NCBI GenBank assembly: GCA_019634625.1
Contig: JAHCBA010000022.1
Span: forward strand, 1 to 64,000
Direction: 5' to 3'
DNA length: 64,000 nt
From: Verrucomicrobiia bacterium
Lineage (GTDB): Bacteria; Verrucomicrobiota; Verrucomicrobiia; Limisphaerales; CAIMTB01
Both the position numbers and the translations under genes were made by a program. This document shows, in pieces, positions 1-64,000 of this stretch (position 1 is its first letter; each line of letters starts with the position of its first letter). The notes beneath the pieces were generated by a model. It was not told the origin of the DNA and made no database searches. It saw nothing but the letters and a program-made list of their open reading frames with translations.

Positions 1-19
1 CGACCATGGTGATGATCGT

Positions 20-3000
20 GTCACCAATGCCTTTCGGCGGTTTGTCCGTGAGGGACGATGCGGAGATGGCTGGACACACCATCGACTGGGAGGTCACCAA
101 TGCCTTTCGGCGGTTTGTCCGTGAGGGACGGGTGGCCTTCGAACTCGGCCTCAACCGGGCCGAACTGGTCACCAATGCCTTTCGGCGGTTTGTCCGTGAG
201 GGACGTTGAGGCCGAGTTCGAAGGCCACCCAGTCCTCAGGGGTCACCAATGCCTTTCGGCGGTTTGTCCGTGAGGGACCGCAGGGTTTAGGCCGACCGCG
301 TAGGCTCCGGCCGACCGTCACCAATGCCTTTCGGCGGTTTGTCCGTGAGGGACTCTCCGGAGTCAGCAAAAGGGAGATAAGCAGGCGGATGTCACCAATG
401 CCTTTCGGCGGTTTGTCCGTGAGGGACGGTATGACCCGAGACGAGTTTGTTGGGCTGGCCAACGTCACCAATGCCTTTCGGCGGTTTGTCCGTGAGGGAC
501 GTCACGCTCCAGTGGGACCCGCATGAGGAGCCTGGTCACCAATGCCTTTCGGCGGTTTGTCCGTGAGGGACGACGTGGACGTGCTGGTGGAGGTGCAGAT
601 CGCCGGCCGTCACCAATGCCTTTCGGCGGTTTGTCCGTGAGGGACCGGCAGCAGCGTCCAGACGTACTTCTGGGCCGTCGCCCGGTCACCAATGCCTTTC
701 GGCGGTTTGTCCGTGAGGGACGGTACCGGGTCGGTAGATCCACCGCTGCCAGCAGATCGTCACCAATGCCTTTCGGCGGTTTGTCCGTGAGGGACACAGT
801 GGAGTAATTATGAATGCTCCATCGCTAACAACAGGTCACCAATGCCTTTCGGCGGTTTGTCCGTGAGGGACCCCCTTTAGCTTCTGTGTAGCTACAGAAG
901 CTAAAGGGGTGTCACCAATGCCTTTCGGCGGTTTGTCCGTGAGGGACGTAGGTTCGGCCGCCAACGGTCCGTTGGGCCGTTTCGAGTCACCAATGCCTTT
1001 CGGCGGTTTGTCCGTGAGGGACCGGCGGAACTCGCTCGGCGAGCTTGTGAGCTTACCGATCGTCACCAATGCCTTTCGGCGGTTTGTCCGTGAGGGACAG
1101 AAGTCCCCTGCTAAGGGGAACAACGCGGCAGTGGGTCACCAATGCCTTTCGGCGGTTTGTCCGTGAGGGACCTCCCATTTCATTCTCCTAAGTCATCCTA
1201 CTGACCCTAGTGTCACCAATGCCTTTCGGCGGTTTGTCCGTGAGGGACACGCAATCAAATGAAGAAACCGAAGAAGTCCCCTGCTAGTCACCAATGCCTT
1301 TCGGCGGTTTGTCCGTGAGGGACGTGGGGACGCGGGCCCACGGCGCATATGCGCCGGGCCCTGTCACCAATGCCTTTCGGCGGTTTGTCCGTGAGGGACT
1401 GGCCACAATATGTCGGTTCAACCGACAACGGTCCGTTGTCACCAATGCCTTTCGGCGGTTTGTCCGTGAGGGACTCCACCGCGAGAGACTGTGTGTGGGG
1501 ACGCGGGCCCACGGTCACCAATGCCTTTCGGCGGTTTGTCCGTGAGGGACGTGTGGTAGCCGCCAGCCCCTCCAATCCCGGGAGACCGTCACCAATGCCT
1601 TTCGGCGGTTTGTCCGTGAGGGACACAACCACCACCAGAAATGGTGAACGTCAGCCTCCGCCGTCACCAATGCCTTTCGGCGGTTTGTCCGTGAGGGACT
1701 CAAACGGTCTCTGAAGGTGTGCCATCGGTGGAGGTCGGCCGTCACCAATGCCTTTCGGCGGTTTGTCCGTGAGGGACCCAGGTCCAGCGCATGCGGCAGT
1801 GGGTGAGGAGGATGACGTCACCAATGCCTTTCGGCGGTTTGTCCGTGAGGGACCTCGGACACCACAAGGAAGGTCACCCCCTCGTTGCTGGCGTCACCAA
1901 TGCCTTTCGGCGGTTTGTCCGTGAGGGACCAACCCTTGGAACCAAGGGTTGCGTCTGCTTCGTCGGGTCACCAATGCCTTTCGGCGGTTTGTCCGTGAGG
2001 GACTTCCGCCACGCAATCGTGGCTCACCGCCGAATCCACCTGTCACCAATGCCTTTCGGCGGTTTGTCCGTGAGGGACGCGAAGAAGAAGAAGAAAGCGC
2101 AGTCCCCCTCGGCCTTGTCACCAATGCCTTTCGGCGGTTTGTCCGTGAGGGACACCGGGGAAGGCTATCGGGGCTTATGTCGCACGACGCGACGTCACCA
2201 ATGCCTTTCGGCGGTTTGTCCGTGAGGGACGAGGACTGCTATGGGTAAGGTGCCGGTCGGGGGACAACAGTCACCAATGCCTTTCGGCGGTTTGTCCGTG
2301 AGGGACTCCCGGCGCCCCGACAGGGGCGCGGTGGTTCGTAACCCGTCACCAATGCCTTTCGGCGGTTTGTCCGTGAGGGACGTGTGGCGAGTGCGGCAAA
2401 CGCCCGGCGGGAACCGGAGTGTCACCAATGCCTTTCGGCGGTTTGTCCGTGAGGGACAGGAACGGCAAGCGGACGGGACGGTGCGGAAAACTTGTCACCA
2501 ATGCCTTTCGGCGGTTTGTCCGTGAGGGACAGTTTGTCCCGGGTTGGGGAACGGTGGAGTAGTTATGGCGTCACCAATGCCTTTCGGCGGTTTGTCCGTG
2601 AGGGACATCACGCCGGTTTACGCGTTCACGAAGCGCGAAAGCGTGTCACCAATGCCTTTCGGCGGTTTGTCCGTGAGGGACGTCCGTTGGGCCGTTTCGA
2701 GCCGCAGGCCCATCCGGACAGTCACCAATGCCTTTCGGCGGTTTGTCCGTGAGGGACACCCCTTTAGCTTCTGTAGCTACAGGAGCTAAAGGGGAGTCAC
2801 CAATGCCTTTCGGCGGTTTGTCCGTGAGGGACTGGTCGCCTTGGTGTTGGGCTACGCCGGGGGAAGCCCGTCACCAATGCCTTTCGGCGGTTTGTCCGTG
2901 AGGGACGTTGCCGGTCGGGGGGACAACAGGGGTGACCCGACCGGGTCACCAATGCCTTTCGGCGGTTTGTCCGTGAGGGACCGCACGACGCGACGGTTCA

Positions 3001-5533
3001 GTTAGCGTCCTCCCGTTGGAGGGTCACCAATGCCTTTCGGCGGTTTGTCCGTGAGGGACCAGGGAGGAGATTCGGCGGTTGCTGACCTTTGACACAGTCA
3101 CCAATGCCTTTCGGCGGTTTGTCCGTGAGGGACGTTGTCACGTTCGTCCTGCCCTCCGGGCAGGACGTTGGTCACCAATGCCTTTCGGCGGTTTGTCCGT
3201 GAGGGACCGGAACAACTGTCACAAGGGGTTATAGAACCAACCCCTGTCACCAATGCCTTTCGGCGGTTTGTCCGTGAGGGACATTACTGGGGGGACGACG
3301 GTGTTTCCCCTTTAGCTTGTCACCAATGCCTTTCGGCGGTTTGTCCGTGAGGGACCCCTGTCCATCCTCCTGATGGTCCTCCAATGACCACGCGTCACCA
3401 ATGCCTTTCGGCGGTTTGTCCGTGAGGGACACGCCAGGTGGCCGCGTTGGTCAACTGCGGCCTGCCCGTCACCAATGCCTTTCGGCGGTTTGTCCGTGAG
3501 GGACCGGCGGTCGGACATCACCGCCCCGGTGGACTGGTCCCGTGTCACCAATGCCTTTCGGCGGTTTGTCCGTGAGGGACCCGGCTGCGTAGCCGGCATG
3601 GTGTTTGGCCACGTCCCACCTGTCACCAATGCCTTTCGGCGGTTTGTCCGTGAGGGACTTCCTAACGTCATCATTACTACTGGGGCGGTGTTTCCCGTCA
3701 CCAATGCCTTTCGGCGGTTTGTCCGTGAGGGACGTCATCCCGCAATCCCGGACGCATCCGGGACGCAATCAGTCACCAATGCCTTTCGGCGGTTTGTCCG
3801 TGAGGGACGGGTGGCATAATGTCATCCCGCAATCCCGGACGCATCCGTCACCAATGCCTTTCGGCGGTTTGTCCGTGAGGGACATCCGGCAACGCCGGAG
3901 CAACTGGCTCAGGGGGTTATAGAGTCACCAATGCCTTTCGGCGGTTTGTCCGTGAGGGACAATGGTTCAATCTCACTCAACATCCGGCAACGCCGGAGGT
4001 CACCAATGCCTTTCGGCGGTTTGTCCGTGAGGGACCCGATTTGAGGGTGACGTGGTCAAGTCGATTCCCCAGGTCACCAATGCCTTTCGGCGGTTTGTCC
4101 GTGAGGGACAGGGTGAAGCGGTGGACACCCTTCCCTCGATGCCCACGGGTCACCAATGCCTTTCGGCGGTTTGTCCGTGAGGGACCCCGCCGGGGCTGAC
4201 CCGGCGGCATACGGCTTCCGTCACCAATGCCTTTCGGCGGTTTGTCCGTGAGGGACGCGGAACCGGAGTACGGGTTGCCAGACGACTTCCTAACGTCACC
4301 AATGCCTTTCGGCGGTTTGTCCGTGAGGGACATCACGCCGGTTTATTCCTTCACTAAGCGCGAAAGCGGTCACCAATGCCTTTCGGCGGTTTGTCCGTGA
4401 GGGACCACTTACTCCGCCTCCCCCGGTGAAGGTGGAGGCAAAGTAGTCACCAATGCCTTTCGGCGGTTTGTCCGTGAGGGACGAGCGCGGTGGTGCGTAA
4501 CCCTTGGTTCCAAGGGTTGCGGTCACCAATGCCTTTCGGCGGTTTGTCCGTGAGGGACATTTCATTCTCCTAAGTCATCCCTCGCGGACCCTAGTGTCAC
4601 CAATGCCTTTCGGCGGTTTGTCCGTGAGGGACCACGGACCTTCGTGTGCCGTGGAGTTCGAGGGTTCCTGTCACCAATGCCTTTCGGCGGTTTGTCCGTG
4701 AGGGACACTTACTGCCGACGGTAAAGTGGTGCCAGCGTTTTCCCGTCACCAATGCCTTTCGGCGGTTTGTCCGTGAGGGACTGCCGGTCGGGGGGACAAC
4801 AGGGGTGACCCGACCGGAAGTCACCAATGCCTTTCGGCGGTTTGTCCGTGAGGGACCCATTGAGGCTGGCAAGGCGGTTGGCGCCTATGTGTCGCGTCAC
4901 CAATGCCTTTCGGCGGTTTGTCCGTGAGGGACTTGCGTATGCTTCGTCGGCAGACTTACTGCCGACGGTAGTCACCAATGCCTTTCGGCGGTTTGTCCGT
5001 GAGGGACCCAGTAGGAGCTAGTATGCTCCTACTGGTTATCGGTCGTCACCAATGCCTTTCGGCGGTTTGTCCGTGAGGGACACTATCGGTCTGGTCTTTA
5101 CCGTCATCCTAGCGGTGACGGTCACCAATGCCTTTCGGCGGTTTGTCCGTGAGGGACCCCATTTCATTTTCCTAAGTCACTCCCTTCGGGGAGTGTCACC
5201 AATGCCTTTCGGCGGTTTGTCCGTGAGGGACGACGCGGTGGACACCCTTCCCTCCGTCCCGATGGGGACGTCACCAATGCCTTTCGGCGGTTTGTCCGTG
5301 AGGGACGATGTGGCGAGTGCGGCAAACGCCCGGCGGGGCCGGAGTGTCACCAATGCCTTTCGGCGGTTTGTCCGTGAGGGACACGTCGCCTACCTGCGCG
5401 ACGGCCACCCCGCAACGCCTCCGTCACCAATGCCTTTCGGCGGTTTGTCCGTGAGGGACCCTCTGCGGGGTCTGGAGGTACCGGCGGGAGGTCGCGGTCA
5501 CCAATGCCTTTCGGCGGTTTGTCCGTGAGGGAC
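20..5533 (-). CRISPR. Type III-B CRISPR array, 74 repeats / 73 spacers (left end cut)
   Basis: Seen directly: a 37-bp repeat, on the plus strand beginning GTCACCAATGCC and ending GTCCGTGAGGGAC, occurs 74 times from 20-56 to 5497-5533 with no variant noticed. The 73 spacers are 34-41 bp, giving a mean unit of 75 bp. Bases 1-19 look like the end of another spacer, so the array probably continues to the left. The array is inferred to be transcribed on the minus strand: cas genes, leader and a promoter lie at its right end, and in that strand the repeat can form a GCC-GAAA-GGC hairpin with a GNRA loop. The newest spacers would then be at the right. Many spacers are related to each other and hairpin-rich (see findings). 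Confidence 0.99.
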
Positions 5534-5769
5534 TGCGGTGTTGTAACCGATTGAGGGCGTGGGGTGCAATGGGCGGTGAGGTGGCGAGGGGGTGGTGGAG
5601 GGTCGGTGAAGGGGGGCGGAGGGGAGCGCAGGAGGATGGCGATGTTGGGTAACAGGTTGGTTGGGAAAGGGTTGCGCGTGAGGTTGCGAGGTCCGGGAAA
5701 ATGGCGGTTCCGGGGTCGCGACCTGGAGGCATGGGTGAGGGTTCACGGGGGGAGGGGGCCGGGGCGGGT
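5534..5769 (-). other. CRISPR leader region
   Basis: This is the 236-bp interval between the cas2 stop and the first leader-side repeat. It is strongly strand-asymmetric (G-rich on plus, C-rich on minus) and holds no credible ORF. Its place between cas1-cas2 and the array, plus a promoter at its array end, makes it the probable leader where new spacers enter. That role is inferred from position. Confidence 0.7.
5541..5569 (-). promoter_or_regulatory. Putative promoter for pre-crRNA
   Basis: Read on the minus strand there is TTGCAC (-35, 5569-5564), a 17-nt spacer, and TTACAA (-10, 5546-5541). The first repeat starts at 5533, about 7 nt beyond the -10 box, so transcription should begin at or next to the first repeat. 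This is close to the sigma70 consensus and stands out in otherwise GC-rich sequence. It supports leftward transcription of the array. Confidence 0.65.
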
Positions 5770-6045
5770 TCAGACGAGGTAGCAGACGACTTTTTCGGAG
5801 CAGACCATGGTTCCGGCGGTGAGGGTTTCGCGGGCACAGCGGGCGTCGATCTTGTAGGCGACGACACGGTCCTCCTCCTCATCGATCTCGTCGAGGAGGG
5901 AGATCCAGAAGTCGGCGAATTCGTCCTCGTCGAGGTGACATTCAAAGATGGAGTACTGGACGCGGACGCCGTAGTCCTCGCAGACGCGGGCGGCACGGGC
6001 GAGGCGTTTGGGGCTGGAGATGTCGTAGGCGACGACGGTGAGCAT
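5770..6045 (-). CDS. cas2: CRISPR-associated endoribonuclease-fold protein Cas2
   Basis: A 91-residue protein with the Cas2 N-terminus MLTVVAYDISSPKR, a ferredoxin-like core and the segment YGVRVQYSIFEC. Cas2 forms the Cas1-Cas2 integrase that inserts spacers at the leader. The start is placed at the ATG at 6045 because it gives the normal family start and length, with AGGGA just upstream. A GTG at 6114, four bases from the cas1 stop, would add 23 residues (beginning NDWWFQAF) with no family match. It follows cas1 in the same operon and is the last gene before the leader. Confidence 0.95.
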   Translation of the reverse strand: MLTVVAYDISSPKRLARAARVCEDYGVRVQYSIFECHLDEDEFADFWISLLDEIDEEEDRVVAYKIDARCARETLTAGTMVCSEKVVCYLV

Positions 6046-6117
6046 GTGTCCCTGGCCTGGGGCGGAGGATTGGTAGGGGACGGCGGGGAAGGCTTGGAAC
6101 CACCAGTCGTTCACGGG

Positions 6118-7209
6118 TCAGTTGATGAGGAAGGGTTCGAAGCGGGCGGGGTCCTGGAGGGCGGCCTTGAAGAGGACACCCTGGTGTTCGACCTGCTGAC
6201 GGAGGGTGGTGCGATGGCCGACGGCTTCGCTCATGAACTGACGTTCCATGCGGCGTTCGTACTGGAGGAAGAAGCGTTTGCGTCCTTCGGGGTTGAGGAA
6301 GACGCCGCCGTCGCGGGATTCGAAGTGGTCGGGTTTGAGGATCTGGTGGCTGAAGAGGTCGAGGGTGAGGGCTTCGACGAGGGCGGGTCGGAAGGGTTCG
6401 ATGAGGTCGAGGGCGAGGCTCCAGCGTCCGTCCTCGGTGGCATGGAGGAGACCGAGGGCGGGGTCGAGTCCGGTGGCGTGAAGGAAGGCGACGGATTCGT
6501 GGTAGAGGACGGTGGCGGCGAAGCTGATGCAGGCGTTGACGGGGTTGAGGGGAGGGCGGGTGGACCGGCGTTCGAAGGGGAAGGCGTCGGGGAGGAAGCG
6601 GGCCCAGGCCTGGAAGTAGCGGGCGGTGGAGGCGCCTTCGTGGCCGCGGAGTTCGTCGAGGGAGGTGGCGCGGGAGGCGTTGTGGAAGACCTGGTCGAGC
6701 CAGACGAGGTCGGCTTCGGTGGGGGGGAGGGGAGCCGGGGACCGGGGTAAGGAGGAAGGGGCAGGGGTGGAGGGATTGGGGTTGGGGTTGGGGGAATCGG
6801 CGGTATGGCGGTCGCGTCCGGCCTGGAGGCGCTGGAGGACCCGGCGTTGGTTGTAGATTTTGGCGGTGACGAGGCGGGTGGCGAGCTGGAGGGCGAAGGC
6901 GGGGTCGCGGGTGCGTTCGTACTGGCGGAGGCGGGCGAGGCCGTGGCTGTTCTGAGCGGGGAGGAAGGCGCCAAGGAACTGGCCGTTCCAGGCCATGAGG
7001 TTGACGGGGATGGAGGCGCGGAGGAGGGCGGCGAGGGCCTGGGAGGAGATCTGGACGGATTCCTCGAGGATGAGGCGGTCGAGATCGCGGATGGGGATTT
7101 CGCGGAGGAGGGATTCCGGGGCGTCGTCGTCGGGGCAGCCGCGGACTTCGAGGCGTTCGCGGGTGAGGGAGATGCGGCAGCGGGGCTGGTTGATGCAGGC
7201 GGTGGGCAT
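6118..7209 (-). CDS. cas1: CRISPR integrase Cas1
   Basis: A 363-residue Cas1 that catalyses spacer integration with Cas2. It opens with the family-like CINQPRCRISLTRERLEV. The metal-site residues are in place: Glu191 in ELRGHEGASTARYF, His256 in LGLLHA, Asp268 and Glu271 in SLALDLIEPFRP. Unusually, a Pro/Ser/Asn-rich linker of about 30 residues (roughly 135-164) separates the N-terminal beta domain from the helical catalytic domain. There is no fused reverse transcriptase or Cas6 domain. The ATG start at 7209 lies 15 bp downstream of the HNH gene stop, consistent with one operon. Confidence 0.97.
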   Translation of the reverse strand: MPTACINQPRCRISLTRERLEVRGCPDDDAPESLLREIPIRDLDRLILEESVQISSQALAALLRASIPVNLMAWNGQFLGAFLPAQNSHGLARLRQYERTRDPAFALQLATRLVTAKIYNQRRVLQRLQAGRDRHTADSPNPNPNPSTPAPSSLPRSPAPLPPTEADLVWLDQVFHNASRATSLDELRGHEGASTARYFQAWARFLPDAFPFERRSTRPPLNPVNACISFAATVLYHESVAFLHATGLDPALGLLHATEDGRWSLALDLIEPFRPALVEALTLDLFSHQILKPDHFESRDGGVFLNPEGRKRFFLQYERRMERQFMSEAVGHRTTLRQQVEHQGVLFKAALQDPARFEPFLIN

Positions 7210-7223
7210 GGGGGCGGGGGGGA

Positions 7224-8054
7224 TCAGGGTTTGGGGAGGTAGTGGATGATCTGGGTGCCCTTGGTGTCGTGGCAGGGGGCGCAGAGGGGTTGGAGGTTGT
7301 CGAGGCGGGTGAGTCCTCCGAGGCTGACGGGGATGGCATGATCGATTTCGAGCGGGGTGTCGCCATCGGCACCGCAGCAGGCGCAGCGATGGTGATAGAG
7401 GGCGAGGACCTGGTTGCGGAGGCGGAGGGAGATGCCGCGGGAGAGTTCGCGGGCGTGGGGGTGGGGGGCGGCGTTGCGGGGGCGGGCGGGGGTGCGTCCG
7501 GCAATGACGGCGGCGCGTTCCTCGGGGGTCCAGTCGGCGTCGAAGGCGTCGAGGATGGGGCTGAGGATGGGATGGACGGCGGAGATGAGGCGGACGTAGC
7601 GGGGAGCGAGGTAGTCGGGGAGGGTGTCGAGGGGGTGGGGGAAGTTGAAGCGATGGATGAGGGCAAGGGAGTTGGGGGTGCGGTACCAGGTGAAGCCGTC
7701 GGGGCAGACCTTGGGGAGGGCGGTATCGAGGCGGGCGACGATGGCGTCGGGGTTTTGATAGACGCGGTTGGGGTTGAGATAGAACTGGAGGTACCAGTCG
7801 GTGCCGCCGCTGTAGGCGTGGTCGGGGTCGAAGACGTGTTCGTACTGGAGGTAGTAGGGTTCGATGACGGAGCTTTTCTGGTGGCGGTCGCGGAGGGCGG
7901 AGAGGATGACGGAGTTGCGGGATCCGTGGCGTCGGGGTTTGCGGGCGGGTTTGAGGCGGGCGGCGATGTCGGGGGGCAGATCGGCGAGGACGCGCCGGAA
8001 GGTGTCGCGCAGGACGGGGAGGAGGGTGTCTGGGGAGATGACGGTGTTGTTCAC
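7224..8054 (-). CDS. HNH endonuclease-domain protein in the cas operon
   Basis: The C-terminus (about residues 215-276) is an HNH domain: CACC and CAPC zinc pairs flank LEIDHAIPVSLGG, with His of the DH pair as the expected catalytic residue. The N-terminal ~200 residues, including YYLQYEHVFDPDHAYSGG and GTDWYLQFYLNP, match nothing I recognise. The start is uncertain: GTG 8054 gives 276 residues, while an upstream ATG at 8210 would overlap the preceding gene and add a Pro/Arg/Ser-rich, non-coding-looking tail. It lies between a Can2-like gene and cas1. A role in defence or adaptation is inferred from context only. Confidence 0.8.
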   Translation of the reverse strand: MNNTVISPDTLLPVLRDTFRRVLADLPPDIAARLKPARKPRRHGSRNSVILSALRDRHQKSSVIEPYYLQYEHVFDPDHAYSGGTDWYLQFYLNPNRVYQNPDAIVARLDTALPKVCPDGFTWYRTPNSLALIHRFNFPHPLDTLPDYLAPRYVRLISAVHPILSPILDAFDADWTPEERAAVIAGRTPARPRNAAPHPHARELSRGISLRLRNQVLALYHHRCACCGADGDTPLEIDHAIPVSLGGLTRLDNLQPLCAPCHDTKGTQIIHYLPKP

Positions 8055-8140
8055 GGCGTCATGAAACCACGGGAGCGGGCGGTGGGGCGACGGATGGGAC
8101 GTTCCGGGACGTTCGGGGGGGGAGCGAGTCAGGGCGACTT

Positions 8141-9358
8141 TCAGGGTTGGCTGAGCCGGCGTGCGATCTCGGTGCCGACGAGCACCTCCACATTGAGGAG
8201 GCGACCCCATTTTTCGAATTGTTCGGGCTGGTTGTTACCGGCCTCCAGCACGGCAAGGGTTGCTTTGGCGTGGGAACCGCCGAGATCGCGGCGGCGCTGC
8301 GAAAGGGCGGTCAGGTGTTCGAGGGCCTGCTTGGGGCTTGTCTTGCAGGAGATGATGCGAAGGGCGGCATGGGCGGTGTCCACACAGACCAGATCGGTTT
8401 CGCCGAAACTGGCCTCGGCCGAACCGCTTGGCTCGACGCTCCAGTGGGGATCGAGGAATCGGGGGTGGGCACGTTGAAGGAGGTCCAGGGTGTAGAGTTC
8501 GAGCCAGGAACCACCGAGCAGGTTGGCGACGCGCTGAACATCCCCGCGCGTGGGCTGGCACCCGGGCAGAAACTCCCCCTGGTGATTGCGTTGGAGCAGG
8601 CCTGCCGACTCGGCGGCCTTGAGGAAGGCGAGGACGGGTTCCGAAGGGGGGGTGGGGAGCGGGGACTCCAGCAGGGATTGAAGGGCGCTCCGCTTCGATG
8701 GCACGCTCCCATTTTCGGAGCGGAAGTGTGCTCGAAGCGACTCACCGTACGTTTTTCCGGATGCGGGCAGTTTATCGCGGAATGCGGAGCGGTGGTGGAT
8801 ATGGAGTTCAAAGGCGATCCGACCGAATTCGGTGAGTGCTGCGGAGGCGGTCTGGAATTTCCAATGGCTGATGGGTATGCCATGCGCCGCCATGACGGTC
8901 TCGACGTTCAAGGTCGTCGCGACGTCGTCGAAGGCAGGGAGGCTGGGCAGAGGCTGGCGGTCATTCATCGAGGTGAAACGCCTCTGATGAGTGTCGCAGT
9001 ACAGCACGGGCCGCCCTTCGGACTGTGCTGCAAGGAACGCCCCGATTGCCATGGGCTTGGTGCCTCCGGTGAGATTCACCACGGCCTGCGGCCAGGGTGC
9101 CAGGGCTTCACCGACAGCGCGACGGGAGCTGTCAACGCCGGGTGTTGCCTCGCCGATGTCCCAGTCGCGGAATTCGGGGTTGAGGTCATGGAACCCTGGT
9201 TGTTTGCGCATCGCGATGACGGCGGCCTTGAGGTCCTCCGCGGCCTGGCGAAACCGCTCGTCGCTGCTGCGAACCTGGATGACGAGGGACGGTCGCATGG
9301 CAAGCAAGGGAAGGAGGTTCTGCATGGTTTGCTGGCTGACCAGGTGCAGAAGGGTCAT
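8141..9358 (-). CDS. Can2/Card1-like CARF-nuclease effector (copy 1)
   Basis: 405 residues. The N-terminal CARF domain has LLHLVSQQTMQNLLPLL at the start and NLTGGTKPMAIGAF at 95-108, the ligand-binding loop of the DUF1887 family. The C-terminal PD-(D/E)XK-like domain has GGSWLE (282-287), ETD (320-322) and ISCKT (336-340). Known Can2/Card1 proteins are switched on by cyclic tetra-adenylate and cut nucleic acid. Here the Glu of the usual E-x-K is Ser337, which may lower or shift activity. Start chosen at ATG 9358, where family similarity begins; upstream sequence is a repeat element. A paralogue lies at 10973-12214. Confidence 0.88.
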   Translation of the reverse strand: MTLLHLVSQQTMQNLLPLLAMRPSLVIQVRSSDERFRQAAEDLKAAVIAMRKQPGFHDLNPEFRDWDIGEATPGVDSSRRAVGEALAPWPQAVVNLTGGTKPMAIGAFLAAQSEGRPVLYCDTHQRRFTSMNDRQPLPSLPAFDDVATTLNVETVMAAHGIPISHWKFQTASAALTEFGRIAFELHIHHRSAFRDKLPASGKTYGESLRAHFRSENGSVPSKRSALQSLLESPLPTPPSEPVLAFLKAAESAGLLQRNHQGEFLPGCQPTRGDVQRVANLLGGSWLELYTLDLLQRAHPRFLDPHWSVEPSGSAEASFGETDLVCVDTAHAALRIISCKTSPKQALEHLTALSQRRRDLGGSHAKATLAVLEAGNNQPEQFEKWGRLLNVEVLVGTEIARRLSQP

Positions 9359-9425
9359 GGGAGGGGAGGTTCCGGGCTTGAGTCGCGATCGGTCAAGGAG
9401 CCACCTGCCAGGGGCGGTGAACGCC

Positions 9426-9584
9426 GTGCATTCCGGAGTTGTGGGGAGAGCTGCGAACTTCGCCAGGCATCGCTTCGGAGGGCCGAGTTCCACGAGGCCG
9501 CAACGGTGTGGAGCGTTGGGTTGAGGACTCGCGGAGCTCGTCCCTCCGATTCGCTGCCTCCTCACCCACAACTTCGGGATGCAC
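9426..9584. repeat. 159-bp interspersed repeat with terminal inverted repeats (copy 1)
   Basis: The ends are near-perfect inverted repeats: GTGCATTCCGGAGTTGTGGG at the left and CCCACAACTTCGGGATGCAC at the right (18 of 20 matching). The same element occurs at 32735-32893 and 51270-51429. All three share the core GACTCGCGGAGCTCGTCCCT. It encodes no transposase, so it resembles a MITE or REP-type element. Here it sits inside the cas locus, between the first Can2-like gene and the four-helix-bundle gene. Confidence 0.88.
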
Positions 9585-9647
9585 CGTGGTGAACGGGGAA
9601 AGTCCAGCGGTCGGGAATGTGTGCGGGGGGCCTTGGCGGTGGGATGA

Positions 9648-9753
9648 TCTGCGACCCCTGTCGGGGTCGCACCGGGGATGACGCGGCACCGGGGGTCGGA
9701 CCGGGCTGAACCGGTCCGACCCCCGGCTAATGTCTGGAAACCCTGCGGGTTTC
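9648..9753. repeat. 106-bp palindromic interspersed repeat (copy 1)
   Basis: The element has two hairpins, GCGACCCC..GGGGTCGC and GGGGTCGGACC..GGTCCGACCCC, followed by CGGCTAATGTCTGGAAACCC. A second copy lies at 31185-31293, with compensating differences in the stems. It ends just before the four-helix-bundle gene stop. Function unknown; REP-like. Confidence 0.8.
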
Positions 9754-9761
9754 GCCGGAGC

Positions 9762-10565
9762 TCATGCGGGGAGGGTGTGTTTGCAGTCGGGGTAGCTGGG
9801 GCAGCCCCAGAACGGGTTTCCGGCATGGGGGCCGGAGCGGGCGGTGCGGAGGACCATGGGTTGATGGCAGCGCGGGCAGGTGGGGGAGGGAGGGGACGGA
9901 TGGGGCGGATCGGACGGATGGCTGCCGGGATGACGGCGGCGCTGGCGTTCGGCGAGGCGGGCGGTGGCGAGTTGTTCGCGGTAGCCGCCGTCCTCGATGA
10001 AGGCGCGTTCGAGGGCGGAGAGTTGCCGGTCGAGCAGGTAGTTGGCCTGGTGGATCAGGCAGATGATCGCGTTGGCGCGGACGACCGGGTCGGCATGGTC
10101 GAGCCAGGGGGCGTAGAGGGTCCAGCGTTGGGAGTCGGTCTGGGGGGGCGGATGGGACGGATCGGACGGATCGGACGGATTGCCCCGCCTGGCGATGGCT
10201 CGGACGGCCTGGGCTTCGGGGGAGTTGGGAGGCCAGAGGGGCAGGTGGCGGTGGCGGAGGTAATCCTCGAAGTCGAGCAGGAGTTCTTCGAGGCTGGCGC
10301 GGGCGACGTTGAGAAGGCGCAGTTCGGTCTGGGTGGAGGTGGCGGCGGCGCGGCTGCCTTCGGCGATGTTCTGGCGGCCGCTGCGGGCGGCCTGAACCAT
10401 CTGGTCCACGGTGCGGGAGCGCGAATCGAGGAACTTTTCGCAGAACCACCAGGTGGCGTCGTAGATGAGGGTGGTGGTCTGGAAACTGGCGGTGCCCCGG
10501 TAGCCGCCGGCGGGACGGAGGCGCTGGCGGGATGGGGGGGTGGATTCCGAGGGGGCGGGGTTCAT
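9762..10565 (-). CDS. Four-helix-bundle protein with C-terminal topoisomerase-type zinc finger
   Basis: 267 residues. Residues ~25-200 carry the four-helix-bundle signature WWFCEKFLDSRSRTVDQMVQ, AARSGRQNIAEGS and LEELLLDFEDYLR, a family distantly related to 23S rRNA intervening-sequence proteins and Avd. A low-complexity PSDPSDPSHPPP stretch interrupts it. The C-terminus has a C4 zinc finger as in topoisomerase I: CPRCHQPMVL then FWGCPSYPDCKH. The start overlaps the smr-like stop by 4 bp (ATGA), so the two are translationally coupled. Its function here is unknown; nucleic-acid binding is likely from the zinc finger. Confidence 0.82.
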   Translation of the reverse strand: MNPAPSESTPPSRQRLRPAGGYRGTASFQTTTLIYDATWWFCEKFLDSRSRTVDQMVQAARSGRQNIAEGSRAAATSTQTELRLLNVARASLEELLLDFEDYLRHRHLPLWPPNSPEAQAVRAIARRGNPSDPSDPSHPPPQTDSQRWTLYAPWLDHADPVVRANAIICLIHQANYLLDRQLSALERAFIEDGGYREQLATARLAERQRRRHPGSHPSDPPHPSPPSPTCPRCHQPMVLRTARSGPHAGNPFWGCPSYPDCKHTLPA

Positions 10566-10900
10566 GTCAATTCCACGATGGCAATGCCGGGGTTGGCGCG
10601 GTTCCAGTCGGGGTCGGTGCGGATCGAGGGGTGGCGCTGGAGGAGTTCGCGGCCTTCGAGGGTGTCGGAGGAGAAGCGTTCGCCGGGGAGGACGAGGAGG
10701 GCGCGTCCTTCCTTGACGCGGAGGCGGAGGGAGCGGCGGATGGCGGGGGCGAGTTTGCCGCCTTCGCCGGAGGAGCCCCATCCGTGGATGACCTTGAGGA
10801 GGCGGGTGCGGGATTGGCGGGCGGCATCGATCTCGGCGAGGAGCCGACGGCGGGCCTGATCGACGGTGGGAAGGCCGGCCTTGAGGTTGATGCTGCGCAT
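10562..10900 (-). CDS. Smr-domain-like small protein
   Basis: 112 residues. The segment LLKVIHGWGSSGEGGKLAPA matches the HGxG part of Smr domains, known as DNA-nicking or RNA-cutting modules in MutS2 and Smr proteins. The usual upstream LDLHG motif reads INLKAG here, so the conserved Asp and His are missing and activity is uncertain. It overlaps the four-helix-bundle gene by 4 bp. It lies 72 bp downstream of the second Can2-like gene, in the leftward cas operon. A role in the CRISPR response is inferred from position only. Confidence 0.75.
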   Translation of the reverse strand: MRSINLKAGLPTVDQARRRLLAEIDAARQSRTRLLKVIHGWGSSGEGGKLAPAIRRSLRLRVKEGRALLVLPGERFSSDTLEGRELLQRHPSIRTDPDWNRANPGIAIVELT

Positions 10901-10972
10901 GCCCTTCTCGTCCCGCGTTCGCGGGCGGGCGTCGAGGAAGTTTTCCCGGGTACCGGGCGGGGAGGCGCGGAC

Positions 10973-12214
10973 TCAGGCGAATGGGTCGGGCTGCTGGAGA
11001 TCGAGAGGGAAGAGAAGGCGGACGCCGAGGGCTTCGGCGCGGGTCTGGAGGTTCTTCAGGTGGGGATCCTTGGGCGGATGGCATACGGCGAGGAAGCGCC
11101 GGTTGAAGGTGCCGCCCAGGGTCCGGGCCCGGGCGGTGATTTCTTCAAGGAGGGGCAGGAGGCGGCTCTTGTGCCCGCCGCGTTTGCAGGCGATGCAGGT
11201 GACCTGGACACCGTCGAGGGCGACGATGTCCTCCTCGAGATCGGCCCCGCCCTTTTCGCCGACCTGGACGGACCAGCGGAGGTCGCGGAAACGTCCGGAG
11301 GCGTGGGCGCGGGAGGCGAGGATAATCTCCCACCAGCCGCCGGTGAGCCTCGAGATCGATTGCTGGAGGGGGGCGATCGCTTCGAACAGGCGGGAGCGGA
11401 AGTTGGGCAGGCGGCGATGGCCGGCGGCGGCCAGGGCTTCGAGTTCGGTGCGGGAGGCCGAAGGGAGGCGCGCGGTGCCGTTGACGTGCCCAGGTTCCAG
11501 GATGCCGGAGTCGAGGGCGAGGCGTTGGACCGTACTGGGGAGGGTGAAATCAAGATCGAGGCATTGCAGCCAGTCGCCGGGCGTGCGGGGTTCGCGTCCA
11601 TGGGGAAAAAGTCCATTGGGTCCATGGAGAGCCAGGTGGGTGGCCTGCTCGTCGGCTGGGTTCGCGAGGAGGTGTTCGGCGAGGGGCAGGTGGGGACGCC
11701 AGTCGCGGCCACCCGTCACCCGGTCACACCCATTGGCGCAGGCGATGGCGTGAACGGTCAGGGTGCGAAGGATGGGGGTGAAGCTGAGGTCCCCGTCGAA
11801 GACTTCGTCGAGACCGGGTCCGGTGCGGCCATCCATGAAGGTGGCGTCCTGGGTATCGACGTAGAGGGAGGGGATTTGGTCCTTGAGGGCGGCGGCGTAG
11901 GCTCCGATGGACATGAGCTTGGTGCCGCCGGTGAAGTTGACGAAGGGGCGGCGCCCGGCGGCGGTTTCCTCGGCGATCACGGACCGCACCGCGTCGTGGG
12001 TCTCCTTGATGGAGGGCATGGCGGCGAGGGGAAGGGTCTCGAGGTCCACCGGGCAGTTGGACCGGCGGGCGGCCTCGGCAATGCGGGCGGAGCGGTCCCG
12101 GGTCTTCGGGGTGGCGAGGTGGACGAGGCGGACGGGCCGGAGACGAAGGACCGGCAGGAGGTTCTGCATGGTCTGCTCGGAGACGAGCTGGATGAGGGTG
12201 AGGGGGGTGGGCAT
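10973..12214 (-). CDS. Can2/Card1-like CARF-nuclease effector (copy 2)
   Basis: 413 residues. CARF domain: LIQLVSEQTMQNLLPVL near the N-terminus and FVNFTGGTKLMSIGAYAAAL at 91-110. C-terminal PD-(D/E)XK-like nuclease: GGWWE (292-296), EED (327-329) and CIACK (340-344). As in copy 1, the Glu expected before Cys-Lys is missing, here Ala342. It is clearly a paralogue of copy 1, but they have diverged and so are not a recent duplication. It lies 109 bp downstream of cmr1. It is predicted to respond to cyclic oligoadenylate made by Cas10. Confidence 0.88.
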   Translation of the reverse strand: MPTPLTLIQLVSEQTMQNLLPVLRLRPVRLVHLATPKTRDRSARIAEAARRSNCPVDLETLPLAAMPSIKETHDAVRSVIAEETAAGRRPFVNFTGGTKLMSIGAYAAALKDQIPSLYVDTQDATFMDGRTGPGLDEVFDGDLSFTPILRTLTVHAIACANGCDRVTGGRDWRPHLPLAEHLLANPADEQATHLALHGPNGLFPHGREPRTPGDWLQCLDLDFTLPSTVQRLALDSGILEPGHVNGTARLPSASRTELEALAAAGHRRLPNFRSRLFEAIAPLQQSISRLTGGWWEIILASRAHASGRFRDLRWSVQVGEKGGADLEEDIVALDGVQVTCIACKRGGHKSRLLPLLEEITARARTLGGTFNRRFLAVCHPPKDPHLKNLQTRAEALGVRLLFPLDLQQPDPFA

Positions 12215-12323
12215 GGGCGCGATGTGGCGTGATGATTGAACGGGGCGGGGTTGGGACGATATGGGGTTCCCGGTGGAGGAGTTGCAATGGGTCGAGACCC
12301 ATTGCCCACGCGGATGCCGAGGT

Positions 12324-13121
12324 TTAGATCAGGTTCCAGGTCTCGGGGTTGGATCTGTGGCCATGGAGACACTTCCTTGCCTCCTCAAGAACACGGTGGT
12401 CTGGCGCGAAGGCCAGCAGGCGCAACCCCATCTCAAAGCGGACAACCTTGAACTTCAGGGCAGACGCGACCCGATTCCGTCCCCTGGCGCAACCGAACAC
12501 CCAATCAGGTCCGTTGACCGTGTCGGTGGCCGCCGCTCGCAGTTCCTCGATGTTCGACCCAACCCTCTCGCCAACGAGCATCACAGGCCAACGGCATCCG
12601 AGTTGATCGAGGCGGGAACGAAGCGCCGCCGGAGTCTTTGGAGCCGTGTCGTCCGCGGGCCAGACGTTACCGCCGGAACGATTGGCCCGGAGGCCCAGCG
12701 CCCCGAGAAGCAGCCACACTTCGAGGGCCGACTCCGCTCTTGCGAGAAGTTCGGCCGGAAGCGGCTCGAAGCGGTCCTGTACGTGGAGATCAAACTGGAT
12801 CCCGGGTCGGAAAGCCGCTTGAGGGCTTGCCCGCCCGCCGCTCTTGTGGGGGAGGGTTGGCAATTTGGCTGAGGGATAAGCCAACTGATCACTGCGAATC
12901 CGAAAGACCAGTCGGGAGGCCATTACGTCGGGGCAAGCAGGTCCTCCGAATCCCTTCATTCCGCCAAAGAGTTGCTTCTCCTCGTGCGGTTTGCCGCCCA
13001 ACCAGCGGAACCACCAACGAACCATGCCCCGGACGGACGGAACGCGGATCTCAGGTGAGTCCTGGTACGCGCCGCGATTGAACAGCGGGGTTAGAACCTC
13101 GATTCGGCGATGCCAGTTCAT
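12324..13121 (-). CDS. cmr1: Type III-B RAMP protein Cmr1
   Basis: 265 residues. Cmr1 caps the target-end of the Cmr complex near the 3' end of crRNA. Family hallmarks: RIEVLTPLFNRGAYQDSPEI at the N-terminus, VPSVRGMVRWWFRWLGG, and EKQLFGG. It is shorter than many Cmr1 proteins (often 300 or more), but both ends look complete. The start is 3 bp after the cmr6 stop. It is the last Cmr subunit in the run cas10-cmr3-cmr4-cmr5-cmr6-cmr1. Confidence 0.93.
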   Translation of the reverse strand: MNWHRRIEVLTPLFNRGAYQDSPEIRVPSVRGMVRWWFRWLGGKPHEEKQLFGGMKGFGGPACPDVMASRLVFRIRSDQLAYPSAKLPTLPHKSGGRASPQAAFRPGIQFDLHVQDRFEPLPAELLARAESALEVWLLLGALGLRANRSGGNVWPADDTAPKTPAALRSRLDQLGCRWPVMLVGERVGSNIEELRAAATDTVNGPDWVFGCARGRNRVASALKFKVVRFEMGLRLLAFAPDHRVLEEARKCLHGHRSNPETWNLI

Positions 13122-13124
13122 GCT

Positions 13125-14465
13125 TCAGGTCAGTGTAAAGCCAAGCCGTGCCAGGATATTCCTGCCGGCGTCGCCAAATTTGCCGCTGGTGAAAGCCTGC
13201 CAGTAGGGATGATTCCTGCGATTCCTGCGCCGCTCGTTCTCGGGAACCACGGCTTCAAAGGCACGTCTCAACTCGGCATCGTCGGAAATCGCAGCCAATT
13301 CGGGCAACGCAACCGGGAAGTTGTCCTTGGTGTTCAACCTGGAACGCCACTTCAGGATGAAGGCATCCGCTGGAGACAGGTCCGACTTGGTCGAGGTCGG
13401 CGGAGCGGACACAAGGGCCTTGGTCTGTCTGGCGCACGGTTCGAACCAGCCATAGCCGGCGGCGGTTTTTGCTCCCAGGCCCTTCTGAGACAGGGCGGAG
13501 TCGATCCACCTTCTGGCCTGGTCGAGAATGTCGCCCGTGTTGAGTCCGATGCCGGCCGGGACGGATCGATTGATCAGCACGGCGAAGCCAAAGGTTCCAC
13601 CTTCCTTGACCGCGGGGAAGTAGTTTGGGACTGGAGACTCGTTGTCATCAGCCCTGGAGCGCCTGCCTCCGTAATACTCCGGATAGTGCGGATTGACCAT
13701 ATCAAGGACGATTTCCGGACAATTGGTGGGATAGGCTGGAAGGAAGGAGGCGCAGCCCTTCAAGTCGCCGTTCCCGAACTCCATGGCGACCGCGGCAGCA
13801 TCTCCGGGGCCGCCCGCCCAAGCGAAGTCGCCCTTGGGTTTGATGTCATTGGCGGAGAAGCCGAACAGCAGCAACGCAACCTTCAGCAAGCGGGTTCGGT
13901 CCTCCGGATTCGCGTTTCGTATCTCCCAAAGAGCCTGAGAGCGGGTGATCCCCTTCACAGCGGACCCTGGAATAAGCGGAAGGCCGAAGCAACGGTCGAG
14001 GGAGATGCCGGCGTTTTCAACCACACCCCCGGCCAGATTCAATATGAGTCGGGAAGCGAGGGTGGCCTCGAACGTAATGACGTTGTCACCGTATGTTGTG
14101 CGGAGGTCTGCAAGGAAGCGAGCGGCATTCTGATTGACGGCGCGAATGAGCTCGGAGTCAGCCCTGGCGATCCTGCCCATATTCGAAGCGACATCAGCAT
14201 CCCGCTGCTTACGGTCACGGACAGAAGGCGTGACGGATTCCCCCCGTGACTCACGGTCGAGGCGGGAGGCGTCCTTCTGCAACAGATCACCCCCACGCCT
14301 GACGATACGCAGGAGGCTCCAGCGGCCGGCTTCATTCAGCTTCTCATCCGGCTTGCCAACCCATTTCTTGGGCAGGGCGAACTTCTCGTAGAGCAGGGAG
14401 CGGTTGTCGACCTGATCCGCCCAATCGCCGACCAGTTCAGCGACATCAGGACTCATTGGAATCAT
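13125..14465 (-). CDS. cmr6: Type III-B RAMP protein Cmr6
   Basis: 446 residues, RAMP fold. Diagnostic stretch: LAGGVVENAGISLDRCFG followed by LPLIPGSAVKGITR, the Cmr6 glycine-rich motif. A C-terminal extension of about 90 residues after GLGAKTAAGYGWFE goes beyond the usual core. Cmr6 sits with Cmr1 at the 3'-crRNA end of the complex. Two starts are possible, ATG 14465 or ATG 14456; both overlap the cmr5 end (20 or 11 bp), which suggests coupled translation. Confidence 0.93.
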   Translation of the reverse strand: MIPMSPDVAELVGDWADQVDNRSLLYEKFALPKKWVGKPDEKLNEAGRWSLLRIVRRGGDLLQKDASRLDRESRGESVTPSVRDRKQRDADVASNMGRIARADSELIRAVNQNAARFLADLRTTYGDNVITFEATLASRLILNLAGGVVENAGISLDRCFGLPLIPGSAVKGITRSQALWEIRNANPEDRTRLLKVALLLFGFSANDIKPKGDFAWAGGPGDAAAVAMEFGNGDLKGCASFLPAYPTNCPEIVLDMVNPHYPEYYGGRRSRADDNESPVPNYFPAVKEGGTFGFAVLINRSVPAGIGLNTGDILDQARRWIDSALSQKGLGAKTAAGYGWFEPCARQTKALVSAPPTSTKSDLSPADAFILKWRSRLNTKDNFPVALPELAAISDDAELRRAFEAVVPENERRRNRRNHPYWQAFTSGKFGDAGRNILARLGFTLT

Positions 14466-14850
14466 GGTGAATCTCCTCGTTGGCGGGTTTCTTCACGAAG
14501 CGCCGGGCGTAGCATAGCCAGGCAAGGGCCTCGGACGTGGCATCCTTGAGTTTCAAGCTGTCGCCCTCCCTGGAGAGGTATTCAAGCAGGTGCTCCAGCG
14601 TTTTCTTATCGGACGGCAGGACAGCAATGTCCGCATGGGATAAATGGATGGCAATGTGGTCGAAGCAGACATACCAACCCTCGCCCTCACCTTTGGAGTA
14701 GGCGAAGGCTCCAGCGGCAAGAAGCCCATTGGACATGACAAGTGCCGGGAGCTTCTTGACAACCTCCCCGCCGTTGGTGCCGCGTGTTTTCTGGGCGGCG
14801 TTGGCATAGATGAGGGCGTTGGTCGCCCGAACCTGTTCGAGATTCTTCAT
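14446..14850 (-). CDS. cmr5: Type III-B small subunit Cmr5
   Basis: 134 residues, helical. Cmr5 copies line the target-RNA groove of the Cmr filament. MKNLEQVRATNALIYANAA and VKKLPALVMSNGLLAAGAF fit the family (Cmr5 characteristically has a KxLPxxIxxNGL-like run). ATG 14850 is chosen over 14868 because it matches the normal start, has AAGG upstream, and begins 14 bp after the cmr4 stop. Confidence 0.93.
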   Translation of the reverse strand: MKNLEQVRATNALIYANAAQKTRGTNGGEVVKKLPALVMSNGLLAAGAFAYSKGEGEGWYVCFDHIAIHLSHADIAVLPSDKKTLEHLLEYLSREGDSLKLKDATSEALAWLCYARRFVKKPANEEIHHDSNES

Positions 14851-14864
14851 AAAGCAGGACCTTA

Positions 14865-15734
14865 TCAAGCGAGCCTTACGGAGCAGAAGCCAAGACCCGT
14901 TGTGCCATCGCCTCCGAACTGAAGGACCGGCTTGGATTCGAGAAGCCGGGTCAGATCAGACATTTCGCCTTTGGCGCGAGCAAGGGGTGTGATTGGGAGA
15001 AAGAAGAGTGTTTCTGCCGGGACGGCTTCGTTATTGAATAGAAAACCGCCCTGGGCGGTGCCGGTCCTAGGATCAATCTTGACGTGCTGGCTGACTTCGC
15101 AGGCATTCCGAACGAAGTGGGCGAAGTCCCCCTCATTCAGGAGAACGAGGCGTCCCTTGGCCAGGGCCCAGACGGGATCATCCATCAGGGACAGGAGCAG
15201 ATCCTGCCATTCGTTTGGGAATTTGCCAGACGGGTCCGGGGGTCGATTGAAGCGGTATTCCTCGAGAATGACACCTGTCCTGGAGTCCCGCTTGATGGTC
15301 ACGGAATCTCCCGCGAGGCACTGCATTTCGGCAGGTTCGATGGGAGGGAGTGTGGGCACCACAGGCCGCTTGTCTGGTTCTTGAGTCGGGACGTGTGATA
15401 ATTCGCGACGAAGGCGTTCGAGGGCCAATGGACAGGTAATGAACGCGAAGGAGCCCTTTGCGGAACGTACCGGGAAGGCGATGATCTTGGCCTCACCGAA
15501 GGTGATGCGCCCGGCTTCGTCCTGTTCACCAAAGATGGCTTTTTCCCTATCTGCGAACCTGGGGTCCTGCCTGCATACATCACGAAGGACACCCTTGATG
15601 CTGGTGCCTGGGATGACGGGAAACCCCGTATGCCGTTCGCGGATGATGGGTTGGTCGATGGCGCCGACGCTGGCGCCGGCGCCGACGTGGAGCGGGGTTC
15701 GGGTGAAGATGTAGAGGATGCGTTTGTCGGTCAT
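14865..15734 (-). CDS. cmr4: Type III-B backbone RNase Cmr4
   Basis: 289 residues. Cmr4 forms the repeated backbone that cuts target RNA every 6 nt. N-terminus: LYIFTRTPLHVGAGASVGAI, then PVIPGTSIKGVLRD, the RAMP ligand loop; C-terminus GGDGTTGLGFC. In this family an Asp in the N-terminal loop is catalytic; QPIIRERHTGFP lies where that loop is expected, and the Asp of GAIDQP is a candidate. It starts 51 bp after the cmr3 stop. Confidence 0.95.
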   Translation of the reverse strand: MTDKRILYIFTRTPLHVGAGASVGAIDQPIIRERHTGFPVIPGTSIKGVLRDVCRQDPRFADREKAIFGEQDEAGRITFGEAKIIAFPVRSAKGSFAFITCPLALERLRRELSHVPTQEPDKRPVVPTLPPIEPAEMQCLAGDSVTIKRDSRTGVILEEYRFNRPPDPSGKFPNEWQDLLLSLMDDPVWALAKGRLVLLNEGDFAHFVRNACEVSQHVKIDPRTGTAQGGFLFNNEAVPAETLFFLPITPLARAKGEMSDLTRLLESKPVLQFGGDGTTGLGFCSVRLA

Positions 15735-15785
15735 GGTGAGTTTGTAATGGGTGGTTGGGGAAATGGTGTGAATTTGGACGTCCGG

Positions 15786-17264
15786 TTACGTCCCGAGGAA
15801 CTTCCAGGTGCCGCAGACGCCGAGGCCGAAGCCCTTTTCACCCATCAGCGTGCTGCGGCGGTTGCACAGGGTGGTGAAGGAGGTGTCGGATCCGTGCCAG
15901 TTGAGTGCGGCGGCGAGGTTGTCGGCGTCGGCTTCGGTGTCGGCCTCGAAGTAGAACACGGCACCGGCGGGAACGGCGAGGTGGGTGGATTTGGCGCCGC
16001 CTTCGAAGCAATTGGCCGCATTGGGAAGGGCCCAGCCCGTGACCGGAAGCGGTTTGGGCACGATGGCGGCGACCAGGCGGGCGGAAAGAGGCGCCTCCCT
16101 CTCGGCGACGCGTCGGATTCTGGTTCCGGTGTAGTCGCGATGGCGGCGACCGGAGCGGAGCTTGAGGAGGACCTGGCCGTTGCGCTCGTTCGGGCGCGAT
16201 TGGCGGGCTTCGGTGTCCCAATCGACGAATATCCAGTTGGGCAACCAGCCGCCGGGATGGGGATGGATGGTTTCGCCGCTCCTGGAGGTGGCGCCGACAA
16301 TCTCGGGCCAGATGGCGGGCGTGAGCAGGATCCATTTCACGAGCCAGCACTTCGAGTCCGCCGAATGCGCCGTGTTGAATTCGGACCGCATGCCCTTCGG
16401 CAATGGGAGCGGGTCGGTCACATCGGTGCGGGACGCCGTGCAGATGCGCTGCTGACCACCCACGACGATCTGGCGAGGGGATCCGTTGAGCAGTTCCTGG
16501 ATGAGGTCGCGGGGCTGGTCCTGGGAGCCGTTGGACTTGTCGATGGCCTGGGCGAAGAGGCCCATGCGGCACTCTTCGCGGAGACGGAGATAGTGAGCGG
16601 AGTAGATCTGACCTTCGGCAGCACCCCGGCCGGTGGTGCCGGAAGCGGGATCGATCCCGATGCCGATGCGGTGCTCGGTATCGGCGAGGTCGGTGTCACG
16701 GAGGAAGAAATGCGGTTCCGGGCCGGACTGTTCGCGGAGGTAGGCCTCGAAGGCGGCTGTGGAGATCCACGCTTCGGCTCCGGTGCTCTTGGTTGGCGGT
16801 TGAGTATTGGCCACGCCGTACCGCAGGGGCCGGGGGAGACTGGAGCTTTGCCAGGCTGCGTCGCGATCCATTCCCGGGAGGGAGGACACCGGGAGGTGGG
16901 TGACGGCGACGCTGTTGGCGAGTTGAGAGTCCTTCGGACGGGGAAAGTACCAGGTATGGATGGCGTTGCGGGGAGGTTTGGAGGCTGCGGCCGGTTCGGC
17001 GATTCTCACGGGAAAGGGGCCGGCTGTAAGGAGGGAGCCGAACTGGCGGTCACGCTGGTCCAGGTACTCACCGGAGCGCCCCTGGCGATGGCGATGCGTT
17101 CCTACGAGTTCCGCGCGGTGCAGTGCGGCGTGGAGGGCATGGTTGGGGATGTCGGGGAGCGGCCAGGCGGCGGAATGGCCGGCGAGGGAGCCTGACATGG
17201 GGCGTCCGTCGCGGAAGAACAGGACGTCCGTGGGCTGCAGGAGGATCTGGTGGAGGTTGTTCAT
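15786..17264 (-). CDS. cmr3: Type III-B RAMP protein Cmr3
   Basis: 492 residues. Cmr3 binds the 5' tag of crRNA and contacts Cas10. Hallmarks: ILLQPTDVLFFRDGRPM at the N-terminus, FPVRI and HTWYFPRPKD, and the C-terminal MGEKGFGLGVCGTWKFLG. ATG 17264 is chosen because family similarity begins there, with AAGGA upstream; the in-frame extension to 17345 encodes only Pro/Arg-rich residues. It starts 22 bp after the cas10 stop. Confidence 0.94.
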   Translation of the reverse strand: MNNLHQILLQPTDVLFFRDGRPMSGSLAGHSAAWPLPDIPNHALHAALHRAELVGTHRHRQGRSGEYLDQRDRQFGSLLTAGPFPVRIAEPAAASKPPRNAIHTWYFPRPKDSQLANSVAVTHLPVSSLPGMDRDAAWQSSSLPRPLRYGVANTQPPTKSTGAEAWISTAAFEAYLREQSGPEPHFFLRDTDLADTEHRIGIGIDPASGTTGRGAAEGQIYSAHYLRLREECRMGLFAQAIDKSNGSQDQPRDLIQELLNGSPRQIVVGGQQRICTASRTDVTDPLPLPKGMRSEFNTAHSADSKCWLVKWILLTPAIWPEIVGATSRSGETIHPHPGGWLPNWIFVDWDTEARQSRPNERNGQVLLKLRSGRRHRDYTGTRIRRVAEREAPLSARLVAAIVPKPLPVTGWALPNAANCFEGGAKSTHLAVPAGAVFYFEADTEADADNLAAALNWHGSDTSFTTLCNRRSTLMGEKGFGLGVCGTWKFLGT

Positions 17265-17286
17265 GGGGAGAGAAGTCCTTGGGGGA

Positions 17287-20088
17287 TCAGTCCTGGGAGG
17301 TTCGGTGAGCGAAGGCGGCCGTCTGGCAGAGACCGATGAGGGCATCGATCCTGGCGGCTGCGTCGGGCAGCAAGGGCGAATTGAGATAGCCGAGGATCCT
17401 GTTCCGGATCTCCTCGGCTTCTTCTGGAGAATACTTCGTTCCGCGCTGGCGATCGATGGCGGTGTCGATGTCGTGTCGAAGGATCTGGCCGACGAGAGGT
17501 TCGAAGCTGTCCGTCGGCCGCGTGCGACCCAGCGACTTATTGCGGTCAGTCCGATAGCCCTCGACCAGGGCGACGATACGATGGGGGAACTTCGCGCTGA
17601 CTACTTCGTCATTCATTCCGTTGATGACCGCGGCCAGTGCGTCGAGCCCTGTGCTCTCCCACTTGCAGCCCCATTGGATCGTCTCGCCGGAACGTTTCAT
17701 GAGCGTGACCGCAACGGCACTGCGGTCGAGTTCCCGCTTTTCTTTTGCACGCTTCTCGGCGCGTTGGGCCTCGCGCACGACGTCCTGGAGGGGGGATTTG
17801 AAGTGGGCGATGGCGACACCGACCGAGCAGTCGGCTTCTGGACCGGGGACGAGGAAGGGAATCGGGTGAGTGCGCCCATCGTGAAGGGTCATCGAGGTCA
17901 GGAAGCCCGGGACTGGGCTGGAGAACAGCGGTCTCCCGTCCGCATCCAGGACTTGGTTTCCCTGAAAGGCCATCCGCAGGGCTTGGGCACACGGCAGGGC
18001 GGTGTCGGCGGGCAACATGGCCACCACGTCGTCGCCTCCGGCGTAGATGAGGCGCCCGTCGAAGGCCTCCACAATTGGGCGGGCGCAGTACAGGGCGAAA
18101 TTGCTGAGGCATTCGCTGAATTGGAGATGATAACTGGGGGAAACCAGGCGGCGGGTGTCTAGCAGTCTGGCGAAGCGATCCTGGAGCATGCCCTGGCCGT
18201 CGGGGTTGCTGTTGCGAGTGAAGTACTCGATGGCTGCGGTGTCTTGATCGCCGTAGGTGGCTAAGACAGATCGATAAGCGGGTGTCTTCTCGCCCGAAAC
18301 CCACTTGCCAATCTGGTCGCCGTCGAGTGCGAGCACGGCGAAGTACCTGCCGGAGCCTTCCTTGTTCGAGTCGGATTCACCTTGGTCTTCGGCTGCGTCG
18401 GTGAACGACTCATGGTCCGCCAGCATGCGCGTGTCGGGCATGGGGAACCGGTCGCGCCTTGTCTGCAGTTTCCACTTGTCCGCGAGCCATGACGTGTGCC
18501 AGACGCGCTTGACCAACGTGATGGCGCCGACGGGATCGTCGTGCTTGAAGAGATTGGGCCAGTCTCCTGGCAGTTCCTCTACACTTTTGGAAAACCCTGT
18601 GCCTCCGAACAGCATTTCCTCCTTCCCGGTCAGGCCATCCTTGGTTTGGGCGACGCCGGATTCGTTCCATCCCCCGGATTTCCAGGCGGTGAAATCCCGG
18701 GTTTGGCGGACGGCATCGAGGCACCAGCCGTTGACGGCCGTGAGGAGGGCCCAGGCGAGGCCGGTATTGGCGAGTTCATCCTTCGGGCCGGCGTCGCCAC
18801 CGATGTAGAAGCGACCGTCGCGGTGGTCCATGGGCATGTCTTGCCTGGCCGCGCTGACCACGGCATCGAAGCGTTCGAGGAGGGTCTTCTCCCCGTTCGC
18901 GTGCGTTGCCGCGGGAAGCTGTGCCGCGAGGGCGCGGGCGCCGGACAGCGACTCGGGCCAGGGAAGGGCTTGCCAGGCGATGCTCAGGAAGCGCTGGGTA
19001 TGGTCATCGAACCTTTTCCTGGCGTCGATGCGGGCCAGACCCGGGGGAAGGAAGTTCAGGAGGGCTGACGGCTCGACCTTGCTCCATACGGACTGGCAGA
19101 TGGCATGCCATTCGTCCCGGATGGTGCGGTCCACGAGATGGCCCAGCTCGTTGGCGCGGTCGGCCGGAACGACAGCGAGGAAGACATTGGGAAGATTGGG
19201 GGTGAGGAGGTCGAGGTCCGGATTGTCGATGTGGGAGCCTTGTTTGGAGCGCTTGGCGCGCTCGGAGGCGTCACAACGCAGGGACTCCCATACAGAGGCA
19301 CTCCCGATGTGGACCTTGCTCCACAGGTCGCCTCGCCAATGAAGGTCGAAGAGCGGCTGATTCCTGAGGTTCGGAAAAACCACCGCATCCGGCCCGACTT
19401 CGGCTGAGAGGGCCTTCAATCCGGCGGCCATGAGCCATGAGAGGAGGTAACTGCCGCTCCAGAGATCGCGGGTACTGCGGGCGGCGGCGATGAACTCTTG
19501 AACGGGGCCGAGTTGGAACTTGAGGAAGGCGGGTTGCCAGCGCTTATCAGCGCCAATGCAGCCGGAGAGAGCCGACACCACCTGCATGTGGGTCCAGATG
19601 GTGTGGTCGGGGATGCGGGTATCCGCCGGAAGAAACCCGAGTCTGTAGTCGTGTTCCATGGCGCGCTGGGGCCAGAGACGCCAGTGGGCAAAGAAGCGGG
19701 CACGCCATCGTTCATCGTCGTCTTTCAATGAGGAGAGCGACTCGGCTGTGAGCACTGGTTGGACACTGTTCTCGCCGTCCAGCGCCTCCTCGACGGCCTT
19801 GAACTCGGCATGGAAGGGAAGTCTCGCGCCGGACAGCGGATGCAGGAACGTATTTCGGATGCCATCGAAGGCGCACTGAAGGCCGGCTGCCTGGGACTTG
19901 GGGAACGGAAAGCGATCGGCCGCGGCAGCGGTGTGATCGGCATGGGCGAGGTATTCCCCAATCTCTGTGTCGGTGAACCCGGCCTGCCTGAAGGCGGCCT
20001 TGGACCGTTCCCGGTGCGTGGCGATGTCCAGGCACTTGCTGGGTGGATCGTGGAGGTAGGCGGCGAGCTTCTCTTGCCAGTAGTTCAT
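17287..20088 (-). CDS. cas10: Cas10/Cmr2, cyclic oligoadenylate synthase of the Cmr complex
   Basis: 933 residues, the signature type III subunit. An HD pair is present at His13-Asp14 (AAYLHDPPSK) with HADHTAAAADRFPF further on, so ssDNA cleavage is possible. The second Palm domain keeps LIYAGGDDVVAMLP with GGDD at 684-687, and the first Palm region has VLALDGDQIGKWVSG. Intact GGDD means target RNA should trigger synthesis of cyclic oligoadenylates, matching the CARF proteins encoded nearby. A C-terminal helical domain follows. The start is 11 bp after the CARF-wHTH stop. Confidence 0.97.
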   Translation of the reverse strand: MNYWQEKLAAYLHDPPSKCLDIATHRERSKAAFRQAGFTDTEIGEYLAHADHTAAAADRFPFPKSQAAGLQCAFDGIRNTFLHPLSGARLPFHAEFKAVEEALDGENSVQPVLTAESLSSLKDDDERWRARFFAHWRLWPQRAMEHDYRLGFLPADTRIPDHTIWTHMQVVSALSGCIGADKRWQPAFLKFQLGPVQEFIAAARSTRDLWSGSYLLSWLMAAGLKALSAEVGPDAVVFPNLRNQPLFDLHWRGDLWSKVHIGSASVWESLRCDASERAKRSKQGSHIDNPDLDLLTPNLPNVFLAVVPADRANELGHLVDRTIRDEWHAICQSVWSKVEPSALLNFLPPGLARIDARKRFDDHTQRFLSIAWQALPWPESLSGARALAAQLPAATHANGEKTLLERFDAVVSAARQDMPMDHRDGRFYIGGDAGPKDELANTGLAWALLTAVNGWCLDAVRQTRDFTAWKSGGWNESGVAQTKDGLTGKEEMLFGGTGFSKSVEELPGDWPNLFKHDDPVGAITLVKRVWHTSWLADKWKLQTRRDRFPMPDTRMLADHESFTDAAEDQGESDSNKEGSGRYFAVLALDGDQIGKWVSGEKTPAYRSVLATYGDQDTAAIEYFTRNSNPDGQGMLQDRFARLLDTRRLVSPSYHLQFSECLSNFALYCARPIVEAFDGRLIYAGGDDVVAMLPADTALPCAQALRMAFQGNQVLDADGRPLFSSPVPGFLTSMTLHDGRTHPIPFLVPGPEADCSVGVAIAHFKSPLQDVVREAQRAEKRAKEKRELDRSAVAVTLMKRSGETIQWGCKWESTGLDALAAVINGMNDEVVSAKFPHRIVALVEGYRTDRNKSLGRTRPTDSFEPLVGQILRHDIDTAIDRQRGTKYSPEEAEEIRNRILGYLNSPLLPDAAARIDALIGLCQTAAFAHRTSQD

Positions 20089-20099
20089 GGGTGGGGATG

Positions 20100-21338
20100 T
20101 CAGAGGATGCAGATGAGGGCGGGTTCGATTTCCAGGGAAAAGCGTCCCTTTTGGGGAAGGGCGGGGGCAAGGAGATAGGCGTTTCCACCGGCCGATTGGA
20201 GCTTCCGGCGTATGGAGGAGACCGCTCGACGGATCTTCTGATCGGTGTCGAAAGCCTCGTTGACAGCGGTGCTATGGCGCCAGTCGGAGAAGTCGTTCAA
20301 GGGTGCGGTTTGGGCGAGGTCGCGACGGAAATCGTCCACCGCCCGGACGGCATCCGCGAAGGAGTCCAGGGTGGGTTCGCCCTGATTGCGGCGGGTGGCC
20401 AGACACAAGAGGAGCAGATGCTCCTGGGGGGCGAGTTCCACGCGCGTGCCCTGAATGTCTATGAGGCGGCGTTCACGGTAGATGGTAAGGCCAACATTCT
20501 GTCCGGCGGCCTTTCTGACCTCCTCCCGGCAGTTGTCGATGAGGCGGGAGAAGGTGCCGGCGTTGCGGCCGAGTTCGCGGGTGAAGAGGTTGCGGAGGGG
20601 GACGAAGGGGACGTCGGCGAGTTCGATGACGGCGGTGGCGGGGTCGAGGGGCCGGTTGTCGCGCGATGAGAGGGGGCCGCCGGGTTGGGCGGGGAAGAAG
20701 AAGTCGGGGGTGGTTTCGAAGGGTTCGTTGACGAGGACGTGGGTGAGGCGGTCGGTTTCGCGTCCGGCAAGGGTGAGGCAGGCGTAGAGGAGGGCGCCCA
20801 TGGTTTTGCGTCCGCCGGCGACGGAGGCGATGAGATGGATGTCGGCGTTTTCGACGAACTGGCGGACCTGTCCGAGGAGGAAGTCGGCGGCGGCTTCGTT
20901 GTCGGAGGGGGTGCGGATGTCGGCGAGTTCGCGGGAGCAACCGGTGGCGGGATCGACGGCGGTGATGACGCGGATGTCGTCGGAGGTGGTGCCGAAGCGG
21001 AGGCGGCCTTCGACGGGATGGCCGGCGTCGGCGAGGGCGTCTCGCAGGGTCAGCCAGGGGGTCTGGCCCTTGAAGCGGGGGGAGGGCCCGAAGAGGTCGC
21101 GTTCGATGCGGGTGCGGCCGAGGGCGGTGGTGACCACGACGATCCGGGCGGGAATCACGGGTTCGGGTTGGTGGGCGAGGGCCCAGACGGTTTCGGTGAG
21201 GACGGCGGGGGACATGCCGGTGACCGCCAGGAGGACGGTGTCGGGGGCGATGATGGAGGTGCCCGGGGCGGAGGGGGCGGTTCCGGTGGCGGTGGCGGTC
21301 GGGGAGTCGGCGGAGTGGGTGGCGTCGGGAGGTGTCAT
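20100..21338 (-). CDS. CARF (NE0113 family) plus wHTH CRISPR regulator or ring nuclease
   Basis: 412 residues, first gene of the leftward cas operon. An unstructured ~33-residue N-terminus precedes a CARF domain of the NE0113 type: LLAVTGMSPAVLTETVWAL (36-54) and SVAGGRKTMGALLYA (172-186). Residues ~315-405 look like an OmpR-type winged helix: LAPQEHLLLLCLATRR, then KIRRAVSSIRRKLQ. CARF-HTH proteins include Crn1-type ring nucleases and cOA-sensing regulators. By position it may clear cyclic tetra-adenylate or regulate the operon. Start ATG 21338 is the best of several; the tail before the CARF domain is poorly conserved-looking. Confidence 0.85.
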   Translation of the reverse strand: MTPPDATHSADSPTATATGTAPSAPGTSIIAPDTVLLAVTGMSPAVLTETVWALAHQPEPVIPARIVVVTTALGRTRIERDLFGPSPRFKGQTPWLTLRDALADAGHPVEGRLRFGTTSDDIRVITAVDPATGCSRELADIRTPSDNEAAADFLLGQVRQFVENADIHLIASVAGGRKTMGALLYACLTLAGRETDRLTHVLVNEPFETTPDFFFPAQPGGPLSSRDNRPLDPATAVIELADVPFVPLRNLFTRELGRNAGTFSRLIDNCREEVRKAAGQNVGLTIYRERRLIDIQGTRVELAPQEHLLLLCLATRRNQGEPTLDSFADAVRAVDDFRRDLAQTAPLNDFSDWRHSTAVNEAFDTDQKIRRAVSSIRRKLQSAGGNAYLLAPALPQKGRFSLEIEPALICIL

Positions 21339-21686
21339 GGAGTTCGAGTCGTTGACGGGATCAGCATGGCGGGGGTGCCGGGGTGGGAGCCACGGATGGA
21401 ACGTCCGGCGACGTCGCGGAGGCGGGAGGCAGGGTGTGGGCGGATGGGTTGGGATCCGCCGGGCACCTGGGTGCGGGCCAATGGGGGACGGGTTGGGGAC
21501 ACGGTGGAGCCCGTATTCTCTGCGGGTGGGGGCGTGCGCAGGCCATCCTTTATTGGCGGGATACCCCGAATGGGGGATGGGCGGCCGGGGCGATGCCAAG
21601 AGCGATTTCGAGTTCGAGATGAAGCGGCGTCGGTTGCCACGGAGGGGCGGATGCGGTCAATCTGGCGGGGCAATGAGGACGAGGCT
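21339..21686. other. Divergent intergenic region, cas operon / mscS
   Basis: A 348-bp interval between the leftward cas operon and the rightward channel gene. Promoters for both should lie here. I see no convincing -35/-10 pair, hairpin terminator or repeat; all ORFs through it look like extensions or shadows. Confidence 0.5.
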
Positions 21687-24600
21687 ATGCGGATGAGCAG
21701 GGTGGTGCGGGGGGTTCGATGGCTGGCGCTGGGCGGGCTATGCGCGCTGCTGGGTGGGGGGGTGTCGGCGCAGGTCGGGGGGGGCTCGGGCGGGGCGCCG
21801 GGGCCGACGGGTGGGGGGGTGGCCGGGACGAATGTGCCGCCGCCGACGGTGGACGGGGTGCGGGCGGAGAAGGAGGCGATCCGGTTGCGGACGGATCTGG
21901 AGGCGGGGATTCAGCAGCAGGTGCTGGGGTATTACACGAATGCGCTGAGCTGGCTGGCGGCGGGTCAGAAGTGGGAGGAGGAGGGGCAGCGGTTCGAGCA
22001 GTTGCGACTGGCGGCGGACGGGGAGCGGGAGGCGGTGCGGCAGGATCTGGCGCAGATGGCGGAGGAGACGATCGAGGTGCCGGCGGGGGCGACGCTGGAC
22101 GGGTTGCGGCAGCGGCGGGACGAGGCGGAGGCGCACCTGGTGGCGGCGCGGGAGCGGCTGGCGGCGGTGGAGACGGAACGGGATCAGCGGGCGCGGCGGC
22201 GGGCGGAGGTTCCGGTGCAACTGGCGGCGGCGGGCACGGGGTTGGAGGATTTGAGGCAGGCGTTGGCGGCGACGCCGCCGTCGGGGCAGGCGGTGGAATT
22301 GACGCGGGCGCAGGCGGTGGAGCGGCGTTCGAAGCAATGGGAGCTGGAGCGGCAGGTTGAGGCGTTGCGGCGGGAGCTGGCGAACTACGATGCGCGGGCG
22401 GACCTGATGCCGTTGCGGCTGGAGCGTGCCAGCCGGCGGATTGCGGTGCGGGAGGCGGCGCTGCGGGGGTGGCGGGTGGAGGTGGACCGGCGTTTGACGC
22501 AGGAGGCGGAGCGGCAGGCGTTCGAGGCGCGGCGGGCGGCGGCCCTGGCGCACCCGCTTCTGAGGGAGATCGCGGAATCGAACGTGGAACTGGCGGAGCG
22601 GCGTCGGGAGCTGCTGGCCAAGATCCAGCAGTACGAGGAATGGGGACGGAAGGTGGAGGCGGGGTTGCTGGAGCTGGCGCCGCTTTACGAGGAGGACCGG
22701 CGTCGTCTGGGATTGGCGACGGAGGCGGGACTGGCGGATTTGAGGTTGCGGGCGCGGCGGGACGAGTTGCCGGAGGTCGGGGTGCTGACCGGGGGGGAAC
22801 GACCGATCCGGCGGGAGATCAGCCGGCTGCAGCGGGAGCGCTTCAATCGGGAGTATGAGATGCGACGGCTGCCGCCGGTGGAGGCGGGGCGGGACGCGCG
22901 GCTGGCGAAGCTGCCCGCGGACACGGAGGACAGTCTGCGTGGGGAGTTGAGGGTGGAGCTGGAGGCGCGGTTGACGGAGCAGCGGAGTCTGTACGGGGAG
23001 TTGATTGGAACGTTCGAGGAAGCGGAGCGGGAGTTGATCCGGGTGGCCTCGGCGCTGGATCCGCTGCTGGCGTTGAACCGGGAGTACCGGCGGGTGATCG
23101 ACGAGCGGGTGCTGTGGGTGCGCAGCATGGATCCGGTGCATTTGCGGGACATCGGGCGGGGGCTGGATCTCCTGTGGGACCTGCTGGATCCGGGCGAGTG
23201 GCGGACGCTGCTGGGGGTGGTGTGGCACAATCTGCGGGAGGATCCGTTGCCGGGGATTGTGACGCTGATTGTGCTGGTGGTGTGGATGACTCGGCGGCGG
23301 CGGATCCGGGACCGGATGACGCTGCTGGCGGAGCGGGTCTCGAAATGGACCACGGACCGGTACGGTTACACGGTCGAGGTGGCGGGGTATTCGCTGTTGA
23401 ACGCGTTGTTCTGGCCGGCGGTGTTGTGGTGGCTGGCGTGGAGGGCGGCGAACGCGATCGAGGCGGGGAGTTTTGCGCAGCATGTGGCCTCGGGGTTGCT
23501 GCATGCGGGGGCGGTGCTGCTGTTGTTCGGGATGGTGTTTCAGGTGATCCGGCAGAGCGGACTGGCCCGGAGCCATTTTCGGTGGCGGGAGGACACGCGG
23601 ACGATTCTCCGGAGGAACCTGTTGTGGATTCAGCCGTTGCTGGTGCCGCTGACCTTTGTGGTGGCGGCCTCGGACGGGTTGAGTGTGCGAACCGGGGAGA
23701 GTGTGCTGGCGCGGGGCGCGTTCATGGCGGGGATGCTGGTGGTGGCGGTGTTCGTGGCGCGGGTGCTGCGGCCGGAGGAGGGGATCCTGCGGCAGATGGT
23801 GGCCGACAGCCGCGGGCGCTGGCTGGAGCGGTTGCAGTACGTCTGGTACCCGATGGCGGTGGCGGTCCCGCTGACCCTGGCGATTCTGGCGGGGCTGGGA
23901 TTCTTCTATACGGCGCGGCAGTTGGAGGGGCGGTTTCTGCTGACGGTGGGGATGGCGATCAGCCTGGTGGTGGTCAACGAGATGGCGCTGCGGTGGCTGT
24001 TCATCGCCAAGCGCAAGCTGGCCATCGAGGAGGCCCGGAAGCGGCGCGAGGCGGCGAAGGAGGAAGCCCGGGATGCGATGCCGGGGACTCCCGGCGAGGC
24101 GGGGACGATCGCGGTGGAGGACGTGAAGGTGGATCTCGGCGCGATCAATGTGCAGACGCGCAAGGTGGTCCGGACACTGATCATCTTCGGCTTCATTCTG
24201 GGGATCTGGATTGTCTGGTCGCAGATGCTGCCGGCGCTGGGGATGCTGGACCGGCTGGTGGTGTGGCCGAAGTTCGAGGTGCGGGAGAGCGTGGTGACCA
24301 CGCAGCCCATCGAGGCGATCATTGGCAAGGACTGGGCGAGCCGGATTCCGCCGCCGTTCCAGGAGCCGGCGCGGCCCTTCGATCAGTCGGACATCTCGCA
24401 ACTGGCGGGACCGGATCCGACGGCGGAGGCGGGGGTGATCACGGTCAAGAACCTGATCCTGTGCCTGATCATCGCGATGCTGATCGGGGTGGTGAGCCGG
24501 AACATCCCGGGTCTGCTGGAAATCATGGTGCTGCAGAAGCTGCCGCTCGAGCCGAGCGGGCGGTACGCGATCGTGACCCTGACCCGGTACGGGATTCTGG

Positions 24601-25283
24601 TGATCGGGACGATACTCACCTTCGGGGCGATCGGCATCGGGTGGTCGCAGGTTCAGTGGCTGGTGGCGGCCATCACGCTGGGTATCGGGTTCGGTCTGCA
24701 GGAGATCGTCGCCAACTTCATCTCCGGCATCATCATCCTGTTCGAACAACCCATCCGGGTGGGGGACACGGTGACGGTGGGCAAGACCAGCGGGCAGGTG
24801 GCGAAGATCCGGATGCGGGCGACGACGATCGTGGATTGGGACCGCAAGGAACTGATCATCCCGAACAAGGCGTTCATCACCGGGGAAGTGGTGAACTGGA
24901 CGCTTTCGGATCCGGTGCTGCGGCTGGTGATTCCGGTGGGGATTGCGTACGGCTCGGACACGAGGAAGGCCGAGGCGATCCTGCTGCGGGTGGCGCGGGA
25001 GGATCCGGCGGTGATGCAGGATCCGGCGCCCTCGGTGGTGTTCAACGAATTCGGGGACAGCGCGTTGAACCTCATCCTGCGGGTGTTCCTGCCGCACATC
25101 AGCGAGCTGACGCGGGCGCGTCACGAGCTGCACACGAAGATCGACCTGGCGTTTCGGGAGGCGGGCATTGAGATCGCCTTCCCGCAGCGCGACCTCCACA
25201 TCCGGTCGGTGGCGGGTCAGGCGCTGGCGGTTCCGATCACCGGGGGCGGTTCGCGGGTGCATCCGCCGGTGGAGGGGAGCTGA
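21687..25283 (+). CDS. Large MscS/MscK-type mechanosensitive channel
   Basis: 1198 residues. A signal peptide (MRMSRVVRGVRWLALGG) leads to a long Gly/Pro stretch and a coiled-coil periplasmic region (~70-470) rich in Arg/Glu/Leu. Several membrane segments follow (~500-830). The MscS pore and beta domains are at the C-terminus: LGIGFGLQEIVANFISGI, EQPIRVGDTVTVG, DWDRKELIIPNK. Such proteins release osmolytes on hypoosmotic shock. A cytoplasmic Lys/Arg/Glu-rich loop (~775-800) lies between membrane segments. The in-frame region upstream to 20685 is antisense to the CARF gene and is not part of the protein. Confidence 0.92.
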   Translation: MRMSRVVRGVRWLALGGLCALLGGGVSAQVGGGSGGAPGPTGGGVAGTNVPPPTVDGVRAEKEAIRLRTDLEAGIQQQVLGYYTNALSWLAAGQKWEEEGQRFEQLRLAADGEREAVRQDLAQMAEETIEVPAGATLDGLRQRRDEAEAHLVAARERLAAVETERDQRARRRAEVPVQLAAAGTGLEDLRQALAATPPSGQAVELTRAQAVERRSKQWELERQVEALRRELANYDARADLMPLRLERASRRIAVREAALRGWRVEVDRRLTQEAERQAFEARRAAALAHPLLREIAESNVELAERRRELLAKIQQYEEWGRKVEAGLLELAPLYEEDRRRLGLATEAGLADLRLRARRDELPEVGVLTGGERPIRREISRLQRERFNREYEMRRLPPVEAGRDARLAKLPADTEDSLRGELRVELEARLTEQRSLYGELIGTFEEAERELIRVASALDPLLALNREYRRVIDERVLWVRSMDPVHLRDIGRGLDLLWDLLDPGEWRTLLGVVWHNLREDPLPGIVTLIVLVVWMTRRRRIRDRMTLLAERVSKWTTDRYGYTVEVAGYSLLNALFWPAVLWWLAWRAANAIEAGSFAQHVASGLLHAGAVLLLFGMVFQVIRQSGLARSHFRWREDTRTILRRNLLWIQPLLVPLTFVVAASDGLSVRTGESVLARGAFMAGMLVVAVFVARVLRPEEGILRQMVADSRGRWLERLQYVWYPMAVAVPLTLAILAGLGFFYTARQLEGRFLLTVGMAISLVVVNEMALRWLFIAKRKLAIEEARKRREAAKEEARDAMPGTPGEAGTIAVEDVKVDLGAINVQTRKVVRTLIIFGFILGIWIVWSQMLPALGMLDRLVVWPKFEVRESVVTTQPIEAIIGKDWASRIPPPFQEPARPFDQSDISQLAGPDPTAEAGVITVKNLILCLIIAMLIGVVSRNIPGLLEIMVLQKLPLEPSGRYAIVTLTRYGILVIGTILTFGAIGIGWSQVQWLVAAITLGIGFGLQEIVANFISGIIILFEQPIRVGDTVTVGKTSGQVAKIRMRATTIVDWDRKELIIPNKAFITGEVVNWTLSDPVLRLVIPVGIAYGSDTRKAEAILLRVAREDPAVMQDPAPSVVFNEFGDSALNLILRVFLPHISELTRARHELHTKIDLAFREAGIEIAFPQRDLHIRSVAGQALAVPITGGGSRVHPPVEGS

Positions 25284-25405
25284 GCCGTCGGGTCGCTCCC
25301 GGTGGCGGGGATGTCACGGCAAGGCAACATCAGCGCCCTCCGGTCAATCATCCGTCGATTGGCTTTGCCGCGAACCGGGAAGGGCCGGTAGAACCGATCC
25401 CGTTC

Positions 25406-28400
25406 ATGAAGGCGCAGCCCACAACCCAACTTCATCTGTGGTCCCGGATCGTCGTTCTCGCCCTGCTGTCGGTGGCTCAGGGGCAGGCGGCACCGGCGAC
25501 CCTGCTGTTCGAGGAGGACTTTCGCCGGGGCATTCCGGGATGGACCTATGTGCAGCCGCCCGGGAACTACATCGATGGTCCGGGACTGTGGCAGTACGAC
25601 ATCGTGGACGGGGGGTTTGTGGAGCAGAGCAATATCTACACGGATTCGGCGACGGCCTCGACGACACGGACGGCGGTGATGCTGATCAACGACACGGTGG
25701 CGCCGGAGGCATTCACGTACCGGGCGAGGCTGATCGCGGGGGATGACGACGGGTTCGGGCTGATCTTCGGGTATCAGGGGGAGACCACGTTTTATCGTGT
25801 GACCTTTGCCCGCCAGAACCGGACGGGATGGCCGTTCACGGGGTGGAGCGTGGATCGGATGGAGGGCGGGGCGATCACGGACCTGTTCGGGGGTGGGATG
25901 CCGGACCATGTGCCGACATTCGTCAACACGGCGGGGATTCCGTTTGATGTGGTGATTGCCGTGGCGAACCAGCGGTTGACGCTGACGGTGGTCGAGGATC
26001 CGGAGGGGTTTGCGGCGGAGTATCCGCTGGTGGACGCGGGGGAACTGCCGACGCCGGTGGGGGGGCGCGTGGGATTGTTCAGTTGGGGGCAGCGGGGCGG
26101 GGTTCCCACCGGGTTTCGGATCCGCGATCCGGAGCTTTCCCCGACGGCGCTGGCGGGAGGGCCGGACCGGCTGGAGGGATGGACGCCCCTGATCACGCCG
26201 TCGGAGGATGGGAACGATGTGCTGGGCTCGGGCAACGGCGGGGTCCCGCTGTGGGGACTCGGGGTGCATGCGGGAGGGCCGACCGGATTGATCGAGAACA
26301 GCGACGCCTTTGCGGGCAACACGGATTTCAACCGGGTGGATTTCCCGGGCATCGTGCTGGTCGGCGGCGAGCCGACGTGGACGGACTACGTGTACAGCAT
26401 GCGGGTGCAGTCGCACGACGACGACGGGTTCGGGGCGGTGTTCCGGTTTCAGGACGAGCGGAACTTCTACCGGCTGGCGATGCGGCGGCAGGCCTCGACG
26501 ATCGGGGTGAAGACGGGTCTCTCGATTCAGAAGGCGGTGAACGGCGAGTTCACGGAGATTGCGGAGGAGACGGCGTTCATTCCTCCGATCAGCGTTCCGC
26601 TGGATCTGCACATCTCGATTTCCGGGAACCGGCTGCAGGTGTTGTTGATCGAGGATCCGGACGGCCATCAGGCCCGGGCGCATTTGTTCGGGCCGTACTC
26701 GATCGACGGAGGGACGGTCGATTCGGGGCGGATTGGGATTCTGAGCTGGGCGCAGAACTTCGTGGGCGGCGGGGCGAGGATGGCGGGCACGGAGGTGGAT
26801 CGGGTTCGGGTTCATGAAGTGAGCGGGGAGGCGTTGATGGTGGAGTCCGCCGTTGGGACGGCGACGCCGGCGCCAGGATTGCACGCCTACGCGATCGGGA
26901 CGGAGGTGACCGCCTCGGTGACGAGTCCGACGGAGGCGCAGCCTGGCGTGCGGCGAACTCCAGCGGGGTGGCGCGGACTGGGTTCGGTGCCGGCGTCGGG
27001 GACGGGCGGGACGGTGACGTTCACGATGGACCGGTTTTCGCGGCTGGAGTGGTTGTGGCAGACCGAGTACCGGGCTGCGATTGCGCAGGAAGGCACGGGC
27101 CGGGTGGTGGTGAACGGTGTGGAAGTGACGGGTGGCGAAGCGTGGCTGGTCGGGGCGCGGACGAACTCGATCCAGGCGGAAGCGGGTCCGGGATTTGTCT
27201 TCACGGGCTGGAGCGGGGATGTGGCATCGCGCAACGCGAACCTGACGATCACCGGCCGCCGTCCGCTGGCATTGACGGCGCGATTCGAGGTGGACACGGC
27301 CGGGGACGGACTGCCGGATGCGTGGAAGCTGAGTCACTTCGGCAGCCTCGACGTGGATCCGGACGGCGATCCGGATGGGGACGGGCGGACGAACCGGGAG
27401 GAGTACTGGCTGGGGACGAATCCGCTGGTGGCGGAACCGCGGCTGGCGGACAGCCCGATCCGTCCGACGCCGTTGATGAATGCGCAGCGGGATCCGTCGT
27501 TGCCCGGGGTGTGGGTGGTTGCCGATTTCGGGATGGGATTCCGGGGGGCTTGGGAGAACTCGAACCAGTTCCGCGGGGCTGACGATGCGGCGTGGTGGGG
27601 GGCGGACAACCTGGTGCCGAACGCGTCGTTTGACGGGCCGACCATGGTGGTGCGGGAGGAGCTGTGGAATCCGGACTGGAGGGACTACACGGTCGAGGCG
27701 GTGTTCAGCGTTGGGGACAACGATGGCAACACCGTGTTCATCCGGTACGGCGATCATCGGCACTACTACCGGGTCACGGTGAGCGCCGAGGCCAACAACG
27801 CGGCGTGGCGGGCGCCCTTCGGTCTGAGCGTGCAGAAGCGGTCCGGGGACACCTTCACGGAATTGCTGCGGGACGAGAGCTTCGCGACGGATCCGTTCGA
27901 TGTGTCGTATTACAAGCGGGTCCGGATCGGCATCACGGCGAGCGGTCCGGACTTCGAGGTGCGGGCCAGCGGTTGGGACACGCTGCTGGATCCGCCCGAA
28001 TGGACCGAGGACTGGGTGTTTGCGTTCAGCGACGCCGAGTTGACGTCGGGGCGTGCCGGGGTGGGGGTGTGGGGGCAGCAGGGAGGATCGAGTCCGACGG
28101 ATCTCAATCCCGTGGCGAACGGTGCCTTGATCGAATCCTTCGCCGTGCGGGTCGGCGGCGAGACGGTGCTGAGCGAGGACTGGAACGAGGCGGCGCTGCC
28201 GGGCGAACTGCCGACGGGTTGGGAACCGGTGGTCACGGACGGGGTGGCGGGGAACTGGGAGATGTCGGCGCACGGTTCGATCGTCGAGCGGTCGAGCGCC
28301 TTCGGGAGCACCAGCGGCGGCGTTGACACACTGCGTGGGGATGGCGCGGGTCCGGTTCTGGCGGGGCCCGCTCCCGGGACGGGGAATTACCTGATCGAGA

Positions 28401-29020
28401 TGAGCCTTCATCCGTTCGATGACGACGGGATCGGGTTTGTGTATGACCTGGTGGACCCGGAGAACTATGCGCGGGTGTTGTTTGTCAGCGAGGCGACGGC
28501 GGCGGGGCGGGTGCCGCAGGGGCTGAACGTCACGCGACGCGAGAGCGGGCAGTGGCGGGATGTCGTGGTGGGCGACGATTCGTTCGTGTATGTGCCGGGC
28601 GAGCCGTTTGAGGTGTGGTTCGCTTCGGTGGGGGGCACCTATCACCTGGTGGTGCGCCCGGTGGATCGTCCGGACGAGACCGTGACCTGGCGGTGGACGG
28701 ACAGTGCGGCGCGGGAGGGCGGCCGATTCGGGCTGGCGAGCTGGGGATCGAACCACGCGCACTACTCCCGGATGACGGTGTACGGTCTGGAGCCGGCGGG
28801 GGGGCCGGGCGGGTTGCGCATTGCCGGGGTGGCGCTGACGGAGGCCGGCATTGCGCTGACCATCGAAAACGCCAGCGGCACGCCCTACTCGGTTCAGATG
28901 ACGGAGAGTCTGTCGTCGCCGAACTGGGTCCTGGTGGCGGAAGGCCAGACCGGGGCGGTCTGGACGGGGCCGCTGCCCGCCGGATCGGCCGGTTACTGGC
29001 GACTGGTTCAGGTACCCTAA
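25406..29020 (+). CDS. Secreted multi-domain LamG-like / InlB-B-repeat / TSP3 protein
   Basis: 1204 residues with an N-terminal signal peptide (IVVLALLSVAQGQAAPA). Four concanavalin-like (LamG/TSP C-terminal-like) domains of about 200 residues recur at ~30-240, ~250-470, ~700-910 and ~920-1130; each has a DDDGFG-like turn and an FYR or YYRV strand. Between them lie a divergent InlB B-repeat (VFTGWSGDVASRNA) and a Ca-binding TSP3 motif (DPDGDPDGDGRTNREEYWLG). It probably binds carbohydrate or surfaces outside the cell. Twelve bp separate it from the pseudopilin gene. Confidence 0.85.
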   Translation: MKAQPTTQLHLWSRIVVLALLSVAQGQAAPATLLFEEDFRRGIPGWTYVQPPGNYIDGPGLWQYDIVDGGFVEQSNIYTDSATASTTRTAVMLINDTVAPEAFTYRARLIAGDDDGFGLIFGYQGETTFYRVTFARQNRTGWPFTGWSVDRMEGGAITDLFGGGMPDHVPTFVNTAGIPFDVVIAVANQRLTLTVVEDPEGFAAEYPLVDAGELPTPVGGRVGLFSWGQRGGVPTGFRIRDPELSPTALAGGPDRLEGWTPLITPSEDGNDVLGSGNGGVPLWGLGVHAGGPTGLIENSDAFAGNTDFNRVDFPGIVLVGGEPTWTDYVYSMRVQSHDDDGFGAVFRFQDERNFYRLAMRRQASTIGVKTGLSIQKAVNGEFTEIAEETAFIPPISVPLDLHISISGNRLQVLLIEDPDGHQARAHLFGPYSIDGGTVDSGRIGILSWAQNFVGGGARMAGTEVDRVRVHEVSGEALMVESAVGTATPAPGLHAYAIGTEVTASVTSPTEAQPGVRRTPAGWRGLGSVPASGTGGTVTFTMDRFSRLEWLWQTEYRAAIAQEGTGRVVVNGVEVTGGEAWLVGARTNSIQAEAGPGFVFTGWSGDVASRNANLTITGRRPLALTARFEVDTAGDGLPDAWKLSHFGSLDVDPDGDPDGDGRTNREEYWLGTNPLVAEPRLADSPIRPTPLMNAQRDPSLPGVWVVADFGMGFRGAWENSNQFRGADDAAWWGADNLVPNASFDGPTMVVREELWNPDWRDYTVEAVFSVGDNDGNTVFIRYGDHRHYYRVTVSAEANNAAWRAPFGLSVQKRSGDTFTELLRDESFATDPFDVSYYKRVRIGITASGPDFEVRASGWDTLLDPPEWTEDWVFAFSDAELTSGRAGVGVWGQQGGSSPTDLNPVANGALIESFAVRVGGETVLSEDWNEAALPGELPTGWEPVVTDGVAGNWEMSAHGSIVERSSAFGSTSGGVDTLRGDGAGPVLAGPAPGTGNYLIEMSLHPFDDDGIGFVYDLVDPENYARVLFVSEATAAGRVPQGLNVTRRESGQWRDVVVGDDSFVYVPGEPFEVWFASVGGTYHLVVRPVDRPDETVTWRWTDSAAREGGRFGLASWGSNHAHYSRMTVYGLEPAGGPGGLRIAGVALTEAGIALTIENASGTPYSVQMTESLSSPNWVLVAEGQTGAVWTGPLPAGSAGYWRLVQVP

Positions 29021-29032
29021 CCGGCTACCGGG

Positions 29033-29737
29033 ATGACTGCCTCACGCGAACGGGGGAGAGGGCCGGGGTTCACGCTCATCGAGCTTCTGGTGGTGATCGC
29101 CATCATCGCGATCCTGGCCTCGATGCTGCTGCCGGCGCTGGCCAGCGGCAAGGAGCGGGCACGCCGCACGGGCTGCCTCAACAACCTGAAGCAGCAACTG
29201 GTCGGGATGTTCCTCTACGAGGAGGATTTTCCGACCTGGTATTATTACACGCGGGATATCGGCGACGACGGGGCGCCGCAGTCGCTTTACCCGCGGTACG
29301 TGTCGAACGTGGGATCCTTCCTCTGCCCGGCGACCCGGAATGTGATCCGGACGGAGCTTCGAGACCGGCTGGGACGCATCCGCGATCTGGATGTCAATGC
29401 GGTGGGGCGCCTCGATGACCGGGGCGGTCACAGCTACGAGTACTTCGGGTTTTACGAGACCGGTCCGGCCCCGGCGGGACACAACGTCCGCAAGACCCCG
29501 CAGACGGTGGCACCCTGGGTTTCGAGCATCGTGCTGGTGCTGGATGGCGACGACAGCGGGGCGAACAATTGTCCGGACCGGACGGACAACCACGATCGGA
29601 AGGGGTGGAACTGGGGATTCGCGGATGGGCACGCCCGGTGGATCACACGCCGGCAGACGGCCAAGGCCCTTCGCGACAGTTTCATGACCAGCGGCACGAA
29701 CTGCCCGGAGGATGGCAGCCTGCTCAATGGGTACTGA
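29033..29737 (+). CDS. Prepilin-type pseudopilin (type II secretion G-like)
   Basis: 234 residues. The type IV prepilin cleavage site and helix are clear: [20 protein letters not shown], with Glu at +5 after the G/F cut. The C-terminal domain has the NNLKQQ and FADGHARWI elements typical of the DUF1559-like pseudopilin families expanded in Planctomycetes and Verrucomicrobia. It probably lies in the inner membrane or a pseudopilus. It overlaps the next gene by 11 bp and follows the secreted protein gene. Confidence 0.92.
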
Positions 29738-30851
29738 TCGGCCGCGCGTGCGGGGTTGGGGAAGCCTGGTCGTCACGGGCCTGCTGCTGGCAGGCCTCGT
29801 CGGTGGATGCGGCCGGGGCCCCGGGGACCGTTTGTGGACATTCAAGACGAACGATCGGATTGCGTCCTCGCCGGCATTGGGTGCGGAAGGGAGCATCCTC
29901 TTCGGTTCCGAGGACGGGCGGATTTACAGCGTCAGCCCGGGCGGCCGGTTGAATTGGGTCCACGAGACGGACTCGCGGGTGACCGCGACGCCCGCGGTGG
30001 GAGGGGACGGGAGCCTCCATGTCGGATCGGGCGACGGGTATCTGTACCGGTTGAGTGACTCGGGAGAGAGGCTGTGGCGATATGACGCCGGTGCGCCGAT
30101 CGCCTCCTCACCGACGCTGGACACGTTGGGGAACGTGTATTTCGGCTCCGAGGACGGTGTCTTTCACGCCGTCTCCGCTGCGGGGGAAGTCCGGTGGGCG
30201 TATTTCGGAAGCCGGCCGATCGTGGCGTCGCCTGTGCTGGACGCGAACGGGGTCTTGTATGTGGGAACCCGGGGGCCGGAAGGCAGGCTGATTGCCGTCG
30301 ATGTGGAGGGAGGGATCCGGTGGGAGTTTGAGGTGGAGAGCGGGATTGCGGGGTCCTGCGGACTGGGCGCGGATGGCTTGATTGTTTTCGGGGGCATGGA
30401 CGGCCGGGTGTATGCGCTGGATTCGACGGGCACGCCGAACTGGGTTTTCCAGACGGAGGCGGAGATCGCGGGGTCTCCGGCAATCGGCGCGGATGGCACA
30501 GTGTACATCGGCTCGACGGATGGGCATCTCTACGCGATCGCCGCGGGCGGAGGATTCCTGTGGCGGTATCGAACCGACGGACAGGTGCGGTCATCGCCCG
30601 CGTTGGGGAGTGATGGAACGATCTACATCGGTTCCCGGGACGCGCGGTTGCACGCGGTCAGTCCGCGGGGGGAGTTGCTGTGGCAGGGGAAGGCGGCGTG
30701 GGAATTCGATTCGTCGCCGGTGCTGACCGACGGGGTGTTGTATGTCGGGGCGGGGGATGGCCGGCTCCATGCCTTCCGGATCGAGGGCGGGCTGGCGGGG
30801 GCGCCATGGCCGCTGTTTCGGGGCAATCCGGCCCGGACGGGTTTCCGGTAG
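29727..30851 (+). CDS. PQQ-like beta-propeller lipoprotein
   Basis: 374 residues. The N-terminus [17 protein letters not shown] is a lipoprotein signal with the lipobox LVGGC. The rest is a repeated propeller of about eight blades, each with [20 protein letters not shown]-like units and a following Trp (LWRY, WVF). This is the PQQ-binding-like/BamB-like fold; without visible dehydrogenase residues it is more likely a scaffold than an enzyme. ATG 29727 is chosen because it puts the signal peptide at the start; it overlaps the pseudopilin end by 11 bp. Confidence 0.88.
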
Positions 30852-30957
30852 GGCGGTGGGACGGGGAGGAGGAAGGTTTGCGAGTCCACATCGCATTGCA
30901 CCCCGGCTTTGCGGCTTCTCGTGCTCGGATTTCTGCTCACCCAGTCGTTGGCCCATG

Positions 30958-31122
30958 AGTCGGGGTCGGGGTCGGAATCGGAATCGAAAGGGAGGATATG
31001 GGTTCTCGGGCATGCAAACGAAGGGGGGACAGCGGGGGAGTGCGGTTCGTGAGGTGCCGGGCGGGAATCGAGTCGGAGGAGACGATACCGATACCGATAC
31101 CGACCCCGACGCCGATGCCGAT
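30958..31122. repeat. TCG-phased hexanucleotide microsatellites (two arrays)
   Basis: At 30958-30990 TCGGGG and TCGGAA units run in tandem on the plus strand. At 31084-31122 the minus strand reads TCGGTA three times, then TCGGGG, TCGGCG and TCGGCA. In both, TCG recurs every 6 bp while the other three bases vary. The intergenic stretch 30852-32151 holds no credible gene. Confidence 0.8.
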
Positions 31123-31184
31123 TGGAAGACCGCCAACCAAGCGCTTGGGAGGCCGTGTCTGACCGAACCTCCTGCGGACTGGTC

Positions 31185-31293
31185 TCTGCGACCCCTCGCG
31201 GGGTCGTGAACGGGGGGAGGCAATCGTTCCGGGGGTCGAACCCGCGGAGCGGGGTTCGACCCCCGGCTAATGTCTGGAAACCCTCCGGGTTTC
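31185..31293. repeat. 106-bp palindromic interspersed repeat (copy 2)
   Basis: Second copy of the element at 9648-9753. It begins TCTGCGACCCC, includes the long hairpin GGGGTCGAACCC..GGGTTCGACCCC, and ends CGGCTAATGTCTGGAAACCC plus TCCGGGTTTC. Stem bases differ from copy 1 but pairing is kept. Confidence 0.8.
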
Positions 31294-31408
31294 TTCGATC
31301 AGAGGGGGGAACAATACGGGGTAGGGAGGGAGCCGCGTTGGTGCGAGGGATGGCGGGGGTGTCAGGGCCCGTCGCGGCGCCGTGCGCCCTGTTCACCCGT
31401 CACGTTCC

Positions 31409-31602
31409 ATCGAAATCGAAATCGTGATCGGAATCGGTATCGACAGGAGGCAGGAAGCTTCGCGCATCCCCGGAGGTCGTTCCGGTTCGATTCCGACGGC
31501 GACGGGCCCCTCGTCGTATCCCTCGACCGATCGCATCTCCGACACCATGGAGATGCGCCCGGGTTCCTCTCGTACTCGTAATCGTAATCGTAATCGTACT
31601 CG
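31409..31602. repeat. TCG-phased hexanucleotide microsatellites (two arrays)
   Basis: 31409-31442 reads as TCGAAA, TCGAAA, TCGTGA, TCGGAA, TCGGTA units. 31570-31602 reads TCGTAC, TCGTAA three times, TCGTAC. A short further one on the minus strand lies near 31698-31720 (TCGTCC). No gene is visible here. Confidence 0.75.
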
Positions 31603-31751
31603 CCCAGCCCAGTTCGCATGCGGAATGGGACGTCCGAACACGATCGAACGCATCGCACCCGCCGCAAGGCGACCCTCGAAGGGGTGCATCTGCGGGATCG
31701 AGGACGAGGACGAGTACCGCCCTTCGGGCTGAGTACGAGTCGTGCGGGGGG

Positions 31752-32090
31752 TGGATTGGGAGGCTCACGCTGAAGCGTGTACACCCAACGGTTTTGGCGG
31801 TGCGGGGACGATGGGGGCGCGGGCGATGGGGTGTCGGGTGGAATGGGAGGCTCACGCTGAAGCGTGTACACCCAACGGTCCTGGCGGTGCGGGGACGATG
31901 GGGGCGCGGGCGATGGGGTGTCGGGGTGGTTTGGGGGGCTCACGCTGAAGCGTGTACACCCAACGGTCCTGGCGGTGCGGGGACGATGGGTGTGCTGGCG
32001 ATGGGGTGTCGGGGTGGATTGGGAGGCTCACGCTGAAGCGTGTACACCCAACGGTTTTGGCGGTGCGGGGACGATGGGGGTGCCCGGGGG
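31752..32090. repeat. Tandem repeat, four copies of ~88 bp
   Basis: The unit contains GGCTCACGCTGAAGCGTGTA and then CACCCAACGG, with copies at 31762, 31849, 31937 and 32025 (periods 87-88 bp). Each has a small hairpin CACGC-TGAA-GCGTG. Rightward ORFs through it only translate the repeat and are not believed to be genes. Confidence 0.9.
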
Positions 32091-32151
32091 CATCGGGGGA
32101 GGCGGGGTACGGGATTGCCTGACGGGGACGGGGGCCCATGATGCGGGCCGC

Positions 32152-32694
32152 ATGATGACGTTACTGGTGGGAACGAACCGTCCCGGGAGCAACACGCGGA
32201 AGGTTGCGGCCATTCTCGAGGGGCATTATCGGGAGCTTGGGGTGCCGCTGGAGGTGATCGATCTGGCGCGACTGCCGCTGGAGGTGTTTCTGCCGACGGC
32301 GTACGCGGAGAAACCGGCGTCGTTCGGGCCGTTCGGGGAGGCGGTGCTGCGGGCGGACGGGCTGCACGTGGTGACGCCGGAATACAACGGGGGTTTTCCT
32401 GGGGTGCTGAAGTACTTCATCGACATGCTGAAGTTCCCGGAGAGTTTCGAGCGGAGGCCGGTGTGTTTCACCGGGGTGGCGGCGGGGCTGTGGGGGGCGT
32501 TGCGGCCGGTGGAGCAGTTGCAGGCGATCTTCGGGTACCGGAATGCGTACCTCTATCCCGAGCGGGTGTTCATCCCGCGGGTCCATGAGGAACTCGACGG
32601 GGAGGGGCGGTTGAAGAGTGCGGATTTGAATGCGCGGTTGAAGGCGCAGGCGGAGGGGTTTGTGGAATTTGTGAAGCGGAATGGCCGGGGCTGA
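32152..32694 (+). CDS. NAD(P)H-dependent FMN reductase family flavoprotein
   Basis: 180 residues, flavodoxin-like fold. The FMN phosphate loop is LLVGTNRPGSNTRKVA near the N-terminus and the second flavin loop is VVTPEYNGGFPGVLKYFID, the family hallmark. Such enzymes reduce FMN, quinones, azo dyes or chromate with NAD(P)H. Start ATG 32152 or 32155 (MMTLL). It stands alone between repeat regions, directly after the ~88-bp tandem repeats. Confidence 0.9.
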   Translation: MMTLLVGTNRPGSNTRKVAAILEGHYRELGVPLEVIDLARLPLEVFLPTAYAEKPASFGPFGEAVLRADGLHVVTPEYNGGFPGVLKYFIDMLKFPESFERRPVCFTGVAAGLWGALRPVEQLQAIFGYRNAYLYPERVFIPRVHEELDGEGRLKSADLNARLKAQAEGFVEFVKRNGRG

Positions 32695-32734
32695 CGGGTC
32701 GCTGAAGGGGTGCATTCCGGGATTGGCGGTATCG

Positions 32735-32893
32735 GTGCATCCCGGAGTTGTGGGTGGAGGCGCGAACTTCGCGAAGCATCGCCTCGGAGGGCCGGGTTCA
32801 ACGAGGCCGCAACGATGGGGTGCGTTGGGATGAGGACTCGCGGAGCTCGTCCCTCCGATCTGCTGCCTCCTCACCGACAATTCCGGGATGCAC
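32735..32893. repeat. 159-bp interspersed repeat with terminal inverted repeats (copy 2)
   Basis: Begins GTGCATCCCGGAGTTGTGG and ends CCGACAATTCCGGGATGCAC. Same length as copy 1 (9426-9584) with the shared core GACTCGCGGAGCTCGTCCCT. A fragment of the same left end (GTGCATTCCGG) stands about 26 bp upstream, near 32709. Confidence 0.88.
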
Positions 32894-32939
32894 GGTGGCG
32901 GTATGGCTGGCCTGCCATCGCCTTGAGCATCCTGAGGAA

Positions 32940-35900
32940 TCAAGGTACGAGCCGGCGCCATTCGGGGAGGGAACGGAGGGGGGCGAAGCGGGGATCGCCG
33001 GAGGCGACGGTGCGAAGGTTATTGGCGTTGGGATCGGTGAGGCGCCGGGTGTCGCTGATTTCGAGGGCTTTGGCGAGGGCGGGGAGGGCGTCGTTGGGTT
33101 TCTGGAGGGTGGCGAGGACGCCGGCGTAGTCGTACCAGGCTTCGGCGCTGTTGGGGGCGGCCTGGACGAGTTTGGCGAGGGTCCGTTCGAGGCGTTCGCC
33201 GTCGTTGAGCTGGGCGTAGGTCTGGGCGGCGGCGATGAGGGTGTTGGGATCGACGCCGGGGAGATCGATCAACTGGTCGAGGACGATCTTGGCGCGGATG
33301 GGCTGGCGGAGCTGGAGGTAGGCGGCGGCGAGGTAGGAGCCGGTGGTGGGGTTGGTGGGGGCGTCGCGCCATCCGGGTTCGAGCTGGGCGACGACGCTGG
33401 CGAAGACCTGGGTGGCCTGGTTGACGAGCTGGTTGTCGAGGTAGGTCTGGGCGAGGGCGAGGGCGTTGGCGACGTTGGCGGGGTTGGTGCGGAACATCTC
33501 CTCCTGCTGCTGGAACTGCTGGCGGGCGAGGGCGTACTGGGTGGCGCTGCCCTGCATCCGTTCGAGGTCATTGATGAGCTGGACAATGGCGGCGCTGAAG
33601 GGGTCGAGACGGAGGGCGGTGTTGGCGATGAGGAGGGCGTCGTCGATGCGGCCGACCATGGAAAGGATCTGGGCGTAGCGGAAGACGGCCTCGGGGCTGT
33701 AGGGGCAGAACGCGAAGGCCTGGCGGAAGGCGAAGTCGGCCTCCTTGATCATGCGCTGCTGTTCGTCGAGGGACCTGGCGTTGTTGACGCGCCAGGCATA
33801 GACGCCACCGATGCTGCTGCGGAGTTTGGAGTAGGCCTTCTGGGCGTTGTCGTCGCGGATGAACTTCCGGTCGCCCTTGAAGCCGGTGAAGTTGCGGCGG
33901 ACATAGACGCGCTCGACGAAGTCGCAGATCTCCTGGACGGGGGTGTCGTAGTCGATCCAGTCACCGATGAGCCGTTCGGAATACTGGCGCCAGAAGGCGT
34001 GGTCGCGCTGGAGGGTATCCTCGTCGAGGCGGGCGAGGGGTTCGCGGTTGATCTTCATGATGATCCCGTGAGGGGTGAGGTGGGGATACATCCATTCGAG
34101 GGGGAAGCTCTCCTCGATGAAGAAATCGTGATCGGGGTTCTGGTCGAAGATGACGCGGCAGAGGAGGGCGTTGATCGACATGACGGCGACCTGGCCGGCG
34201 ACGGTGACGCGGCCATTGACCTCGCGGACGTCCTCGCCGGGGCGGAGCTGGTTGAGGTTTTTCCGCTGGAAGGCGTCGGTCATGTAGTCGTTGTAGCAGC
34301 GGGCGGATTCCTCCGGGGTGGGGGTGTGGATTTCGAGTTCGGGATACACGCCGCCGAGGGAGGGGGCGATCAGGCCGGGGAAGGCTTCCTCGAGGATGCG
34401 GCGGCCCATGCGGATGCGGGCGGCGGTGGAGAGGTCCTGGGCGACGAGGCGCCGGACGTCGGTGGAGAGGGGCAGTTGGGCGACGAGATCGGCGCGGTAG
34501 AGGGAATCCGGTTGCGAGGCGAAGGCCTGGCGACGGCCGGGGCGGTCGGCGGGAGGGAGGGCATCGAGTTCGGGATCGAGGCGGCGCCGGGCCTGGAACT
34601 CATGCTTGATGAGGCGGTTGAGATCGGAGGCGAGGGCGGAGGCGAGGCGGCGTTCGGAGGCGCCGGAGGCGAGGCGGTCGCGGGTCTTCTGGGAGAGCAG
34701 GCCGGATAGATGGGCGGCGAAGGGGTCGCGGTCGGGGCCTTCCCGGAGGCGGGCGGCGAGCTGGGGGACATCGGTGAAGTGATCCGGCTTGAGCCAGGAG
34801 GAGCCGGCGCGGCGGCGGGTTTCGACGGCGTCCCCGAAGCGGAAGAGGAGGCGGTCGAGGGGGGCGACGGCACGGGCGAGGCCGTTGGTGTAGAGGGCCC
34901 GTTCGCGTTCGCGCCGGCTGCGGAGCATTTCCTGGAGGAAGGGGGTGTCGAGGGGGACCTGGGCGCTCTTGTTGTAGTGGGCGCGGATGTAACTGAGGTA
35001 GGTGCCGTCGGCGAGGGCGTTCTGGGTGATGAGATAGACATCGCGGCGGTCGAAGTCGGGATCGCGCTTCTTGCGGGGGGGGGTGAAGCTTTCGCAGAAG
35101 ATCATGTAGGTCGGATTGAACCGGCCGGGGTCGGTACCGCCGAAGAGGATGGTATTTCGGGTCATCTCCGGGAAGAGCGGCTGGCCGTCGGGCCCGTTGA
35201 AGGGCGGGGTGAACATGTCGTGGCCGAACCAGTAGCCGAAGAGGTGACCGCGCTGCTCGTTGTCGGCCCAGTGGGACAGCATGGGTTTCACCGGGAGGAG
35301 GGCGAAGAGGACGAGGAGGGGGCGGAGGGGGGCCTGGAGGGGGTTGCGGACCAGGAGGGTGAGGGCGGCGACGGCGAGGCCGAGGGCGAAGAGGCTGGCG
35401 AGGCGGTCCACGAAGGAGTCGGTGGGACCGATGCCGAAGAAGTAGGCGGGCTGATTGGGGGCGAAGAGTTCGATCCAGCCGAAGGTGGCGGCGCCGACGA
35501 AGACGGCGATGCCGACGGCCCCGGCGGAGGCGAGGGTGGTCCAGCGGCGGGAGGCGTGGTATTCGACGGCGAGACTGGCGGCGAGGAGGGCGAGGCCGTA
35601 CCCGACGCCCATGGCGATGACGACATGGGAGGCGGTGAAGAAGACCTTGATCAGGCCGCGGCTGGTGCGGTCGGGGTTGGGGTTGAGGAGCCAGAGGAGG
35701 AGGAAGGCGAGGCAGATGTAGATGGCGGTGAGGCCGATCATCCAGCCCTTCTCGTTCTTGCGGAGGCGGGCCCAGAAGAGGAAGGGGACGAGGGCGATGA
35801 GGAGATAGACGAGGTTGAACTCCTCGACGGCGCCCTCGAAGAGCATGAGGACCTGGTCGAAGAGGCGGCCGGCTTCGAGGGAGGGATTGGTCTTCTCGTA

Positions 35901-36971
35901 CTGGCCCCGGGTGAAGGCATGGACGAAGCCGTCCCAGGTGCGCGGGTAGCCCCAGTTCAGGGGGGGATTGGTCATGCCCGCGAGGGGCATGTAGAAGTAG
36001 AACGCGGCGCCGAGGGCCCACATGCCAAGGGAGATGGCGGCGGGGACGATTTCGGTGCCGAGGGCGCCGGTTTGAACGGCGAGGTAACCGCAGGCGAGGA
36101 TGGAGCCGATGCCGACGAGGTTGAAGATGAGGAGGAGGGCGGGGCTTTCGCGGAGGCTTTCGAGGCCTCCGGCGGCCATGAGGCCGAGGCCGGCGAGGTA
36201 GATGAGGCTGTTGGCGAGGAAGGCATCGCGGCCGAGCTTGCGGTTGGCCATGGCGATGAGGACCTCGATGCCCATGGCGGCGACGATGAGGGTCTGGTGA
36301 TTGGTGAAGGCGATGCCGAACATGAACGCGGCCCAGTAGAGGTAGCGACGCTGGGCCGGGGCATAGACGTAGTGGAGGAGGAAGACCAGGGTGAGGACCA
36401 GGGAGAGGACGCTGAGGGTATAGACCTCGACGATGACCGCCTGGCTCCACATGAAGCCGTTGAAGCCCATGAGGAGGCCGCTGACGATGGCGGTGACCAC
36501 GGTGATCGCCTGGTGGAGGCGGGCCTCGATCTGGCGGCGGGTGTCGATGGAATCGACGAGGAAACTGCCGACGCGGGACACCATGAGGGCGATGATCCCG
36601 GTGGACAGGGCGGCGGCCACGGCCGAGGACACGGTGACCCGCCAGGCGATGTTGGAGAAGGGGATGAGGACGGTGAACAGCCAGGTGTAGAGGGTCCAGA
36701 CGGGATAGCCCGGGGGATGGGGGACCCCGGCATAGTAGGAGGCCACCGCCAGTTCCCCGCTGTCCTCGAGGGTCACGTCCGGGGCCATGGTCCAGAGGTA
36801 GGCCACCAGCATGATCGCGGTGGTGATCAGGAAGGCGAACCAGTCGGAGCGCCGGAAGAGGGGCACGGGCACCGCGGGCGGGGGCGGTTCGGCGGAGGGG
36901 GCTCCGGGTTTGCGGGATTTGGAGGCCGGCGCTGGGGTGCGTGCCTTGGCGTCGGACTTGGGTGTGGCCAT
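32940..36971 (-). CDS. DUF2723 membrane glycosyltransferase-like protein with C-terminal TPRs
   Basis: 1343 residues. After a Pro/Ala/Lys-rich cytoplasmic tail, the first membrane helix (~44-62) leads to LEDSGELAVASYYAGVPHPP (68-87), the diagnostic loop of DUF2723, whose acidic residues resemble those of protein O-mannosyltransferases. About 12 membrane helices follow to ~residue 560. The C-terminal third has TPR-like helices (~1050-1320). It may transfer sugars at the membrane, but the substrate is unknown. It starts 3 bp after the small membrane protein stop, in an operon with an ECF sigma factor. Confidence 0.88.
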   Translation of the reverse strand: MATPKSDAKARTPAPASKSRKPGAPSAEPPPPAVPVPLFRRSDWFAFLITTAIMLVAYLWTMAPDVTLEDSGELAVASYYAGVPHPPGYPVWTLYTWLFTVLIPFSNIAWRVTVSSAVAAALSTGIIALMVSRVGSFLVDSIDTRRQIEARLHQAITVVTAIVSGLLMGFNGFMWSQAVIVEVYTLSVLSLVLTLVFLLHYVYAPAQRRYLYWAAFMFGIAFTNHQTLIVAAMGIEVLIAMANRKLGRDAFLANSLIYLAGLGLMAAGGLESLRESPALLLIFNLVGIGSILACGYLAVQTGALGTEIVPAAISLGMWALGAAFYFYMPLAGMTNPPLNWGYPRTWDGFVHAFTRGQYEKTNPSLEAGRLFDQVLMLFEGAVEEFNLVYLLIALVPFLFWARLRKNEKGWMIGLTAIYICLAFLLLWLLNPNPDRTSRGLIKVFFTASHVVIAMGVGYGLALLAASLAVEYHASRRWTTLASAGAVGIAVFVGAATFGWIELFAPNQPAYFFGIGPTDSFVDRLASLFALGLAVAALTLLVRNPLQAPLRPLLVLFALLPVKPMLSHWADNEQRGHLFGYWFGHDMFTPPFNGPDGQPLFPEMTRNTILFGGTDPGRFNPTYMIFCESFTPPRKKRDPDFDRRDVYLITQNALADGTYLSYIRAHYNKSAQVPLDTPFLQEMLRSRRERERALYTNGLARAVAPLDRLLFRFGDAVETRRRAGSSWLKPDHFTDVPQLAARLREGPDRDPFAAHLSGLLSQKTRDRLASGASERRLASALASDLNRLIKHEFQARRRLDPELDALPPADRPGRRQAFASQPDSLYRADLVAQLPLSTDVRRLVAQDLSTAARIRMGRRILEEAFPGLIAPSLGGVYPELEIHTPTPEESARCYNDYMTDAFQRKNLNQLRPGEDVREVNGRVTVAGQVAVMSINALLCRVIFDQNPDHDFFIEESFPLEWMYPHLTPHGIIMKINREPLARLDEDTLQRDHAFWRQYSERLIGDWIDYDTPVQEICDFVERVYVRRNFTGFKGDRKFIRDDNAQKAYSKLRSSIGGVYAWRVNNARSLDEQQRMIKEADFAFRQAFAFCPYSPEAVFRYAQILSMVGRIDDALLIANTALRLDPFSAAIVQLINDLERMQGSATQYALARQQFQQQEEMFRTNPANVANALALAQTYLDNQLVNQATQVFASVVAQLEPGWRDAPTNPTTGSYLAAAYLQLRQPIRAKIVLDQLIDLPGVDPNTLIAAAQTYAQLNDGERLERTLAKLVQAAPNSAEAWYDYAGVLATLQKPNDALPALAKALEISDTRRLTDPNANNLRTVASGDPRFAPLRSLPEWRRLVP

Positions 36972-36974
36972 AGA

Positions 36975-37364
36975 TCAGCGTGCGAAAACGTTGGTCTGCC
37001 GAATCAGCAGAGATCCGAAGTGTGCGGCGAGGCCGCCATCGTTTGTCGAACGAAAACTGGGTGCGGGCGGGGCGTTGCGGGCGATGGGGTCGGTGCCGGA
37101 GGCTCCGAAGGCGGCGAGGGCGGCCAGGGAGACCGAGGATTCGGCGAGGGGATCGCGGGTGATCCAGGGGGAGGCGAGGGAGAGCAGCACCAGGGCCGAG
37201 GCGGTGAGGGGGGCCAGCCAGGATCCGAACCAGGCGGATGGCATTGGGCGGGGGTGGGGATGGGGGCGCCGGGGCGGGGCGAAGAGGGCGGCTTTAAGGC
37301 TCGGGGAGGGCGGGCGTGGGCGGAATCCACGCAGGGTCGCTTCGAGTGGGGCAACGGGGTTCAT
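36975..37364 (-). CDS. Small single-pass membrane protein, hypothetical
   Basis: 129 residues; not a family I recognise. A Pro/Arg-rich N-terminus is followed by one membrane helix (APLTASALVLLSLASPWI, ~60-77) and a short tail. It overlaps the ECF sigma gene by 71 bp and ends 3 bp before the DUF2723 start. The order sigma factor then membrane protein suggests an anti-sigma-like or export role, but no anti-sigma motif is seen. The start could be at an internal ATG (MPSAWFG), which would remove the overlap. Confidence 0.55.
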   Translation of the reverse strand: MNPVAPLEATLRGFRPRPPSPSLKAALFAPPRRPHPHPRPMPSAWFGSWLAPLTASALVLLSLASPWITRDPLAESSVSLAALAAFGASGTDPIARNAPPAPSFRSTNDGGLAAHFGSLLIRQTNVFAR

Positions 37365-37860
37365 GGGAGGGACCTGGGAGGACTTGTCGGAGTTTCTGGA
37401 GTCCATAGCGGTAACGTCCGGCGGCGGTGTTGGGGGATACACCCTGGAGGTCGCCGATGGCCTCGAAGGTGAGGGCGTGCCAGATCTTCAGGACGATCGC
37501 CTCGCGCTGTTCGGCGGGGAGGCGTCCGAGGGCGGCGAGGGCGGCGGCCTCGTCGGGGGCGATGGCGTCGGGGGTGTCGAACCAGCGGAGGGATTCGCGT
37601 TCGCGACCGAGGCGGCGCCAGAGGGAGCGGCGATGGTTGAGGGCGCGGTTCCGGAAGGTGCGGACCAGGTAGAACCTGGGTTCACGGGGGGAATGGGGGA
37701 GCCGGAGGAGGGCGCGAAAGGTGTCGTGCAGGACGTCCTCGGACTCGGCATGGCCGAGGCCGAGGGCGCGGCCATAGAGGATGAGTTCGGCGGCCGCGGC
37801 GTCGTAAAGCGGCTCGGCCCAATGGGGGCCCTGGGATCCTTCCGGGTGCACTTCGGCCAA
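37294..37860 (-). CDS. ECF-type RNA polymerase sigma factor
   Basis: 188 residues. Region 2: ALGLGHAESEDVLHDTFRAL, then PRFYLVRTFRNRALNHRRS; region 4: LPAEQREAIVLKIWHALTF and EAIGDLQGVSPNTAAGRYRY. This is the standard two-domain ECF layout. The start is uncertain: TTG 37860 or GTG 37851, no ATG fits. The Pro-rich C-terminus runs into the overlap with the next gene. Its targets probably include the operon it heads. Confidence 0.88.
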   Translation of the reverse strand: MAEVHPEGSQGPHWAEPLYDAAAAELILYGRALGLGHAESEDVLHDTFRALLRLPHSPREPRFYLVRTFRNRALNHRRSLWRRLGRERESLRWFDTPDAIAPDEAAALAALGRLPAEQREAIVLKIWHALTFEAIGDLQGVSPNTAAGRYRYGLQKLRQVLPGPSHEPRCPTRSDPAWIPPTPALPEP

Positions 37861-37893
37861 TAGACACCAGGGCCCCGGAAATTTGTATGACGA

Positions 37894-39363
37894 TCAGGCG
37901 AAGAGGCGGGGGACGGCGGCGGCCTTGACCAGTTCGCGGGGCTGGTTGAGGTGGTTGTACACGATCGTTTCGGGATCGATGCCGAAGGCGTGATAGACGG
38001 TGGCGAGGAGTTCGGTGGGATGGACCGGGTCGGAGACGGGGCTGGAGGCGGTGTTGTCGGACTGGCCATGGACGTACCCGGACTTGATGCCGGCGCCGCC
38101 GATGACGGAGGTGTAGCAGTAGGGCCAGTGATCGCGGCCGTCGGGGCTGTTGCTGTTGCCGGAGGTGCTGACGCCTTTTTCGGGGCTGCGTCCGAATTCG
38201 CCGATGGCGACGACGAGGGTTTCGTCGAGGAGGCCGCGCTGGTCGAGGTCTTCGAAGAGGGTGCTGAGGCCCTGGTCGAGCATGGGGGCGGCCTGGTTCT
38301 TCATGCGTTCGTAGAGGCCGACATGGACATCCCAGGAGTGGTTGTCGGAATTGGCGACCTTGGGCCAGACCACCTCGACGACGCGGGTGCCGGCCTCGAC
38401 GAGGCGGCGGGCGAGGAGACAGCTTTGTCCGAAGGTATTGCGGCCGTAGCGGTCGCGGAGGGCGTCGGGTTCGCGCTGGAGATCAAAGGCTTCGCGGGCC
38501 TTGCCGGAGATGATGAGGCTGAGGGCGCGCTGGTAGTATTCGTCGAGGTCGTAGTGTTCGACCGCCTTTTCGAGGCGGGGCATGGAGGCGGTGAGGGCGT
38601 CGCGGAGGCGGGCGCGGCGGTCGAGGCGGTGGGCGAAGACCTCCTGGGGAAGTTTCAGATCATCGGTCTTGATGCGGTCCATCTTGGACATGTCCATGTC
38701 GTCGCCCTCGGGGAAGAGGTAATAGGGATCGAAGGCGCGGCCGAGGAATCCGGCGGTGCCGCCCTTGCCGACGACGTTGGATTCCTGGAGGGGCCGGGGG
38801 AGCATGACGAAGGGAAGCATCGGCTCGGTGGCGGGCTTCAGGCGGACGATGTTGGAGCCGAAGTTGGGGAAATCGCGGGCGTTGGGGGGTTCGAGCTGAC
38901 CGGAGGGGGAGACCTTGTCGGTCGTGTAGCCGGTCATGATCTGGTAGATGGCGGCGGTGTGATTGAAGAGTCCGTTGGGGGTGTAGCTCATCGACCGGAT
39001 CATGGTGAAGCGGTCGTTGACGCGGGCGAGGTGGGGGAGGAGTTCGGTGAAATGGACTCCGGGGATGCGGGTGGGGATGGGCTGGAAGGGGCTGCGGATC
39101 TTGTCGGGGACGTTTTCCTTGGGGTCCCAGAGGTCGATGTGGCTGGGTCCGCCCTGGAGGTAGAGCATGATGATGCTCCTGGCGCGGCCCCAGCCGGGAC
39201 CGCCGGCGTGGGGGGATTGGGAGGCGCGGGCGGAGAGGTTGAGCAACTGGCCGAGGGACAGGCCGAGGAGGGTGGAGCCGCCGAGGCGCAGGAGGTCGCG
39301 CCGGGTCATGCGGGCTTCGGCGTCGCAGAGATCGGAGCAGGTGCCGCCGGGGAGGTGGATCAT
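37894..39363 (-). CDS. DUF1501 family secreted protein (Tat signal)
   Basis: 489 residues. A twin-arginine signal, [20 protein letters not shown], starts near residue 19. The DUF1501 core has [40 protein letters not shown] and [16 protein letters not shown], an alkaline-phosphatase/sulfatase-like fold. The family is characteristic of Planctomycetes and Verrucomicrobia and is nearly always paired with a PSCyt/DUF1553 protein, as here: the partner ends 31 bp upstream. Biochemical role not established. Confidence 0.95.
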
Positions 39364-39394
39364 GGGAGGGCTGGGGGGGGTTGGGGGTTGGGGA

Positions 39395-42300
39395 TCAGTG
39401 GTTGAAGAGGAAGGCGGGAGTGTTGATGAGGGCCCAGGCGACGTCCTGGACGGCGGTCAGGCGGCGGTCGCGGAGTTGCCGGGCGCTGAGGGCGACATCC
39501 TGGCGCAACTGGAGGAGGGCCGGATCGACGGGGACCGGACGGCTGGCGCGGGCGAGGTCCTGTTCGAGTTCCTGGAGGCGCAGGTCTTGGGGCAGGGGGA
39601 GGCGGGCCAGTTCGAGACGGAAATCACGTTCGAGGAGCGCGGGATCCTGGGTGCGGAGGTAGGCGAGGAGTCGGTCGGTCTGGGCCGGGGTGCGGCGATG
39701 GGCCGGGACGTCGAGGATGGCGGCGACCTCGGCGGGGAGACCTTCGAGGGTGGGCTGGGGATCGGTGGTGACCCAGAGGCGGAAGCGGCCGACTTCGTGG
39801 GGGGCTTCGTAGGCGTGGACCAGGGTGATGCGGAAGACGGTGCCGTTGGTGTCGCCGACGGGTTGATCGAAGGCGAAGGAGGCCCAGTGGGGACGGCCGG
39901 TTTCGGTGCCGATGCTCCAGCCGTCGCGGCGTCCCTGTTCGCGGATGCCGTTGAAGGTCTGGCGGACATCGAGGCCGGGGGCGGCGGTGCTGGCGGCGGC
40001 GTCGGCGATGCGGGCGCGGGTGAACTGATTGGCGTTCGAGCGGGAGGCGGTATCGACGAGGAGTTCGGCGAGGATGAAATCGCCGTCCTTGTGGCCCGGG
40101 CCGAAGTTGGGGAGATGGGCATCGGGGAGGACTTCGAGGCGGAACCCGGTGATGCCGGCGAGGGCGGTGTCGGCCGTGACCACGTAGTTGGGGAGTTCGC
40201 CGACACTGGCGGTGGAGCGGATCGAGCCGTCGGGGAGTTTCTGGAGGCGGGCGGAACCACCGACCTGGAAGGACTTGGGATCGAGGGGTGTCCAGCGGGT
40301 GGCACGACGTTCGGCGGGCAGTGTGGATTCCCAGTCGGGGAGGCGGGATTGAAGGGCGGGGAGGGTGGTCTGGACGGTGGCCTCGGCGGCGGCGATGCGT
40401 TCGTGGCGTTCGCGCTGGGCGGCGGCGACCTTGGAGGCGCGTTCGACGAGATGGGCGGCGAGGGCGTTTTCGGCGCGGGCCATGCTTTCGAGGCGCTGGC
40501 GTTCGAGGAGGGGGTGGCGGGAGGCCCAGGCGGATTCGGCGTCGGCGAGGGACGATTGGAGGAGGGCGTGTTCGTGTTCGAGGGCGGCGGTGTGGCGGGC
40601 GACGGCGGCGAGTTCGTCGGGGGTGGCGGGACGGTTGAGGACGCGGAGGAAGAGGTGTTCGGCGAGGCGCCGATCGTCGGCTTCCTCGCGGACGAGGCGG
40701 GCGAGGGCGTTGTCGGGGTCGTGGACGGCATCGGAGACGGCGGGGCCGCTGAGGAGGGCCATGACGGCGCTGAGCTGGAGGTCATTGCTGCGTTCGCATT
40801 CGCAGGCGCTTTCGCGGGCGGGGCGGCCGAGGTTGGCGAGGAAGCCGCTGGGGACATCGACGGCGGCATCGACCAGTTGGGCGGCGCGGACGCCGGGCTT
40901 GGCGCCGGGGAAGTTGGGGGTGGCGCCGGTCACCTGGTACACCGCATCGAGGAGGACTTCGGCGGGGAGCCGGCGGGGGAGGGCACGGGAGTAGTTGAGG
41001 GTGTCGTCGGCATTCCAGGGATTGGAGTCGATGGAGAGCTGGTAGGTGCGGGAGCGGCAGATCTGCCGGAGGATGTGGCGGGTATCGAAGCCGGTTTCGA
41101 TGAACTCGCGGGTGAGGTGTTCGAGGAGTTCGGGATTGGAGGGCGGGTTGCCGGCGCGGATGTCGTCGAGGGGTTCGATGAGGCCGACGCCCATGAGGTA
41201 ACCCCAGAGGCGGTTGACGTAGCTGAGGGCGAAGTAGCGGTTGTCGGGGGCGGTCAGCCAGTCGGCGAGCTGGCGCCGGAGGGAGGCGTCGGGATCGGTG
41301 GCGACGGAGGGGACGGTGAAGGGGAAGGATGGGGCGACGGCTTGGCGGGTGCGTTCGTGGGGGACGCCGCCTTCGGGGCGGTCCTTGATGATCTCGAAGA
41401 GGGGTGTGGAGCCTTCCACCGCCGAGCCGCCGACGCGACGGTCGCCGCTGGCGGGATCCTTGGAGCGGTCGATGCGGGCGAAGAACTGGGCGAGTTCGAA
41501 GTACTGGTCCTGGGTCCAGCGTTCGAAGGGGTGGTCGTGGCACTTGTTGCAGTTGAAGCGGGTGGCGAGGAAGAGGTGGGTGGTGGATTCCATGGCCTCG
41601 GCCGGGTCGCGCTGGATTTTCCAGAAGGAGGCGGCGGGTTGTTCCCGGTTGGAGCCGGTGGCGGTGAGGAGTTCGTGGACGAAACGGTCGTAGGGGGTGT
41701 TGGAAGCGATGGCGTCGCGGATCCAGTCGTGGAAGAGGCGGGCACCCTCCTCGCCGAGGAACTTGCGGTTCACCATGAGGAGATCGGACCACTTGTTGGC
41801 CCAGTGGTCGGTGAACTCGGGGCTGTGGAGGAGGCGTTCGATCAGGGCCTCGCGCTTGCTGCGGCGGTCGCGGGGATTGTCGAGGAACTGCCGGACCTGG
41901 TCGGCGGTGGGGGGAAGCCCGGTGAGATCGAGGGACACGCGCCGGATGAATTCCGCGTCGGTGCAGAGATCGCTGGGTTGGATTTTGAGGCGGCGCCATT
42001 TGGCGGCGACGAGTTCGTCGATGCGGTTGTGGGCCGGGGGTTCGGTCCATTCGAAGCCGGACCGGTCGCCCATGACGGTGACGGTGGTGGCGGCGTAGCT
42101 GCCTTCGTAGCGGGCGAGGATGGGGGCTTCCCCGCGACGGTGGGCGGTGATCAGGCCGCCGCCGCCGGTGCCGGCCACGTCGGCGTTGCCGGTTTCGATG
42201 AAGGATTCGGCGGTGACGTCGCGGGTCCGGCCATCGGCGTAGGTGGCGACCACACGGAACTGCTGGCGGGCGCCTTCGAGGGGGATGACGGGGTTCTCGG

Positions 42301-44605
42301 GGTGCAGGGTGATCGAGGTCACGCGCGGGGTGCCGAGGTCGAGCCGGGCGCCGTCGGCGATCCACTGGCGGAGGATGGCGTAGTCGCGGGAACCGGCGGG
42401 AGTGCGTTGGCCGCCTTCATGGGGGACGGAGGCGGTGGCCTTGAGGAGCAGGAGACTTTCCTCGGGCGACGCGTGATTCACCCGGCGGGCGGCGAGGTCG
42501 TCGGCGATGGCGCGGACATCGAAGATGGGATCGTAACCGCGGAGGGAGAGTTTGAAGCCGTTCTTGCCGTCCTGGGCGCCGTGGCAGGTGCCGGCGCTGC
42601 AGCCGAGGAGGGCGAGGACGGGGTTGACGTCGCGGATGAAGTCGGCCTCGAAGCCGGGATGCGCCCAGTCCATGGCGACGGGGAGGGTGATTGCGAGATT
42701 GCCCAGGCGGATGGCGAGGGAGCCCGAGGGTTGGGAGGCGGAGGCGGCGTCCGGGCGGGTGGTGTCGGGATGGGCGGCGACGCGGCCGGTGGGGGAGATT
42801 TCGAGGCGGTGGCCCGGGGGGGGGTTGGGTTCGAAGGAAACGAGGCGGGTGACATCGACCTCGTCGCCGGAATCGAGGCGGGCGGTGACGAGGAGTTGAA
42901 CGCGGTCGTTGCGGCTCGGGAGTTGGATCGCGTTCGGCTGGACCATCAGGGCGACGACCCGGGCGTCCGCGGGAAGGGATTCGGCAGCGGGTTGCGGGGG
43001 AGATGCATCGCCGGTCTCCGCGGCGGACGTGGCGGCGAGAAGAGGATGGGCGGAATCGGCGGGGGTTGGATCGTCGAGCGGGGCGGCGGCAAAGGCCGTG
43101 GTGAGGATGCCGGAGGCGACGTCGATCAGGAGGATCACCCCCGTGCCGGTGCCGGCGGCGAGGCGTTGGCCGTCTGGGCTGAACCGGACGGCGTACACCG
43201 GGGCGGAGGAGACGGGAACTCGATGGGCGAGGGCGACATCGGCGGTGGTGAAGGTGCGGATGGCTTCGCGTTCCTCGGCGGTGTATTCGCCGCTGGTCTT
43301 TTCGTAGGCCTTGAGGAGGGCGGGGGGGAGGGTGGGATCGAAGCGGGCGGAATAGAGGTGGACGGCGCCATGAGAATCGAGGCTGGTGGCGGCGGCGATG
43401 AAGTCCCCGGAAGGATGGTAGGCGACGCCGAAGATGCGGCCTTCGACGGGTGGGAACACGCGCAGCAGGGCGGCGTTGTCGCCAATCTTGCGGGCCGCCT
43501 GGCGGAAGACCTGGTAGATCTGAGGTTGACCGTCGGCGCCACCGACAAGGACCTCGTCGCGGGTGGGATGGCGGGCGACCGCCTGCAGGCCGCCGCGCAG
43601 GGCGCCCGGGGTGATGGAGGTGATGTTGTCGATGAAGCGTTGGGAGGCGACCTCGGTGAGTTTGGCGCTCTGGTCACGCCCGACCGAGACGACGTGGGAC
43701 CCATCGGTGGAGAAGGCGGTTCCGAGCACCCAGTCCTCGTGGGCCATCTGCTGGAGGATCTGGCGTCCGGAGGTGGCCTCGATGGCGCGGACCGTCTTGT
43801 CGGGGCAACCGAACGACACCCACTGGCTGTCGGGCGACCAGTCCACGCCATAGACGGTATCGTGACCGACGGCGACGGAAGTGCGCAACTGGCGGCGGGC
43901 GACATCCCAGATCTGGATTTCGCCCATGCGGGCGGGTTGCCCGCCGGCCACGGCCAGCCAGCGCCCGTCGGGGGAGAATCGGATCGACTGGATCCGCTCG
44001 GACAAGCCGACGAAGCGGGCGACGATTTCGGAACCGTCGGCGCGGTGGAGAAGGACTTCATGGAACCCGGCGACCGCGAGGAACTGTCCGTCCGGGGAGA
44101 AGTCGAGGGCGGTCACCACGGGGGGGCTGGAGTAGCGGGGCGGATGCTCCATGTCGTAGGTGGGTGCCTCCGGCGGGGAGTCGTCGTGGGCGCCCTCGGC
44201 GATCCAGCGTTGGACGGTGGCGAGTTCGAGCGGGTGAAGGGGCGGTTTGCCGCGGGGCATTTCGGCGACGCCGTTGACCGGGGTGATCTGGCGCAGGAGA
44301 AAACTGTCGGCGGGTTGGCCGGGGACGACGGGAGTTTCGTCGCTGTCGCCCGGGGTGAGGAGGAGGCGGTGGGCGGTCATCACGTAGCCGCCCTGGGGTT
44401 TGGCGGGTTGATGGCAGCCGACGCAGTGGGCTTGAAGGATGGGTCGGATCTGTCGGTGAAAGCTGACGGGCGCGGTCGCTCCGGGCAGATCGGAGGCCTG
44501 AAGGTTCCACGGCGGAGTGAAGCCAGGGAGAACGCAGGCGAGGAGCAGGGCGAAGGAGCGCCAGGAGGTGGACCGGGGCATCATGGTGAGGTTGCCGGGT
44601 TTCAT
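39395..44605 (-). CDS. Giant PSCyt / WD40 / DUF1549-DUF1553 secreted protein
   Basis: 1736 residues with a signal peptide ([16 protein letters not shown]). Domain order: a planctomycete-type cytochrome c with CVGCH at 61-65; a WD40-like propeller (~150-480, repeated FSPDGQ units); a BIG2-like/linker part; a second cytochrome-like motif CSAGTCHG (~670) with four residues between its Cys instead of two; DUF1549 ([19 protein letters not shown]) and DUF1553 ([20 protein letters not shown]). ATG 44605 gives the signal peptide; the longer frame reaches into repeats. Likely a surface or periplasmic haem protein working with the DUF1501 partner. Confidence 0.93.
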
Positions 44606-44700
44606 GGTCCGGCCTTGGGGATGGAACAGCCTAATGGGCGGCATCAGGGGTGCGCAAGGGTGATGACGGATCGCGGGAGCCTGGGCGCGGCGAGGAAATG

Positions 44701-45060
44701 GGGCGAATGAACGGAAACGGCGTGCATATGCACGGAAGTCCCGACGATTTTGGGAGTGTGGGTGCGGTATGGAGTGGGGGTGGCGGGTTGCAGGGAGGGG
44801 ATGGAGGCCCGGGCGGAGAAGTGGGGCGAATGAACGGAAATGGCGTGCATATGCACGGAAGTTCTGACGATTTTGAGAGGGTGGGTACGGTGTGGAGTGG
44901 GAGTGGCGGGTTGCAGGGAGGGGATGGAGGCTCGGGCGGAGGAGGGGGGCGAATGAACGGAAATAGCGTGCATATGCACGGAAGTTCCGACGATTTTGGG
45001 AGGGTGGGTACGGTGTGGAGTGGGAGTGGCGGGTCGCAGGGATGGAGCCGTATCCACGCG
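44701..45060. repeat. Tandem repeat, three copies of ~122 bp with a 14-bp palindrome
   Basis: GGGCGAATGAACGGAAA starts copies at 44701, 44823 and 44947 (periods 122 and 124 bp). Each has the perfect 14-bp palindrome CGTGCATATGCACG followed by GAAGT and GACGATTTTG. No gene is credible in 44606-45340. Confidence 0.9.
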
Positions 45061-45225
45061 GCAGGAATGGGCACGCGGAGGCGCGGAGGCCGCGGAGAGG
45101 AGGCTTGGGAACGGAGCCTGGGTGCCAGCCTGACGGGATCCTTGGCGCACGATGGGGTGAACGATTTCCGACATCGTACCCCCCCCACATCCGGCTCTCC
45201 TGCCGCCCGTCGGCATACCTCCGTT

Positions 45226-45340
<115 letters not shown>

Positions 45341-45342
<2 letters not shown>

Positions 45343-46066
45343 ACGACAGGACGGCGATGAGGTGGTGGAGTTCGTCGGCCGCATCGGCCGGGTTGGCAAC
45401 GGTCTGGGCGATTTCGGCCTTCACGAGGGTGCGGAACCGGCGGCGCAAGCGATGGATCCGGACGCGCACCGCGCCGTCGTTCAGCCCGAGCACGCGTGCG
45501 GCGTCCGCCTGGCTTCCGTCGGCTGGCGCTCCGGTCAGCCAGGGCTTGAGGGTTTCGAACTCCTTGCGGGCTTCGGGGTCGGGGCTTTCCCGCAGCAGGG
45601 TATCGAAGGCGCGATCGAGGAGCCGCAGCGCCCACTCGCGGTCGAACAGCGTCTCGTGGGTGGCGGAGGACGGATCAGCGAGGAATCCGGCGTTGCCGGA
45701 GGCGCCGTCGCTGCACTCGTCGAGGGACTCGGGGGCCGTCCCTGAACCCCGCTTCGACCGGAGTTCGTGGACGCGCTGATTGGCGAGGAAGTGCTTGAGG
45801 GCACCCAGGAGGTAGGAACGAAACCGGCCCCGTCGAGGATCGGCGCCATCGAACGCGGCTCCCTCCAGGACCCGTTCGAAGAAGGCGTGCGCCAGATCGC
45901 GGGCGGCGTCTTCGTCCCGGCCTTCCCGGCGGAGGAAGGCGACCACCGGTTCGTAGTAGGCCGCGCAGAGTTCGCCCAGAGCCTCGCGTGCCCCGGGAGA
46001 ATCGCCACGGGCAGCCAGCACGCGGGTCCAGCGGGTCGGATGGAAGGAGTCGGGGGTGGCGGACAT
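45341..46066 (-). CDS. ECF-type RNA polymerase sigma factor
   Basis: 241 residues. Begins FHPTRWTRVLAARGDSP, a start typical of the ECF group found near Ser/Thr kinases in PVC bacteria. Region 2: AARDLAHAFFERVLEG, GRFRSYLLGALKHFLANQ; region 4: ARVLGLNDGAVRVRIHRLRR. It lies 72 bp downstream of the kinase gene on the same strand. Its 3' end abuts a microsatellite, so its last codons could be affected by repeat slippage. Confidence 0.92.
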
Positions 46067-46138
46067 CCGGAGTTGGGCGTTGGGTAGGGGCCGGAATGAT
46101 GGCGGCGGTCGATGGGATGGGCGTATCGAGTGAGGTCC

Positions 46139-48220
46139 TCAGGAGGGACCGGCGACGGTCCCGACGGTCTCGACGGTCCGCTGTCGCGCCGCGAGGCGGT
46201 AGGCGATCGAACCGACGGTCCCGCCGAGGAGCAGGGCGATGGTCGAGGCGATCAGGAAATCCCGGTGGCGTTTCGGGTGCCGGATGGCGCTGGCGGCGGT
46301 TGCCGATTCGAGGACGGTGATGCGGAATGGATTACCTGCCGGATTCGATTCGGCTGGCAGGAGCAGCCACGGGCTTGTCCGGTTCACCAGGGTGTTGCCG
46401 ATTTCCGCGGCGTCTTCCGGGTTCTCGTCAGTGACCCGGATTTCGAGGAGCGCGGTTCTGGGGACGGATCGCACTTCGATGCGATGCATGAGGAGAGGCA
46501 AGGCTTCGTTGAGGTGAAGGGTTTGGCCCGCGGACAGGTACTTGGGCGACCAGCGTTCGATCAAACCCAACTCGTCGATGACCTCGCGGAGGACGGGAAT
46601 CGACTTGAAGGCGTGGTGTTCGGGGCCGCCATGGCGGGTCCCATACAGGAACCGCGGGCCTTGTTCCTGCGCGGGATCGAGTCGGAGGCGGGTGGTGGCG
46701 ACAAAGGGATACGGCACCAGCGAAAAGATCATCACCGCACCGAGGAGCGTGGGGAGCGCGGCGATCCCCCCGGCGACGATCGCCAGCCGGAGGGGGGTGG
46801 AGAGGACGGAGGGCTTCCTGGACGGGTGGCGCGTCTGGAATGCGTTGAGGACCTCTTCGCGGCGCAGAACGGCCAGGGCCCAGACTGCAAAGGGCAGGCA
46901 GGCGGCATTGACGAGTCCGACCCCGAATCCGGCCGCCACCCCGAGCAAGGCGGCTCGATGGGAACGCAACGACCGCATGTGCGCGACGCCCCAGGTGATC
47001 GTTGCGATGCCGACGAGCAGCGGCAACCCGAGCCACCAACGCCCACCCAAGAACAGGGGGTACACCATCAGGACGACGGCGACCACGGCGGTGGCGGCTG
47101 CCGTCGCGAGCAATCCGCGTCCGGGCCACTTCAGGGCGGCGCGGGCGGTGTCTTGAGGGGTGGTGGCCGGACGGGTTGGGGTTGCTGAGGAACGGGCTGT
47201 GGCGGCGGGACCTTCGGGCGATGCCGGAGGGGACGTTGCGACGAGGGTGGCGATGGCCGTGCCGATTTCGCTGACCTGCTGGTACCGACGTCCGGGTTCC
47301 CGTTCCAGCGCCCGCAGCACCACTTCGTCGAGGCGCACGTCAATTTGGACCTTGCGGGACGGTGGATCGAACGGGTCCCGGGGTCGTTCGCCGGTCAGCA
47401 TTTCGTACAGGACCACCCCCAGGGAATAGATGTCCGCGCGATGGTCTGTGGTCCTGGCGTGGTGCTGCTGTTCCGGGGCCATGTAGCCGGGCGTGCCGGC
47501 GGCCCGTTCGGTAGGCTCCGTGGGCCCGGTGGGGCTTCGTGGAGCGACGGGCTCTGTTTCCTGGCTGGGCACGCTGTCTGTTGTCGCGAGCAGGCGGGCG
47601 ATGCCGAAGTCGGCGATCTTCACGGCGCCCGCACGGTCGAGGAGGATGTTCTCGGGCTTGATGTCGCGATGGACGACTCCGCGGTCATGGGCGAACTGGA
47701 GCGCGTCGCAGAGGAATGGGACGATGGTGAGAGCCTGTTCGGGGGTGAACCGTCCGGCCCGCAACGCCTGGCGGAGGTTCACGCCGTCCACAAATTCCAT
47801 CAGCAGGTAGAAGAACGGGCCGGCCCGACCGAAGTCATGAACGGTGACGATGTTCGGATGGTTCAGGGCCGCCAGCACGCGGGCCTCCCGGGCGAATCGC
47901 GTGGCGAAGGCGGGGTCGCCGGCGAGGGATTCGGGGAGGATCTTGAGGGCGACCCCTCGGTCGAGTTCCTTCTGGCGGGCTTTGAACACGCAGCCCATGC
48001 CGCCCTGCCCGATCCATTCGAGGACCTCCAGTTGGGGGAAAGCCTCGGCCAACGCCTCGATCGAAGGGGCGACCATGGGATCGGACCCGGGGATGGTCCC
48101 AGGATCGGTCGGGTCCGCGACCCCGAGGAGCAGGCACTTTGGGCACAGTCCCTGGGGAACCTCGTCGGGCAGTGCGGCGCCGCAGTTGGGGCAGGGTCTG
48201 ACCGAAGGCGGATGGTTCAT
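46139..48220 (-). CDS. Ser/Thr protein kinase with N-terminal zinc ribbon and Wzz-like C-terminus
   Basis: 693 residues. A zinc ribbon (CPNC at 10-13, CPKC at 26-29) precedes a Hanks-type kinase: GQGGMG (71-76), ATP-binding Lys93, HRDIKPEN from 184, DFG 204-206, GTPGYMAPEQ. Several membrane helices follow (~360-500). The C-terminal ~170 residues (ATTRLRLDPAQEQGP, then SVPRTALLEIRVTDENPEDA) resemble Wzz/chain-length determinant periplasmic domains. All catalytic residues are present. It probably acts with the ECF sigma factor downstream. Confidence 0.93.
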   Translation of the reverse strand: MNHPPSVRPCPNCGAALPDEVPQGLCPKCLLLGVADPTDPGTIPGSDPMVAPSIEALAEAFPQLEVLEWIGQGGMGCVFKARQKELDRGVALKILPESLAGDPAFATRFAREARVLAALNHPNIVTVHDFGRAGPFFYLLMEFVDGVNLRQALRAGRFTPEQALTIVPFLCDALQFAHDRGVVHRDIKPENILLDRAGAVKIADFGIARLLATTDSVPSQETEPVAPRSPTGPTEPTERAAGTPGYMAPEQQHHARTTDHRADIYSLGVVLYEMLTGERPRDPFDPPSRKVQIDVRLDEVVLRALEREPGRRYQQVSEIGTAIATLVATSPPASPEGPAATARSSATPTRPATTPQDTARAALKWPGRGLLATAAATAVVAVVLMVYPLFLGGRWWLGLPLLVGIATITWGVAHMRSLRSHRAALLGVAAGFGVGLVNAACLPFAVWALAVLRREEVLNAFQTRHPSRKPSVLSTPLRLAIVAGGIAALPTLLGAVMIFSLVPYPFVATTRLRLDPAQEQGPRFLYGTRHGGPEHHAFKSIPVLREVIDELGLIERWSPKYLSAGQTLHLNEALPLLMHRIEVRSVPRTALLEIRVTDENPEDAAEIGNTLVNRTSPWLLLPAESNPAGNPFRITVLESATAASAIRHPKRHRDFLIASTIALLLGGTVGSIAYRLAARQRTVETVGTVAGPS

Positions 48221-48402
48221 ACACCGGGTTCCTGACGCATCCGGAGGCGCACGTTACAGCGGTGCAGGGCGGGTCAACAGACCGGACGTCGCCGAATGGA
48301 GTCATCGAGGAGGTGTCGGGGGCTGGATCAGCGAGGTCAACAGTAATGAACCTGACAGATTGATTGGAGCGCGGAGTCAACAAAGGTCTGCAAGCGGCAC
48401 GG

Positions 48403-48504
48403 GCTCATAATCGTTGACCAATCGAAGTCAATAAAACAAAATATATGGTCAGGCGCATCATCGTTGACCGTTTAAAATTCAGTCAGGCCCTTAATGATTG
48501 ATCA
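48403..48504. repeat. Three imperfect 18-bp direct repeats in an AT-rich patch
   Basis: GGCTCATAATCGTTGACC (48403-48420), GGCGCATCATCGTTGACC (48453-48470) and GGCCCTTAATGATTGATC (48487-48504). The intervening DNA is far more AT-rich than its surroundings. Further GTCAA words occur at 48270-48390. This is the 324-bp gap 48221-48544 between the kinase and coaX genes. A protein-binding site or the remnant of a mobile element are both possible. Confidence 0.6.
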
Positions 48505-48544
48505 ATGCTGCCGGGCCGGGGGCCGGGTGGCGGGCGGGCAGGGG

Positions 48545-49348
48545 TCAGGAGGCGAGTTGGCTTTGGAGCCAATGGAGGCGGAGGCCTTCGAGGGTGAGGT
48601 GGGGGCGAACGGTGGTGATGTCGGTGACGTCGCGGGCTATGAGATCTGCGTAGCCGCCGGTGGCGACCACGGGAAGACGGCGGACACCCAGGCTGTGGCG
48701 CAGTTCGCGGATGAGTTCGCGAACGAGTCCGCGGTAACCGTGGACGGCGCCGATGAGCATGGCTTCCTCGGTGCTGCGGCCAATGGGCGAGGCGACATCG
48801 CGAATGCGGATGCGGGGCAGAAGGGCGGTCTTTTCGTGGAGGTAGTCCGTCATGGCAGCCAGGCCCGGGGCAATGATGCCCCCGACGTAACGGGCGGAGG
48901 CGTCCACGATGTCGAAGGTGACGGCGGTGCCGAAGTCCACCACCACGGACGGGGCGCCAAAGGCGTCATGCACGGCCAGGGCGTTGGCGAGGCGGTCGGG
49001 TCCAATGGTTTCCGGGCTGGGGTAATCGATGCCGATTCCGCGCACGGTCCGGGCGGTCAGGACGAGGGGCTTCAGGCGAAGACGGCTGCGGAGCCAGGGC
49101 AGGAGGGCTCGGGTGGCCTTCGGCACGACGCTGCAGAGGACGACGGCCTGGATGGGGCGGGTTGCGAGGAAGCGGCGGAGGGCGGGGGAATCGGGACGGC
49201 GGATGAGGGAAGGGGTGGGCAGGTCGGTGTGTTCGACGAGCGTGTCCGGGGTGGCGAGTCCGACGTGGCAGTGGGTGTTGCCGATGTCGAGGAGGAGGGC
49301 CGTCGATTCGGGGGGAAGGGTACGTGGGGAGGGGCGTCCGGGCTTCAT
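48545..49348 (-). CDS. coaX: Type III pantothenate kinase
   Basis: 267 residues. Catalyses the first step of CoA synthesis, phosphorylating pantothenate. ASKHA-fold motifs: LLLDIGNTHCHVGLA (phosphate 1), VRGIGIDYPSPETIGPDRLA, VVVDFGTAVTFDIVD and GGIIAPGLAAM. ATG 49348 is chosen as the frame upstream runs into birA. It starts 7 bp after the birA stop, in the operon nadC-birA-coaX, a grouping of cofactor genes. Confidence 0.95.
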   Translation of the reverse strand: MKPGRPSPRTLPPESTALLLDIGNTHCHVGLATPDTLVEHTDLPTPSLIRRPDSPALRRFLATRPIQAVVLCSVVPKATRALLPWLRSRLRLKPLVLTARTVRGIGIDYPSPETIGPDRLANALAVHDAFGAPSVVVDFGTAVTFDIVDASARYVGGIIAPGLAAMTDYLHEKTALLPRIRIRDVASPIGRSTEEAMLIGAVHGYRGLVRELIRELRHSLGVRRLPVVATGGYADLIARDVTDITTVRPHLTLEGLRLHWLQSQLAS

Positions 49349-49355
49349 GACGCGG

Positions 49356-50330
49356 TCATTTTTCGAGGGTGACATCGCCGCCGACGACGCGTTCGAGGCG
49401 TCCGTGTTCGGTGCGAACGAGCAGGGCGCCTTCGTCATCGAGGGCTTCGGCGCGCCCATAGATGCGGCGGGCACCGGCGACGACGGAGACCTGGCGGCCG
49501 AGGGTGGAACATTGGGAGGACCATTCGTCGATGATGGCGGGGAAGCGGGCTTCGCGGAGGTCGGCGTAGAGGGTGTCCAGTTCGCGGAGCACGGCCGCGG
49601 CGAGGGCGGGGCGGTCGGCGGACCGGCCGAGGGCGAGGCGGAGGGAGGTGGCCGTGCGGCGGGTTTCGGGGGGAAGGTCTTCAGGTTCGAGATTCACGTT
49701 GATGCCGATGCCGAGGCAGACGTGGCGGACGGAGTCGAGTTCCCCGCTGAGTTCGGTGAGGACGCCGGCGATCTTGAGGCCATGGATCATGAGGTCATTG
49801 GGCCACTTGATTTCGGGTCGGAGGGGGAGTTCGGCGCGGATGGCGCGTGCGAGTGCGGTGGCGGCCGTGACGGTGAGGCGGGTGACGGCCTGGGGGCGGA
49901 GGCTGGGGCGGAGGAGGACGGAGAACCAGAGGCCCTTGCCGGCGGGGGAGGTCCAGGAGCGACCGAGTCGGCCGCGTCCACGGGTCTGGGTTTCGGCGAA
50001 GACGACGGCGCCTTCCCGGACGCCGTCCCGGGCGAGGCGCTCGACGATGTCGCTGGTGGAGGAGGTTTCCTGGAAGACGCGGATGTCGCGGCCGATGGCG
50101 CGGACAACGCCGAGCCGGGAGGCGAGGTCATCGGCGTGGAGGCGGTCGGGGCAGGCGAGGAGGCGGTAGCCGCTATGGGGGCTGGCCTCGATGTGATAGC
50201 CGAGGCGGCGGAGGTCATCAATCCGCGCCCAGACGGCGGCACGGCTGACACCGAGGCGATGCGACAGTTCGGCCCCGGAGGTCCAGGGGGAGGAACGAAG
50301 GGCGGTGAGGATGGCGGCGTCGAGGGTCAC
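49356..50330 (-). CDS. birA: Bifunctional biotin-protein ligase / biotin operon repressor
   Basis: 324 residues. An N-terminal winged helix (~5-50, SHRLGVSRAAVWARIDDLRR) precedes the ligase domain with GRGRLGRSW (118-126), KWPNDLMI and GIGINVNL, and a C-terminal SH3-like domain. It attaches biotin to carboxyl carrier proteins, and the HTH suggests it also regulates biotin genes. The GTG start at 50330 overlaps the nadC stop by 4 bp (GTGA). Confidence 0.95.
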   Translation of the reverse strand: MTLDAAILTALRSSPWTSGAELSHRLGVSRAAVWARIDDLRRLGYHIEASPHSGYRLLACPDRLHADDLASRLGVVRAIGRDIRVFQETSSTSDIVERLARDGVREGAVVFAETQTRGRGRLGRSWTSPAGKGLWFSVLLRPSLRPQAVTRLTVTAATALARAIRAELPLRPEIKWPNDLMIHGLKIAGVLTELSGELDSVRHVCLGIGINVNLEPEDLPPETRRTATSLRLALGRSADRPALAAAVLRELDTLYADLREARFPAIIDEWSSQCSTLGRQVSVVAGARRIYGRAEALDDEGALLVRTEHGRLERVVGGDVTLEK

Positions 50331-51181
50331 CGGTGGAAGTCGAGTCCGATGTCCACCCAGCGGGCCGAGTGGGTGAGGGCTCCGGCGGAGAGGAAATCGA
50401 CCCCGGTTTCGGCGATGGCGCGGGCTGATTGGAGGGTGACACCGCCGCTGGCCTCGGTGAGGGCGCGTCCCCGGCAGAGGGCCACCGCCTCGCGGAGTTG
50501 GGGGAGGGACATGTTGTCGAGGAGGACGATGTCGGCGCCGGCGTCGAGGGCCTGACGGACCTGGTCGGGGTGGTCGGCTTCGACTTCGATCTTGAGGTAG
50601 GGGTGGCGCTGGCGGGCGAGGCGGACGGCCGTGGCGAGGGGGTGGGGAGTGGTCGTGGCGAGGGCGGCGAGGTGGTTGTCCTTGATGAGGATGAGGTCGT
50701 CGAGGCGATGGCGGTGATTGGTGCCGCCGCCGCAGGTGACGGCGTACTTGTCGAGGTGGCGCCAGCCCGGGGTGGTTTTTCGGGTGTCGAGGATGCGGGC
50801 GGAGGTTCCCTGGAGGGCGGCGACGAAGGCGGCGGTGAGGGTGGCGATGCCGGAGAGGCGTTGGAGGAGGTTGAGGGCGACGCGTTCGGCGGCGAGCAGG
50901 GCGCGGGTGGGGCCTTCGAGGGAGGCAAGGGACTGGCCGGGGGTGGCGGATTGACCGTCGGTGAGGGCGGGTTCGAACCGGATGTGCGGGGAGAGTTCGC
51001 GGAATGCGAGGTCGGCGAGGGGGAGCCCGGCGACGACGAGGGATTCGCGGGCGTTGAGGCTGGCGCGTGAGCGGAGGTCCGGGGGGATGACGGCGAGGGA
51101 GGTGAGGTCGCCGGCGCCGAGGTCTTCGGCGAGGGCGGCGCGGACGAGGGACAGCAACTCACCCGGAGGGATCGGCAGCAC
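50327..51181 (-). CDS. nadC: Nicotinate-nucleotide pyrophosphorylase (carboxylating)
   Basis: 284 residues. Makes nicotinate mononucleotide from quinolinate and PRPP in NAD synthesis. Motifs: AEDLGAGDLTS, LNLLQRLSGIATLT, LDTRKTTPGWR, CGGGTNHRHRLDDLILIKDNH and IEVEADHPDQ. GTG 51181 gives the standard N-terminus; the longer frame runs into the 159-bp repeat. First gene of the nadC-birA-coaX operon. Confidence 0.95.
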   Translation of the reverse strand: MLPIPPGELLSLVRAALAEDLGAGDLTSLAVIPPDLRSRASLNARESLVVAGLPLADLAFRELSPHIRFEPALTDGQSATPGQSLASLEGPTRALLAAERVALNLLQRLSGIATLTAAFVAALQGTSARILDTRKTTPGWRHLDKYAVTCGGGTNHRHRLDDLILIKDNHLAALATTTPHPLATAVRLARQRHPYLKIEVEADHPDQVRQALDAGADIVLLDNMSLPQLREAVALCRGRALTEASGGVTLQSARAIAETGVDFLSAGALTHSARWVDIGLDFHR

Positions 51182-51269
51182 GGGGATATTGGAGGGGGAA
51201 AAGGGCGGCGGGGAGAACCAAAAAGGGGATCGAACCCGCGTTGAAGGTTGGGAGGGTGGCCTGCGCCTG

Positions 51270-51429
51270 GTGCATCCCGGAGTTGTGGGGAGAGGTGCGG
51301 ACTCCGCCAAGCGGCGCTTCGGAGGGCCGAGTTCCACGAGGCCGGAAGGGAAGTGGAGCGTTGGATTGAGGACTCGCGGAGCTCGTCCCTCCGGTTCGTT
51401 GGCTCGGTACCGACACCTTGGGGAAGCAC
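51270..51429. repeat. Interspersed repeat with terminal inverted repeats (copy 3, right end diverged)
   Basis: Begins GTGCATCCCGGAGTTGTGGG and keeps the core GACTCGCGGAGCTCGTCCCT. The right end (GACACCTTGGGGAAGCAC) has drifted from copies 1 and 2. It fills most of the 334-bp gap between nadC and the FG-GAP gene; nothing else is seen there. Confidence 0.83.
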
Positions 51430-51515
51430 GGATCCGAGCCCCGGACTGAAAAAAAGATTGCGTGACGGCGGTCCGGTGCTTGGCCGAGTCCCGGGTGTCG
51501 AGTTAGGCTTGCGCC

Positions 51516-52748
51516 ATGGCACACCGGCTGAAGCGATGGATGGCGATGGCGCTGGCGTTCGCGGCATCGGCGGGGGCCATGGGGATGCCCAATTTCCGGG
51601 CGGTGACCATCGATTCGGACATTGCCATCGGGTACGGGGTGGCGATTGCGGATGTGGATGGGGACGGCCGGCCGGACATTGTCCTGGCGGACAAACATGC
51701 GGTGGCGTGGTACCGGAATCCGGACTGGACGAAGTTCATCATCGCGGAGGGGTTGACCGAGCTGGACAACGTGGCGGTGGCGGCGTTGGACATCGACGGG
51801 GATGGCAAGGCAGAGATTGCGGTGGGGGCGGGCTGGAATCCCGGGGACACGATTACGAGCGGGGCGTTGTTTTACCTGGTGGCGCCGACGGACCGGACGC
51901 AGCGGTGGGAACCGATCCGGCTGGCGCATGAGCCGACGGTGCACCGATTGCGATGGGCTCGGAACGAGCGGGGCGGGCACAGCCTGCTTTCGCTCCCGCT
52001 GCACGGGCGTGGAAACAAGATCTGGCAGGGGAATTGGGAGGGGGATGGAGTGCGGTTCCTGGCGTACCACCCTCCGGTCGATCCGAAGGCGCCGTGGACG
52101 ACGTCGCTGATCCAGAACTCGTGGCATGTGACGCACAATTTCGATGTGGTACGGCCGTCGCGGGGGACGGCCGATGAGTTGCTGGTGGCGGCCCGGGAGG
52201 GGGTGTTCCGCCTGACTCCGAGCGGGGGGACCTGGCGGGTGGATCCGATCGCCACGAACGGGCCGGGGATGGCGGAGTTCATCGGGGCGGGGGAGGTGAG
52301 GGCGGGCCGGGTGGGTGGGCGGCTGACCTTTGTGGCCACCATCGAGCCCATGCATGGAAACCAGCTGGTGGTGTACACGGCTCCGAAGGTTGATGAGGCC
52401 TCACCCTTGTGGCGGCGAAATGTGATCGACGGGATGCTGGTGGACGGGCATGCGCTGGCGTGCGGGGATCTGCTGGGGCACGGCCGGGACCAGATTGTGG
52501 CCGGATGGCGGGCGATGAACCGGCCCGGGTCGCCGGTGGGGATCCGGTTGTACGCCGCGGTGGACGACACCTGCGAGCGCTGGGTGCCCTACGTCATCGA
52601 TGACAACGAGATGGCGTGTGAGGATCTGCGGTTGGGGGATCTGGACGGCGACGGCGATCTGGACATCGTGGCGGCCGGCCGGTCTTCCCGAAACCTGAAG
52701 ATCTACTTCAACGAGTCCGCCCGGAGGCCGCCTTCCCCGGCTCCATGA
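51516..52748 (+). CDS. Secreted FG-GAP/VCBS-repeat protein
   Basis: 410 residues with a signal peptide (MAMALAFAASAGAMG). Ca-binding FG-GAP repeats are clear: IADVDGDGRPDIVLADKHAV, LDIDGDGKAEIAVG and LGDLDGDGDLDIVAAG, fitting a seven-bladed propeller like integrin alpha N-termini. Secreted; role unknown. Its 3' end overlaps the convergent gene downstream by 41 bp. Confidence 0.88.
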   Translation: MAHRLKRWMAMALAFAASAGAMGMPNFRAVTIDSDIAIGYGVAIADVDGDGRPDIVLADKHAVAWYRNPDWTKFIIAEGLTELDNVAVAALDIDGDGKAEIAVGAGWNPGDTITSGALFYLVAPTDRTQRWEPIRLAHEPTVHRLRWARNERGGHSLLSLPLHGRGNKIWQGNWEGDGVRFLAYHPPVDPKAPWTTSLIQNSWHVTHNFDVVRPSRGTADELLVAAREGVFRLTPSGGTWRVDPIATNGPGMAEFIGAGEVRAGRVGGRLTFVATIEPMHGNQLVVYTAPKVDEASPLWRRNVIDGMLVDGHALACGDLLGHGRDQIVAGWRAMNRPGSPVGIRLYAAVDDTCERWVPYVIDDNEMACEDLRLGDLDGDGDLDIVAAGRSSRNLKIYFNESARRPPSPAP

Positions 52749-53595
52749 GGGACGGCGGGGGGAAGCCGGTCACCTCAGCCAGGAGGGGCAGGTGGTCGGA
52801 CGCGTCGGAATCGAGGACGCGGGCGGAGACGGGATACAGGGGGAAACGGCGGTCGAGCCAGATGTAGTCAATGCGCTTGGGGATTCGGGTGTGGGGAAAG
52901 GTGGCGCCCGGGCCGAAACCCACCTGGTCCCAGACATCGAGGAGAAAAGTGTCCAGGGCCTGATGGACGCGACTGCCCGGGAGGTCATTGAAATCGCCGG
53001 CGAGGATCACGGGAACGGGGGAGGCGGCGAGGCGATCGCGGATTTCCCCGACATTGGACCAGCGTTCGAGGTCATCGGGGCGATGGTCGATGTGGGTGTT
53101 CCAAAACGCCAGGGGATGGCCACGGATGTCCACGACCACTTCGAGGAGCCCACGTTGTTCACCAGGCCGGAGCATGAGGAAATGATGGTTGGTGGAGGAG
53201 AGAACGGGCCAGCGGGTGAGGGTGGCATTGCCGTATTCGCCTCCCTGGAAATGGATGTTGTGCTGGAAGACCGCGGTCAGTCCGGTCAGGGCCGCCAGTT
53301 CGGCCGGCAGGTTCCGGCCCTGGGTGCGGACGACACCGCGGTCCACCTCCTGCAGCGCCACGAGGTCGGGTTCGGTATCGGCGATGAGTCGGGCGATGCG
53401 ATCGAGGTCCACGCGGCCATCGAGGCCTTCGCCGTGATGGATGTTCCAGGTCAGGATCCGGAGGGGCGGGTGGGCGGCGGAGGGGCGGGAGGCTGTCCGG
53501 ACGCAACCGGTGGCGAGCAGGGCGGCGGCGGCGAACAGAAGCCACCGGAGGCGTGGCTGGAGCCGTGGGAGGGCGGGCGGGACGCAGTCGGACAT
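52708..53595 (-). CDS. Endonuclease/exonuclease/phosphatase family lipoprotein
   Basis: 295 residues. N-terminal lipoprotein signal LLFAAAALLATGC. EEP-fold motifs: ILTWNIHHGEG, LVALQEVD, WNTHIDHRP, ILAGDFNDLP and SDHLPLLAEV; the metal and catalytic Asn, Glu, Asp and His are all present. Outside the cytoplasm it more likely acts on phosphoesters or lipids than on genomic DNA. It is convergent with, and overlaps, the FG-GAP gene. Confidence 0.92.
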   Translation of the reverse strand: MSDCVPPALPRLQPRLRWLLFAAAALLATGCVRTASRPSAAHPPLRILTWNIHHGEGLDGRVDLDRIARLIADTEPDLVALQEVDRGVVRTQGRNLPAELAALTGLTAVFQHNIHFQGGEYGNATLTRWPVLSSTNHHFLMLRPGEQRGLLEVVVDIRGHPLAFWNTHIDHRPDDLERWSNVGEIRDRLAASPVPVILAGDFNDLPGSRVHQALDTFLLDVWDQVGFGPGATFPHTRIPKRIDYIWLDRRFPLYPVSARVLDSDASDHLPLLAEVTGFPPPSLMEPGKAASGRTR

Positions 53596-53660
53596 GGCCC
53601 CAGTTTGCGTCGGGAGGGGCGCCGTGAGAACCCCGAAGGTGGTCGGGCGCGGCGGCGGAT

Positions 53661-55004
53661 TCAGGTTCCGGTGGCGGGATTGGCAGCGCGTTCGAGCGGG
53701 GCGCGGACGTAGGGGCGGCCGGCCTTCAGGCCGATCCACGTCCAGAGGCAGCCGATGAGGGCGAGCACGGCGCAGGCGGTATAGGGAACGGCCGGGTGCC
53801 AGTCGTAGAGCGTGCTGGCGAACACGGGGCCGGCGATGCGGGCGAGGGACCCGGCGCTTTGGGCGACACCGAGGGTGAAGCCCTGTTCTCCGGGCGAAGT
53901 CAGCGAAGAGAGCAAGCCGAAGAGGGGTGGGCGCGTGAGCCCGGATCCGACGCTGAGGAGCGCCAGAACCGCCAGGAGCAGGAACCACGAGGGGCCGCCG
54001 ACGGAGAACAGGGCGACCACGAATTGCCAGCGCGAAGTCCCGGGGTCCTGCCAGAGGGCGGTGAGGGAGACATCGGGGTGTCCGCCGAGGAAGGGGAGCG
54101 GGAGGAGGCTGACGGCCATCAGAACGAGGCTCAAGGCGATCAGGCGCGGTTCTCCCAGGAGGCGGACCAGGCGCCCGATGAGGCCTCCCTGCACGACGGC
54201 TCCGATGAGGCCGCAGAAGGCGAAGAGGAACGAGATGGCGATCACGGCGTCCGTGCCGCGCGGGGCAAACCCGAAATTGCGGGCGACCAACAGGCCGAGC
54301 GTGGTTTCAAAGCAGGTGAAGGCAAAGGTCGAGAGGAAATAGACCCCCACCAGCAAGCCGATGCGGGGGCGTGCCAGGACTTCCCGCCATTGGGCAACAC
54401 GGCCGCCGACGCGGGGCTCCGATGCGGCCTCCGGCCTCCGGCTTTCGCCCAGGATGAACCACGCCAGAACCAGGTTGAACAGGCAGATGCCGGACGCCAC
54501 CCAGCCGGGACCCGGCAATCCCAGCCACAACAGGGCGGCCACGCCGACCACCGGACCGCCGATGAAGCCGAGACCAAAGGCCATCCCGATCAGCCCCATG
54601 CGCCGGGATCGATCCTCCGGGGCCGACATGTCGGCGATGTAGGCCTGGGCCACCGTGATGTTGGCCCCGCAGACACCGGACAGGATTCGGGAGGCGAGGA
54701 TCACCCAGAGCGCCGTGGGACCGTGGGAGAGGCCTGAGCCAATGGCAAAGAGCGCGTAGGAGACCACGAACCCGGCGGTGCTGACGAGGAGGACGGGGCG
54801 CCGGCCGATGCGGTCGGACAGACGGCCCCAGGCCGGGGCGAGAAGGAACTGCATGAGCGAATACGACGCCACGATGCTGCCCAGCATCCAGCCGGGCGCC
54901 CCGAAGTCCTGCACGTACTTCGGCAGCAGGGGAAGCACCATCCCGAACCCGATGAGGTCCACGAAGACGATCAGAAAAATGACCAGGATGGAGGGCTTGC
55001 GCAT
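53661..55004 (-). CDS. MFS transporter, TetA-like
   Basis: 447 residues with about 12 membrane helices. MFS motif A is GRLSDRIGRRPVLL after helix 2, and motif C-like glycine runs (GLGFIGGPVVG) mark an antiporter of the DHA1/Tet type. Opening LIVFVDLIGFGMVLPLLPKY is typical of TetA/TCR-like proteins. Drug export is possible; the substrate cannot be told from sequence. Confidence 0.92.
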   Translation of the reverse strand: MRKPSILVIFLIVFVDLIGFGMVLPLLPKYVQDFGAPGWMLGSIVASYSLMQFLLAPAWGRLSDRIGRRPVLLVSTAGFVVSYALFAIGSGLSHGPTALWVILASRILSGVCGANITVAQAYIADMSAPEDRSRRMGLIGMAFGLGFIGGPVVGVAALLWLGLPGPGWVASGICLFNLVLAWFILGESRRPEAASEPRVGGRVAQWREVLARPRIGLLVGVYFLSTFAFTCFETTLGLLVARNFGFAPRGTDAVIAISFLFAFCGLIGAVVQGGLIGRLVRLLGEPRLIALSLVLMAVSLLPLPFLGGHPDVSLTALWQDPGTSRWQFVVALFSVGGPSWFLLLAVLALLSVGSGLTRPPLFGLLSSLTSPGEQGFTLGVAQSAGSLARIAGPVFASTLYDWHPAVPYTACAVLALIGCLWTWIGLKAGRPYVRAPLERAANPATGT

Positions 55005-55086
55005 GCGATAAGGGGGTGGCTGCGTCCCCGACGCGGCCTACCCGCAGGAGGTTATCAGCCGGCGGGTCGGGGCTGCCAGCCGCTTC

Positions 55087-56007
55087 TCAGGGCGCGGGGC
55101 GGAGGTAGGTGCGAAGGTCCTCCCTGAAGGGGAGGTGAACCAATTGGAAAGTCCGGTCCGCAGGAGCCGGGTCGCCGACATTGTCCTCTTGCAGCATCAG
55201 GAGCTGGTCGCGGCTCAGGGGCGGCGGTTGGTGGAGAACGGCGGGAAAGACGCGCTCGAAAAGGGCTGCCTGCAGGCGGGCGATGGGCAGGGGAATGGGA
55301 AGCAGCAGGCGGCGACGTCCGCACGCCTCCAGGATCGCGCGCAGGAAGGCCTTGAAGTCGAGCCGGTCGTGCCCGCAGAGTTCATAGGTTCGCCCCTCGG
55401 ATTCAGGTGTGGACAGCGAGCGGACGAAGGCCCTGGCCACATTTTCCACGCGAATCGGTTGGAGCATCGCCGTGCCCGGACCCATGACGGGCAGACAGGG
55501 GGACCACCGGGAGAGTTTCGCGAAGAGGCGGGTGACGGCATCGCCGGGCCCATAGATGAGGGACGGTCGAAAGATGGTCCAGGGCAGAGGGTTGTCGCGA
55601 ACGCGCTGTTCCGCGGCCCACTTGGTTTGGTGGTATCGGGCCGGGGCGCCGGGCCGGGTTCCGAGGGCGCTCATGTGGATCAGGCGCGGTACCTTTGCGG
55701 CGAGGGCGGCCTCCAGCAGGCGCCCGGTGAGTTCGGTGTGGATTCGCTCAAAGGTCTGCCTTCCGCATTCGGCAATGATTCCCACGAGATGGATCACCGC
55801 CTCCGCTCCTGTCAGGGCTTCGGCGAGGGACTCCGTCCGATCCCAGTCCACTTCATGCAGGACGGGGGCGGGGGAGAGGGACGAGAGGGCGTGAGGGAGC
55901 GGGCGACCGTCGCGGACGAGGAGGCGGGCCTGGTGACCGTGGGCAGCCAGTTCCGTCGCCATGGCGCGACCGACGAAGCCGGTTCCACCGCTGAGGGCGA
56001 CTTCCAT
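55087..56007 (-). CDS. SDR-type NAD(P)-binding epimerase / complex I NDUFA9-like protein
   Basis: 306 residues. N-terminal Rossmann motif [10 protein letters not shown], then VIHLVGII and [14 protein letters not shown], where Tyr-x-x-x-Lys is catalytic in classical members. The pattern fits atypical SDRs close to NDUFA9-like proteins. Its role here is unknown. It is divergent from the ribosomal operon. Confidence 0.88.
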
Positions 56008-56136
56008 GCCGCCGACTGTAGCCTCGGCCCCTGGCTGAGCCAGAATTTCGGGGATTGGAGCGGGGACGGGCCGGCCGGTGAGGGGGCGGAACCGGGGCGC
56101 GGACGGCGGTGGGGAACGAACAGGTCACGACGGCAC

Positions 56137-56170
56137 GAAAATTTTCCAAAAACATGTTGCGATAGAAAAT
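56137..56170 (+). promoter_or_regulatory. AT-rich putative promoter of the str-S10 operon
   Basis: A 34-bp AT-rich patch (GAAAATTTTCC then AACATGTTGCGATAGAAAAT) in GC-rich DNA, about 70 bp before rpsL. TGCGATAGA could serve as an extended -10 element. No unambiguous -35/-10 pair, so this is a guess from composition and position. Confidence 0.35.
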
Positions 56171-56241
56171 CCCGAGAGGCAGTCTATCCGCCCCTTTCGC
56201 CCCTCGGCGGACGGGGTTCCCCAGACAACTCGGGAGTCGCG

Positions 56242-56646
56242 ATGCCGACCATTAACCAACTCGTCCGCCAAGGACGCCAAAAGCTGAATTACAAGTCGAA
56301 GGCTCCCGCCCTTCAGGGTGCGCCGTTCCGACGAGGCGTGTGTCTGCAGGTGATGACGCGCACCCCCAAGAAGCCGAATTCGGCGATGCGCAAGGTCGCC
56401 AAGGTTCGGTTGACCAACGGGCATGAGGTCATCGCGTACATTCCGGATGAGGGGCACAACCTTCAGGAGCATTCGATCGTCCTGGTGCGGGGTGGCCGGG
56501 TGAAGGATCTCCCCGGGGTGAGGTACCACATTGTGCGCGGGACGCTGGACTGCCAGGGCGTGGAAAAGCGCCGGGTCAGCCGTTCGAAGTATGGGGTGAA
56601 ACGACCCAAGGCGGCCAAGGGAGCCGCGGCCAAGGGGGCCAAGTAA
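56242..56646 (+). CDS. rpsL: 30S ribosomal protein S12
   Basis: 134 residues. [34 protein letters not shown] and [20 protein letters not shown] are diagnostic; Lys and Pro positions linked to streptomycin resistance ([12 protein letters not shown]) are wild type. A C-terminal Lys/Ala tail ([11 protein letters not shown]) adds about ten residues. First gene of the operon rpsL-rpsG-fusA-rpsJ-rplC-rplD-rplW-rplB-rpsS-rplV-rpsC-rplP. Confidence 0.99.
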
Positions 56647-56693
56647 CCGTCACGTAATCACGCTGCGCCGCAGAAACCCTCCTGTTCTTTCCT

Positions 56694-57167
56694 ATGTCCC
56701 GTCGTCGTCGAGCCGAGAAAAGACCGCTGTTGGCAGATCCGAAGTACAACAGCCCCCTGGTTACGCGCCTGGTGAACACCGTCATGGTGATGGGCAAGAA
56801 AAGCGTGGCGCAGCGCCTGGTGTACGGGGCGTTCGATCGGATCATCGAAAAGAATCCCAGTTCGAATCCGCTCGAAATCCTGCAACGGGCGGTGGACAAC
56901 GCCAAGCCGCGGCTGGAGGTGAAGGCGCGGCGAGTGGGCGGGGCGACCTATCAGGTGCCGCTGGAGGTGGCGACCGAGCGGCAGCAGTCGCTGGCGGTCC
57001 GCTGGCTGGTGCGGTTCGCCGATGCCCGCAAGGGAATCTCCATGCAGGACGCCCTGGCGAGTGAGATCCTGGATGCCTATCAGGGCCAGGGAAGCGCCAT
57101 TCGCAAACGGGACGAGGTCCACAAGATGGCGCAGGCCAACAAGGCCTTTGCCCACTTCCGCTGGTAG
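56694..57167 (+). CDS. rpsG: 30S ribosomal protein S7
   Basis: 157 residues, standard length. [20 protein letters not shown] at the start and [20 protein letters not shown] at the end are typical. It binds 16S rRNA in the 30S head and nucleates its assembly. 47 bp after rpsL. Confidence 0.99.
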
Positions 57168-57219
57168 TCGTTCGCCTGTCGATCCGTTCTTTGATTCCCG
57201 ACGTACCCAGCTCCACCCG

Positions 57220-59400
57220 ATGACCGCGGAAGTGAAAGATTCGAAGGTGCTCAATTCCCCCGACCGGCAATACTCGCTGGAGCGGACGCGGAATATCGGC
57301 ATCGCGGCGCACATTGACGCCGGCAAGACGACCACCACGGAGCGCATCCTCTTCTACACAGGTCTCATCCACAAGATGGGCGATGTCGATGACGGCAACA
57401 CCGTGACGGATTGGATGGAGCAGGAGCGGGAGCGGGGCATCACCATCACCTCCGCCGCCACCACCTGTTACTGGAGCCAGAAGACCGACGGATGCATCAA
57501 GCTGTACCCCGAGGTGGCGCACCGGGTGAACATCATCGACACCCCGGGCCACGTTGACTTCACAGCCGAAGTCGAGCGGTCGATGCGGGTCCTCGATGGG
57601 GCGGTGGCGGTATTCTGCGGCGTGGCCGGCGTGCAGCCTCAGTCGGAGACCGTGTGGCGGCAGGCGACCAAGTACCAGGTACCGAGGATCGCCTTCGTCA
57701 ACAAGATGGACCGCATCGGGGCGAACTTTGAGAATGCGCTGTCCGACATGCGCAAGAAGCTGGGGGCCTACGCCTTTCCGGTGGTGTTGCCGATCGGCAA
57801 GGAGGACGCGCTCAAGGGAGTCATCGACGTGATCAGCGGCAAGGCGATCGTGTACGATGAGACCGACGAGGCGGGGCTCCGATATTCGGTTTCGGAGGTG
57901 CCCGATGCGGATCGCGAGCGGACCCGTCAGGCCTACGAGGAACTGGTCAACGGAGTCGGTGACAAGGACGAGGAGGTGGCCGAGTACATCCTCGAAGAAA
58001 AGCCGGTGCCGGCCGAGGTGCTGAAGCGTGCGATCCGGCGGTTGACCTGCAAGCTCGAGATGGTGCCCGTCCTCTGCGGTTCCGCCTTCAAGCGCAAGGG
58101 CGTTCAACCTCTGGTGGATGCGGTCATCGACTACCTGCCCTCCCCGCTGGACATCACACCCATGCAGGGTGAGTTGCCGGGCGAGGAGGAGGAGAAGGTC
58201 ACGGTGTCGCCAGACGACAACGGAAAGTTTTGTTCGCTGGCCTTCAAGCTCTGGACGGATCCCTTCGTGGGCAAGCTGGTCTTCTTCCGGGTGTACCGGG
58301 GGCGACTGAGCAAGGGAGACACCATCTACAATCCGCGGACGCGGAAAAGGGAGAGGGTGTCACGGGTGATGATGATCCAGGCCGACAAACGGCTGGATGT
58401 CGATGCCGTGTACTCCGGAGACATCGCGGCGCTGGTCGGATTGAAGAACATCACCACGGGCGACACGCTGTGCGACGAGAACGAGGAAGTGCTTCTCGAA
58501 CCGCCGACCTTCCCCGAGCCGGTGATTTCCATGGCCGTGGAGCCGAAGAGCAAGTCCGACCGCGACAAGATGTCGGCGGGATTGCAGCGCCTGGCGGAGG
58601 AGGATCCGACCTTCCGGTGCTTTACGAACGAAGAGACGGGGCAGCTCATCATCGCCGGGATGGGTGAGTTGCATCTTGAGATCATACGCGACCGGCTCCT
58701 CAGGGAGTTCAAGGTCGAGGCCAGCGCGGGCGCCCCCCAGATCGCCTATCGGGAAACGATCACGGGTTCGGCCGAGGGCGAGGGAAAGTTCATCCGGCAG
58801 TCGGGTGGCCGTGGTCAGTACGGACACGCGGTGATCCAAATCTCCCCCAATCCCCGGGGGAAGGGCGTGGAAATCGAGAACAAGATCGTCGGCGGGGTCA
58901 TTCCCAAGGAATACATCCCTGCGGTCATCGACGGCGTCGAGGAGGCCATCAAGGGTGGCGTCGTGGCCGGCTACCCCATGGTCGACGTGAAAGTCGCGAT
59001 CACTTTCGGGAGCTTTCATGAGGTCGATTCGTCCGAACTGGCTTTCAAGATGGCGGGAATTTTCGCCATGAAGGAGGCGGTTCGGAAGGCGAATGGAATC
59101 ATCCTGGAGCCGATCATGAAGGTTGAAGTCACCACGCCCGACGAATATCAGGGCGACATTCTGGGCGATCTCAACCGACGGCGCGGCAAGATTGCCGCGA
59201 TCGAGAACAAGAGCGACGCCACCATTCTGCGGGCCGATGTGCCCCTGGCGGAGATGTTCGGCTACGCCACGGCGGTGCGTTCGCTGTCCAAGGGGCGGGC
59301 CGCCTACTCGATGGAGCCGTCCCACTTCGAACCGGTTCCGGCGAGCATTGCCGCCACGATTCTGGAATCGGCCAAAGGAAAGCCGGCGGCGCGGAGCTGA
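57220..59400 (+). CDS. fusA: Elongation factor G
   Basis: 726 residues. GTPase motifs: [13 protein letters not shown] (G1), RGITITSAA (G2), DTPGHVDF (G3), NKMDRIG (G4). Domains II-V are complete, with [14 protein letters not shown] in domain III. It drives translocation. ATG 57220 is the normal start; the longer frame overlaps rpsG. Confidence 0.99.
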
Positions 59401-59417
59401 ACCCGAGGGTTTATACC

Positions 59418-59726
59418 ATGTCTGGACAACGTATTCGAATCCGTCTCAAGGCCTTCGATCATCGCATCGTCGATCAGTCCGTCGCGGACATCGTCGATAC
59501 GGTGAAGCGGTCGGGCGCCCGGGTGGCAGGCCCCATTCCGTTGCCGACCAAAATCGAGCGTTACACGGTGGGGCGCTCGCCCCACGTGGACAAGAAGTCT
59601 CAGGAAACCTTCGAGATGCGGACGCACAAGCGTCTCCTCGATATCATCGGGCCGACCGCCAAAACGGTGGATGAACTCAAGAAGCTCAACCTCCCGGCCG
59701 GGGTGGACATCACCATCAAGATCTAG
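59418..59726 (+). CDS. rpsJ: 30S ribosomal protein S10
   Basis: 102 residues, standard length. [18 protein letters not shown] and [20 protein letters not shown] are diagnostic. It follows fusA by 17 bp with no tuf gene between, so the str and S10 operons are fused here. Confidence 0.99.
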
Positions 59727-59731
59727 CGCCC

Positions 59732-60376
59732 ATGATCGGTCTCATCGGAAAAAAACTTGGCCAGACGCGCGTCTATGACGCGAAAGGCAACATCGTGCCG
59801 GTGACGGTGGTCCAGGCCGGACCCAATTACGTCGTGCAGCGCAAGACGGTGGCGAACGACGGGTACAACGCCGTGCAACTGGGATTTGGGCCGCAGAAGG
59901 ACCATCGTCTCACCAAGGCGATGACCGGGCATCTCACCAAGGCCAAGGTGCCTTCGCTTCGCCGCTTGCGGGAATTCCGGGATTTCAGCGTGGACGTTCA
60001 GCCCGGGGACACAGTGGGCGTCAGCCTCTTCGCGGAAGGGGACCATGTCGATGCCATCGGGATCACCAAGGGACGGGGATTCGAGGGGGTCGTCAAGCGT
60101 CACGGATTCCGCGGCGGCGATATGACGCACGGTGCGAAGGGCTGGCACCGTCGTCCGGGCGCGATCGGACAGCGCCTCTTTCCGGGAACGGTCATGCGTG
60201 GGATGCGGATGCCCGGCCACATGGGTCAGGTTCGGCGCACCGTGCAGAATCTGCGGGTGGTGAAGGTGCTCGAGGCCGATCAGATCTTGTTGATCCGCGG
60301 CGCGATTCCCGGCGCCTCCGGTGAATATGTCATCATCCGGGAGGCCAAGAAACGGCCCAAGGCGTCAGCTCAATAG
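59732..60376 (+). CDS. rplC: 50S ribosomal protein L3
   Basis: 214 residues. MIGLIGKKLGQTRVYD at the start; GRGFEGVVKRHGFRGGDMTH and RPGAIGQRLFPG in the central loop that reaches towards the peptidyl transferase centre. 5 bp after rpsJ. Confidence 0.99.
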   Translation: MIGLIGKKLGQTRVYDAKGNIVPVTVVQAGPNYVVQRKTVANDGYNAVQLGFGPQKDHRLTKAMTGHLTKAKVPSLRRLREFRDFSVDVQPGDTVGVSLFAEGDHVDAIGITKGRGFEGVVKRHGFRGGDMTHGAKGWHRRPGAIGQRLFPGTVMRGMRMPGHMGQVRRTVQNLRVVKVLEADQILLIRGAIPGASGEYVIIREAKKRPKASAQ

Positions 60377-60415
60377 CGGACGCTGTCATAAGCTCAACGG
60401 CGGAAGGTTCATCGC

Positions 60416-61051
60416 GTGAACATTCAGATCTCAGACTTACAGGGAAATCCGGTCGCCGAGCGCCCGGTGGCGTTCGAGGTGATTCAGAACGCCCGCGGGA
60501 CCCAGGCGGTCAAGGATGCCGTGGTCGCCCACATGGCGGCGCGCCGCCAGGGCACCCGTTCCACAAAGACCGTCGGCGAGGTGGCCGGGACCAACAAGAA
60601 GCCGTGGCGGCAGAAGGGCACCGGACGGGCGCGGGCCGGATCCACGCAATCGCCGCTGTGGCCGGGTGGCGGCGTCGTTTTCGGTCCCCGTCCGCGTGAT
60701 TTCTCGGTCAAAATCAACGCCAGGGTCAAGCGACTGGCCCTTCGCAAGGCGGTCAGCGAACGGCTTAAAGCTGGAGACATTGTGGTGGTGAAGGATCTGA
60801 CGGTTGCCAGTCACCGTACGAAGGATTTCCTGAAGGCGGTTTCGCCTCTGGGCCTGTTGGGGGGATCGCTGCTGATTGTCGCCGATTCCGACCGCAACCT
60901 GCTGTTGGGCAGTGGGAACGTTCCCAAGGTTCGGGTGACGACGGGGCGTGAGGTAAGCACCTACGATGTGCTTTGGCCCGACAAGCTGCTGTTCACGGAG
61001 CAGGCCTTTCAGGCGTTGGAGGGCCGGCTGGCACGGAAGGAGGCGGCATGA
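60416..61051 (+). CDS. rplD: 50S ribosomal protein L4
   Basis: 211 residues. The exit-tunnel loop is KKPWRQKGTGRARAGSTQSP, then GGVVFGPRPRDFS. It starts with GTG at 60416. In some bacteria L4 also autoregulates the S10 operon; nothing in this sequence shows that. Overlaps rplW by 4 bp (ATGA). Confidence 0.98.
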   Translation: MNIQISDLQGNPVAERPVAFEVIQNARGTQAVKDAVVAHMAARRQGTRSTKTVGEVAGTNKKPWRQKGTGRARAGSTQSPLWPGGGVVFGPRPRDFSVKINARVKRLALRKAVSERLKAGDIVVVKDLTVASHRTKDFLKAVSPLGLLGGSLLIVADSDRNLLLGSGNVPKVRVTTGREVSTYDVLWPDKLLFTEQAFQALEGRLARKEAA

Positions 61052-61329
61052 GCGTTTACGATGTGGTGAAGACGGTGCGCCTGACGGAAAAGGCGACGGC
61101 TCAATCGGCCAGGGCGAACCAGTACACGGTGGTGGCCAGCCGGGCGGCCAGCAAGATCCAGATTCGGCAGGCCGTGGAGGTGCTCTTCGGCGTGAAGGTG
61201 GTGCGGGTCAACACGCTGAATGTGCGCGGCAAACTGCGGCGCCAGCGGACTGCCTCGGCGGGACGCGACCCGCATTGGAAGAAGGCCATCGTGACCCTCA
61301 AGGAGGGTGACAAGATTCAACTGACGTAA
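61048..61329 (+). CDS. rplW: 50S ribosomal protein L23
   Basis: 93 residues, standard length. [19 protein letters not shown] and [20 protein letters not shown] are typical. It lies at the tunnel exit and docks trigger factor and SRP. The ATG at 61048 overlaps the rplD stop. Confidence 0.98.
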
Positions 61330-61334
61330 AGGCT

Positions 61335-62189
61335 ATGCCGGTCAAAACATACAGACCTCTGACGCCCTCGCGGCGGTTCTACACGGTCTCCTCCTTTGCG
61401 GAGATCACCAAGAGCAAGCCTGAGAAGTCCCTTGTGGTGATCCGGAAGAAGACCGGAGGCCGCAATGTGCATGGGCGGGTGACAGCGCGCGGGATTGGAG
61501 GCGGGCACAAGCAGAAGATCCGCCTGATTGATTTCAAACGGCGCAAGTTGGGAATGGACGCCGAGGTGGTGGGAATTGAATATGACCCCTGCCGTTCGGC
61601 GCGGATCGCGCTGCTCAAGTACGCAGACGGGGAGAAGCGGTATATCCTCGCGCCCAACGGCCTGCAGGTCGGGCAAAAGGTCCGTAACGGGGCCGATGCG
61701 CCGGTGGAGGTGGGCAACTGTCTGCCCCTCAAGAATGTGCCGGCCGGAATGTCCGTGCACGCGGTGGAGCTGACTCCGGGGCGCGGTGGCCAGATTGTCC
61801 GAGCAGCAGGCGGGGCGGCCACGGTCATGTCCAAGGACGGCGGATTCGCCCAGTTGCGACTGCCCTCCGGCGAGATCCGGCGGATCAACGAGACCTGCAT
61901 GGCGACCATCGGCCAGGTCGGCAATCTTGAGCATGAAAACATCATTCTCGGGAAAGCAGGCCGGGCGCGGTGGTTGGGGCGCCGTCCCATCACCCGCGGG
62001 GTGGCTCGCAATCCGGTGGACCATCCCAACGGCGGAGGCCAGGGAAAGTCCAAGGGCGGTGGTGGCTGGCAGCAACTGACCTCGCCCTGGGGTGTGCTGG
62101 CCAAGGGTTTCAAGACCCGCAAGAAGACCAAGCCGTCGGACCGATTCATTGTCGTGCGCCGTGACGGGCGCCAGCCGAAGTTGAAGTAA
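61335..62189 (+). CDS. rplB: 50S ribosomal protein L2
   Basis: 284 residues. [20 protein letters not shown] near the N-terminus and [20 protein letters not shown] at the C-terminus, including the conserved His region near the peptidyl transferase centre. 5 bp after rplW. Confidence 0.99.
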
Positions 62190-62212
62190 CGAAAAACCGT
62201 TCTGGATAGACC

Positions 62213-62494
62213 ATGGGACGCTCCATCAAGAAGGGTCCGTTTGTGGACCTCCCGCTCCTCGAGAAGGTGCGGAAAATGAACGCCACCGGCTCCAAAAAGC
62301 CGATCAAGACGTGGTCGAGGCGGTCGATGATCACGCCCGATTTCGTCGGGCACACCGTTCAGGTTCACAACGGCCGCGTGTTCAACGCGGTGTTCATCAC
62401 GGAGAACATGGTGGGGCACCGGCTCGGGGAGTTCTCCCTCACCCGGACCTTCAAGAAACACGGCGCACACACCGCCAAGGCCGAGGCCAAGTAG
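62213..62494 (+). CDS. rpsS: 30S ribosomal protein S19
   Basis: 93 residues. [38 protein letters not shown] and [13 protein letters not shown] are diagnostic. Forms a complex with S13 in the 30S head. 23 bp after rplB. Confidence 0.99.
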
Positions 62495-62496
62495 CC

Positions 62497-62829
62497 ATGG
62501 AAGTCAAAGCGATCACTCGAAACATCCGGATGTCCGCACAGAAAATGCGCGAGGCGACCCGGCAGATCCACGGGATGAATGCGGCGCAGGCGCACGCCGT
62601 GTTGCTGGCAACCCCGCGCAAGTCTGCCTACTGGGTGGCCAAGACGCTGAAATCGGCGATGGCCAATGCCGAACACAACAAGGAACTCAAGGTGGAGGCT
62701 TTGAAAGTGAAGGCGGCGATGACGGGGACAGGGCGCACCTTGAAGCGGTTCACTCCCAAGGCGCGCGGCTCGGCCGGCCCCATTCGGAAGCGGAGCTGCA
62801 ACGTGACAATCGTGCTGAGTGACGAATAG
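62497..62829 (+). CDS. rplV: 50S ribosomal protein L22
   Basis: 110 residues. NIRMSAQKMREATRQIHGM and the tunnel-hairpin region FTPKARGSAGPIRKRSCNVT are typical. ATG 62497, 2 bp after the rpsS stop. Contributes to the exit tunnel. Confidence 0.98.
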   Translation: MEVKAITRNIRMSAQKMREATRQIHGMNAAQAHAVLLATPRKSAYWVAKTLKSAMANAEHNKELKVEALKVKAAMTGTGRTLKRFTPKARGSAGPIRKRSCNVTIVLSDE

Positions 62830-62837
62830 GACCGACT

Positions 62838-63518
62838 ATGGGGCAGAAGACCAATCCAATCGGCCTGCGGGTCGCGGTGACGAAGGAATGGCAATCCAAG
62901 TGGTTTGCCGGGAAGAAGGAATTTGGGCGTTTGCTGGTGGAGGATGCCGAGATTCGGAAGCTGTTGAAGCGGCGTCTCGAAACGGCGTCGGTGCCGAGGA
63001 TCGCGATCGAGCGGGCCGCCAACCGGTGCCGGATCACCATCTTCACGGCACGGCCGGGGGTGGTGATCGGTCGCAAGGGCGCCGAGATCGACAAGATCAA
63101 GGAAGACCTCAACCGGATGACCGGGAAGGATGTGTATGTCGAGATCCAGGAGGTGAAGCAGCCTGAAATCGACGCACAACTGGTCGCCGAGAACGTCGCG
63201 TTGCAGCTCGAGCGCCGGATCTCCTTCCGTCGTGCGATGAAGAAGGCGATCCAGTTTGCCATGGATATGGGGGCCGAAGGGATCAAATTGCGGTGCGCAG
63301 GACGCCTTGGGGGATCCGAGCTGGCCAGGGTGGAGACGTACCATCAAGGTCGGGTGCCGCTTCACACCCTTCGAGCCAACATCGATTACGGGTTTGCCGA
63401 AGCCAACACGGTGTACGGCAAGCTGGGTGTGAAATGCTGGGTGTGCCGCGGCGAGCGCAAACCGGAGAAGGCACGGCCTCCTGTGGCGGCGCCCCTGGCG
63501 GCAAGCGGCGCGGAATAG
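62838..63518 (+). CDS. rpsC: 30S ribosomal protein S3
   Basis: 226 residues. GQKTNPIGLRVAVTKEWQSK at the start, KH domain with GVVIGRKGAEIDKIKEDL, and C-terminal RISFRRAMKKAIQFAMDMGA. It helps form the mRNA entry channel. 8 bp after rplV. Confidence 0.99.
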   Translation: MGQKTNPIGLRVAVTKEWQSKWFAGKKEFGRLLVEDAEIRKLLKRRLETASVPRIAIERAANRCRITIFTARPGVVIGRKGAEIDKIKEDLNRMTGKDVYVEIQEVKQPEIDAQLVAENVALQLERRISFRRAMKKAIQFAMDMGAEGIKLRCAGRLGGSELARVETYHQGRVPLHTLRANIDYGFAEANTVYGKLGVKCWVCRGERKPEKARPPVAAPLAASGAE

Positions 63519-63563
63519 TGCGAGAATGGTTCGGCAAAACGATTTTCAGGAGACGACAGGCTT

Positions 63564-63983
63564 ATGGCGTTGATGCCCGCACGGGTGAAATACCGGAAAA
63601 TGCACCGCGGAAACCGCGCGGGCATGGCCACGCGATGCAATTCGGTGGCCTTCGGCGAGTACGGGCTGCAGTCCATGGAACGCTGCTGGCTGGATGCCAA
63701 GCAGATCGAGGCGGCGCGCATTGCGATCACCCGCCAGATGAAGCGCCGCGGGAAGTTGTGGATAAGAGTGTTTCCCGACAAGTCCTTCACCAAGAAGCCG
63801 CTTGAGGTGCGAATGGGTACCGGAAAGGGCGGCGTGGAAGGCTGGGTGGCGGTGATCAAGCCGGCGACCATCCTGTTTGAAGTGGAAGGCGTTCCGGAGG
63901 CGGTGGCACGGGAGGCCATGCGTCTGGCGGCCAACAAGCTGTGCATTCGCACCCGGTTCGTGTCGCGGCACCATCTGACCTGA
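63564..63983 (+). CDS. rplP: 50S ribosomal protein L16
   Basis: 139 residues. [17 protein letters not shown], then the conserved [40 protein letters not shown] and [19 protein letters not shown]. Sits near the A-site tRNA elbow. 45 bp after rpsC. Confidence 0.99.
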
Positions 63984-63995
63984 TTGGAGACGACG

Positions 63996-64000
63996 ATGAA
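63996..64000 (+). CDS. rpmC: Start of next ribosomal gene, probably L29 (cut by window end)
   Basis: An ATGAA begins 12 bp after the rplP stop, with GGAGA just upstream. Gene order in this operon makes rpmC (L29) the expected next gene, but only five bases are visible, so identity is inferred from context alone. Confidence 0.4.

What the first reader, a model, noticed from the sequence alone, without database searches (positions are those of the whole stretch)
796..5345. Over half of the spacers are overlapping or diverged copies of one another, in the same strand and reading frame
Seen in the sequence: I grouped 42 of 73 spacers into 13 families. Examples: spacers at 2307, 4483, 1930, 4933 and 4707 tile one frame reading ARWFVT, ARWCVTLGSKGC, TLGTKGCVCFV, CVCFVGRLTADG, LTADGKVVPAFS. 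Those at 2607 and 4332 read ITPVYAFTKRES and ITPVYSFTKRES. Those at 2154 and 4857 read GKAIGAYVA and GKAVGAYVS. Those at 4110, 5232 and 4036 read GEAVDTLPSMPT, DAVDTLPSVPMG and GDVVKSIPQ. Differences are mostly synonymous or conservative, so the sources are diverged relatives under protein-level selection. In 12 families all members lie in one orientation, sense on plus, so minus-strand crRNAs would be antisense to the coding RNA. This amounts to a partial, multi-variant assembly of the enemy genome kept inside one array. Inference: repeated immunisation against a small, fast-diversifying phage family, plausibly ssRNA phages (Leviviricetes).
Basis: partly seen in the sequence, partly recalled or inferred. 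Interest (0 to 1): 0.97.

Follow-up and report, generated by a model that had tools for sequence, protein, structure and literature searches.

The report
CRISPR array saturated against one phage
A bacterial immune memory array stores about sixty overlapping snippets, nearly all in one orientation, from a stretch of only about 4,000 bases belonging to a family of related phages; that stretch includes a phage gene that probably switches off this very kind of immunity, and the invader is most likely a DNA phage, not an RNA phage as first thought.

Summary
The array (20-5533) has 74 identical repeats and 73 spacers. About 41 spacers fall into about 13 overlapping or diverged families, all in one orientation, with substitutions concentrated at third codon positions. 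One family was mis-assigned: spacer 4036 pairs with 4633, not with 4110/5232.

The RNA-phage reading is not supported. Seven spacers tile one gene, a csx20-like gene (Csx20 is a cA4 ring nuclease), found in more than 100 DNA-phage contigs; all lie on the plus strand at 19-30 bits, against a shuffled maximum of 16.6. The adaptation module has no reverse transcriptase, nor does the 97%-complete genome. Leviviricete replicase profiles find nothing. The spacers are hairpin-rich like RNA phages, but so are the csx20 regions of DNA phages.

Best explanation: an RT-less type III-B system was repeatedly immunised from a roughly 3-6 kb, probably early, one-strand region of diverging csx20-carrying dsDNA phages. 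Only spacers whose crRNA is antisense to early mRNA survived selection, as shown in Thermus and Staphylococcus. The exact phage was not found, so "early" and "dsDNA" remain inferences.

The parts
20..5533 (-). CRISPR array: 74 identical 37-nt repeats, 73 spacers; begins 20 nt from the contig end, so probably truncated; crRNA strand inferred to be minus
   Evidence: direction from cas2/cas1 at the high-coordinate end and the repeat end ATTGGTGAC on minus (inference)
796..5345 (+). Zone of spacers s11-s71 holding all one-orientation overlapping/diverged families; fits a source of about 4 kb
3961..3998 (+). s53, csx20 N-terminus (WFNLTQHPATPE), 91-93% nt identity over 30-33 nt to viral contigs L011/L018
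   Evidence: 30.4 bits
3884..3923 (+). s52, csx20 (PATPEQLAQGVI), overlaps s53 by 17 nt
   Evidence: (24.1 bits)
3208..3245 (+). s43, csx20 (EQLSQGVIEPTP), diverged variant of s52
   Evidence: (19.3 bits)
3060..3096 (+). s41, csx20 (REEIRRLLTFDT)
   Evidence: 18.7 bits
2607..2644 (+). s35, csx20 (ITPVYAFTKRES)
   Evidence: 29.7 bits
4332..4368 (+). s58, csx20 (ITPVYSFTKRES), diverged variant of s35
   Evidence: (27.5 bits)
2458..2493 (+). s33, csx20 (ERQADGTVRKT)
   Evidence: 20.9 bits
428..463 (+). s6, older zone: aligns in one register with the gene overlapping the csx20 stop codon in L020/L023/L024/L025 (MTRDEFVGLA vs MTRDEVVAWA)
   Evidence: 25/36 nt; null maximum 24
2307..2344 (+). s31, first member of the five-spacer chain PGAPTGARW[FC]VTLG[ST]KGCVCFVGRLTADGKVVPAFS (with s60 4483, s26 1930, s66 4933, s63 4707)
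   Evidence: no database match
872..910 (.). s12, long palindrome right after the stop codon of chain s32/s57/s49/s44; variant at 2758 (s37)
130..241 (.). s2 and s3 overlap by 26 nt in opposite orientation: in the older zone both strands of a source were sampled, as expected for double-stranded DNA
5770..6114 (-). cas2
   Evidence: Pfam PF09827
6118..7209 (-). cas1, no RT fusion
   Evidence: Pfam PF01867
7224..8210 (-). HNH endonuclease gene between cas1 and the effectors
8141..9826 (-). CARF-PDDEXK (Card1/Can2-like) effector
   Evidence: true start uncertain
10973..12214 (-). second CARF-PDDEXK (Card1-like) effector
12324..17345 (-). cmr1, cmr6, cmr5, cmr4, cmr3
17287..20088 (-). cas10/cmr2 with a GGDD motif (18028-18039), the cOA synthase
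20100..21599 (-). Csm6/Csx1 NE0113-type CARF protein

Best explanation
A conventional, RT-less type III-B (Cmr) CRISPR system with cA4-type signalling parts was immunised again and again by a family of diverging phages carrying a csx20-like gene. Cas1-Cas2 captured DNA. Cells survived only when the crRNA was antisense to an abundantly and early transcribed phage RNA, so the retained spacers lie on one strand and in one region of about 3-6 kb of small, co-directional, hairpin-rich genes, one of which is csx20. Several phage lineages contributed, so the array holds overlapping and synonymously diverged versions of the same genes. The phage Csx20-like protein probably degrades cA4 and so blunts the Card1/Csm6-type response; this may explain why immunity had to be renewed so often. 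Shown: the array, the families, the orientation, seven csx20 spacers, the lack of RT, the cas gene content. Inferred: that all families come from one phage type, that the region is early, that selection made the strand bias, that the viral Csx20 is active, and that it drove re-immunisation.
For: Seven plus-strand spacers match a profile of 80 viral Csx20-like proteins at 18.7-30.4 bits, against a maximum of 16.6 in 584 shuffled spacers. One more, s6, fits the gene just downstream of csx20 in the same register in four contigs. The csx20 loci are in IMG/VR phage contigs with phage ParB and helicase genes. Seven of the 61 zone spacers hit a gene of about 390 nt, agreeing with the source size of about 4 kb from overlap density. 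No RT. Direct precedent: in Thermus, RT-less type III spacers acquired from phage phiFa concentrate in one early region and on one strand because of selection (PMC7515739); in Staphylococcus, type III-A spacers kept after infection mostly target the early transcript (PMC11708336). Csx20 is a verified cA4 ring nuclease and occurs in phages (PMC12409355); the locus carries GGDD Cas10 and Card1-like effectors. csx20 regions of DNA phages are hairpin-rich like the spacers.
Against: No contig containing the actual protospacers was found in phages, plasmids, viral contigs or relatives; only csx20 and weakly s6 are identified, so about 53 zone spacers rest on overlap, orientation and size alone. Hairpin content of the spacers (mean z -1.2) exceeds that of most csx20 neighbourhoods (mean -0.5), and is reached only in the best 4-kb windows. 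Timing of expression is unknown. The viral Csx20-like proteins score below the NCBIfam cut-off (29-42 against 70 bits).
Confidence: 0.75

Rival explanations
1. The source is a small ssRNA phage (Leviviricetes-like) or other RNA replicon of about 4 kb, which moreover encodes a Csx20-like protein, acquired through RNA without a cas1-linked RT.
For: One strand, about 4 kb, start and stop codons, hairpin-rich spacers (mean z -1.2) nearer MS2/Qbeta (-0.73/-0.83) than phiX174 (-0.21) or average dsDNA phage (-0.05); none of its non-csx20 contigs matches DNA phages.
Against: csx20 is known only in DNA phages, plasmids and cells; no csx20 in leviviricetes; no RT in the locus or genome; no replicase match where 2-6 are expected; GC 61% against 44-52%; csx20 DNA regions are hairpin-rich too.
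Confidence: 0.05
2. The source is a small DNA element of about 4-5 kb (ssDNA phage, phage satellite or small multicopy plasmid) with all genes on one strand and csx20 among them.
For: The overlap density alone fits a whole genome of about 4 kb; one orientation fits a one-strand element; palindromes could be replication or terminator hairpins.
Against: csx20 is seen on phage contigs of mostly 10-85 kb and plasmids of 90 kb or more, with no small element among the hits inspected; phiX174 is not hairpin-rich; s6 matches a csx20 neighbour of larger phage contigs.
Confidence: 0.15
3. Strand and positional bias come from the adaptation machinery itself (transcription-coupled or free-end capture) rather than from survivor selection.
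For: The possibility of transcription-dependent acquisition is discussed for type III-A (PMC11708336).
Against: In Thermus the unselected unique spacers show no strand bias (PMC7515739); here s2/s3 come from opposite strands.
Confidence: 0.12

Closest known systems
Type III spacer acquisition in Thermus thermophilus against phage phiFa (Artamonova et al. 2020, PMC7515739)
   Same: RT-less adaptation, crRNAs complementary to transcripts, hot region of a few kb at the early end, bias from selection
   Different: There a laboratory infection; here a natural single array of about 60 such spacers holding several diverged phage variants
Staphylococcal type III-A early-operon spacer retention (Aviram et al. 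2024, PMC11708336)
   Same: Spacers mostly antisense to the early transcript
   Different: Type III-A with Csm6, plasmid-borne; here III-B with Card1-like effectors and a phage-borne csx20
RT-Cas1 type III systems that capture RNA (PMC5513706)
   Same: Type III, one-strand spacers could suggest RNA capture
   Different: No RT in the locus or genome here
Csx20 ring nuclease family (NCBIfam NF040559; PMC12409355)
   Same: The seven spacers encode the conserved motifs of this family as found in phages
   Different: The viral branch scores below the curated cut-off and has not been assayed
AcrIII-1 / Crn2 viral ring nuclease
   Same: A phage-borne enzyme predicted to remove cA4
   Different: Different protein family; anti-CRISPR activity of phage Csx20 is untested

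Membership tests
Type III-B CRISPR-Cas | cas10/cmr2 plus cmr1, cmr3-cmr6 | tested here: met
Type III-B CRISPR-Cas | cOA signalling: GGDD palm and CARF effectors | tested here: met
   GGDD at 18028-18039; CARF-PDDEXK and Csm6-type proteins
RT-Cas1 RNA-capturing system | Reverse transcriptase fused or adjacent to cas1 | tested here: not met
   Cas1 363 aa, Cas_Cas1 only; no RVT_1 in genome, control genomes ring
Target = Leviviricetes | RdRp (replicase) sequence among the spacers | tested here: not met
   0 of 61 above 17 bits, 2-6 expected; power moderate
Target = Leviviricetes | Coat and maturation proteins among the spacers | tested here: inconclusive
   these proteins are too variable for 12-residue pieces
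Target = csx20-carrying DNA phage | csx20-like coding sequence among the spacers | tested here: met
   seven spacers
Target = csx20-carrying DNA phage | Virion, terminase or other hallmark genes among the spacers, or a whole matching genome | tested here: inconclusive
   no match for other contigs
Csx20 ring nuclease (viral branch) | Membership by curated HMM | tested here: inconclusive
   E 1e-6 to 1e-10 but 29-42 bits against a cut-off of 70
Csx20 ring nuclease (viral branch) | CARF-like fold | tested here: inconclusive
   AF2 pLDDT 91.7; CARF/SAVED proteins recur over the whole chain, Cam1 Z 5.7, Csm6 5.0, Sso2081 4.5, but unrelated folds reach 6.9
Csx20 ring nuclease (viral branch) | cA4 cleavage | not testable with these tools
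   needs an assay

The most novel reading that the evidence does not exclude
The source is a hairpin-rich RNA phage of about 4 kb that carries its own csx20 ring nuclease, recorded in DNA by a type III system without a dedicated reverse transcriptase.
Probability: 0.04. Interest if true: 0.97.

Novelty: new member of a known kind. Interest (0 to 1): 0.6.

Why it matters
It looks like a natural record of what laboratory work predicts: type III immunity keeps only spacers antisense to a small, probably early phage region. It shows this at unusual depth, with some sixty spacers and several phage lineages in one array. Part of the targeted region is a phage gene for a probable cA4 ring nuclease, facing a host whose defence appears to rely on cA4-type effectors. 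That links a suspected counter-defence gene to its defence partner by sequence evidence and makes the arms race directly testable. It also warns that one-strand, hairpin-rich, small-source spacer sets need not mean RNA phages. csx20 is not favoured over the rest of the region: 7 of 61 spacers for about a tenth of its length.

Tried and rejected
RNA phage: tested by leviviricete profiles with held-out power check, csx20 search in leviviricetes, RT search and GC; rejected as the leading reading. Hairpin content as evidence for RNA: at first convincing, then explained by csx20 regions of DNA phages. Direct search for the phage: peptide contigs by tblastn in phages and plasmids, degenerate patterns in viral contigs, DNA in 97 relatives; no true match. 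Pfam/PHROGs on the peptide contigs: nothing. csx20 in 388 genomes of the phylum and in the own genome: none. Same repeat in relatives: none. Conserved neighbours of csx20 as further targets: no convincing family beyond csx20. PDB sequence search with the Csx20 profile: none.
Full report
What is there. The window begins inside a CRISPR array at 20-5533 with 74 identical 37-nt repeats and 73 spacers. The same repeat occurs nowhere else in the 6.74-Mb genome nor in 57 relatives. At the high-coordinate end follow cas2, cas1, an HNH gene, two CARF-PDDEXK (Card1/Can2-like) genes, a full cmr set, cas10 with GGDD, and a Csm6/NE0113-type CARF protein, all on minus. This is a type III-B system with the parts for cyclic oligoadenylate signalling. 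cas1 carries no reverse transcriptase, and no RVT_1 protein is found in the genome, which is 97% complete, while control genomes respond. With cas2/cas1 next to the high end, the newest spacers should be those near 5460, and crRNAs should read from minus (inference).

The observation. Ungapped all-against-all comparison finds 22 same-orientation pairs at a score where shuffled spacers give 0.2. I count about 41 spacers in about 13 families, all between 796 and 5345, all in one orientation; the only clear opposite pair is s2/s3 in the older part. In the assigned frames substitutions fall at codon positions 1/2/3 as 16/6/33. Simulation shows that 61 spacers with 24 overlapping pairs fit a source of about 4 kb on one strand, 3-6 kb plausible.

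What the spacers come from. One overlap chain (s53-s52-s43) hit viral contigs, and the ORF there also contained the sequence of another family (ITPVY[A/S]FTKRES). The ORF belongs to the Csx20 family by NCBIfam, below the curated cut-off. A profile from 80 viral homologues picks exactly seven spacers, all on plus, at 18.7-30.4 bits; 584 shuffled spacers reach 16.6 at most. A further spacer in the older zone, s6, aligns in the same register with the gene that overlaps the csx20 stop codon in four contigs, 25/36 bases at best, null maximum 24; this is suggestive only. The predicted structure of the viral protein is confident (pLDDT 91.7), and CARF/SAVED proteins recur among structural matches along its whole length, but at Z values that unrelated folds also reach.

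Is it an RNA phage? Spacers s11-s71 are unusually hairpin-rich (mean z -1.2, 36% below -1.5), beyond MS2 and Qbeta (-0.73, -0.83) and far from phiX174 (-0.21), average csx20-phage contig DNA (-0.05) and host DNA (-0.01). That argued for RNA. But the regions around csx20 in DNA phages average -0.50, and single 4-kb windows reach -1.2 to -1.4. Replicase profiles from 12 leviviricetes score none of the 61 spacers above 17 bits, while 61 random pieces of a held-out leviviricete give 2-6 such hits. csx20 is absent from those leviviricetes and their GC is lower. With no RT and a gene otherwise known from DNA elements, an RNA source is unlikely, though the actual source genome remains unseen.

Mechanism. 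Laboratory work explains the pattern without RNA capture. In Thermus thermophilus an RT-less type III system acquires from both strands without selection, but after infection by phiFa nearly all spacers are complementary to transcripts of a narrow early region, because only those protect (PMC7515739). In Staphylococcus, spacers kept after infection mostly match the early transcript (PMC11708336). Here the same selection, applied again and again by diverging relatives of one phage type, would yield the observed array. Csx20 degrades cA4 in vitro, and a few sequenced phages carry it (PMC12409355). A phage Csx20 would act against the cA4-dependent effectors expected here. I infer, and have not shown, that this partial escape is why the array kept growing. 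csx20 is not over-represented among the spacers relative to its share of the region.

Limits. The matching phage genome was not found in any collection open to me, so only the csx20 part of the target is identified. That all families derive from the same phage type rests on orientation, overlap density and zone. Early expression is inferred. The array is truncated by the contig end.

Side finding. Six csx20-carrying viral contigs contain 14 hammerhead-ribozyme-like motifs, all on the coding strand and all upstream of csx20, those inspected each followed by a small hairpin, a ribosome-binding site and a start codon; shuffled sequence gives none. They fall below Rfam's gathering score. None is visible in the spacers.

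Noticed in passing
L020 1635-1694 and 2769-2829; L023 1723, 2467; L024 4425, 5174; L025 196, 836; L037 6081; L049 5692, 5961, 6300, 6622, 6969: Fourteen hammerhead-ribozyme-like motifs (three stems, CUGANGA and GAAA core, NUH site) on the plus strand upstream of csx20 in six viral contigs, zero in shuffles; in L020 and L049 each is followed by a GCGG/CCGC hairpin, RBS and ATG of a small gene, suggesting early mRNAs cut into single-gene units. Rfam Hammerhead_1 scores 23 bits, below its cut-off of 34.
   Followed up: partly
window 20-463 (s1-s6): In the oldest visible spacers, s2 and s3 overlap in opposite orientation, unlike the later zone, while s6 may target the gene next to csx20.
   Followed up: partly
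window 7224-8210: An HNH endonuclease gene sits between cas1 and the CARF effectors, in the same direction; its role in the locus is unknown.
   Followed up: no
window 10562-10900: A small Smr-domain protein is encoded between the two CARF-nuclease genes.
   Followed up: no
spacers s11-s71 and the 12 others: Spacers outside the family zone also tend to be more structured than host DNA (mean z about -0.7 to -0.8, n=12); a general preference of this adaptation module for hairpin-forming DNA is not excluded.
   Followed up: partly
window 5460-5496 and 5383-5422: The two leader-proximal spacers (s72, s73) belong to no family, so the run against this source seems to have ended before the most recent acquisitions.
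   Followed up: no
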